Positions 1 through 29,604 of a stretch of DNA of 29,604 nt are shown one piece after another. This DNA comes from a virus: IMG/VR virus record IMGVR_UViG_3300035211_000065, positions 1-29,604 of that record; one strand, given 5' to 3'. A model generated the notes under the pieces. That model ran no database searches. It saw only the letters and a program-made list of their open reading frames with translations, and was not told the DNA's origin. Numbering within the stretch: the stretch's first letter is position 1; each line of letters opens with the position of its first letter. The position numbers and the translations under genes were made by a program.

Positions 1-94
1 GTTTGCCACATCCACCACAATAGTTGGAAATTCCTAGCTCCATTTTAATAGTTTTAATAATACCTAGCTTTAAATTTTCATTAGCGATTATCAT
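1..94 (-). CDS. Small zinc-binding protein, N-terminal part only (cut by window edge)
   Basis: Only the first 31 codons lie in the window. They read MIIANENLKLGII..., ending in a CGGCGK zinc-knuckle-like turn. This matches the start of the 88-residue protein at 1499-1765 (MITANRNLQLGII...YCGGCGK) nearly residue for residue, so the two are paralogues that flank the ThyA-family gene and its small partner. The ATG (94-92) overlaps the TGA of the upstream gene as ATGA, which suggests coupled translation. Function is unknown. By analogy with the paralogue, a second CxxC pair should lie beyond the window edge, giving a four-cysteine zinc ribbon. Confidence 0.75.
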   Translation of the reverse strand, partial: MIIANENLKLGIIKTIKMELGISNYCGGCGK

Positions 95-396
95 ATTAAA
101 TACCTAAAATCTAATAATTTTTGAAAAGTATCTTTTACTTGATGATTATTCAAATCATATTTTTTATACAATTTAAAATTATACTTTTTAAATGTATTAT
201 TATCCATTATAATCTTGTCACCATCGTTAAATATTAATTCAAAGCAGTTACTACTTAATTGATTTATTTGCAATAAAATGCGATGTTGGTTTATTATATC
301 TCTTTCAGTTATTTTAATAGAATTAGGTCTATATGGTTCTAATATAAAACATAATGCCACTAAAAATAAACCTATTATAAAAGTTTGTTTTATCAT
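91..396 (-). CDS. Small membrane-anchored protein of unknown function (101 aa)
   Basis: The protein starts MIKQTFIIGLFLVALCFILEP, one hydrophobic N-terminal segment of about 16 residues after a lysine: a signal anchor or uncleaved signal. The remaining 80 residues are polar and lysine-rich. I chose the ATG at 396 over the one at 423. It forms a TAATG overlap with the TAA of the ThyA-family gene and has TTTGGAG six bases upstream, whereas the 423 start would overlap that gene by 28 bases. Its own TGA overlaps the next ATG (ATGA). I recognise no family. Its position suggests co-expression with the nucleotide-modification gene, but a role cannot be inferred. Confidence 0.7.
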   Translation of the reverse strand: MIKQTFIIGLFLVALCFILEPYRPNSIKITERDIINQHRILLQINQLSSNCFELIFNDGDKIIMDNNTFKKYNFKLYKKYDLNNHQVKDTFQKLLDFRYLI

Positions 397-1400
397 TAAT
401 TCTCCAAATTTCTTTTCTGCCATTCTGCAAATAAAGGATTATCAAATTCTTTAGATTCTATTTCTATCCATTTTGTAGCACAACCTTTTATTAAATCTTT
501 AAATGTTGGATTAAAACCAAGGATAGACTTAACAGAAAACCCAGCTTTTCGTACATCGTTTTCTACTTGTAAAGACTTTTGTACCATTGTATTTAATGGC
601 AAATAGTGTTCATTATTTTCTAATATACAATGGTCACCAATATTTGGATAACTGGCTTCATATTTGTTTAATATTTTTTGTGCTTTTTCAAAGTTTCTTT
701 CGTATAAATGCATACTACCAACTTGATGGATATATGTACCAAGCTGCAAATTCAGTTCTTCTGCAATTATTCTTTGTAAAGTTGTAAAACAAAAAACATC
801 ATAAGGTAAACCAAGCCAAGCGTCATTGCTTCGCATATCAGTTATACAATAAAGTTTATCATTACGAATATAAAATTTTAAAGACAATGTGCAAGGTAAA
901 TCTTTATGACTACCTGCAATAGCATGTATAATATCCCCACTATCCCACATTGTAATTATTGCTTGACGAGTATTTGGTTTTTCTTTTAATAGATGTATAA
1001 GAGCTTCTAATTGATTTTGACCGTTTGGATGGAACATTGCTTCATTTTCATTTTTAAAGCCAGCATTATTTTTCCATCTATGACCATATGCTCCATACGC
1101 TTTTCCATTTTCAGCGAAGTTTTCATAAGAAGGAGCATAAGCTTTTATCATACTTATATCATCCGTCATAGAAAGATACCACAATAATTCAGCACAAGCA
1201 TATGATAAACTAAATTTCCTATCTGGATACCCAATTAAAATATTGTTTAATGGATTTAATAAAATAGCTTGAAAACCAAGTATTTCTTTTGTTTTACCAG
1301 ACCTACTATTTAATTCTTCACCACTATGTATGATATTTAATAAAGTATCATACCATAAATCATTTAAATTATTATAATCATTTTGTATTGTTGGTATCAT
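396..1400 (-). CDS. Thymidylate synthase superfamily enzyme, probable dCMP 5-hydroxymethylase (334 aa)
   Basis: Members transfer a one-carbon group from methylenetetrahydrofolate to C5 of dUMP (ThyA) or dCMP (T4 gp42). Visible motifs are the nucleophile in DLPC at Cys170, the phosphate-binding MRSND (Arg190-Asp193), GLPYD (197-201), and VGSMHLYERNF with His231 and Tyr233. In thymidylate synthases the residue eight after the RSxD aspartate is the uracil-reading Asn (N177 in E. coli, N229 in L. casei). Here it is Asp201, as in T4 dCMP hydroxymethylase (Asp179). The VGSxHxYxRxF string also resembles gp42 more than ThyA (gDxHlYxNH). I therefore infer a cytidylate-directed enzyme. The ATG at 1400 has AAGGA at good spacing and follows structured element E1. 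Some phage ThyA-like proteins with this Asp are untested, so a dUMP methylase cannot be excluded. Confidence 0.85.
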   Translation of the reverse strand: MIPTIQNDYNNLNDLWYDTLLNIIHSGEELNSRSGKTKEILGFQAILLNPLNNILIGYPDRKFSLSYACAELLWYLSMTDDISMIKAYAPSYENFAENGKAYGAYGHRWKNNAGFKNENEAMFHPNGQNQLEALIHLLKEKPNTRQAIITMWDSGDIIHAIAGSHKDLPCTLSLKFYIRNDKLYCITDMRSNDAWLGLPYDVFCFTTLQRIIAEELNLQLGTYIHQVGSMHLYERNFEKAQKILNKYEASYPNIGDHCILENNEHYLPLNTMVQKSLQVENDVRKAGFSVKSILGFNPTFKDLIKGCATKWIEIESKEFDNPLFAEWQKRNLEN

Positions 1401-1420
1401 TTTAATTCCTTAATTAAATT

Positions 1421-1472
1421 TAGTAGGGACTAAGGACTTGCACCTTTACGGCTTTATTCTAGCCCCCTACTA
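1421..1472 (-). promoter_or_regulatory. Element E1: three-way-junction RNA structure before the ThyA-family gene
   Basis: A perfect 8-bp outer stem (TAGTAGGG with CCCTACTA) encloses two hairpins on the minus strand. One is GGCU/AGCC with a 7-nt loop. The other is AAGG/CCUU with loop UGCAAGU, which fits the T-loop consensus of tRNA T-arms. The element occupies the gap between the 88-residue zinc gene and the ThyA-family start, ending about 20 bases before the ATG. There is no U-tract after it, so it is not a normal intrinsic terminator. It may control translation or mRNA processing. Confidence 0.5.
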
Positions 1473-1498
1473 TGCAGGAGTATAGATGAAAAGCTTAA

Positions 1499-1765
1499 TT
1501 ATTCTAACCAAAATTTATTTTTAGGATTATGTACTTTAACTTGTTCTTTTTGATTTTCTTCATTTTTATCTCCATAAATTTTTTGGCAATTTGGGCATAA
1601 ATACAATTTATCCTCCCCTCGTGAATAAGAACCGTAAAGTTCTATTGTCCAATCTGATTCACCGTGATATTGTTTGCCACATCCACCGCAATAATCAGCT
1701 AATCCATACATCATTTTTAAAGTATCAATTATGCCTAATTGTAAATTTCTATTTGCTGTTATCAT
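1499..1765 (-). CDS. Small four-cysteine zinc-ribbon-like protein (88 aa)
   Basis: Two CxxC pairs, YCGGCGK near residue 28 and LCPNCQK near residue 57, make a four-cysteine zinc ribbon of about 35 residues. A charged Lys/Glu tail follows. No catalytic motif is visible. The ATG at 1765 is preceded by GGGG about seven bases upstream. A paralogue begins at 94, on the other side of the ThyA-family gene. The ribbon could bind nucleic acid or a protein partner, but nothing in the sequence decides this. Confidence 0.75.
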   Translation of the reverse strand: MITANRNLQLGIIDTLKMMYGLADYCGGCGKQYHGESDWTIELYGSYSRGEDKLYLCPNCQKIYGDKNEENQKEQVKVHNPKNKFWLE

Positions 1766-1779
1766 TTTATTGCCCCAAT

Positions 1780-2697
1780 TTAATTAGTTTTGATTTTCAT
1801 TATTTGATCGCAAAGATAACGATATTCTTTTTCTATTGATTTTAATCTATTATAGTCTTCAAGTATTCTACAAAGTATTTGATCTATATCTCGTCTATGT
1901 TGCACATCATCAGGATTTATTCCAAGCATTGTTTGCTCGTGCTTACTTAAAAACATATCTATTGTAATTTGTATATTATTACAGTTACAATTGATTGATT
2001 TATTATCAAATTGTTTTTCAATATGTTCTGAAAGTCTATCAACTATATGTGTACCAGAATTACAAGAAGGTTCATTATTTGCGTAACCTATAAATTCTTT
2101 AGCAAGTTCTTTTGAAACTAATATTTGTTCATTTTTATTTTCTATTTTAATTTTGCAACTTTCTGAACATGATTTTAATTCACAATCAAAATCACATAAA
2201 TCAGAATTGCAAATATTTTCATCACCTTCAAAATAAATATTTAATGGACAAATAGGGTGTTTAATTTCTGTATTATCATTTTCTTTATTGCATTCTTCTA
2301 AAATATTTTTATTAGCCAAAACATCTTCAGCCCAAAGTTGTATGTCATTAGACCAGTGATTAGCTAAACAAAGTAGTGACCAAATATTATCAGATAAATT
2401 ATTCTTTTTGCTCGCTTCAATAAAACATTCTTCCCAATCTAATTTATAATCACCTGTACCTGAATCATCATCGAAACATACATAGTAACTTTCTTCATGC
2501 AACTTATGTGCATCTAATATTGTTTGTGCAATTTGTTTTTCATAGTTTATTTCAATAGTTGTACCACCATTCAAAAGTGTTACTCGTTTTGCAGCTTCTT
2601 CTGATGAATTATAATCACTATCTGCATTCCATTTTCCATCTGGTGAATAAAATCCTACTGTCCATAAATTTTTTTCTGTCTTTTTATAAACCCACAT
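1780..2697 (-). CDS. Cysteine-rich phage protein of unknown function (305 aa)
   Basis: The N-terminal ~45 residues (MWVYKKTEKNLWTVGFYSPD, then EEAAKRVTLLNGG) look like a short beta domain ending in a helix, a type often seen at the front of phage accessory proteins. The middle (about 145-180) is rich in cysteines: CPL, ICNSDLCDFDCELKSCSESC. A second pair, CNCN, lies near 235. The C-terminal 60 residues look helical and charged. I place the start at the second ATG (2697). GAAAGG lies exactly six bases before it, while the upstream ATG at 2703 abuts the Shine-Dalgarno sequence. The cysteine cluster may bind metal. Function is unknown. Confidence 0.65.
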   Translation of the reverse strand: MWVYKKTEKNLWTVGFYSPDGKWNADSDYNSSEEAAKRVTLLNGGTTIEINYEKQIAQTILDAHKLHEESYYVCFDDDSGTGDYKLDWEECFIEASKKNNLSDNIWSLLCLANHWSNDIQLWAEDVLANKNILEECNKENDNTEIKHPICPLNIYFEGDENICNSDLCDFDCELKSCSESCKIKIENKNEQILVSKELAKEFIGYANNEPSCNSGTHIVDRLSEHIEKQFDNKSINCNCNNIQITIDMFLSKHEQTMLGINPDDVQHRRDIDQILCRILEDYNRLKSIEKEYRYLCDQIMKIKTN

Positions 2698-2707
2698 TTT
2701 CATCCTT

Positions 2708-3247
2708 TCAATTTACTGGCCAAATATAAGGCAAGTCATTTGGAACTTGCCAATTAAATTTTGAATAGTGTTCTGGCATTTTTCTTAACAAATTTGATTT
2801 ATGACTATCATGAAATTCTTTATTGCCAAACCAAGGAGGATAAAATATTTTTTCTTTAGCTGCAATTAAATCCCATCTTGGAAAATTCCCCCATACATTG
2901 CTGTATAAACACATTGGCATATTATTAGTATGTTTTTGTTTCCAAAGATAAATGCATTCATTATAATAGTATGTTAAACAATCTTCGTATCCTCGCCACA
3001 TTTTTGTACAAGGATGATTATACCATGGAGTAGATTTAATTCCATCACCACTATCTAAAGGTTTAAACCAAAGTAATTTTTTGTATTCTTTACCAGCTTC
3101 ATTCCAACCCCAAATAAAAGCAATTTTTTGGCCTTGATTATTTGCTTTTAATATTTGTAATGCTTCTACTCTTTGTTTGCCTAATCTTTTCCAATCTAAG
3201 CACCAAATAGATAATCCAATATCAGCATAGGGTAAAAATGTTTGCAT
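2708..3247 (-). CDS. Probable pyrimidine-dimer DNA glycosylase-like protein (179 aa)
   Basis: The N-terminus MQTFLPYADI...CLDWKRLGKQRVEALQIL and the later NHPCTKMWRGYEDCLTYYY match my memory of a phage and bacterial family usually annotated as T4 endonuclease V-like (Pyr_excise), whose members read MQTFLPYxDF..LDxxRLGKQRVE and HPAVRMWRGYE. T4 DenV cleaves the glycosyl bond at UV photodimers and nicks the abasic site. The gene follows DNA ligase with a TAATG overlap, which suits a repair pair. I see no strict counterpart of the DenV N-terminal threonine nucleophile, so catalytic activity is an inference from family membership only. Confidence 0.6.
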   Translation of the reverse strand: MQTFLPYADIGLSIWCLDWKRLGKQRVEALQILKANNQGQKIAFIWGWNEAGKEYKKLLWFKPLDSGDGIKSTPWYNHPCTKMWRGYEDCLTYYYNECIYLWKQKHTNNMPMCLYSNVWGNFPRWDLIAAKEKIFYPPWFGNKEFHDSHKSNLLRKMPEHYSKFNWQVPNDLPYIWPVN

Positions 3248-4116
3248 TATTCAAACTGCTCCATTGTACATTGTTTAGGGTCTTTATCATTTCGCCAAAT
3301 AATATTATCATTTCTATCTTTAGCCATTCTTGGGAATTTTAATTTACCATTAGCAGCAATACTATCATAAGCTATAACACAAACTTTTCCAATTAGTTTA
3401 TCCCGTTTTTCTTGTGTATCTAAATATTGGCGGTATTCTAAATCAAAGCCAGAACCAACTTGACCAAAGTCATGTATTTTTCCATCTTTATCATAAACGG
3501 CAATATGAATAGCTTGTAAACCACCATAATGAGTAGAACTAAAAGAACGATGAGTACCAATTACAAAAGCATCAAAAGTTTTAACTGGTTTTAATTTATA
3601 CCAGTTTTTCATATGTTCTTCTTTTAGTACCCAACCCTCCCATTTATTTGATACAGCTAATTCTAACATCGTAGCTTGTCCAGTTTCATCTACGAAACCT
3701 TTTGGAATATAGGTTGGGGGAGCTATACTAAGGCCAATCTTTTTTAGATTAAATAAAATATTATCTAAATCACCATTGCAAAAATTTTTGTTATTCCATA
3801 AAGGAACAGCGAAAAACGTAAGTTGTAGTCTTTTATCAGCATTGTTTAATAAAGTTGGGACGCTCGTTGCTGGGACGCCGGGACAATGTAATTCAGCAAA
3901 AGCAATACTATTTTTAGGCATATTTAAAATTTCTTTTCGTATATGCTTTATTTTTAATAATTTTTCTGTTATATTTTTATTGTTTTTAGTATAACAATAA
4001 ATATCTGGGTAATTAGTAGTATTAATCTTAGTCAAATGACCATCGAGTTTAGGTTGGAACCAATTAACTTTTTGGCCATTATAATTTTTAAATTTTGGAA
4101 ATTCTATTGTTTGCAT
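3247..4116 (-). CDS. ATP-dependent DNA ligase (289 aa)
   Basis: Seals nicks in duplex DNA through an adenylated lysine. Motif I is QPKLDG, with Lys23 as nucleophile. Motif III is AFAELHCPG with Glu75. Motif IV is EGWVLK at 160-165. Motif V is WYKLKPVKTFDA with lysines 174 and 176. The C-terminal part (GQVGSGF to RMAKDRND) fits an OB-fold domain. At 289 residues it is a minimal phage ligase, a little shorter than the T7 enzyme. It overlaps the 55-residue zinc gene upstream by 13 bases and ends in a TAATG overlap with the glycosylase-like gene. It probably serves Okazaki-fragment joining and repair. Confidence 0.92.
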   Translation of the reverse strand: MQTIEFPKFKNYNGQKVNWFQPKLDGHLTKINTTNYPDIYCYTKNNKNITEKLLKIKHIRKEILNMPKNSIAFAELHCPGVPATSVPTLLNNADKRLQLTFFAVPLWNNKNFCNGDLDNILFNLKKIGLSIAPPTYIPKGFVDETGQATMLELAVSNKWEGWVLKEEHMKNWYKLKPVKTFDAFVIGTHRSFSSTHYGGLQAIHIAVYDKDGKIHDFGQVGSGFDLEYRQYLDTQEKRDKLIGKVCVIAYDSIAANGKLKFPRMAKDRNDNIIWRNDKDPKQCTMEQFE

Positions 4117-4271
4117 GGTTTCTTTTCATCCATTTCAATTATACAATCATCTAAAAACTTTTCAGTTTGTTCTGCGAATATTTTATAGCAATCTACACAA
4201 CGTATTGTTGATTGCTGCAAGCTTTTATTATCAACAGTTAATTCTTTATTACAATCTATACATAAATTCAT
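4104..4271 (-). CDS. Micro zinc-ribbon protein (55 aa)
   Basis: The translation begins MNLCIDCNKELTV and continues to IRCVDCYKIF, so two CxxC pairs are separated by about 17 residues, followed by an acidic helical tail ending KKPCKQ. The ATG overlaps the TGA of the upstream micro-gene as ATGA, and the 3' end runs 13 bases into the ligase gene. The tight packing on both sides supports a real gene. It resembles small phage-encoded zinc ribbons of unknown role. Confidence 0.7.
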   Translation of the reverse strand: MNLCIDCNKELTVDNKSLQQSTIRCVDCYKIFAEQTEKFLDDCIIEMDEKKPCKQ

Positions 4272-4378
4272 TTTTTGTAATTTTTAAATAATTTATCAAT
4301 TTTATCACTAAGAGAACAAGTATGATTTATATGCAAAATAGTAAAAATTAAATTTATTATTAATAAAGTTTTAATCAT
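4268..4378 (-). CDS. Micro-protein with one hydrophobic segment (36 aa)
   Basis: It starts MIKTLLIINLIFTILHI, a 15-residue hydrophobic stretch, followed by a short lysine-rich tail. GAAAGGATAAAA precedes the ATG, a strong Shine-Dalgarno sequence directly downstream of hairpin E2. The stop overlaps the next ATG (ATGA). It is probably a single-pass inner-membrane peptide. No family is recognised. Confidence 0.6.
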   Translation of the reverse strand: MIKTLLIINLIFTILHINHTCSLSDKIDKLFKNYKK

Positions 4379-4404
4379 TTTTATCCTTTCAAATAAATAA
4401 CTGA

Positions 4405-4442
4405 AGCAGGACTTACTTGCTAATTTAGTTTTCAGTCCTGCT
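4405..4442 (-). promoter_or_regulatory. Element E2: 9-bp perfect stem before a micro-gene
   Basis: AGCAGGACT (4405-4413) and AGTCCTGCT (4434-4442) are perfect inverted arms around a 20-nt loop. On the minus strand the stem is followed by an A/T linker, then GAAAGGATAAAA and ATG. This is the same order of parts as in E3, E5 and E6. There is no U-tract. It probably acts in the mRNA 5' region of the next gene, for stability, processing or translation. Confidence 0.5.
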
Positions 4443-4464
4443 CAGTCGGGTGAAGGAAGAAATA

Positions 4465-4587
4465 TTATAACACTCCTATCCCAGCCTTCGGAGTTTCCAA
4501 TAATTCGCCGTTAGTGTACTGGGCGCGATCCAACCATTGCCAATTTTGATAGCCAATCATTACTAATTCTTGTTGACTTATTGGCAT
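4465..4587 (-). CDS. Micro-protein of unknown function (40 aa)
   Basis: The translation begins MPISQQELVMIGYQNWQWLD and ends KAGIGVL: soluble, aromatic-rich and not repetitive. It starts within 10 bases of the end of the upstream coiled-coil gene. Its ATG overlaps the outer base of a 9-bp hairpin, and I see no clear Shine-Dalgarno sequence, so initiation probably depends on translation of the upstream gene. I recognise no family. Composition favours a real gene, but confidence is moderate. Confidence 0.5.
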   Translation of the reverse strand: MPISQQELVMIGYQNWQWLDRAQYTNGELLETPKAGIGVL

Positions 4588-4609
4588 TAGCGGATTAAGC
4601 ATCCGCTAA
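4587..4609 (-). promoter_or_regulatory. Hairpin spanning a stop codon and the next start
   Basis: TTAGCGGAT and ATCCGCTAA form a 9-bp stem with a 5-nt loop. The stem includes the last codons and stop of the 132-residue gene and the first base of the ATG of the 40-residue gene. A ribosome finishing the upstream gene would melt it, so it is a plausible coupling switch. Confidence 0.45.
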
Positions 4610-4993
4610 CAATTCTTCAAGCTCTTCTAAACTAATATTACCACCACTAAGTTCTTTTTCAAGTTCAGCAACTTGAGCCTTTAAGTTTTTGAGCTTCCGC
4701 ACTTTTTGCTTTTTAACATCAGTGGTATCTTTTATATCATTGATGCGAGTTTTCAGTTCATCTAAATGTTTATTTAATGCAATAAGTTTTTCTGGGGCTT
4801 CAATAAATTGTGCTAATACAGCTTCTTTCTTTTCTTCTATTTTAGCAATTTCTTCATCGTGGACTGCAATTATTTCGTTGAAATGATTTAGAATAAATTC
4901 ATAATGTTTTATTAAAGCAGCGTCAACTTTGCATGTTTCTTTTAAATCAGCAAGTTTATCCGCCTTTGTTGGTCTGTAACTTCCTATTGCCAT
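4595..4993 (-). CDS. Coiled-coil protein of unknown function (132 aa)
   Basis: Almost the whole protein is heptad-like, Glu/Lys-rich helix, for example HDEEIAKIEEKKEAVLAQ near residue 45 and LKNLKAQVAELEKEL near 105. An acidic C-terminus follows (SLEELEELLADA). There are no cysteines clustered for metal and no membrane segment. The ATG has AAAGGGTGAA upstream and follows hairpin E3. It is second in the operon behind promoter Pa. It could be a scaffold or a host-protein binder, but no homologue comes to mind. Confidence 0.7.
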   Translation of the reverse strand: MAIGSYRPTKADKLADLKETCKVDAALIKHYEFILNHFNEIIAVHDEEIAKIEEKKEAVLAQFIEAPEKLIALNKHLDELKTRINDIKDTTDVKKQKVRKLKNLKAQVAELEKELSGGNISLEELEELLADA

Positions 4994-5030
4994 TTCTTCA
5001 CCCTTTCAATTTAATCTTAAACCCATAAGT

Positions 5031-5056
5031 CTTAGCCGTTTTATTTAACGGCTAAG
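5031..5056 (-). promoter_or_regulatory. Element E3: 10-bp perfect hairpin with conserved flanks
   Basis: CTTAGCCGTT and AACGGCTAAG make a 10-bp stem with a 6-nt loop. On the minus strand it is followed by ACTTATGGGTTTAA, then TTGAAAGGGTGAA and ATG. The same flanks surround E6 at 23118-23166, whose arms differ at four positions with the pairing kept. This is direct evidence that the paired RNA (or DNA cruciform) is selected. Confidence 0.6.
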
Positions 5057-5078
5057 TATTGCGGATTTAACTGATCAA

Positions 5079-5549
5079 TTAGATATCATCAACATTTGCA
5101 CCATCGGCCTTAAGCTGCTCTTCCAGCAACTTAGCAGCTTCACGGAGGCGGGCGAGCTTCTGTGCCTTTTTGCGAGTTTCCTCATCGCCAAACTTTTCGA
5201 TATTGGCAGCCTTCTTTTCCTTTTCCTCGGCACTCTTAACAAGTATGGCAGCTTTTACGCGAGCGACATACGCCTGATAACGAATGTAAGTTACCATTGA
5301 AGCAAAATGTCCCTTCTTTAATGGTAAATGTCTACGAGGATCATAACCTGCATAGACTACGCTATCGCCTTCCTTAATCGGCATAGGTACAGCGATCAAA
5401 AGTCCATCCTTATTTACTGCTGAAACAACCTTCCCATCCTTGTCGCGGCACTTTGCATTTTCCATTACAAAATCAACCTTGCCCTTGTCTTTCTTTTCCT
5501 TTTTACTACCGCTATCCTTATTTGGATTAACCTTATTAACTTTTGCCAT
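5079..5549 (-). CDS. Lysine-rich, GC-richer protein, probably highly expressed (156 aa)
   Basis: The first 30 residues are mostly Lys/Asp/Ser (KDSGSKKEKKDKGK). A compact middle follows (LLIAVPMPIKEGDSVVYAGYDPRRHLPLKKGHFASM), then an Ala/Lys/Glu helix to the end (AEEKEKKAANIEKF, ARLREAAKLLEEQL). Codon use includes many G/C-ending codons, unlike its A/T-ending neighbours. This fits high expression or a separate origin. It is the first gene behind promoter Pa and has a strong GAGGAG site. The basic N-terminus could bind nucleic acid. I recognise no family. Confidence 0.75.
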   Translation of the reverse strand: MAKVNKVNPNKDSGSKKEKKDKGKVDFVMENAKCRDKDGKVVSAVNKDGLLIAVPMPIKEGDSVVYAGYDPRRHLPLKKGHFASMVTYIRYQAYVARVKAAILVKSAEEKEKKAANIEKFGDEETRKKAQKLARLREAAKLLEEQLKADGANVDDI

Positions 5550-5602
5550 TTTTGAGTTCTCCTCTAAAATTTTAATTACGTTTTATTACCAACTATATTT
5601 AT

Positions 5603-5630
5603 AGTATAACACATTCTAAATAAATTGCAA
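5603..5630 (-). promoter_or_regulatory. Promoter Pa (sigma70-like)
   Basis: Minus-strand TTGCAA (5630-5625), 16-bp spacer, TATACT (5608-5603) preceded by TGT, an extended -10. It sits in the gap before the 5549 gene and shares its form with Pb-Pf. Confidence 0.65.
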
Positions 5631-5648
5631 GCGAAAAATTATTTTTCA

Positions 5649-5969
5649 TTAAGTTTTTTTACGCTGCTCAGCATGTATTTCATCCATGCGTTTTGCGATC
5701 ATCTTTAAATCAATAAAATTTCTAAAAGCTATGCCAGACTTACTATCCCAGTCATGATCCATTAGAAGAATAGCCCCAAGACAATCGTACTCATTTTTCT
5801 TGCCAGCATGTCGTTTAAGAATATTTTTTGTTCTTTTAAATATTGCAACTTCGCTATGATCCATATTAATTAAACAAGATTGACGCTGATAATATTTGTA
5901 AACTTTTTGGTCAACTTCGTTGCTTGTTTTGGTTTTGCTTATTGTGTTGTTTAGTTTATTATCTGCCAT
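5649..5969 (-). CDS. Phage protein of unknown function (106 aa)
   Basis: Small, basic and mostly helical in look, with a Ser/Thr/Asn-rich first 18 residues and a body containing KYYQRQSCLINMDHSEVAIF. No metal-binding or catalytic motif stands out. The ATG has GGGGTGAAAA directly upstream. It is the second gene behind promoter Pb and is followed by promoter Pa, so it ends a short two-gene unit. Confidence 0.65.
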   Translation of the reverse strand: MADNKLNNTISKTKTSNEVDQKVYKYYQRQSCLINMDHSEVAIFKRTKNILKRHAGKKNEYDCLGAILLMDHDWDSKSGIAFRNFIDLKMIAKRMDEIHAEQRKKT

Positions 5970-6025
5970 TTTTCACCCCAGATTTTATCTTATAATTTTT
6001 ATTGGAGTTAAATAAATATTACAAG

Positions 6026-6130
6026 TTAATCATTAGGATAACATATGGGACAATTAGGCTCATGTATTACAATACCAGAAATTATATAAGCATTGCAGCC
6101 TTCACATTCATTTGTTTTATTAGTTGCCAT
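6026..6130 (-). CDS. Micro zinc-ribbon protein (34 aa)
   Basis: The translation has ECEGCNAYIISG followed by EPNCPICYPND, giving CxxC, about 16 residues, CxxC: a minimal four-cysteine zinc ribbon. AAAGGGTGAAAA precedes the ATG at the spacing used throughout this genome. It is the first gene after promoter Pb. Similar tiny ribbons are common in phage early regions, mostly without known function. Confidence 0.65.
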   Translation of the reverse strand: MATNKTNECEGCNAYIISGIVIHEPNCPICYPND

Positions 6131-6172
6131 TTTTCACCCTTTAATTTAACCCCATTAACTATAACTATATAA

Positions 6173-6201
6173 AGTATAAACCATTTCTTTAATAAAAGCA
6201 A
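6173..6201 (-). promoter_or_regulatory. Promoter Pb (sigma70-like)
   Basis: Minus-strand TTGCTT (6201-6196), 17-bp spacer, TATACT (6178-6173). The upstream TTTTAT is shared with Pc and Pd. It drives the 34- and 106-residue genes. Confidence 0.65.
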
Positions 6202-6241
6202 ATAAAAACTTGGCATTTTGTAAATATTTTTAAGATTTTTT

Positions 6242-6254
6242 ACGCCCGATAATA
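6242..6254 (-). repeat. 13-nt repeat upstream of promoter Pb
   Basis: ACGCCCGATAATA occurs here and at 23514-23526. Both copies lie 31-41 bp upstream of the -35 box of a promoter of the same type (Pb, Pc). The spacing suits an activator or operator site. Confidence 0.45.
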
Positions 6255-6325
6255 TGCTTATTTTTATGCTAATTTATAACTTATATAAGCTAGTTTAAGA
6301 GCCGTTAATTTAAGGTAATATAAGC

Positions 6326-6384
6326 AGGCACTTTTGCCCTTAAATAAGCCGTTCGGGGCTTAGGCGGTCGACAGGCGAGCCGTT
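6326..6384. repeat. 59-nt GC-rich direct repeat, copy R1
   Basis: Identical over 59 bases to 23866-23924 (R2). It is about 58 % GC (34 of 59) in a strongly AT-rich genome. It contains a 6-bp stem TAAGCC/GGCTTA around GTTCGG, a small stem GGCA/TGCC, and the palindrome GTCGAC. AGCCGTT occurs twice inside and once more about 47 bases to the left. Both copies sit 60-75 bases after the stop of a large gene and upstream of a promoter. Neither is followed by a strong U-tract. It may be a replication or packaging site, a processed RNA, or a protein-dependent terminator. Confidence 0.8.
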
Positions 6385-6396
6385 AATGGCTTTATT

Positions 6397-6464
6397 ACTA
6401 TATTTATATAGTATATATTAAAAAATTAACTATATAAATATAGTTAACGTATATAGTTAACGTA
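6397..6464. repeat. AT-rich inverted repeat and 13-nt tandem duplication at the polymerase 3' end
   Basis: ACTATATTTATATAGT (6397-6412) and its exact reverse complement (6429-6444) form a 16-bp stem with a 16-nt loop. The unit TATAGTTAACGTA is repeated twice in tandem (6439-6451, 6452-6464), covering the polymerase stop codon. Between this and the 6130 start, the stretch holds only R1, the 13-nt repeat and promoter Pb. Confidence 0.6.
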
Positions 6465-8472
6465 TTTTGCCAGCTATAAATTTACCATCAGCGGTTTTTA
6501 TTACTTTATCGCCAGCAGCTTCAGCCCAATTGTTAGGGCTTATACCCAAGCCTGTTAAAATAGGTACTTTGAAATTTATCGTAGTTGTTTCTAACATATT
6601 ACAAATATAATTATGGAGTTTTGATTCATACAAAACTTCTAATGGAACACGACTTAATAATTCGTCATGTACATTTGCTGCTAATTTAATGCCCCATTTT
6701 TTAGATTCACTATTAAATCTTGGTGAAATTGCAACCATTCTTTCTTTCATAATATCAGCAGCACAACTTTGTATTATAGAATTAAAAGCTTTTCTTGCAA
6801 CTCTTCCGGGTAGATATCTTCTACGACCATAAGCATTAAAAACAAAACCACGAACAGCAGCCGTATTTTTAGCAGCGTCTGAAGTTGTTTTTATTTCTGG
6901 AAATCTATCGTGATATTTGTTCCAACAATATTCAGCATGATTTCTACAAAGTTCTACAAGTTTTTCTTTTCTTAAATTATTTTCTAATTTATTACTCGCA
7001 ATCAATTCCGCAACTTTAGCTGTCATCATTTCAATTATATGGTCATTAGACATTAATTGTGCAGTAACACCATTCTTTCCTTGCCCATAAGCCATACCAA
7101 AATTAAGTTGTTTAGCAGGTTTTCTTATTATTTGTATTAAATCAGCGACCCATTGATGGTAATCTGTTTCTGGATTTTCGTTATATGCTTTTATAGCTTC
7201 TTCTATTTTTGCATAATGCACAATTAGTCGATATTCAATTTGTGAATAATCATTAGAAATAAACCCTTCGCCTTCAAAAGGATGTAATAATACTTTTGAA
7301 TCTTCATTTTGTTGTTGTGAATTTGGTTTACTACTGGATAACCTACCAGTACGAACGGCTTGATTATAGTTTGGATGTATTATGCCATCTACATTGAGTT
7401 CTAAAAAAGTATCTAAATATAAACTTTTAAACTGTTGTTTTATTCTGTATTCGCATATTAAATTTACTATTTCTTTTATTTTAGGATCACTAACAACTAG
7501 TGGATGATTTCTATATAAAGCCATTGCATCTTTATCAAAACTTGGACGACCAGTATCATAATATCTTCCATCTTTCTTTTCTGATATAGTTTTTAAAATC
7601 GGTAAATTTAATTGATTTATAAAAATATCATATATGCAATTATTCGAATTTATAAATTCACGCCCAGTTAAATCTGCTATCCTAGTAGCATTATCTATCA
7701 TTATTCGCAAAGCTTTTAAAGATGCTTTTTTGCATTCGATTTCATCTACTCTTAAGCCATCTTTTTCTATATCGAATAGAACAGAAGTTAAATTTATTTC
7801 AGTTTCTACTAATCTTTTGACAGCTTCCGCCTGTTCTATTTTTTTAGTTTCTGCGATTCTAGCTTCTAATTTTGACTGCAAGAATCTGTATAATTCACGA
7901 TTCATACCAATATCATCATTAGCATATTCACCTAGAATATCTATGGGCACATCGGCGTAAGATTTTGATTTTATACTTTTTAAATAAGCTGCAACCCTAT
8001 CTTTTGCACTAACATCATAGTCCAGCCAATCTTTACATACAGGTTTTAAGCCATAGCCTATTCTATCACTATAATATAATTTACATTGTGTTAATGTATC
8101 AATTAATCTGCACTTAAATTCTACATTATCACCTACTGCAAACATTAAAGCATCAAATTTAATATTATGATTTATCCAATCCTTGCAAGATTGTAGAATA
8201 TCTTGTATCCAATTCATAACATTGGATACTGGTAAATTGTTAGAATTAGGAGCAGTATGTCGAATTGGTATATACCAGCGTTCTCTTATATCATCAGCGG
8301 TTATACTAAATCCGCAGATTCTATCACCTTTCCATGGATATAAACCACCTAAATCTTTATGCTGAAATACTCTTTTAGATTCTATATCGCAAAATATTTC
8401 TTTACGATTTTTTAAATTAGGCAATTCAGATAAAGATTCAATTATATTTGAATTGTTTGGTAAATGTATCAT
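6457..8472 (-). CDS. Family A DNA polymerase with 3'-5' exonuclease (671 aa)
   Basis: Replicative phage polymerase. Exonuclease motifs: Exo I FCDIES (Asp29, Glu31), Exo II NIKFDALM, Exo III YANDDIGMNREL. Polymerase domain: TGRLSSSKPNSQQQ, motif A SNDYSQIEYR, motif B RKPAKQLNFGMAYG, motif C VHDEL (His602-Glu604). In motif B the position equivalent to E. coli Phe762 is Phe. No 5'-3' exonuclease domain is present, and the length matches T7-like enzymes. The ATG overlaps the methylase stop as TAATG. It is the last gene of the operon starting at promoter Pe and is followed by the AT-rich repeats and R1. Confidence 0.95.
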   Translation of the reverse strand: MIHLPNNSNIIESLSELPNLKNRKEIFCDIESKRVFQHKDLGGLYPWKGDRICGFSITADDIRERWYIPIRHTAPNSNNLPVSNVMNWIQDILQSCKDWINHNIKFDALMFAVGDNVEFKCRLIDTLTQCKLYYSDRIGYGLKPVCKDWLDYDVSAKDRVAAYLKSIKSKSYADVPIDILGEYANDDIGMNRELYRFLQSKLEARIAETKKIEQAEAVKRLVETEINLTSVLFDIEKDGLRVDEIECKKASLKALRIMIDNATRIADLTGREFINSNNCIYDIFINQLNLPILKTISEKKDGRYYDTGRPSFDKDAMALYRNHPLVVSDPKIKEIVNLICEYRIKQQFKSLYLDTFLELNVDGIIHPNYNQAVRTGRLSSSKPNSQQQNEDSKVLLHPFEGEGFISNDYSQIEYRLIVHYAKIEEAIKAYNENPETDYHQWVADLIQIIRKPAKQLNFGMAYGQGKNGVTAQLMSNDHIIEMMTAKVAELIASNKLENNLRKEKLVELCRNHAEYCWNKYHDRFPEIKTTSDAAKNTAAVRGFVFNAYGRRRYLPGRVARKAFNSIIQSCAADIMKERMVAISPRFNSESKKWGIKLAANVHDELLSRVPLEVLYESKLHNYICNMLETTTINFKVPILTGLGISPNNWAEAAGDKVIKTADGKFIAGKIR

Positions 8473-9170
8473 TACTTGTCATTTGTCCAAATAGCTTCAA
8501 TATTCTTGCCAATTGAATGATATTGTCCAATATTTAAATGCAAAAATTCAAAAGGTAACCAATCAGCTAATAAATCTTCACATACTATTATTTGACCTTT
8601 ACGTTCTTTGCACCACTTTCCAAGTTCAGTATAATTTATACTATCACAATTATAATTATATCTAGACCCTATTCCGTTACTATAAGGTGGGTCAATAAAC
8701 CAAGTAGCTTCAATATTATTGGCTAAACTATAATCACCATGAATAATTTTCCAATGCCTTATTTTGTATAAATTATCTGCAATTCTTTTTCTACCATTCC
8801 CATTATTAGCTGACCATCTATTTCTATTTCTATTTCCTATTTTTCTTTTAGCAAAATCATTATTACTTCTAAAACAGCATCCTCGAAAGCTTTCTAAAGA
8901 AATAAGATTTTTTATCGCCTTATTTTCAATATCTATAATTTCATTATATTTATATAGAGGCAGATTGATTATTATATCATAAGTTGCTTTATTTATCAGC
9001 CAATCCCATATATCAAATATAGCTTTATCCTTTTCAATTAATATAACTTGTTTATCCCAATAATGGAACGCATACTGAGCAGAACCGGCGAATGGCTCAA
9101 TTATAATATCATATTTTGGTTTGGGGTAATATTTTACTAATTTAGATTTTGAGCCAAAATAACTAAACAT
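8472..9170 (-). CDS. DNA adenine N6-methyltransferase, D12 (Dam) class (232 aa)
   Basis: Methylates adenine N6 with S-adenosylmethionine. The AdoMet-binding loop is EPFAGSAQYAFHY near residue 30, after the FSYFGSKSKL motif typical of D12 enzymes. The catalytic motif is FIDPPYSNGIG. The start is the ATG at 9170, which gives a TAATG overlap with the deaminase gene. The 15 bases upstream are open only through a TTG. There is no cognate endonuclease nearby, so it is an orphan methylase, probably protecting phage DNA or marking replicated DNA. Recognition sequence cannot be read from the protein. Confidence 0.88.
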   Translation of the reverse strand: MFSYFGSKSKLVKYYPKPKYDIIIEPFAGSAQYAFHYWDKQVILIEKDKAIFDIWDWLINKATYDIIINLPLYKYNEIIDIENKAIKNLISLESFRGCCFRSNNDFAKRKIGNRNRNRWSANNGNGRKRIADNLYKIRHWKIIHGDYSLANNIEATWFIDPPYSNGIGSRYNYNCDSINYTELGKWCKERKGQIIVCEDLLADWLPFEFLHLNIGQYHSIGKNIEAIWTNDK

Positions 9171-9700
9171 TAGATATTCAACCAATCTTTTAAAAGTGTA
9201 ATACCAGTTTCAGGATTTTCAATTAATTCTTTAGTCCAATGAGGCATTGTTCTATCTAGCATAGCCTTTGCGTTTCGGGGGTGCTCAGCCCAATAAGGGG
9301 CTAATATTTCATAAGCTACTGCATCTATAACTCCAGAATCAATTATTATATTAGCACAATTCACACAAGAAGAATACGTTGTTAGTAAAATTGTTTTTAT
9401 TTTATTTTCTTTTTTATTTAGTCTATGTCTGCTTCTAAATAATAAATAATTCATTATAGCTCGTGGCTCTGCATGACTACAACCACAAGCACCTACAATA
9501 TTTTGGCATTCATTTTTATTTCCAGATGGCCCATTTATTGCAAAAGTTTTATTTATTATTTCTAATGTTGTATCAATTTCTATTATAGCACATCCAACAG
9601 CTTTTCTTTTACAAACTTGATTTTTTTCTGCTTGTAATTTTATATCTTTAAAAGTTTGCAATATATTTAATCTTAAAAATTTTATAAATTTTTCGTTCAT
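9170..9700 (-). CDS. dCMP deaminase family protein (176 aa)
   Basis: Deaminates dCMP to dUMP, feeding dTMP synthesis. The zinc/catalytic motif is CSHAEPRA (His-Ala-Glu), and the second motif is YSSCVNCANIIIDSG, where Ser replaces the Pro of the usual PCxxC. The start at 9700 has AGGGG upstream and a TAATG overlap with the kinase gene. The longer frame to 9745 would lie inside that gene. Its presence beside a probable dCMP hydroxymethylase recalls T4, which uses both enzymes. A distinct deaminase substrate, such as a modified nucleotide, cannot be excluded. Confidence 0.87.
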   Translation of the reverse strand: MNEKFIKFLRLNILQTFKDIKLQAEKNQVCKRKAVGCAIIEIDTTLEIINKTFAINGPSGNKNECQNIVGACGCSHAEPRAIMNYLLFRSRHRLNKKENKIKTILLTTYSSCVNCANIIIDSGVIDAVAYEILAPYWAEHPRNAKAMLDRTMPHWTKELIENPETGITLLKDWLNI

Positions 9701-10242
9701 TATATAATGTCCCCTCTTTCTAATGTAAATCTTCTTGATATCCATTCATCTATAATTTCATTTATATTTGAATCATTTACATAGTTGGGATTTTCAAAAT
9801 TTATTGGCAAAACATTAAAAGCAAAATCACAATCACCTTTATTTGCATAATTTTTAAAGAAATTATTACCATCGCACATTGTTTGGACATCTAATAAATT
9901 TCCGCGAGTATCATTTTCTATAAGTGATTTATATTTTTGTTCATCATTAGCATATAATACAACTATAATCCCACCAACACTTCTTATCCAACTATTTATA
10001 ATAGATAAACGCTGAGGCCATATTTTATTTTTATGATAGGCTAATCCACCAAGATGAAATCTATCTTGAACAGCATAAGGATTTAATAATTTTTTATAAT
10101 CCAAAAAGAAATCAAATATCTCTTCATTAGGTCTTGTCATCCAGCTATAAATAGCAAGAAAGCCTTTTTCCGAAAGTCTTCTTACTATAGTCTTAGCTAA
10201 AGTTGTTTTACCTAAACAATCACTGCCTTCTATCAATAACAT
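9700..10242 (-). CDS. Deoxynucleoside monophosphate kinase, thymidylate-kinase-like (180 aa)
   Basis: The P-loop is EGSDCLGKTTLAK at residues 5-17, followed by a helix and the DRFHLGGLAYHK motif near residue 60 that matches the nucleotide-binding DRxxxSxxAY of thymidylate kinases. It phosphorylates a dNMP to the diphosphate. In phages with modified bases this enzyme (T4 gp1 in function) acts on the hydroxymethylated monophosphate. It lies between the MazG-like and deaminase genes in the replication operon. AGGAAAAAAGAA precedes the ATG. Substrate choice is inferred from context only. Confidence 0.75.
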   Translation of the reverse strand: MLLIEGSDCLGKTTLAKTIVRRLSEKGFLAIYSWMTRPNEEIFDFFLDYKKLLNPYAVQDRFHLGGLAYHKNKIWPQRLSIINSWIRSVGGIIVVLYANDEQKYKSLIENDTRGNLLDVQTMCDGNNFFKNYANKGDCDFAFNVLPINFENPNYVNDSNINEIIDEWISRRFTLERGDII

Positions 10243-10270
10243 TTCTTTTTTCCTAATAAATTAAAATTGT

Positions 10271-10771
10271 TTAAATTTGATTTTCGTCTTTTAATCTTTT
10301 TCTACCACTTATTAAAATTTCATTAAAATTTGGCGGGCTAAAATTTTCACCTTTATCTCTAAGTCTTGGGTTATTTTTAATATCTCTTGGAGCTTTAGTA
10401 TTATTTGACCTACATACTTCTTGAATTATTTCTTTTGCTGGGAGAATATAATCCACAGCAATCCCATTAACAACATAACATAAATCACCAAAGCCATCAC
10501 AAGTACCATTTAATTCACCTTTGTTTATATGCAGCATCATTTCAGCAGTTTCTTCAAGTATTAAATGAAAACGCCTAAATTTTTTCATAGTATAAATATC
10601 ATTTTTGACACTTCTTGAATAAATATAGCAAAATTTAGAAATAAAAATTATTAATTTACAAAATATAATCATTATAAATTTTGAAAATCTTTTATTAGGT
10701 TTTAAAGGTAAATTGCAAGGTATTTTATGTTTACGGTGAAATTCATAAATTGATTTTTGTGTTTCTATCAT
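10271..10771 (-). CDS. MazG-like nucleotide pyrophosphohydrolase (166 aa)
   Basis: An all-alpha NTP pyrophosphohydrolase that converts a dNTP to dNMP and pyrophosphate. Metal ligands are seen in LILEETAEMM (Glu73, Glu74, Glu77) and CDGFGDLCYVVNGIAVDY (Asp92, Asp96), followed by the family-typical EVCRSNNTK. Residues 26-60 hold an unusual basic and hydrophobic insert (KFIMIIFCKLIIFISKF) before the metal site, which could touch the membrane. The start at 10771 has GGAG eight bases upstream. With a probable dCMP hydroxymethylase in the genome, a dCTPase role like T4 gp56 is possible. Confidence 0.78.
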   Translation of the reverse strand: MIETQKSIYEFHRKHKIPCNLPLKPNKRFSKFIMIIFCKLIIFISKFCYIYSRSVKNDIYTMKKFRRFHLILEETAEMMLHINKGELNGTCDGFGDLCYVVNGIAVDYILPAKEIIQEVCRSNNTKAPRDIKNNPRLRDKGENFSPPNFNEILISGRKRLKDENQI

Positions 10772-10772
10772 A

Positions 10773-12119
10773 TTAAAACTCCGCATCTTCATATATATTA
10801 TTTTGTTCTACTAAACTTCTATCATTTAATAATGATTTTAATAATTTTGTAAATCCCGGTGATTTCATATATGGGAATCCATTTCTAAACAAAGCTCTTT
10901 TACGAACTAAATCTCCAAGTAATTTTTGGGCTTGATCTTGACCAATATCACACCAATCCATTAGGCTATTTCTATCTATATCGTCAGCATGCAATAATTG
11001 TTCAATTAAATCTTTTGGATACTTTGTTTCTTTTAAACGCTTAGTTAAAAAACTTACATCATTATCTCTTAATTCTTTTGAAAATTTATCATCATAAGAA
11101 AACTCTTTATAACCACAAGATTCACTAGAGTATATTTTAGTTAAAAAATTATAAGCATATTGTAGATGTATTTTGCAAACCAATAAATTATTATAATTAT
11201 TTTTTTCAGTATTAAAAGTTAAACCAGCAATAGCAATGGCCATTTTAGTTAGTTTATGTCTCATAGAACCTGAGTCAATTAATGGTATAGTTTCAGTAAA
11301 TTCTTTATATAATTTTTTAGATAATTCCAAACATAATTCTCTAAAACCACTTTCAAATTTTATTTGATCAACAGAACGAGTCCATATCCATAATATTAAT
11401 TTTTTCCAAGCTTCACTAGTGTATTTGGGGTTTTTTACTAAACTATTTTTTATAAATTTATCTCTAAGATCTTCATCCATTTCAGCTTTAGAAACTATCA
11501 TAGCAAAATCTAAACGACGAACATCTTCTAATTGCCCCATTAATTCTTTTATTATTTTAATACCGAAATCATAAGAAGCTACATCTTTCTTGCTACTACG
11601 CGGATTAGAAAGCATTATTAATCTCGTTCTTGCTGGTGTAACTCGACTAACCATACCCATTATTTCAGCTTCTTTTTTAGAACGCATGCTTCTTAAATTT
11701 GCTATAATTTCTTCAGGAGCACCTTTCAGTTCCTCTAATATAACTAATTGCCTATCGTTCAATGGTATAGTCCCCCATTTTATAAACCATTTACCCTTAG
11801 AACCCATAGGTTCTAATCCACCTAATAATCCAGTTCTTTTGGCATTACCACAATCATGAATAACACCCAAATTAAAAAAATTAACTAAACTTTCTGCAAT
11901 TTTTGATTTACCTTGTGAGCTATCCCCAGCAATTAAACAATCTATAATCCCATAGCATATTTCGCCATCTAGATTATAATGCAATGCTGAGCAATAAGCT
12001 ATCAAAAAAGCTAGATGCAAATCTTTTCTCAAAAATATTTTAGTAACATTATTTGATAAATCTTTACAAATATCATCTATCTTTTTTGATAACAATTCAT
12101 ATTTTTCGCTATCAATCAT
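10773..12119 (-). CDS. MCM-like AAA+ replicative helicase core (448 aa)
   Basis: Unwinds DNA at the fork as a ring ATPase. Walker A is GDSSQGKS (65-72), Walker B LVILEEL (125-131), sensor 1 LSNPR (Asn172), and DVRRLDFAMIV (199-209) matches the arginine-finger region RFDLxFxL of MCM proteins. The NLRSMRSKKEAEIMG segment corresponds to the MCM presensor hairpin region. The protein begins only about 60 residues before Walker A, so the OB-fold and zinc N-terminal half of cellular MCMs is absent. It overlaps the primase gene by 8 bases. MCM-type helicases are uncommon in phages, which mostly use DnaB-like enzymes. An archaeal-type AAA+ alternative is possible. Confidence 0.72.
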   Translation of the reverse strand: MIDSEKYELLSKKIDDICKDLSNNVTKIFLRKDLHLAFLIAYCSALHYNLDGEICYGIIDCLIAGDSSQGKSKIAESLVNFFNLGVIHDCGNAKRTGLLGGLEPMGSKGKWFIKWGTIPLNDRQLVILEELKGAPEEIIANLRSMRSKKEAEIMGMVSRVTPARTRLIMLSNPRSSKKDVASYDFGIKIIKELMGQLEDVRRLDFAMIVSKAEMDEDLRDKFIKNSLVKNPKYTSEAWKKLILWIWTRSVDQIKFESGFRELCLELSKKLYKEFTETIPLIDSGSMRHKLTKMAIAIAGLTFNTEKNNYNNLLVCKIHLQYAYNFLTKIYSSESCGYKEFSYDDKFSKELRDNDVSFLTKRLKETKYPKDLIEQLLHADDIDRNSLMDWCDIGQDQAQKLLGDLVRKRALFRNGFPYMKSPGFTKLLKSLLNDRSLVEQNNIYEDAEF

Positions 12120-13704
12120 AGTTGTCTATTTTAAACAAACCTAGTAATTGAAAATCTTCTTGTGTCAAATCAAAAGAAGATAAACTGTCTTCTTTTCTTT
12201 GTATTTTTTCAACTAATAAAACTGATTGACCAAATTTTGGATCAGGATAGTTTCTACAAATACCGATATATGGTATATTTAATTCTAATTGGTCTTCTGT
12301 TAAACCGACTATAAAAGCTGGTTGATTTATATCCGTTTTACTTTGATTTATATTTAAATCAAATACGGAGCTCAATCGCACGTCAGAAACGTCGTAGTAA
12401 GTATCTATAGTTATTTTTGCAGATTTGCATTCAGGTACACCTAAAGCACCTAAAAGAGCATTATGTAATATCTTCTTATTTTGTGAAACACCGATTACCC
12501 CTAAAAATTCTTGATTCTTTGGTTTTAATGTTATTGATACTAGACCAGTTTTATTATCAACTTCTTTTGAATTAACAATACATGAAGAACAAAAACTTGA
12601 ATCTCTAGTGCATGAAATTTTTATATCTTTAGCCACATGATAATTTTCTGTGTCTAACATACTGATAACGAAACTACATTCACATTTCTTGCCAATATTT
12701 TCACTTTTTCTTACTTCAAATAAATCACAAGATACTGGCAGTATATTTTCATCATCTTTATCTTCAAAATAAGGTGGAACATATTTTATCGCCATTTTCA
12801 TAGCAATTGCAAAATCATTTTCTTTAGCATTTTCTTTAGCCACCCAATCATTAACATCACCCTTTGGATATTTGCCTATATCTAAAAAGGTTGCTAAATC
12901 AATTATATATACTGATTGTGCTGTAGTATTTAAATGAGCAGCAAGTCGTCTAGAGCCTTCTCGTCCCCCAGCATCTATATCCATGCAAATAAAAACTATT
13001 TTATTCTTAAATAGTTTATTTAAATTTTTATCCCACGCCCCTTCTGCCCCAGTAAAAGTAGTTGCACCTATATTTGATGGATTTAGAAATCTTTTTGAAA
13101 CTAGCGCTTTTAATTCTCCCCCTAATACCCATATAGTTTCATACTTTAATTGTTCCGGCATATATAATACATTTGTACTATAGCCTGACATATTTTTCAT
13201 TTTATTTGGGCCGGGAGCTCCGGGCAGATATTTTCTTATATTTATTATGTTATTATCTAAATCAAAAATTGGAATCATGATACGTTGTTCACGTATAGAA
13301 TATCCCAATCTTTGTTCTCTTATTTCATCATCTGTTATACCTCTTTTGTATAGCTCTTGTAATAATGGGCCAGAATTCCAAATTGCATTATGCCATTTTT
13401 CAACTCTATCTTGTTTAATTACTTTCTTATCTACTAAGTTTGGATATCTAGTTAATAAATCTGCTATTATAGTTTTTCGTTCTACTTTTAAGATATGAGC
13501 AAATAAAGATATTATATCTCCGGAGGCGTTACATTGAGCAGCATGACATTTCCATAAATTTTTTGTGGTATTTAAAGATAAACTTGGATTGACATCATCA
13601 TGACACGGACAAATACATTTAATCTCATCAGCTCCAGATGGAATTACATCCCAACCTAGTCTGCTCAATTCAACTAAAGCATTTATTTTTGTGATATCAA
13701 TCAT
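12112..13704 (-). CDS. DnaG-like DNA primase with extra C-terminal cysteine domain (530 aa)
   Basis: Makes RNA primers for replication. The CHC2 zinc finger uses Cys32, His35 (CPCHDD), Cys53 and Cys58. The TOPRIM core has GGELKA (Glu197) and CMDIDAGG (Asp242, Asp244). No DnaB-type helicase domain follows. Instead residues ~320-530 form a beta-rich region with a cysteine cluster (Cys341, 343, 365, 372, 375) that might be an OB-fold plus zinc ribbon. The MCM-like core is the next gene, overlapping by 8 bases. The ATG at 13704 has no Shine-Dalgarno sequence: the preceding bases are pyrimidine-rich and end in element E4. Confidence 0.88.
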   Translation of the reverse strand: MIDITKINALVELSRLGWDVIPSGADEIKCICPCHDDVNPSLSLNTTKNLWKCHAAQCNASGDIISLFAHILKVERKTIIADLLTRYPNLVDKKVIKQDRVEKWHNAIWNSGPLLQELYKRGITDDEIREQRLGYSIREQRIMIPIFDLDNNIINIRKYLPGAPGPNKMKNMSGYSTNVLYMPEQLKYETIWVLGGELKALVSKRFLNPSNIGATTFTGAEGAWDKNLNKLFKNKIVFICMDIDAGGREGSRRLAAHLNTTAQSVYIIDLATFLDIGKYPKGDVNDWVAKENAKENDFAIAMKMAIKYVPPYFEDKDDENILPVSCDLFEVRKSENIGKKCECSFVISMLDTENYHVAKDIKISCTRDSSFCSSCIVNSKEVDNKTGLVSITLKPKNQEFLGVIGVSQNKKILHNALLGALGVPECKSAKITIDTYYDVSDVRLSSVFDLNINQSKTDINQPAFIVGLTEDQLELNIPYIGICRNYPDPKFGQSVLLVEKIQRKEDSLSSFDLTQEDFQLLGLFKIDNYD

Positions 13705-13716
13705 TATAAGAAAAAG

Positions 13717-13792
13717 AAATTGGTGACAGAACTATCAACTTGGGTAGGATAGCTCACCATAAAATTTCACAATTGTCAACTGTCACCAATTT
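13717..13792. promoter_or_regulatory. Element E4: 13-bp perfect inverted repeat between two replication genes
   Basis: AAATTGGTGACAG (13717-13729) and CTGTCACCAATTT (13780-13792) are perfect arms around 50 bases. An inner 5-bp pair (CTATC/GATAG) can form. On the plus strand the right arm is followed by TGAAAGGAGTTAAAA and ATG, the stem + Shine-Dalgarno order seen in E2, E3, E5 and E6 on the minus strand. This element therefore looks inverted relative to the genes around it. Confidence 0.6.
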
Positions 13793-13825
13793 TGAAAGGA
13801 GTTAAAAATGAAAAGAAATTTCTAA

Positions 13826-14695
13826 TTAAAAATCTTCGTTAGCTTTTACAGCAGCTTCATCGGCAGAAATAGTATCATCTTCCTCATCCTGGACCATAAG
13901 ACGCTGTTTTTCGAATAGTTCTTTAAATTCTAAATGTAACGCCTTCATATCGGCTGCTTCTTCTTGATTAATTACCGGCGTATCAGCAGCTTCAAATTTA
14001 AAGCCGTACCATTTTCTTGTAGCATCTGGAGTATGATGAATTGTGCTCAATTTCCAAACTTGTGACCAAAGAGGTATTTTAGATGGTTTACCATTTACAA
14101 CTTGTCGACGTAAAGTTACCGCGGAAATAAAATTCTTACCTTGCATGTATTCCCCTCTTTCAAATGAAAGAGTGACTGGTGTGCCAGCAAGAGGGTGATC
14201 ACCATAAATAAGCCCAATAAATCTTAAATGCTCCACATAAGAATAATACTTCTTTTCTTTTTCTGGTAAAGCTTCGCTTTGATTAGGATATAGCTCTTTT
14301 CTTGTTTTAGCATCTTTGGAATTCTCAGCTAAATAACTTGATGGATCATGCGACCTTTCAAGTATCATTGGGCCAGTATCTTTAAGATCACGCCATTTTG
14401 CCCATTCAACAAAAAAGAATAGAGGCACAAATTCAAATGATTTAGGCTCCTCTTTAAATTTACTTATTAAAGAATCACCGGGACGAACAATCACAGAACC
14501 AATACCAAAATTTTCAGTAAGTTCACTATCACTTGTGGCTTGAATAATTTTAAATCTTGGTACTATACGATGTTCTTGTAAAGAATCTAAACTATCATCC
14601 TCTTCAATATATTGTGCTAAAAAATTTGCTTCTTGTCCTTCGACTCGATTAATCGCAGTTTCCAACCGTGATGATTTGGCATTTTCATCGCCCAT
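13826..14695 (-). CDS. Probable single-stranded DNA-binding or replication accessory protein (289 aa)
   Basis: First gene of the replication operon behind promoter Pe, with a strong GAGGAG site and more G/C-ending codons than its neighbours, as expected for an abundant protein. The body contains PRFKIIQATSDSELTENFG, RPGDSLI and FVPLFFFVEWAKW. The C-terminus is acidic and ends in an aromatic residue (QDEEDDTIS ... ANEDF). Acidic tails ending in Phe are the hallmark by which T7 gp2.5 and bacterial SSB recruit partners. I infer ssDNA binding from this tail and from the position before primase and helicase. No OB-fold motif is readable by eye, so the call is tentative. Confidence 0.45.
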   Translation of the reverse strand: MGDENAKSSRLETAINRVEGQEANFLAQYIEEDDSLDSLQEHRIVPRFKIIQATSDSELTENFGIGSVIVRPGDSLISKFKEEPKSFEFVPLFFFVEWAKWRDLKDTGPMILERSHDPSSYLAENSKDAKTRKELYPNQSEALPEKEKKYYSYVEHLRFIGLIYGDHPLAGTPVTLSFERGEYMQGKNFISAVTLRRQVVNGKPSKIPLWSQVWKLSTIHHTPDATRKWYGFKFEAADTPVINQEEAADMKALHLEFKELFEKQRLMVQDEEDDTISADEAAVKANEDF

Positions 14696-14741
14696 GTTTT
14701 AGTCTCCTCAATTAATTATTATGTTTATTTTGTAGTTTAAT

Positions 14742-14770
14742 ATTATACATTAAATAAAGTAAAAAGGCAA
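14742..14770 (-). promoter_or_regulatory. Promoter Pe (sigma70-like)
   Basis: Minus-strand TTGCCT (14770-14765), 17-bp spacer, TATAAT (14747-14742). It lies in the 111-base gap before the probable ssDNA-binding protein and drives the replication operon. Confidence 0.65.
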
Positions 14771-14806
14771 ATACAAAATTTAATTTTATTTATACTAAAT
14801 AGTTAA

Positions 14807-15409
14807 TTATTTATTTCTTGATTTTCTATAAGTAACAGAATATAATGGATATTGTTTTCCAAATCCATCAGGAATAGATTTGCCATCTTCTCTACACTTT
14901 GTTAAAAATTTTGTTACTTCCTTCCAATCTAATTTTAAAATACCAGTAGTCGCAACCTCTCTAGGCACTTTAAAATAATCCGTTAATACAAAATATTCAT
15001 ATGAGAATTTCTTTGGTAAAGCAGCTTGCATTTTAACGTCAGGACTTGCAGTTGCTAAATCTCCACGAACTATCATTTCTATTGTTGGATCCATTAATGC
15101 ATCTTGTGTAATGTTATAAGCAATAATATTGCCACAAAGTTCTTTTCTTGCTTTAGCTTCTTTTCTTAATTCATCAAATGTGTTTTCTAATTCGCGGCAT
15201 ATAAATCCAAAGTCGCACATTATTTTATTTGTTAGCTTTTTACTTTTTATATCATTAGTGTTCTTAGAAAGAAAGCCATAAACAAGATTATATAAAAGAG
15301 TTACTTGCTCTTTTATATTTAAAAACTCTTTTATAACTTTGTTTGATGATTTAGGTTTAGTTCTATCTGAATTAGGATATAATGTTTCGTTTGTAAAGTT
15401 AATATTCAT
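14807..15409 (-). CDS. Phage protein of unknown function (200 aa)
   Basis: Mostly helical in look. An Asn/Lys-rich N-terminus is followed by FRYLCRELENTF-like helices in the middle (CDFGFICRELENTFDELR) and a C-terminal part with YFVLTDYFKVPREVATTGIL and WKEVTKFLTK. No catalytic motif is visible. The start at 15409 has GAGG eight bases upstream. The frame extends a little further only through a TTG inside the previous gene. It closes the operon that begins at promoter Pf and directly precedes promoter Pe. A replication or recombination role is possible by position only. Confidence 0.6.
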   Translation of the reverse strand: MNINFTNETLYPNSDRTKPKSSNKVIKEFLNIKEQVTLLYNLVYGFLSKNTNDIKSKKLTNKIMCDFGFICRELENTFDELRKEAKARKELCGNIIAYNITQDALMDPTIEMIVRGDLATASPDVKMQAALPKKFSYEYFVLTDYFKVPREVATTGILKLDWKEVTKFLTKCREDGKSIPDGFGKQYPLYSVTYRKSRNK

Positions 15410-15410
15410 T

Positions 15411-15761
15411 TCAAACCTCAAAATTAGCGATTCTTAATTGATACTTATTTGTTTTAGAATTAAACATTAACAACTTAAAATTATCATGCATATTATACCT
15501 TCGTGTTATAGTTGCTAAAAACAAAGACAATAGTACCGAAGACCCAGTTAAACAAATAAAATCAATGTCTGGATTAAATTCAAATTTACGTAATTTATAG
15601 ACTATTAAATCAATAAATCCAAAAGTATCAAATTGATTTATCCTTTCATCTTCTGCTAAATAAATTATATTTTTACTATAATCTTTTACAGAAGATATGT
15701 CATAACGATTTTGTTTTTGTAATACAAACACTCTTGATTCTTTTTTCTCTTTTTGTTTCAT
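15411..15761 (-). CDS. Small phage protein of unknown function (116 aa)
   Basis: Its layout (KNRYDIS near the start, then IIYLAEDERINQF, FICLTGSSVLLSLFLATI and KLLMFNSKTNKYQLR) resembles a small hypothetical protein I recall from many tailed phages: predicted alpha/beta, with the pattern 'DIS..YG.. .. GDP..I..A..IA....G..KLLkWD...Y'. No function is known to me for that family. AAAGGAAAAATAAA precedes the ATG. Confidence 0.6.
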   Translation of the reverse strand: MKQKEKKESRVFVLQKQNRYDISSVKDYSKNIIYLAEDERINQFDTFGFIDLIVYKLRKFEFNPDIDFICLTGSSVLLSLFLATITRRYNMHDNFKLLMFNSKTNKYQLRIANFEV

Positions 15762-15773
15762 TTTATTTTTCCT

Positions 15774-16406
15774 TTAAACTAAATGCAATAAACTTTCTAT
15801 TTCTTTTTCTGTTTTATTTTTACAAAATTTTTCTATTGTATCTTCAGTCCCACCTGTCCTATCATTAGCAACACAAGCAATTAATTCCCAGCTTTCTTTT
15901 GCTACATCTGTATTACGTATAAAACCAGCTATACGACCATATTGCTTCCACTTAGCACGAAAAATCATAATTGGTATATTATAGTCATCTGCAATATCTT
16001 CAGCAAATTTATCACCGCCAGTCGGGCAGCCGCCACTTACAATTATATCCCCTTGTTTATAAATACTAAAGAATTTATCTTTTACTTTATTAAAATCATT
16101 TTGATTAAATCTACGTCTAGATCCTACAATACCAATAACTTTAGCATTTAATATATCAACATAATTATCACCATGACATGCTTTTGGCTTGCAGCAACCA
16201 AGTTTCTCCCCCCTTAAAAATAATAATGATCTTAGATATTCATCATTATATCTTATATTATATAACATCTCCTTGCGATGCTTTAATATCACTTCCTCTC
16301 TTGTGCCATCAATACCAATACGATATTGATTTTGCCAGCGACCCGGACGCATTATACAAACGTCGTAAGGCTCATTATATACATTTACAACTTGCGTTTT
16401 ATTCAT
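15774..16406 (-). CDS. DUF4326-SLOG fusion protein (210 aa)
   Basis: Two domains are visible. Residues ~1-85 match DUF4326: CIMRPGRWQNQY, GTREEVI, LRGEKLGCCKPKACHGD. Residues ~88-200 match a SLOG/DUF2493-type Rossmann domain: IGIVGSRRRF (92-100), IIVSGGCPTGGDKFAED (121-137), YGRIAGFIRN (156-165). SLOG domains bind nucleotides or nucleotide-derived ligands. Here the glycine-rich GG(C/A)xxGGD loop is intact. DUF4326 carries a conserved Cys/His set that may bind metal. The reaction is unknown; nucleotide processing or sensing is a fair guess. It sits among small genes of the Pf operon and starts by reinitiation after the upstream stop (TAATAATG). Confidence 0.72.
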   Translation of the reverse strand: MNKTQVVNVYNEPYDVCIMRPGRWQNQYRIGIDGTREEVILKHRKEMLYNIRYNDEYLRSLLFLRGEKLGCCKPKACHGDNYVDILNAKVIGIVGSRRRFNQNDFNKVKDKFFSIYKQGDIIVSGGCPTGGDKFAEDIADDYNIPIMIFRAKWKQYGRIAGFIRNTDVAKESWELIACVANDRTGGTEDTIEKFCKNKTEKEIESLLHLV

Positions 16407-16408
16407 TA

Positions 16409-16741
16409 TTAATTAATACCAAAAAAGTTATTTAATTCATGTATAAGTTTTTGTGTTGGGTATATAACTTTTTTATTTTCATATACACCTTCCTTAAAAT
16501 AATCATTTTCTACAAGCCATTTATAAGCACTACTATTTTGGAACATTGCAGATTCTTTTAAATTACCTAAAAAGGAAAATATCTTATTATATTTTTTATA
16601 ATTTTTTACGCAAGCATGTATTGTTTGAGCAACCAACACTTCTTTTTCTGTTTGGCCCATAAATTCACACAATGAGAAATTGCATTTTATTAATTTTGCT
16701 AATTTTTTAATATCTTCAATTTTAACTTTTGTCATATTCAT
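16409..16741 (-). CDS. Phage protein of unknown function (110 aa)
   Basis: Predicted mainly helical, with an N-terminal KIEDIKKLAKLIKCN helix and a C-terminal SSAYKWLVENDYF...PTQKLIHELNNFFGIN segment that could be a winged or helix-turn-helix-like fold, though no clear DNA-binding motif is seen. AGAGGG lies about ten bases before the ATG. It ends three bases before the DUF4326-SLOG gene and follows the J-domain-like gene closely. Confidence 0.6.
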   Translation of the reverse strand: MNMTKVKIEDIKKLAKLIKCNFSLCEFMGQTEKEVLVAQTIHACVKNYKKYNKIFSFLGNLKESAMFQNSSAYKWLVENDYFKEGVYENKKVIYPTQKLIHELNNFFGIN

Positions 16742-16749
16742 TCTATTAT

Positions 16750-17094
16750 CTACCCTCTGCCTTTCTTATAAATTGTGAATGGTTTGTTTTTATCATCAGA
16801 GCCTTTTATAAAATCAATGAATGTTGTATCTAGCTTTTCATTAATAATTTTACTTCTATTTTCTGGGGTTATTAGTATATCTAAATTTTTTAATAATATT
16901 TTCTTAGCAGATACTATACTAGCCAGTTTTTCACCTGCTTCTTTTTTGTCAATGGTTTTATTTTTATCTGTATGTATTAATAAAGCTAATTCTCTGAATT
17001 TTGATTTTATTAAATTTTCAGTTATATTAGCTTCTAAGTTAAAATCAAATACGGCTAAAGCTTCACCCAAACTCATTTCTTTTCTATGTATCAT
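16750..17094 (-). CDS. J-domain-like protein with HTD in place of HPD (114 aa)
   Basis: Residues ~10-70 read as a DnaJ domain: ALAVFDF, then LIKSKFRELALLIHTDKNK (helix II and loop), then AGEKLASIVSAKKILLKNL (helix III). The HPD tripeptide that stimulates DnaK ATPase is HTD here. The rest (LDTTFIDFIKGSDDKNKP) is short and polar, with no zinc or substrate-binding domain. It may recruit or block host DnaK, but the Pro-to-Thr change makes normal activity doubtful. The ATG at 17094 shares a base with the TGA of the upstream gene (TGATG). The slightly longer frame starts only with TTG. Confidence 0.55.
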   Translation of the reverse strand: MIHRKEMSLGEALAVFDFNLEANITENLIKSKFRELALLIHTDKNKTIDKKEAGEKLASIVSAKKILLKNLDILITPENRSKIINEKLDTTFIDFIKGSDDKNKPFTIYKKGRG

Positions 17095-17561
17095 CAATGC
17101 TCCAGATTAAAAAATCTATGACAACCACCTTTATCACATAAAGCAGACATTGTATTTAATTCATTGCCTAAAATTTTAGTTTTACCACAATAAGGACAAT
17201 CAGCGAAATAAGCAGAACCACCGCAAGAAATCTTTTGTATTTTTGCAGTTAGTTTTTTGGGTATTTCAACCAAATCTTCATGAATTAAAACACAATCACC
17301 ATCAATTACTTTCATCTCAAGTCCCTTCTTAATTGCTTCTTCCTGTAATTTGGCCATTTCTGATTGTATTAGAATATTAGCTATTGTAGCTTGTGATACA
17401 TAATTTTTTGAGAAATTTCTTTTCCTTATTTTGTCTCTTCTAAAAACATTTTTCTTGCCAAAAGCATTATTCAATCTACAAATTTTCGGCTTATCTTTAA
17501 ACATATAACAATACAAGCCTTCATGTGATATTTCCATATATTTGCAAGTTTTACAATTCAT
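17094..17561 (-). CDS. Protein with two zinc-binding cysteine sets (155 aa)
   Basis: The N-terminus MNCKTCKYMEISHEGLYCYMF...ICRLN carries four cysteines in the CxxC...C...C pattern of small phage zinc modules. The C-terminus carries CPYCGKTKIL...ALCDKGGCHRFF, a second ribbon-like set. The middle is basic (RRDKIRKRNFSKN), then an Ala/Glu helix. AGAGGATT precedes the ATG at 17561, which is better placed than the ATG ten codons upstream. It may bind nucleic acid. No family is recognised. Confidence 0.65.
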   Translation of the reverse strand: MNCKTCKYMEISHEGLYCYMFKDKPKICRLNNAFGKKNVFRRDKIRKRNFSKNYVSQATIANILIQSEMAKLQEEAIKKGLEMKVIDGDCVLIHEDLVEIPKKLTAKIQKISCGGSAYFADCPYCGKTKILGNELNTMSALCDKGGCHRFFNLEH

Positions 17562-17621
17562 AATTAATCCTCTCAATATAAATTTACACAAAATATCTAA
17601 TTTATTTTCTCTTTTACTTTT

Positions 17622-18251
17622 TCACCAAGATGTATGATAAATACCTTTCCCGCCATGTGCTGGATGAGAAGATTTTATATTATCAACTTCATCATTATAA
17701 GATATAGCTAATGATTCAGCGTATTTTTCTTCAGTTAAAATTCTTTTACGAACTTCAACTGTAAACATTCTATCGAGCTTAACACCTGCATCAAAGAAAT
17801 CATTAAAATACATTTTATAATATTTATTATCTTCATCAATATCAAGTTGTATTAAAACACCTATAGAACTGTCTGACAACTCTGAACATTTTAATTTTTC
17901 TTTTGCTAAACCGCCTAAATACCCAGCATATTTTAATGGCTCATTATTAGGATTAACACTTTGTATCTTAACCCTAAAACATCTACGATCTTTAATATTA
18001 AAAGTTTCTTCATAAGGTTTATTTCCATCAATCGTAAAATCTAAATCGCTTATTTCGTTGCTATTAACATCATTTAAAATAGAAACTAAATGCGTTATAC
18101 TACCAAAAGGAATAGTCCATTGTTCTTTTTCATTCTTCTTTAAAAACAAACGACCAGCAGTCGGCCGAGCAAGATGTTCACGCAAATCATCTCTACTATT
18201 AAAGTCTTTTTCTAACGGAGCAAAGAAATAAATTGTGCCTTCAATTTTCAT
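17622..18251 (-). CDS. Phage protein of unknown function (209 aa)
   Basis: A beta-rich protein beginning MKIEGTIYFFAPL, with a possible OB-like or beta-barrel pattern in the first half (GRLFLKKNEKEQWTIPFGSI, RCFRVKIQSVNPNN) and charged strands in the second (GVLIQLDIDEDNKYYKMYF). No catalytic motif is visible. AAAGGGTTAAAA precedes the ATG. Its leader is duplicated in front of the next gene upstream. The position between a SNF2 helicase and zinc proteins leaves its role open. Confidence 0.65.
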   Translation of the reverse strand: MKIEGTIYFFAPLEKDFNSRDDLREHLARPTAGRLFLKKNEKEQWTIPFGSITHLVSILNDVNSNEISDLDFTIDGNKPYEETFNIKDRRCFRVKIQSVNPNNEPLKYAGYLGGLAKEKLKCSELSDSSIGVLIQLDIDEDNKYYKMYFNDFFDAGVKLDRMFTVEVRKRILTEEKYAESLAISYNDEVDNIKSSHPAHGGKGIYHTSW

Positions 18252-18258
18252 TTTTAAC

Positions 18259-18287
18259 CCTTTCTATTTACTTTATGCTTTAGTTTA
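18259..18287 (-). repeat. Duplicated leader, copy A
   Basis: CCTTTCTATTTACTTTAT followed, after a 2-base gap, by TTTAGTTTA. The same 18 bases and tail occur at 18723-18752 (3-base gap). On the minus strand each copy covers the stop of one gene and the AAAGG ribosome site of the next. Confidence 0.6.
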
Positions 18288-18714
18288 AAACTGTTCTGTG
18301 GTATAATACTATGCTACCAGCAACAGAAACATTCATGCAATACTCCCCACCTAATTGTATTGTATCATCACATTTATTTAAAATATCTGCAGGAATACCA
18401 TAAGATTCAGCACCCAAAAGATAACAAGCACATTTTGGATGACAAAAATTTTTAAGCATTTTAGCATTATTAATTATTTCTATAGCAATTAAATCACAAT
18501 TATCTGGAAGACATTTTTTAAAACCATCAAAATTTTCATAATAGAATAAAGGCACATGATTAGGGGTTTTCATCGTATCAGAAGATTGTTTCTTATATTT
18601 TCTACCAATAGTAAATATAAATGAAGCCCCTAAAATATTGGCTGTTCTCCATAATGTGCCAATATTTACAGATTTTTGTGGATGGTAAATTCCTATTCCA
18701 AAATAACCTTTCAT
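18280..18714 (-). CDS. SpoU/TrmH-family RNA 2'-O-methyltransferase (144 aa)
   Basis: A knotted SPOUT methyltransferase that methylates ribose 2'-OH in tRNA or rRNA using AdoMet. Motif 1 is VNIGTLWRTANILGA, with the conserved Asn17 and catalytic-type Arg23. Motif 2 is LLGAESYGIPADIL, with Glu103. Motif 3 is MNVSVAGSIVLYH, with Asn128. It has no N-terminal RNA-binding extension, so it is the minimal, TrmL-sized form. It lies between two genes with unrelated folds but shares its leader with the gene below and its MKGY start with the gene above. RNA methyltransferases of this type are rare in phages. The target could be a host tRNA. Confidence 0.82.
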   Translation of the reverse strand: MKGYFGIGIYHPQKSVNIGTLWRTANILGASFIFTIGRKYKKQSSDTMKTPNHVPLFYYENFDGFKKCLPDNCDLIAIEIINNAKMLKNFCHPKCACYLLGAESYGIPADILNKCDDTIQLGGEYCMNVSVAGSIVLYHRTVLN

Positions 18715-18722
18715 TTTTCAGT

Positions 18723-18752
18723 CCTTTCTATTTACTTTATTCTTTTAGTTTA
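18723..18752 (-). repeat. Duplicated leader, copy B
   Basis: Second copy of the 18-base leader plus TTTAGTTTA seen at 18259-18287. It covers the end of the 72-residue gene and the ribosome site of the methyltransferase gene. Tandem gain of a gene with its leader would explain the pair. Confidence 0.6.
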
Positions 18753-18963
18753 TAGATATATTAATATACTGCCAAGATCCAGGCTTTATATTAAAGCCAT
18801 ATTTTTTCTTAAATGTTCTAATATTCATTGATGAAAACCATCCTGGAATATGGACAAATCTACCTGATTCATCTATTTCAGGTTTATTAAAAATCCTTTC
18901 ACCAAAAAGACAAGCTATACAAATTTGATTTGAATTTTTAGAACGACAAATATAACCTTTCAT
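18745..18963 (-). CDS. Small protein of unknown function (72 aa)
   Basis: Begins MKGYICRSKNSNQICIACLFG. Three cysteines in the first 20 residues (Cys6, Cys15, Cys18) hint at a metal site. The rest (FVHIPGWFSSMNIRTFKKKYG) is aromatic and basic. AGGAG lies before the ATG, directly after the SNF2 helicase gene. No family is recognised. Confidence 0.6.
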   Translation of the reverse strand: MKGYICRSKNSNQICIACLFGERIFNKPEIDESGRFVHIPGWFSSMNIRTFKKKYGFNIKPGSWQYINISIN

Positions 18964-18966
18964 TTC

Positions 18967-21060
18967 TTATCTCCTATATCCTCTTAGCACATTGTTAAGT
19001 ATATCGCGTATATCCTGAATTGTCATTGCCATTTCACGTTTTAATGTTACACGATCACGTATTTCTTGGTCAATAGTATAAGGCACAACTAAATCAGTTA
19101 TTCGTAAATTGGTTCTTGTACCTCGCCTATGGGAACGATCTTCGCTTTGAATTCTATCAACAGCAGACCAATTACAACTAAAATAAATATGATGATTAAC
19201 ATACATATTAGATTTGTCAGGATTATTAACATCATATCCCAAATAATTTTGACCAACACCGGCAGAAGCAGGATTAGCCAACAATATTCTACAAGAATCA
19301 TCAAAATTAATTACATCTTCAGCAGCAGCAGAGTCTTTTACACGATAGCCATCTTTTATAGCTGAATGATAACCCACATGATTAAGTCCTTCTTTATCAA
19401 GCTTTTCACTTATAGCTCGCAAGTCTTCGATAAAACAAGCCCAAACAATGCACTTGCTATTAATATCATTTTCCCAATCTTCTTTTATTAAGTTTACTAG
19501 AGCTTCTATCTTTGGATTCTTATCTGATATCTGTATAACTCTGCCTTTTACTGCATCACCCTTATTATCTATATCATCATCAAGTTTTACATGACCAGAA
19601 CATATTTGAGCTAAACGAATTAATTTGGTTAATATATGTTCTACTGTAAGATTCATATCCTCAGAACTTGCTAATATCTCATCTATTTCTACAGCTAGTT
19701 TTGTAGCAGTTTGCTCATAAATTTTTGCTTGAGCTTTATTCATAGCAACTTCGTATATGTCATAAACTTTATCAGGCAAATTCAAACCAGCGTCAACTTT
19801 ACGCAATAAGAATGAAGACCTTGCTAATCTTTCTTGAATTAAAGGTACATTTTTAAACCCTGCTAATTTTTGAACCGCTGAACCACCTTCCAGAACTGTT
19901 TCCCATCGTCCATGAAATGAACGGAAATTTTCGTAAGTTGAAAACCCAGAAAATCCTTTTGCCAGCCATTCCCACTGTGACCATAAATCAAAAACCGTAT
20001 TAGTAATAGGAGTACCTGTTAAAACCATTTTTGATTTAGCTCTTAAATCATCTATCTTCATTACATTTTTAAAACGATTTGTTTTACTGTTCTTAATTTT
20101 ATGGGATTCATCAATAACTACCAAATCCCATTTTATAAGTTTTAAATTCTCCCAAATACTACCGACTGAATCAATAGATAATATAGCAGCAGACCAAGCA
20201 CAATCTTTTTCATCAGCTACAATATCAACTAACGAACGGACTTTGTTTAATTTACTTCCACGTAAAACACAAGTCTTTCCCGGAACAGTTGCAAATCTTA
20301 CATATTCTCTTTCCCAGTTTAATCGAACTTGCTGTGGACAAATTATTAACGCCCGATGCATCCCTTCTTTTTTAATACGTTTCTTAGTGCCTTCCAAACA
20401 ACTTCTATTTACAACTATCGGAGTCTTTCCCGTTCCCTGTTCCATGAACAAAGCATAAGCATTAGTCATCATGCTAACAAGTAGAGCCACTTTTTGATAA
20501 TCTGTTAGCGGTAATTTTTTGTGTTCAATAAATTCTTTTGGCATAACTGGACATTTGTTTGTTAGCTTCCATTCAGCCGTTAAAGTTGCACCTTTTGATT
20601 GAACAAAAAATCTACGCAATAAATAAGTGTACAATGCAGAAGCCATTTCGGATTTGAAAATTAATTTATAATGTGGCCAGATGTGATGAATTATTAATGC
20701 AGTATAATCTGTACCTGCTAAACGCCATTTACCATACCCCAATTGTTTTCTTTCTGGGATGCGATTATACCAAGCGGAAGTTGCATTCCAACTTGGATAG
20801 TGATAATAAGCATCATCTTTATAAAAAGCTCCATCTGGAGTTTGAACGTATTCAGGTGAAGCAGCATCATCAATACTTGGTAGAATATTAGATGGACATC
20901 TTTTTAAACAAACGGATTGAGTTATAAAATGTTCGCCTTTATCATCAACATCAATTTCCAAAAAATCTGTTTCTAAAAATTTTATTGGCTTTAAAGTGGT
21001 TTCAGTCGCTTTTGATAAAGGCTCTAATATTGGAAAGGCAGGTATTTTAAATTCACCCAT
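18967..21060 (-). CDS. SNF2-family DNA helicase/translocase (697 aa)
   Basis: An ATP-driven duplex DNA translocase of superfamily 2. Motif I is MEQGTGKT (206-213), motif II DESH (317-320), motif III TGTPITN (348-354), motif V ANPASAGVGQN, and motif VI QSEDRSHRRG (about 638-647). Q-motif-like LTDYQK lies at 185-190. The first 165 residues carry an extra N-terminal domain with SWNATSAWYNRIPERKQLGY. Phage SNF2 proteins are common in recombination-replication regions. It is the first gene behind promoter Pf. No nuclease or methylase domain is fused, so a restriction-like role is not indicated. Confidence 0.92.
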   Translation of the reverse strand: MGEFKIPAFPILEPLSKATETTLKPIKFLETDFLEIDVDDKGEHFITQSVCLKRCPSNILPSIDDAASPEYVQTPDGAFYKDDAYYHYPSWNATSAWYNRIPERKQLGYGKWRLAGTDYTALIIHHIWPHYKLIFKSEMASALYTYLLRRFFVQSKGATLTAEWKLTNKCPVMPKEFIEHKKLPLTDYQKVALLVSMMTNAYALFMEQGTGKTPIVVNRSCLEGTKKRIKKEGMHRALIICPQQVRLNWEREYVRFATVPGKTCVLRGSKLNKVRSLVDIVADEKDCAWSAAILSIDSVGSIWENLKLIKWDLVVIDESHKIKNSKTNRFKNVMKIDDLRAKSKMVLTGTPITNTVFDLWSQWEWLAKGFSGFSTYENFRSFHGRWETVLEGGSAVQKLAGFKNVPLIQERLARSSFLLRKVDAGLNLPDKVYDIYEVAMNKAQAKIYEQTATKLAVEIDEILASSEDMNLTVEHILTKLIRLAQICSGHVKLDDDIDNKGDAVKGRVIQISDKNPKIEALVNLIKEDWENDINSKCIVWACFIEDLRAISEKLDKEGLNHVGYHSAIKDGYRVKDSAAAEDVINFDDSCRILLANPASAGVGQNYLGYDVNNPDKSNMYVNHHIYFSCNWSAVDRIQSEDRSHRRGTRTNLRITDLVVPYTIDQEIRDRVTLKREMAMTIQDIRDILNNVLRGYRR

Positions 21061-21106
21061 AATTGCTCTTTTCTATATACTATATTAATTTATTTTACTT
21101 ACTTAT

Positions 21107-21135
21107 ATTATAACACATAATAAACTATAAAGCAA
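21107..21135 (-). promoter_or_regulatory. Promoter Pf (sigma70-like, extended -10)
   Basis: Minus-strand TTGCTT (21135-21130), 17-bp spacer, TATAAT (21112-21107) preceded by TGT. It lies in the gap before the SNF2 helicase gene. Confidence 0.7.
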
Positions 21136-21151
21136 GGAAAAAATAAAATTT

Positions 21152-21664
21152 TTATAAAATATTTTCTTCAAGAAATGTATGTTGAAAAATCTCCATACAT
21201 TTAATGACAGAATACTCCTTTTCATTATCCCATATTAAATCTTTTCCTGATAAATCTATTAAAGCCAATTCCTGACAATCTAAATCATGAAAACTTAAAG
21301 TTAAAGTTTGTGCTGGCAAATTATCATAATTTATTTTTCTAGAATCTTGCCTATCATTTCTATCATTGCATTGCTGATAAAATTTATCAGGTTGCGGAAA
21401 ATGTGGGAAATCAAAATATGGCTTGCTCAAATCTTTAGTGCCATCTTCTTCAATTTTATCAAAAAGATCATGCATATGTTGATGCTCTTGCATTAATTCA
21501 TCATTAGATAATTGTTCATAACCGTACCCATCTATATCTTCATAATGTACTAAATATCCACCATCCTCACAAAATGGGCATTCATCACCATAAGTTAATT
21601 CATCCCAGTTAGTAAATCCGGTTAAACATTTATTACAAACTAAAGTTTCTTCTTTAGAATCCAT
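21152..21664 (-). CDS. Zinc-ribbon protein of unknown function (170 aa)
   Basis: The N-terminal ribbon is LVCNKCLTGFTNW...DECPFCEDGG, two CxxC pairs about 17 residues apart. A His/Gln/Asp-rich stretch follows (ELMQEHQHMHDLF), then a polar region and an acidic C-terminus. AAAGGGGTGAAAAG precedes the ATG. It is the last gene before promoter Pf. The ribbon may bind nucleic acid or a host protein. Confidence 0.65.
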   Translation of the reverse strand: MDSKEETLVCNKCLTGFTNWDELTYGDECPFCEDGGYLVHYEDIDGYGYEQLSNDELMQEHQHMHDLFDKIEEDGTKDLSKPYFDFPHFPQPDKFYQQCNDRNDRQDSRKINYDNLPAQTLTLSFHDLDCQELALIDLSGKDLIWDNEKEYSVIKCMEIFQHTFLEENIL

Positions 21665-21701
21665 CTTTTCACCCCTTTATATTATAAATATTCACTAATA
21701 A

Positions 21702-22124
21702 TTAATAGCCATATTTTTCGTCATACCACGCATTATATTTAGCCTCTTGGCATTCTTCTTCTACTTCCTCAGCAATTTTTCTTTGTTCTTTTTCTTCTGC
21801 TCTACGATTAAGCTCATCGTGATAAGCTCTTTCCTCGGCAGTAAATTCTTGGGGAAGAAGGCCAAAAGACGCTATTTTCTGTCTACAATTTTTGAAAAGT
21901 GGCACAAAACCAGTTTTCAAGTATCTCTTTATGCAAATCTTTTTAGAGGCTTTACCGCTGATAGTGAAATGGATAAAAGCAGCCATTAGTCTTTGCTGTT
22001 CTCCGATTATTTCAGGATGCCACGTCTTATTCTTCACAAGCTGTATGGCATTACTCGCTACACTTGGGTCAACATACTTGTCTAAATCGGATAGTTTTGG
22101 AATATAATATAACTTTTTAATCAT
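21702..22124 (-). CDS. Phage protein with C-terminal coiled coil (140 aa)
   Basis: The first half is alpha-helical with KLSDLDKYVDPSVASNAIQL and a basic patch (GKASKKICIKRYLKTG). Residues ~90-130 form a Glu/Arg/Lys heptad helix (AEERAYHDELNRRAEEKEQR). The ribosome site is very strong (GAGGGGGGGCGG). No function is recognised. It lies in a row of small proteins behind promoter Pc, probably early. Confidence 0.65.
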   Translation of the reverse strand: MIKKLYYIPKLSDLDKYVDPSVASNAIQLVKNKTWHPEIIGEQQRLMAAFIHFTISGKASKKICIKRYLKTGFVPLFKNCRQKIASFGLLPQEFTAEERAYHDELNRRAEEKEQRKIAEEVEEECQEAKYNAWYDEKYGY

Positions 22125-22144
22125 TTCCGCCCCCCCTCAGTATT

Positions 22145-22459
22145 TCATATTAAACCAGCAAAATCATTGCTACTTAAATTCAAAGCCAAATCAACATCTT
22201 CACTATGCTCTTTATTTACTTTTTTAATCGTTCGTACTTCTTTCCGTTCAACTATTGTGCTATAATTTTCTTCTATAAAAGCATCACCATCACAAGGATA
22301 CTGACGCTCGTCGAATTCATATTTACTACAAAAGTTTAAACCTGATGGAATATTATTTGTTCTAGTACTAAAAATCGAATTCCTTTTCTTTGCAGGCAAT
22401 TTACCCGCACACTTTTTAGAAATAAACTTAGCACATTCTTGACAATATTTACTTAGCAT
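22145..22459 (-). CDS. Small cysteine-containing protein (104 aa)
   Basis: N-terminal YCQECAKFISKKC gives CxxC plus a third cysteine, with further cysteines at FCSKYEF and YPCDGDA. Together they could form a zinc site like the N-terminal module of the 155-residue protein at 17094-17561. The C-terminal half is charged and lacks motifs. AAGGGGGTGAAAAG precedes the ATG. Function is unknown. Confidence 0.6.
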   Translation of the reverse strand: MLSKYCQECAKFISKKCAGKLPAKKRNSIFSTRTNNIPSGLNFCSKYEFDERQYPCDGDAFIEENYSTIVERKEVRTIKKVNKEHSEDVDLALNLSSNDFAGLI

Positions 22460-22477
22460 CTTTTCACCCCCTTAAAA

Positions 22478-22840
22478 TTAATATGCTAATGATTCATGCC
22501 AAACAATTCTATCAGCAGCAATTAAACCTTTAACATGGACAGCTTTAGTATTACGCAAAGCTTCTAATCCGAATTGTGCTAAATAATAATCCTCCTTAAT
22601 TTTAAATTTTTTAGTGTGTCCTTGATTAAGCACATAATGTAAAGTCTCATGAATTATTGTTTGATACTGTTTTTCTATAGGCTGTATTAATAATCTTGTA
22701 TTAATATACAATTTACACCGTGTAGTATAAATTACAGCCCAATAAGTTTTAACAGTTTTAAACTTTACATCTAAATTATTTTTACAACCTTCCTGTTCAC
22801 ATACAAAATTTATAATATCTTTTATTTCTTGCAGATCCAT
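22478..22840 (-). CDS. HEXXH metallopeptidase-like protein (120 aa)
   Basis: The zinc-protease motif HETLH (64-68) lies in YQTIIHETLHYVLNQGH, preceded by an edge strand KLYINTRLL, the minimal SprT/minigluzincin arrangement of strand, helix, HEXXH. A third ligand is not obvious; His75 of NQGH or a later residue could serve. At 120 residues it is a stripped-down domain. Phage members are usually hypothetical; cleavage of a host or DNA-bound protein is a guess. It follows E7 and has AAGGGGGTGAAAA upstream. Confidence 0.65.
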   Translation of the reverse strand: MDLQEIKDIINFVCEQEGCKNNLDVKFKTVKTYWAVIYTTRCKLYINTRLLIQPIEKQYQTIIHETLHYVLNQGHTKKFKIKEDYYLAQFGLEALRNTKAVHVKGLIAADRIVWHESLAY

Positions 22841-22869
22841 TTTTCACCCCCTTCATAAAACCAATATGT

Positions 22870-22928
22870 CCGGAAAATTGCTTCAACTAATCAAAATTAA
22901 ATAATTCTAATTATCCACACTTTTCCGG
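22870..22928 (-). promoter_or_regulatory. Element E7: 8-bp stem before the metallopeptidase-like gene
   Basis: CCGGAAAA (22870-22877) and TTTTCCGG (22921-22928) pair around 43 AT-rich bases. On the minus strand the stem is followed by ACATATTGGTTTTA, which matches the ACTTATGGGTTTAA after E3 and E6 at 11 of 14 positions, then a GGGGGTGAAAA ribosome site. Confidence 0.5.
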
Positions 22929-22939
22929 TAATACCGATT

Positions 22940-23083
22940 TTACGATTCGCTTTTTGTTTTATGTTCCTTCCATTTCTTTCCACAACACTCACATTTTTCC
23001 CAAGGAAAATGAAGACCTACAACAGTCTTAATAGCTACACAAGCCATTAAAACAAACGCAATTGTTCTTAATATTTCCAGCAT
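22940..23083 (-). CDS. Micro-protein with membrane segment and CxCC motif (47 aa)
   Basis: Translation: MLEILRTIAFVLMACVAI, a 17-residue hydrophobic helix, then HFPWEKCECCGKKWKEH. The cytoplasmic tail has CECC, which could bind metal. GAAAGGGTGAAA precedes the ATG immediately after element E6. A conserved ribosome site, a clear membrane helix and tight packing support a real gene. No family is recognised. Confidence 0.65.
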   Translation of the reverse strand: MLEILRTIAFVLMACVAIKTVVGLHFPWEKCECCGKKWKEHKTKSES

Positions 23084-23117
23084 TTTCACCCTTTCAAATT
23101 TTGTTAAACCCATAAGT

Positions 23118-23166
23118 CTTGGCTAGTTACCGGTCCGGCAATTGGTCGGCCTTATCACTAGCCAAG
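23118..23166 (-). promoter_or_regulatory. Element E6: 10-bp stem, paralogue of E3
   Basis: CTTGGCTAGT (23118-23127) and ACTAGCCAAG (23157-23166) pair around a GC-rich 29-base loop. The outside sequence TTAAACCCATAAGT is identical to that beside E3. The arms differ from E3 (CTTAGCCGTT/AACGGCTAAG) at four positions with full compensation. Confidence 0.6.
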
Positions 23167-23177
23167 TATTACAGCTT

Positions 23178-23318
23178 TTACAAATTAAAAAGGTAACAAC
23201 CAACATCAACTTTTAACTGAGCAATTTTACGCGACTCATGCTTTTTCTTGCTCAAACTCAAAACTTTTAACAAAAAGGCAGCAAAAGTCACCAAAACAAT
23301 ATTAGTTGCAGTAAACAT
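23178..23318 (-). CDS. Micro-protein with N-terminal membrane segment (46 aa)
   Basis: Translation: MFTATNIVLVTFAAFLLKVL, then a strongly basic SLSKKKHESRK and a short tail DVGCYLFNL. This is a type of single-pass membrane peptide with positive cytoplasmic flank. GAAAGGGTAAAAA precedes the ATG and element E5 lies just upstream. First gene after promoter Pc. No family is recognised. Confidence 0.6.
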   Translation of the reverse strand: MFTATNIVLVTFAAFLLKVLSLSKKKHESRKIAQLKVDVGCYLFNL

Positions 23319-23337
23319 TTTTTACCCTTTCATTTAT

Positions 23338-23410
23338 AAAATAAAAGGCGGATATTTAAGGTAACCGCTTGACGCCGTAGCCGCTGGAAATTGCCCCCAC
23401 CTTTTATTTT
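23338..23410 (-). promoter_or_regulatory. Element E5: 11-bp stem with GC-rich interior
   Basis: AAAATAAAAGG (23338-23348) and CCTTTTATTTT (23400-23410) pair around 51 bases that are GC-rich against an AT-rich background and can form a further GCGG/CCGC hairpin. It lies between promoter Pc and the first gene, so it would be the 5' leader of that mRNA. Confidence 0.55.
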
Positions 23411-23455
23411 AACCCCGATTTAAGTTTTAAAGAGCTTTAATAACCTTATACATAA

Positions 23456-23483
23456 AGTATAACACATTTCCCAGCAAAAGCAA
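23456..23483 (-). promoter_or_regulatory. Promoter Pc (sigma70-like, extended -10)
   Basis: Minus-strand TTGCTT (23483-23478), 16-bp spacer, TATACT (23461-23456) preceded by TGT. It starts the early small-gene run to 21152. Confidence 0.7.
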
Positions 23484-23513
23484 ATAAAAAGCCAAAAATT
23501 TTAAACATTTTTA

Positions 23514-23526
23514 ACGCCCGATAATA
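23514..23526 (-). repeat. 13-nt repeat upstream of promoter Pc
   Basis: ACGCCCGATAATA, identical to 6242-6254, and like it about 30-40 bp upstream of a -35 box. Possible regulator site. Confidence 0.45.
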
Positions 23527-23543
23527 ATCAGGTTTTTATAATA

Positions 23544-23572
23544 AAATAGGCGAGTATTAAACCCGCCTATTT
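23544..23572 (-). terminator. Possible intrinsic terminator after the 32-aa gene
   Basis: AAATAGGCG and CGCCTATTT form a 9-bp stem with an 11-base loop, 18 bases after the micro-gene stop. On the minus strand it is followed by the U-rich TATTATAAAAA. The U-tract is broken, so termination may be weak. Confidence 0.5.
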
Positions 23573-23589
23573 AACCTGCCTAAATTAAT

Positions 23590-23688
23590 TTATCCTAAAG
23601 CAATTAAAACTAAAACAAAATAAAACCAAACTTTCCAGTTAAAACACATACTTTTAATATTTTCATAGGTTTTAATTAACTTTGCCAT
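23590..23688 (-). CDS. Micro-protein with C-terminal membrane segment (32 aa)
   Basis: Translation: MAKLIKTYENIKSMCFNWKV followed by a hydrophobic C-terminus (WFYFVLVLIALG). The helix is at the end, as in tail-anchored peptides. AAAGGGGGTTAAAA precedes the ATG. It sits alone between promoter Pd and a terminator-like hairpin, so it is transcribed as its own unit. Its role may be in host takeover, but nothing specific is seen. Confidence 0.55.
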   Translation of the reverse strand: MAKLIKTYENIKSMCFNWKVWFYFVLVLIALG

Positions 23689-23736
23689 TTTTAACCCCCT
23701 TTATTTACTTTTTAATTTTAACCCTTAACTAATAAA

Positions 23737-23764
23737 AGTATAATATATTTTCTAACAAAAGCAA
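23737..23764 (-). promoter_or_regulatory. Promoter Pd (sigma70-like)
   Basis: Minus-strand TTGCTT (23764-23759), 16-bp spacer, TATACT (23742-23737). It drives the 32-residue gene. Confidence 0.65.
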
Positions 23765-23865
23765 ATAAAACGCAAATAATTTTTTAATAAAATAAACCCT
23801 ATTTTTAGGTTAAAAACAAGGATTTATTGCGTATAAGCCGTTTTAAGCCACTAAATTAACCCAAT

Positions 23866-23924
23866 AGGCACTTTTGCCCTTAAATAAGCCGTTCGGGGCT
23901 TAGGCGGTCGACAGGCGAGCCGTT
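23866..23924. repeat. 59-nt GC-rich direct repeat, copy R2
   Basis: Exact match to R1 at 6326-6384. It lies 61 bases after the stop of the tail-tip gene and about 100 bases upstream of promoter Pd. AGCCGTT occurs at 23836, 23887 and 23918. The last two are 31 bases apart, as in R1. Confidence 0.8.
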
Positions 23925-23984
23925 TAGGGCTAGGTTTTGGGGTTTTTAAGCTTAGTTGCTATTTTCTAAATAAATTCTTAAATT

Positions 23985-26900
23985 TTAAGTTGATTTGAAA
24001 TTTTTAAAATATCCATCTAAAGTATTATCTGCATTCCATGTTGAGCCACCATTTAATGAGTAATAAAAATTTCCTCCAGAATATGAAGGACTTGAATTAT
24101 CAACTTTCCAACGAACATAAGTACTCTCATTTGTTGGAGATTTTAAAATTATTGCATATTTAATTCCATCAGTTAAACTAATAGATGATTCAAAAGAAAA
24201 TGATTCTTCTCTTCCATTTGAATCTGTTGTAAATCCATTAGCATCTAAAATTGCTGAGCATAAATCAGCACCTATAGGAGCACCGCCTCCATCAGTTGCT
24301 TTTATCGAAACTTCTATATTTCCTGGATCACCTACTAATTTATACAAATTCAATACCGTTCTTATAAAATCATAATCTTCAGAAGCAGTAAAAGTCTGAG
24401 CTATCCATTGCTCCGTTGCTCCAACCCAATAAACCGTATGATAAGAAGTACACCCATCAATATAGCTTTCTGTTAATATTTCAGGATTCATAATGCCAGT
24501 CAAATTAGAAGATGAATTTATTACTCCATATAACCCGATTGATCTTATTATATCCCCATCAACAGTAGAAGATGGATTTATTCTAAATCTGCCATCAAAA
24601 TAAGGAATCAATTCTCCACTAACATTACTATTTGAATCAACGTCACCTCTATAAGAACGCTCTAAAGTTACATCATAGCCATTATTCCAAGAATTGTATC
24701 CACCACGAACTGCATATATAACAAATCTTAAAGTATCTTGCAATGAGCCAAAATCAGAAAGTTCAAACGCCTCGGTATAATCATAAGAAGTCCCAGATAA
24801 TCCTGTAACAGTTCTACCTAATCCACCATCAGCATCATATATTTTTATAGTATAAGTAGTACCAGCTTCTGGGCCATAGTTATTAGAATTGGTGTGTTTT
24901 ACTATAGAATTTAATTGTACTACATCAGTTCTATCTCTATGATTCCAAGTAATGGCAATTTTGCCGGTTATGGCTGTAGAAAAATATTGAGGAAAACTTT
25001 CCCCATTAAATTTTAAATTGCCCGGAGGATATGGCCTTATCATCCTACTGTCAAAAGCATCTGATGTTTGTATGTCAGCATCATCTTCAGCTAGAGTTCC
25101 TAAAGAAGTTCTTGTTAGAATTTTAACTTGTGGTTGATCATTGCTAGTGTATTCATCTGAAGGCATGCTATAGTTTAAATCCATAAAATAAATTCTATCT
25201 CCAGCAGAATGAGCTTGTGGTACTGTGTCTAATACACCTCTAGAAATATTTATTTGCATATTATCATAATCTACAGAATTAATCAAGACTAATTCATTAT
25301 TTATAATAGCGTATGTATTTTCTTCTACAAAATCTAAATCTATTTCAGTTGTCAAATCTACGTCTTCATCCTCTGAACTTTGAGTCAACCCATTGGTAAT
25401 AATAGCTGATGGAGTCCATCTATTATTACCTTGGCCTATATCTTCAAATTCATAAGAAGCAGATAATCTAGCATATAGATCAAAATCAAAAGCATCATCA
25501 GTAGGTTTCGAAGCTACAACAGCTAAATAACCAGCGTCATTACCTAATAAATCAACCAAATCTTTGGAACCTATCACATCATTAGCCAATGAAAAATATG
25601 GTAATTCAGATAAAATAATATTAGAAACATTAGAGGGGTCATTAGCAGCTTCTGTATGTAGAGTATCAGCAGCATCACCATATATAGTAGGGGCAGCACA
25701 AAACTCATCTTCAGTGCAAGTAATTATCACTTCGTTCTTATGTAAATTGCCATAATTAACATTCAAAACTCTTAGAGCCATTTGAGTAATATTATATTCA
25801 CTCCAAGAAAATTTGAATATATCATTAGGTTTTAAATGAGCCATCCTTCTTGTGCATTTTAATCTTACTCCAGCTAACATAGAAGTCATCAATTTTAATT
25901 CTCTTTCTGCAACATCATTAGCCAAACTTTTATTACATATACCTTGATAATTTAAAACTTTTTCTATCTCCGCGTTCCCCTGTTTTTCTATTAATGCAAT
26001 ATCTCTTGCTTCAGTTGAACGTGGCTTATGCGTTAATTTGTTCCAAAATTTAACTGCTATAACATCAATGATTTCACCATAAGCCGGTCGCGTAAATTCT
26101 TCGACCTCCATAATATCATCTTCATTAAAAGTTTCTAATTGGCCTCCTGCATAAATTTCGAACATAAAATCTCTAATCCTATTTTTTGTCCAAGAAGAGC
26201 CTGCGTCACCAGATGTTACAAAATGTCCTTCATATTGTCCAAATGAATCATATCGCCAATACATAGTACCGGTCCCGCTTATTGGATATACTACTAAAGC
26301 ATATTTAGTATTTACATTTAATTCTGATTCAGAAGAAAAATTGCAAGTTACCCAAGAAGCTGATGTAGTTACATCAGAAGTCGATATAGTTCCGTGAGTA
26401 ATAACATTTCCATCAGGATCACCATTGCTATCCGTTCCTTGAAGTTCGCACCTTATATTACAAGTATGTTCTTCAAATTGTTTATAAATTTTTATTTTAG
26501 CATAAGCTGGTGTATATGTTTTATCAGTGATGAATGTTTGAGCTAATCTTGCATTACCTATTGAAGCATTTACTTGATTATCATCACTATTTGTATATCC
26601 ATTATATGCAGTAGTGTAATCAGAATCTCTAGCTAATGATAAAACCCATTTACCTGATGACAAATCTTGATACAAAATTCCAGCGATATAATTTAAAATC
26701 TCATCTATAAATTCCTCCAAAGGTTGTACTTGATCCCACAACATAGATAAACCAAAATTCTCATCATATAATATATTAGCAGCCTCTTTAAATTTATCAT
26801 CATCAATATCATCTTCAGTCCATCCTAAGCCCCATTCAGGAGCTACTAAACATTCTCTTATTATATGAGCAGCATTTAAATCATCACCGTCAGCTTCTCT

Positions 26901-27947
26901 TGCATTTATAGCTGCTTTCTCTGGATACCATTGTACAGATCCATCGGTTTGTTTACCAATTCGTCTGCATAAAAAACTCCAAGGTTTAATATACGGACTT
27001 GTTCCAACATAAACTTGTCTTAATACTGCTGAAAACACCCCTCTATAAGCAGGTATATCACTTCCTAATCTAGCTACTAGATAAGAATTCTGAGATTGAC
27101 TTGAAGAACCAAACATAAAATCAACAGGACCAGAAATTCCACCCTCTTTTTTATCACCACCAAATAAACTATCTGATGAAATAGATATAGTAGCATCAGC
27201 AGCGTCCCCATTTTGTTTATATATTCTAAAAGAAGCATCATAGTTGGATGTTTCAAATCCCCAAGTAATTCCCTCGTCTAAAGAAACACAAAAACCTCCT
27301 CCTGAATAATGATAGTAAGTATCTATATTCCAATTAGCCCCTCCAAAACCAGCAGATTCAAAAGGCAAACCTTTAACAACAATAGCATATTGTTTTCCTG
27401 ATTCTAATTCTATTGGAAAATCAAATTCTATATTTCTCCATTCTGCTAAACTCACATAAGCAGGCTGTTCCACTAGAGTATCACCATCAGTAGTACCTTT
27501 TGTCAAATCTTCACCAGTAGGTAATCCAGTGTCTGTATCAACATCCCTTATGCTAACAGTCAAAGTTCCAGGAAATGCATTCCAATTTCTCCACATTCTT
27601 AAAGAAACAGAACTAGCTATATAAGAAGAAGTAGCTGTAAAAGTTTGACCATAATGTACAATAGGTGATAAAAGATAAGAACTTATTTCATTATTATATG
27701 TATCTTTTAGAGTTTCAGAATTTGTCCAAGCCGTTTTTTCACCAACTCGTATTCTTTCGCACCCATCCATATTACCATGACCAGCGACCATATGCATTCC
27801 AAGATAGTATCTATAGCCTATAACTTGGGGCTTCTTCTTTTTCTTAAATCTAAGTTGACACATAGAATCTTTAGATACCTGAAAAATGGTATTACAATAT
27901 TCTACTTCAGTATTGTCTTTTGGTAATGGTAGATTGAAAAATAACAT
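23985..27947 (-). CDS. Tail-tip / host-attachment protein with three beta-sandwich modules (1320 aa)
   Basis: The scaffold is of the TipJ/GTA host-specificity type: VIGYRYYLGMHMVAGHG (42-58), ISSDSLFGGDKKEGGISGPVDFMFG (256-280), YRGVFSAVLRQVYVGTSPYIKPWSF (301-325) and AYGEIIDVIAVKFWN (622-636). Three modules of about 150 residues share AQTFTA, PG(T/N)(L/I).V.I, G(K/N)YAIVV and a closing YxxSLDGGxTW...FxxY. They lie at about 85-247, 444-601 and 1157-1320. The first two interrupt the scaffold; the third is C-terminal. They look like receptor- or carbohydrate-binding jelly-roll domains. The gene starts three bases after the GNAT-like gene's stop and ends before R2. Sited at the tail tip, it probably decides adsorption. 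Confidence 0.85.
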   Translation of the reverse strand: MLFFNLPLPKDNTEVEYCNTIFQVSKDSMCQLRFKKKKKPQVIGYRYYLGMHMVAGHGNMDGCERIRVGEKTAWTNSETLKDTYNNEISSYLLSPIVHYGQTFTATSSYIASSVSLRMWRNWNAFPGTLTVSIRDVDTDTGLPTGEDLTKGTTDGDTLVEQPAYVSLAEWRNIEFDFPIELESGKQYAIVVKGLPFESAGFGGANWNIDTYYHYSGGGFCVSLDEGITWGFETSNYDASFRIYKQNGDAADATISISSDSLFGGDKKEGGISGPVDFMFGSSSQSQNSYLVARLGSDIPAYRGVFSAVLRQVYVGTSPYIKPWSFLCRRIGKQTDGSVQWYPEKAAINAREADGDDLNAAHIIRECLVAPEWGLGWTEDDIDDDKFKEAANILYDENFGLSMLWDQVQPLEEFIDEILNYIAGILYQDLSSGKWVLSLARDSDYTTAYNGYTNSDDNQVNASIGNARLAQTFITDKTYTPAYAKIKIYKQFEEHTCNIRCELQGTDSNGDPDGNVITHGTISTSDVTTSASWVTCNFSSESELNVNTKYALVVYPISGTGTMYWRYDSFGQYEGHFVTSGDAGSSWTKNRIRDFMFEIYAGGQLETFNEDDIMEVEEFTRPAYGEIIDVIAVKFWNKLTHKPRSTEARDIALIEKQGNAEIEKVLNYQGICNKSLANDVAERELKLMTSMLAGVRLKCTRRMAHLKPNDIFKFSWSEYNITQMALRVLNVNYGNLHKNEVIITCTEDEFCAAPTIYGDAADTLHTEAANDPSNVSNIILSELPYFSLANDVIGSKDLVDLLGNDAGYLAVVASKPTDDAFDFDLYARLSASYEFEDIGQGNNRWTPSAIITNGLTQSSEDEDVDLTTEIDLDFVEENTYAIINNELVLINSVDYDNMQINISRGVLDTVPQAHSAGDRIYFMDLNYSMPSDEYTSNDQPQVKILTRTSLGTLAEDDADIQTSDAFDSRMIRPYPPGNLKFNGESFPQYFSTAITGKIAITWNHRDRTDVVQLNSIVKHTNSNNYGPEAGTTYTIKIYDADGGLGRTVTGLSGTSYDYTEAFELSDFGSLQDTLRFVIYAVRGGYNSWNNGYDVTLERSYRGDVDSNSNVSGELIPYFDGRFRINPSSTVDGDIIRSIGLYGVINSSSNLTGIMNPEILTESYIDGCTSYHTVYWVGATEQWIAQTFTASEDYDFIRTVLNLYKLVGDPGNIEVSIKATDGGGAPIGADLCSAILDANGFTTDSNGREESFSFESSISLTDGIKYAIILKSPTNESTYVRWKVDNSSPSYSGGNFYYSLNGGSTWNADNTLDGYFKNFKST

Positions 27948-27948
27948 A

Positions 27949-28356
27949 CTAAAATTTATCTTTCATAATATAAGAATGTATTTTAAAGCCCCAAACTCTT
28001 TCTATAGCTTTAGGATTTCTATTTGTCTCAAATCGCATTTCATGTATATTAAAATTATTAACCGCCCATTCTTTAATCATATTTATAGCCTTACGGCCAT
28101 ATTTTCTATCCGTTCCCGGTTTGGACCAAGCCTGTGTTATCCAAATAAAATTATTATCTTTTTCAAGCCACCCAATAATAAAGCCATGTAATAAATCCTT
28201 TTCAAATATAATTGCTACAAATATTTCTCTAGGAACTTTAACCATCATGTTAAATATTTCTTTAGCGATTATATCTTTAGTATAGAAGCTATCTTCAATA
28301 AAAAATGGTTTTAAATATTTAACAATAATTGGATTTTCAGCTTTTTTTACTTCCAA
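27949..28356 (-). CDS. GNAT-like acetyltransferase fold protein in the tail cluster (135 aa)
   Basis: The C-terminal half has the GNAT arrangement: FIIGWLEKDNNFIWITQAW strand pair, TDRKYGRKAINMIKEWA pyrophosphate-loop-like helix, then MRFETNRNPKAIERVWGFKI, ending strands. The Q/RxxGxG/A signature is not perfect (TDRKYGRKA). I place the start at a TTG at 28356, since GGGGG lies six bases before it and the upstream gene's TAA directly precedes it. A longer frame begins only at another TTG inside that gene. GNAT-like proteins of this size occur between tail-tip genes in several phages, with unknown role. Confidence 0.65.
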   Translation of the reverse strand: MEVKKAENPIIVKYLKPFFIEDSFYTKDIIAKEIFNMMVKVPREIFVAIIFEKDLLHGFIIGWLEKDNNFIWITQAWSKPGTDRKYGRKAINMIKEWAVNNFNIHEMRFETNRNPKAIERVWGFKIHSYIMKDKF

Positions 28357-28358
28357 AA

Positions 28359-28712
28359 TTACCCCCAAACAGCAACAGTTCTGTAATGTCCATACCAAAC
28401 AACATTGGATGACGCGATATATCTTTTACCAAATAAAACTTGTATTGGCCGCCCTTCTTCAGCAGTAGGTATATCAAATTGTTCTAATCCAACTGGTAAA
28501 GGTTTTTTTGGTTGCTTAGGTTTTGGAGCTAATATCATAGACAATGCCACCATAATAGCTACTTGTATTAAAAAATTTATAAGTGCAAGTTGTGTCCCAG
28601 AATCTGTAGCTGTATTAGACAAGTCACTAAACACCATATCAGCATACAATAAACCTGCTATCAATTGTAAAATAATCGCATATCTTAATTTCAATCTTCT
28701 TGTTGTAAACAT
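28359..28712 (-). CDS. Tail-tip assembly protein with hydrophobic segments (117 aa)
   Basis: Two hydrophobic helices, LRYAIILQLIAGLLYADMVF and ALINFLIQVAIMVALSMIL, are followed by a proline/lysine linker (PKPKQPKKPLPVG). The C-terminal strand region EEGRPIQVLFGKRYIASSNVVWYG matches a motif common in phage tail-tip proteins (EGRPIpvlfGt..i..pNVvWyG). Between the DUF2163-type protein and the tip protein, it corresponds to the small membrane-interacting assembly protein of siphovirus tips. GGGGATGCGG precedes the ATG. Confidence 0.7.
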   Translation of the reverse strand: MFTTRRLKLRYAIILQLIAGLLYADMVFSDLSNTATDSGTQLALINFLIQVAIMVALSMILAPKPKQPKKPLPVGLEQFDIPTAEEGRPIQVLFGKRYIASSNVVWYGHYRTVAVWG

Positions 28713-28714
28713 AA

Positions 28715-29587
28715 TTACATAACCGCATCCCCAGAAAATGGATTTTTATCTGGTAAATACGGAAAACCTCCATAATTCAATTTATTATTAAATTTAGTTT
28801 TACAAGTATCCATAAGATGATCACATCCAGCCCAAGCTCTAAAAGTTTGACCAGCTACTAAAGAAGAAATAGCCCTTGATATTCTTATAACTGTATCAGA
28901 ATGATAAACTATTTTTTGTAGACAATTACCAGTATCTGTTTTAAAAATCCCACCTAAAAACCATCCATCAATTTTAGAGCTGAAAATTGTAGCATCTATC
29001 GTTGTACCATTAACAGAGTTTATAATCCCATCAACATAATAATTTGAATCTGTTTTTGAAATTCCGCATCTATTTGAATATAATGATAAACCACAATTTC
29101 TTTGATACTTACGCATTAACCCAAATCTTTTAAGACTAATATTCTTTAACCCTGATATTATAATAGCTGAATCTCGTTGAAATTTAACCCCCCGCACATA
29201 CCCCTTCCAATAAGTCACAAAAGAATTATTATGATAACGATATATAGTTAGTTGAACTACGCCTTCTATTGGTCCTCCTATCCAATTTAGAGTCATAGGA
29301 TTTGTTATTTCTACTTCAATTTCTAATTGAGTTTTTAGAGAATTTATATCTAAAACAATATCTCCTCTTCTTATCAATACTGGAGTATAAGTTCTACCTT
29401 CGTAATTCACCACAGAATCACTACTAGTATATAACCAATATTCTAAATCAGAATTATTAAATAAATACAATTCTATTGGATTGCCATCTTGTGGACTTTG
29501 TTCAAGATTAAGGTAATTATCTAATTCAATCTCACCAATTAGTGAACTAGAAACAGAAAAAATTGATTCTAAAGAAATAACTGCCAT
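28715..29587 (-). CDS. Minor tail protein, DUF2163/BR0599 type (290 aa)
   Basis: The N-terminal half (ELYLFNNSDLEYWLYTSSDS, YEGRTYTPVLIRRGD, LEIEVEI) and the C-terminal half (CGLSLYSNRCGI, WFLGGIF, AGCDHLMDTCKTKFNN, NYGGFPYLPDKNPF) fit the hub/minor tail protein shared by lambdoid-like siphoviruses and gene-transfer agents. Cysteines at CGLSLYSNRC and GCDHLMDTC are typical. It acts in the tail baseplate. The ATG overlaps the TAA of the gene before it (TAATG). Confidence 0.85.
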   Translation of the reverse strand: MAVISLESIFSVSSSLIGEIELDNYLNLEQSPQDGNPIELYLFNNSDLEYWLYTSSDSVVNYEGRTYTPVLIRRGDIVLDINSLKTQLEIEVEITNPMTLNWIGGPIEGVVQLTIYRYHNNSFVTYWKGYVRGVKFQRDSAIIISGLKNISLKRFGLMRKYQRNCGLSLYSNRCGISKTDSNYYVDGIINSVNGTTIDATIFSSKIDGWFLGGIFKTDTGNCLQKIVYHSDTVIRISRAISSLVAGQTFRAWAGCDHLMDTCKTKFNNKLNYGGFPYLPDKNPFSGDAVM

Positions 29588-29604
29588 TAAGGTACTCTCA
29601 TAAA
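29587..29604 (-). CDS. C-terminal end of an upstream tail gene (window edge)
   Basis: Five codons (FMRVP) and a TAA lie in frame, with the TAA sharing its last base with the next ATG (TAATG). This junction type occurs at several gene boundaries here, so an upstream tail gene probably ends at this point. The identity of the gene cannot be told. Confidence 0.4.
   Translation of the reverse strand, partial: FMRVP

Follow-up and report, generated by a model that had tools for sequence, protein, structure and literature searches.

We report that a linear viral contig of 29,604 bases (IMG/VR record IMGVR_UViG_3300035211_000065; G+C content, 30%), analyzed over its whole length and called the window below, carries on its minus strand a putative dCMP 5-hydroxymethylase of the MilA type. 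The best explanation as a whole (probability, about 0.8) is that this enzyme feeds the synthesis of modified-cytosine DNA, with the base likely modified further by an HMUDK_hel-family protein and a TAGT glycosyltransferase. The kind of enzyme is already known; what looks new is its pairing, in the nearest relatives, with TAGT and with HMUDK_hel of a cytosine branch. Whether a given restriction enzyme or CRISPR nuclease can cut a phage depends on cytosine modification, which also affects the recovery of phage DNA in sequencing.

The putative hydroxymethylase gene and its relatives

A preliminary description placed a ThyA-family open reading frame (ORF) at 396 to 1400 without giving a strand. 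That ORF was confirmed on the minus strand; in its frame, the plus strand is full of stops. The product scored 115.9 bits against PF00303 (cut-off, 24.3) and was labeled thymidylate synthase (TS) by family in all databases searched, and none of the NCBIfam thymidylate synthase models reached its own cut-off. As described earlier, Asp201 at the end of GLPYD (residues 197 to 201) lies eight residues past Asp193 at the end of RSND (residues 190 to 193), and the codons of both were checked. The gene and its informative residues are as follows.

396-1400, minus: putative dCMP 5-hydroxymethylase (MilA type), 334 aa, ATG start, PF00303, best match MilA
966-968, minus: Arg145 (MilA Lys133), deoxyribose preference; placed by alignment, meaning from the available text of PMC5175136
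888-902, minus: Asp167-Leu-Pro-Cys170-Thr171, nucleophile Cys and two class-marking residues; placed by alignment and codons
828-830, minus: Ser191 (MilA Ala176), deoxyribose preference; placed by alignment, meaning from the same text
822-824, minus: Asp193 of RSND
798-800, minus: Asp201, base-choosing residue (T4 Asp179, MilA Asp186, ThyA Asn177); placed by alignments

The best PDB sequence match was MilA, a CMP 5-hydroxymethylase (5jnh; E value, 2.8e-31). The best thymidylate synthase, 6auj, ranked lower (2.1e-21), and T4 gp42 was not among the best 60 of 125 PDB sequence matches listed. The preliminary description had proposed a phylogeny and a structure prediction compared with gp42, MilA, and ThyA, and both were run. 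The model was computed from an alignment (A5) of the window protein with eleven viral relatives and had a mean pLDDT of 86.5. In Foldseek, seven MilA chains ranked first, and VIA-align superposed it on MilA with Z 33.8 and an rmsd of 2.6 over 301 residues (6 to 334), up to the C terminus. Among the matches listed, structures other than MilA reached Z 23.4 at most, and the 5-hydroxy-dCMP synthases 9iqc and 9iqu gave about 23. The predicted architecture is thus that of MilA, including the C-terminal extension, and MilA is the closest in both sequence and fold. The likeness to gp42 seen earlier stood at the level of the motif, where VGSMHLYERNF aligns with VGSLHVYSRHF, but gp42 gave way to MilA as the nearest solved relative.

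With the window protein alone as the query, no viral relatives were found; with an alignment as the query, 298 were, and the best 80 were kept. The search pattern forced Asp201 in these relatives, but not Asp167 or Thr171. Family searches over contigs covered the best 50 of the 80 loci (L011 to L060), the nine best matches (L011 to L019) being 43 to 67% identical to the window protein. In a tree of 96 ThyA-family rows, made after removal of identical sequences and of ORFs below 190 aa, the window protein falls in a nine-row clade (SH-aLRT, 97) in which all other eight rows carry HMUDK_hel. Relatives on actinomycete chromosomes (L147 to L164; Amycolatopsis, Nocardia, Micromonospora, Salinispora, and others) are 30 to 35% identical.

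Active-site residues

Residues 167, 171, and 201 were compared across 99 ThyA-family proteins, consisting of the 96 tree rows plus RB69 ORF048c, ZQG1, and PaMx74. Asp201 falls on Asp179 of T4 gp42 and on the Asn of the SP8 enzyme and of ThyA; it is therefore a family feature and not chance, and the earlier assignment of this Asn/Asp position to base choice holds. The window protein has Asp-Thr-Asp, as do MilA and T4 gp42 with eight other phage references (9/9). ThyA has Leu-His-Asn (2/2) and dUMP-type enzymes of SP8 and M6-like phages have Asp-Asn-Asn (13/13). RB69 ORF048c, which matches 9iqc at 4.5e-162, has Glu-Thr-Asp with RSQN in place of RSND, and PaMx74 and ZQG1, representing the Xp12 group without Xp12 itself, have Asn-Pro-Asp. 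Among viral-contig relatives, Asp-Thr-Asp occurs in all 14 of the HMUDK group, all 21 of the C5-methylase group, all 27 far relatives, and 6 of 8 others, the two exceptions having Met or Ala at 171; one Asn-type row (L128) has Ser there. In the available text of PMC8670742, ThyA positions 177 and 147 are the two strongest discriminators between TS of modified contigs and TS of unmodified ones. Together, the three positions predict the product of a phage enzyme as dTMP, 5-hydroxymethyl-dU (5hmdU), 5-hydroxymethylcytosine (5hmC), or 5-hydroxycytosine and, tentatively, 5-methylcytosine (5mC). The ThyA Trp80 position was dropped as a class marker, as T4 also has Trp there.

Other catalytic residues of gp42 are likewise present: Cys148, Glu60, Tyr96, and Asp145 correspond to Cys170, Glu71, Tyr105, and Asp167, and Arg123 is kept as Arg145. 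As far as the available texts of PMC6400193 and PMC5175136 go, T4 Asp179 and MilA Asp186 select cytosine, and T4 Asp145 and Cys148 are required for activity. Two gp42 residues are replaced, Arg124 by Gln146 (a residue common among the relatives) and Ser94 by Gly103; the gp42 S94A mutant retained about 25% activity (PMC6400193, available text).

Gene neighborhood

Read along the minus strand, the gene closes a series of replication and nucleotide genes, in the order listed.

12112-13704, minus: CHC2 primase-like
10773-12119, minus: MCM-like helicase (short MCM-family P-loop protein)
10271-10792, minus: PRA-PH/MazG-like pyrophosphohydrolase, putative dCTP removal (PF01503, 24.6 bits; cut-off, 21.3; phrog_671)
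9700-10242, minus: P-loop kinase, putative hydroxymethyl-dCMP kinase, a weak call (Thymidylate_kin, 19.6 bits; cut-off, 27)
9170-9745, minus: dCMP deaminase (PF00383, 29.1 bits; cut-off, 25)
8472-9185, minus: DNA-methylase-like
6457-8472, minus: family A DNA polymerase (PolA; PF00476, 163.9 bits), conserved in the cassette
3247-4116, minus: ATP-dependent DNA ligase (PF04679, 28.9 bits; cut-off, 27.5)
2708-3247, minus: MSMEG_6728/Pyr_excise family protein, also beside the hydroxymethylase in L011 and L012

L011 and L012 share the order MCM, MazG, kinase, deaminase, PolA, ligase, Pyr_excise, hydroxymethylase. The zinc site of the deaminase (HAE and CxxC) is conserved in 10/10 rows. The kinase had no match in the PDB, and 9 of 12 of its homologues matched Thymidylate_kin (E up to 0.01). 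Of the partners named earlier, the deaminase and the MazG-like enzyme were found and the dNMP kinase is weak, its score lying below the cut-off. The set is not particular to T4, since these Pfam domains are found together on modified-cytosine contigs more generally: in the available text of PMC8670742, PF00303 co-occurs there with PF01503 and PF00383, and DNA ligase is among the associated domains.

Several minus-strand features of the window were recorded in passing. The succession of the CHC2 primase-like gene and the short MCM-family gene (10773 to 13704) makes an unusual phage replication pair. Small Cys-rich (zinc-ribbon-like) paralogues flank the hydroxymethylase at 1 to 97 (cut by the contig end) and 1502 to 1765. 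At 15774 to 16406, DUF4326 is fused to a SLOG-like (YAcAr) segment that scores below the cut-off, and a SpoU-family RNA methylase (68.9 bits) lies at 18280 to 18714.

The contig extends 395 bases beyond the hydroxymethylase gene, a space occupied by a 110-aa ORF and the cut start of the Cys-rich paralogue; HMUDK_hel (PF18723) is absent from the 29.6 kb of the window, and a 30-base exact pattern found no contig overlapping the window start. In L011 to L019 and L022, HMUDK_hel directly follows the hydroxymethylase (after one ORF in L014) and TAGT (PF20691) comes next, the TAGT of the L022 contig scoring below the curated cut-off. In the four loci scanned, HMUDK_hel scores ranged from 134 to 154 bits. 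Over the 50 relatives' contigs, HMUDK_hel occurred in 16 and TAGT in 13, each of the 13 also having HMUDK_hel; the nine best-matching relatives had both (9/9). L015 has UDP-glucose-dehydrogenase-like and epimerase-like genes between the two. Given the membership of the window in the nine-row clade and the cassette in its relatives, HMUDK_hel and TAGT are expected, and most likely encoded, just past the contig end. Maps were drawn by phmmer, which partly misplaces the ORFs of G+C-rich records, and M6 and Sonora were taken from annotation.

A proposed cytosine branch of HMUDK_hel

HMUDK_hel is known from thymidine (5hmdU) hypermodification. Since it could thus have spoken against cytosine, a reverse search was made from HMUDK_hel, which gave 37 loci. 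Their TS partners fall in two sets, one with Asn201 (18 loci; Asn at 171 in 17 and Ser in one) and one with Asp-Thr-Asp. In a tree of 36 HMUDK_hel proteins (without L024, whose ORF is cut by the locus end, and without ORFs below 220 aa), the 14 with Asp-type partners make up one side of a branch with support of 100/99, the other side holding 20 with Asn-type partners and 2 without an assigned partner type; three of the 14 (L102, L134, and L135) have their partner elsewhere on the contig, beyond the stretch analyzed. On this tree, the partner base therefore changed once. A profile of the 5hmdU-type P-loop kinase, built from eight HMUDK_hel records outside the Asp-type set, matched those eight among 16 such records, 3 of the 16 contigs of the Asp type, and none of the ten contigs behind L011 to L019 and L022. 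In the lineage of the window, TAGT stands beside HMUDK_hel at the place of the kinase in M6.

A model of the L015 HMUDK_hel protein (pLDDT, 92.9) is all-helical. It had no Foldseek match at E values up to 0.001, and a profile search of the PDB found nothing; a further fold comparison placed the PaMx11 5-PmdU glycinyltransferase first (Z 11.8), followed by helix-hairpin-helix glycosylases and a queuine salvage enzyme. As the protein is helical, this predicted likeness to the glycinyltransferase and glycosylases is suggestive only.

A literature search that covered subscription papers incompletely listed no paper linking HMUDK_hel (aG/PT-PPlase1) to an enzyme that hydroxymethylates cytosine. Although HMUDK_hel is treated as an indicator of thymidine hypermodification, its members with cytosine hydroxymethylases as partners form a clade of their own; modified cytosine may therefore occur in some phages that are at present called thymidine-modified. 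Pelagiphages encode TS, aG/PT-PPlase1, and a beta-glucosyl-HMC-alpha-glucosyltransferase, and the pair has been interpreted as thymidine hypermodification (PMC9599517, available text). Pelagibacter phages HTVC119P (L091) and HTVC200P (L092) each have a "Thymidylate synthase" with Asp-Thr-Asp beside replication genes and, judged by these residues, may have modified cytosine.

A C5-methylase-like gene in related phages

A C5-cytosine-methylase-like gene was found in 26 of the 50 relatives' contigs, never together with HMUDK_hel; in the loci inspected, it immediately precedes the hydroxymethylase. L020 and L021, which rank between L019 and L022, have it in place of HMUDK_hel. A PF00145 protein with motif IV GNPRC occupies this upstream position in L020, L021 (8671-9999), L023, L031, L041, L042, and L044. 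Under independence, the chance of such exclusivity would be 1.5e-7, but some of the contigs are near-copies, the HMUDK-bearing hydroxymethylases are compatible with a single clade (p-AU, 0.635), and there are only 1 to 3 independent pairs. A reading as many independent events was therefore dropped, and the exclusivity may come from a single evolutionary split.

Hydroxymethylated cytosines would block ordinary C5 methylation. A joint reading, which we put forward tentatively and consider possible but doubtful, is that the cytosine branch of HMUDK_hel acts on 5hmC and that the C5-methyltransferase-like enzyme is a mutually exclusive second step in sister phages. The HMUDK_hel of the window's lineage, taken to have a helix-hairpin-helix, glycosylase fold, would recognize 5hmC in DNA and, alone or with TAGT, add a sugar or other group without a 5hmdU-type kinase; the divergent GNPRC enzyme would act on 5hmC instead of methylating cytosine. 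If this is true, one hydroxymethylase feeds two mutually exclusive second steps.

Proposed pathway and alternative readings

In the favored reading, Cys170 would attack C6 of dCMP, with Asp201 holding and protonating the cytosine and methylene-tetrahydrofolate supplying the one-carbon unit; water, not hydride, would end the reaction and yield 5-hydroxymethyl-dCMP. This product would be phosphorylated by the P-loop kinase and, as hydroxymethyl-dCTP, incorporated by PolA, while the PRA-PH enzyme and dCMP deaminase would draw down the pools of normal dCTP and dCMP. Judged by kinship, an HMUDK_hel-family protein and TAGT would then most likely act on 5hmC in the DNA, leaving a cytosine with a sugar or some other hypermodification that keeps host nucleases from cutting. 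From the residues, predicted fold, gene neighborhood, and kinship, we infer the enzyme activities, the incorporation, the missing genes, and the end product; the preliminary description had likewise taken 5-hydroxymethyl-dCMP to be produced and incorporated. With HMUDK_hel and TAGT beside the gene in the nearest relatives, the final base is probably something other than plain 5hmC, and further decoration would probably hide the viral DNA from bacterial defenses. Counting against this reading are the absence of HMUDK_hel from the window, its otherwise coming from thymidine hypermodification, the equally common Asn-type partners in the HMUDK_hel scan, the kinase score, the replacement of T4 Ser94 and Arg124, and the search pattern that imposed Asp201 on the viral relatives.

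Cytosine specificity would also suit a dCMP methylase, in which hydride ends the reaction to give 5-methyl-dCMP and a genome with 5mC as in the Xp12 group. The ThyA reaction oxidizes tetrahydrofolate, so a dCMP-methylating phage gains from dihydrofolate reductase (DHFR). ZQG1 and PaMx74 likewise have GLPYD, along with a pyrophosphohydrolase-TS-deaminase cluster, and ZQG1 has the order pyrophosphohydrolase, TS, dCMP deaminase, DHFR. In AXL1, gp64 to gp61 cover these four functions; AXL1 is related to Xp12, whose DNA contains 5mC in place of cytosine (PMC9206674, available text). By kinship with Xp12, ZQG1 and PaMx74 would be expected to have 5mC as well. Asp at 177 alone converts ThyA into a dCMP methylase, according to the available text of PMC8670742. 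However, the residues matching Asp167 and Thr171 of the window protein are Asn and Pro in ZQG1 and PaMx74, and DHFR, which adjoins the enzyme in ZQG1 and AXL1, was found in 0 of the 50 relatives' contigs (PF00186). Asp167 and the lack of DHFR in those contigs favor hydroxymethyl transfer, and methylation is unlikely. We regard as quite unlikely a dUMP hydroxymethylase serving thymidine hypermodification through 5hmdU, as in M6, with HMUDK_hel downstream: the enzymes paired with HMUDK_hel in M6-like phages are of the dUMP type and aG/PT-PPlase1 annotations accompany thymidine hypermodification (PMC9599517, available text), but all 13 dUMP-type rows have Asn171 and Asn201 where the window has Thr and Asp, the HMUDK_hel proteins of the two partner sets form separate clades, and the ten near-clade contigs searched lack the 5hmdU-type kinase.

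The remaining alternatives change the product or the substrate. A flavin-dependent 5-hydroxy-dCMP synthase of the AfhB/RB69 kind, giving 5-hydroxycytosine, would share the fold (9iqc and 9iqu) and the Asp; it is very improbable, as MilA scored ten Z units higher and RB69 ORF048c differs at 167 (Glu) and in RSQN from the Asp167 and RSND of the window. MilA itself, the closest solved structure and alike in the C-terminal extension, works on CMP, and relatives sit on actinomycete chromosomes, which would suit a ribonucleotide enzyme of a nucleoside-antibiotic type pathway. Yet Lys133 and Ala176, with which MilA chooses ribose, are Arg145 and Ser191 in the window, as in T4; swapping both reversed the preference of MilA (PMC5175136, available text). 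These residues point to dCMP, not CMP, as the substrate and the gene sits among replication genes, making the CMP reading extremely unlikely. That the gene is an ordinary thymidylate synthase supplying dTMP, as the family name in all databases has it, is scarcely credible given Asp-Thr-Asp where ThyA has Leu-His-Asn and the NCBIfam result. The dCMP-hydroxymethylase reading of the preliminary description is thus borne out by Asp201 with the other active-site residues, by the MilA match, and by the DHFR count.

Comparison with known systems

MilA of Streptomyces rimofaciens (PDB 5jnh, 5b6d, 5b6e, and 5jp9) resembles the window protein in fold, C-terminal extension, and Asp-Thr-Asp, but differs in Lys133 and Ala176 (Arg and Ser in the window) and serves an antibiotic pathway (PMC5175136, available text). 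T4 gp42 shares Glu60, Tyr96, Arg123, Asp145, Cys148, Asp179, and RSND; it differs in its low identity (about 22%), its length (246 aa) without the C-terminal extension, and Ser94 and Arg124. Asp-type hydroxymethylases also lie near annotated glucosyl- or glycosyltransferases in phage G (L003), Lactobacillus phage ATCCB (L005), and Enterococcus phage Planchet (L006).

The MetaGPA TS on modified-cytosine contigs has Asp177, a changed 147, and co-occurrence with PF01503, PF00383, and DNA ligase, as here; the second step given in the available text of PMC8670742 is carbamoylation, whereas relatives of the window have HMUDK_hel and TAGT. The best-covered annotated record of similar layout is Manatee Spring siphovirus ctIqW946 (MW202657), whose "pyrimidine hmase" is 37% identical to the window protein. 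Its layout comprises ligase, SNF2-type helicase, MazG-like enzyme, hydroxymethylase, dCMP deaminase, and PolA, but it has a C5-methylase-like gene and no HMUDK_hel by phmmer. The Pseudomonas phage M6 cluster brings together HMUDK_hel (gp055), a TS-family enzyme (gp058), PolA, and dCMP deaminase; there, the enzyme is of the dUMP type (Asn171 and Asn201), and a P-loop kinase adjoins HMUDK_hel.

Follow-up and report, generated by a model that had tools for sequence, protein, structure and literature searches.

A family of intercistronic phage RNA hairpins found at the same gene boundaries as type II hammerhead ribozymes

Three intergenic hairpins of the phage DNA described here, E3, E6 and E7, are members of a single RNA family (referred to below as E-type elements) which is new to Rfam 15. 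With nine further copies from four related phage records, identified using covariance models, the family comprises 12 members. Their occurrence at the same gene boundaries as hammerheads suggests that both do one job, the splitting of a long message into separately protected gene messages. We propose, with confidence and doubt in about equal measure, that E-type elements are cis-acting intercistronic cassettes for mRNA processing and end protection, interchangeable with hammerheads and with RNase III as the probable cutter.

This addresses the question of why clusters of hammerhead ribozymes are present between phage genes. In related phages, what is found at one and the same junction can be a hammerhead, a conserved hairpin unrelated to it, or a hairpin resembling a terminator. 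The natural substitution of an E-type element by a hammerhead makes the processing hypothesis directly testable and, if E-type elements are cut at the equivalent place, phage hammerheads would be one of several interchangeable devices setting message ends at gene boundaries.

The window and its genes

The window, that is the entire stretch of DNA analysed, has 29,604 bases and corresponds to a complete IMG/VR record. Its main genes are all on the minus strand and include, in addition to a DNA polymerase (Table 1), those for an SNF2-type helicase, a primase-like protein and a tail protein. No tRNA gene was found in the window. Two records, L003 (99.9% identity over 6117-12664) and L061 (99.96% over 22068-29604), represent the same phage, and the 13 kb of the L061 contig that extend beyond the window include no additional E-type copy.

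Table 1. E-type elements, associated Shine-Dalgarno (SD)-like sequences and neighbouring genes in the window
Feature	Position	Strand	Remarks
E3	5017..5070	minus	E-type hairpin; shuffle z -6.8
E3 outer helix	5059-5070 with 5017-5028	minus	
E3 internal loop	5057-5058 / 5029-5030	minus	UA / AC
E3 inner helix	5031-5040 with 5047-5056	minus	loop 5041-5046
E6	23104..23180	minus	E-type hairpin, 29-nt apical insert; z -3.4
E7	22856..22942	minus	E-type hairpin, 43-nt apical insert; z -4.3
GAAAGGG	5001..5007	minus	SD-like, between E3 and next gene
GAAAGGG	23089..23095	minus	SD-like, between E6 and next gene
GAAGGGGG	22847..22854	minus	SD-like, between E7 and next gene
Gene before E3	5079..5549	minus	156-aa Lys-rich protein; homologues kept in relatives
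Gene after E3	4595..4993	minus	132 aa
Small gene before E6	23178..23318	minus	46 aa, C-terminus DVGCYLFNL
Small gene between E6 and E7	22940..23083	minus	47 aa counted from the ATG at 23083
Gene after E7	22478..22840	minus	SprT/YgjP-like metallopeptidase; weak Pfam matches, below cutoff
Family A DNA polymerase	6457-8472	minus	

Structure of the E-type hairpins

E3, E6 and E7 each form one long hairpin of 20 or more base pairs, with about 12 positions in the outer helix and 8-10 bp in the inner one. The two helices are separated by a symmetric 2x2 internal loop, 5'-UA / 5'-AC, whose inner closing pair is C-G. In E3, the outer helix is formed by TTAAATCCGCAA and TTATGGGTTTAA with one C-A mismatch; that of E6 has two mismatches, and all 12 positions of that of E7 are paired. 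Minimum free energies of the gaps, expressed as z-scores against dinucleotide shuffles (Table 1), can be compared with those of coding windows used as a control (mean 0.1, sd 1.0). Predicted stabilities over the family range from -17 to -38 kcal/mol.

The initial annotation, made from the sequence of this phage, had noted common outer flanks in E3 and E6 and a close variant in E7. The two elements do share ACTTATGGGTTTAA, but this is more than a flank: it is the 3' strand of the outer helix and pairs upstream of the inner stem. E7 is related as proposed and is to be regarded as a full member rather than a variant. The inner arms are CTTAGCCGTT/AACGGCTAAG in E3 (5031-5056, loop of 6) and CTTGGCTAGT/ACTAGCCAAG in E6 (23118-23166, loop of 29). 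They differ at four positions (A-U/G-C, C-G/U-A, G-C/A-U and U-A/G-C) and, as had been observed, every change is compensated on the opposite arm. TTAAACCCATAAGT occurs exactly twice in the window.

Searches of the window and of the family members against Rfam 15 returned nothing over the gathering cutoff and only chance-level matches. A resemblance of E3 to twister-sister (GCAA/AUGGGU) was considered and rejected: alignment of the outer helix reduces the conserved loop to UA/AC, and there is no second conserved loop.

Members in related phages

A first covariance model, R1, built from E3, E6 and E7, matches the related record L012 at 15519, 15054 and 13855 (E 9e-9 to 8e-7), L011 at 11123 (E 3e-4) and L018 at 13069 (E 0.003), all of these E-values being rough. 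A second model, R2, adds a copy at 3041 in L018 (61.7 bits) and one at 242 in L015 (33 bits), where the A-U pair at the loop edge is replaced by G-C. Two copies in L096 were obtained by combining a degenerate-core scan of IMG/VR with the model. The first of these (862-936) has the same gene context as E6 and the second (630-706) matches E7; the pair is arranged around a small gene in the E6/E7 order. The small protein encoded before the L096 element ends in DVGCYVFDL, compared to DVGCYLFNL before E6, and in both cases the stop codon lies inside the 5' outer strand, as it also does for E7.

Since aligned stems of any unrelated hairpins will show "compensatory" changes, homology requires support from outside the varying pairs. 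This is provided by the invariant loop with its closing pair, by 87.5% identity over 40 nt between the 3' parts of E3 and E6, and by the gene context in common with L096. In the alignment of all 12 members, both sides have changed in 17 of the 20 pairs. Paired cells amount to 92.5%, compared to 71.6% in shuffled alignments and at most 47% when the partner is slid, and there are 46 double-changed cells against 12.7 in shuffles. A covariance model from related phages was the check that the initial annotation itself had put forward, and the nine additional copies and the strong covariation bear out its proposal of one homologous family under structural selection.

Members were recognised, on the sense strand, by an outer helix, a 2x2 loop with UA (or CA)/AC closed by C-G, and 8 bp or more in the inner helix. 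These are found in E3, E6, E7 and the nine other copies, the weakest being that at 13069 in L018, which has AG in place of AC. The members possess no conserved apical loop or pseudoknot. A definition by the order stem, SD and ATG, as originally suggested, proved too broad: the window's remaining intergenic hairpins (those at 4405-4442, 13730-13790 and 23338-23411 among them) share with E-type elements only a stem followed by an SD and have no match to the E-type models.

All 12 members have the orientation of the genes around them, with far lower scores on the reverse strand, so selection acts on the RNA. An AT-rich genome with many weak inverted repeats could be thought to generate such structures by chance, or to harbour an element that is palindromic at the DNA level, but this explanation is opposed by the shuffle z-scores of -3.4 to -6.8 and in practice refuted by model matches in other phages, by the covariation and by the uniform sense orientation with its strand-specific score.

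Over the 1.03 Mb searched with the final model, only the 12 members, which are recovered by construction, and one reverse-strand echo fall below E 0.5. Neither some 80 other contigs preselected by the core pattern nor 63 core-pattern matches in a genome collection yielded an E-type member. A scan of IMG/VR for the identical core, AATAC..GACTTATGGGTTTAA, retrieved only the same phage (L061) and three chance matches, and the matches from degenerate-core IMG/VR scans that were not previously known, L096 apart, fail the model. A third model, R3, run with filters off, gave partial matches to the long-loop members and no additions. The first descriptor search (exact GAC..T, strict loops) missed copies in relatives which were later found by the covariance model. 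At 247-291 in L006, there is an apparent decayed E-type element whose 3' half is like that of the copy at 3041 in L018 and whose 5' strand is partly lost.

Placement at gene boundaries and exchange with hammerheads

Relative to the upstream stop codon, the 12 members start at -4 to +28 nt, in most cases at -4 to +8, and they end 15-37 nt before the next ATG. They sit inside polycistronic stretches. Promoter-like sequences (TTGCTT-17-TATACT, identified by eye) occur in several long gaps and none adjoins an E-type element, so the elements are probably intercistronic. The initial annotation had viewed them as 5' leaders; a pure leader role does not agree with their position tight against the upstream stop codon.

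The elements can be duplicated as cassettes. In G004 (L012/L015), a 109-bp E-type cassette occurs twice, with 99% identity, before two different genes, and spans a point adjacent to the stop codon, the hairpin, a spacer, the SD and ATG GCG AAA, up to the third codon. Similarly, L026 has two copies, 100% identical, of a 69-nt hammerhead cassette that takes in the SD region. Cassettes of both kinds support the earlier idea of a repeatedly duplicated element.

The junction of the window that carries E3 can be compared with that between homologues of 5079-5549 and 4595-4993 in relatives, all metagenomic, which gives a small sample of about 10 independent phages at one junction (L042 is matched by the upstream gene only). 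Four relatives, L004/L005, L006, L012 and L042, carry type II hammerhead cores there. Those of L006 (47.9 bits against a cutoff of 37 for Hammerhead_II, RF02276), G004 (L012) and G008 (L042) exceed the Rfam cutoff, which is passed three times in G008 and is passed in G012 as well; the hammerheads of L005, L008 and L026/L030/L033, which are below this cutoff or unscored, are assigned on the basis of core motifs and helices. L018 has an E-type element at this junction, L047 has two very large tandem palindromic hairpins (15979-16301; about -124 kcal/mol for 338 nt), and in L008, L025/L037 and L040 the junction is occupied by strong hairpins that have a U-rich tail and lack the UA/AC core. In all relatives examined, either a strong hairpin or a hammerhead core is present at the 3' junction of the 5079-5549 homologue; a broader search for this gene yielded no new genomes.

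At the junction preceding the same gene, L012 has an E-type element, and L006/L007 and L008 have hammerhead cores. Since both types occur among relatives at these two neighbouring junctions, they replace each other there. They can also alternate within one operon, as in L012/L015, where an E-type element (13855) is followed by a hammerhead (14443) and two further E-type elements (15054 and 15519). Hammerheads in the relatives are placed in a similar way to E-type elements and generally lie 3-20 nt after a stop codon and 22-53 nt before an ATG, with one outlier, L040. In the more distant relatives L026, L030 and L033, one to four tandem type II hammerhead-like motifs, some of them identical, are located between small genes.

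Stop-codon placement and replacement by hammerheads at the same junctions point to cutting or capping at gene boundaries. Phage hammerhead clusters have been proposed to process long transcripts (Perreault et al. 2011, PMC3088659), and the exchange described here is independent support for such a common boundary role.

Comparison with known systems and possible function

The type II hammerheads (RF02276) of phage and prophage operons resemble E-type elements in beginning at the upstream stop codon and lying ahead of an SD, in their use of the same gene junctions in relatives, in being present in several copies per operon and in duplicating as cassettes. In contrast to them, E-type elements lack both the CUGAUGA/GAAA core and a three-way junction, and have no match to RF02276. 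A type II hammerhead core (CUGAUGA, GAAA and UH, with stems I and III closed) is absent from the minus strand of the window. When a type II hammerhead cleaves, the upstream product keeps the stem III hairpin at its 3' end and the downstream product begins with the stem I hairpin at its 5' end.

A second comparison is with the intercistronic RNase III sites of T7 (R0.3, R0.5, R1.1 and others), for which we folded the T7 sequence. These too are hairpins in a phage message, in which an internal loop separates an inner helix of about 10 bp from a lower helix, and RNase III cuts them in or near the internal loop. E-type elements have the general shape of such a site, being intercistronic hairpins that reach some 20 bp or more and include an internal loop, but show no sequence homology to it, and differ by their symmetric conserved UA/AC loop and by cassette duplication. 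Because the E-type model has no match in T7 (positions 1-20000), the analogy is one of shape and position and cutting by RNase III is putative. The literature on RNase III sites in phage provided nothing directly usable.

In the model that we favour, the hairpin would fold directly behind the upstream stop codon, be recognised as a duplex of roughly two turns with a fixed internal loop, and then be cleaved, with host RNase III as the leading candidate, as at the T7 sites. After a cut in or near the internal loop, as after hammerhead cleavage, the upstream message would be left with a hairpin immediately behind its stop codon, shielding its 3' end, and the downstream message would gain a 5' end of its own just ahead of the SD. 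Related phages would achieve the same at the same boundaries with type II hammerheads, or would end the transcript at terminator-like hairpins. The computations establish the family and its structure, its sense orientation, where it lies relative to stop codons, the duplication of cassettes and the exchange with hammerhead cores; we infer cleavage, the identity of the cutter and the benefit of protection.

The hairpins could instead remain uncut in the message, blocking 3' exonucleases and separating the translation of neighbouring genes with no specific cleavage. Their position at the stop codon, their high stability and the terminator-like hairpins of other relatives at the same junction agree with this; we nevertheless consider it rather unlikely, since by itself it accounts neither for the conserved internal loop nor for the fact that self-cleaving ribozymes take the place of the hairpins at two adjacent junctions. 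Given that some relatives have U-tailed hairpins at the same junction, termination, or protection of the 3' end with no cut, could be part of the common role. The U-tailed hairpins of L008, L025, L037 and L040 resemble E-type elements in strength and in their position after the 5079-5549 homologue, and differ by the U-rich tail and the lack of a UA/AC core. That the E-type hairpins themselves are intrinsic terminators is highly improbable: they are stable and follow stop codons, and U-tails do occur at the equivalent place in some relatives, but a U-run at the usual distance follows none of the 12 members, in line with the absence of a terminator U-tract already remarked in the initial annotation.

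Short internal loops that are conserved while the helices around them vary are typical of protein sites, and the UA/AC loop could equally be a protein-binding site. As an operator, it would be read by a phage or host protein controlling translation of the next gene or message stability, and the duplicated cassette does include the SD and start codon. This seems unlikely to us, as the SD and ATG are mostly outside the hairpin, 15-37 nt away, the genes downstream of E-type elements are unrelated to each other, and hammerheads occupy the same sites. It is distinctly unlikely, too, that E-type elements are undescribed self-sufficient RNA-cutting or nuclease-directing elements, swapped one for one with hammerheads as modular cassettes; in its strongest form this may mean a minimal new ribozyme class or a site for a phage-encoded nuclease. 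Conserved unpaired bases, together with sites, placement and cassette behaviour identical to those of type II hammerheads, would suit a new class of small self-cleaving ribozyme. We judge such a class improbable because the conserved unpaired core is limited to the 2x2 loop, smaller, to our knowledge, than the core of any natural ribozyme, and because members do without a conserved apical loop or pseudoknot.

Other features of the window

Several further structures were noted on the minus strand. The hairpin at 13730-13790, between genes 13826-14695 and 12112-13704, has a 12-bp stem and a U-rich tail, and its junction carries a strong hairpin of different sequence, often U-tailed, in the relatives examined. 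Immediately before gene 23178-23318, and outside the E-type family, an 11-bp A/T-rich stem, AAAATAAAAGG/CCTTTTATTTT (23338-23411), encloses about 50 nt with GC-rich parts. Upstream of gene 396-1400, an element at 1421-1472 is closed by 8 bp and includes a T-arm-like hairpin (AAGG-TGCAAGT-CCTT) and a second arm of 4 bp; its shape is tRNA-like without an anticodon arm, it has no match in Rfam and its minimum free energy is not unusual.

A 66-bp direct repeat, 97% identical, lies within two long gaps without coding sequence, one 3' of the polymerase gene (6326-6391) and the other 3' of the tail gene (23866-23931). Its neighbours are also repeated (6222-6272/23494-23544 and 23454-23502/23735-23783) and contain the promoter-like TTGCTT-17-TATACT. 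Together, these repeats look like a duplicated control region.
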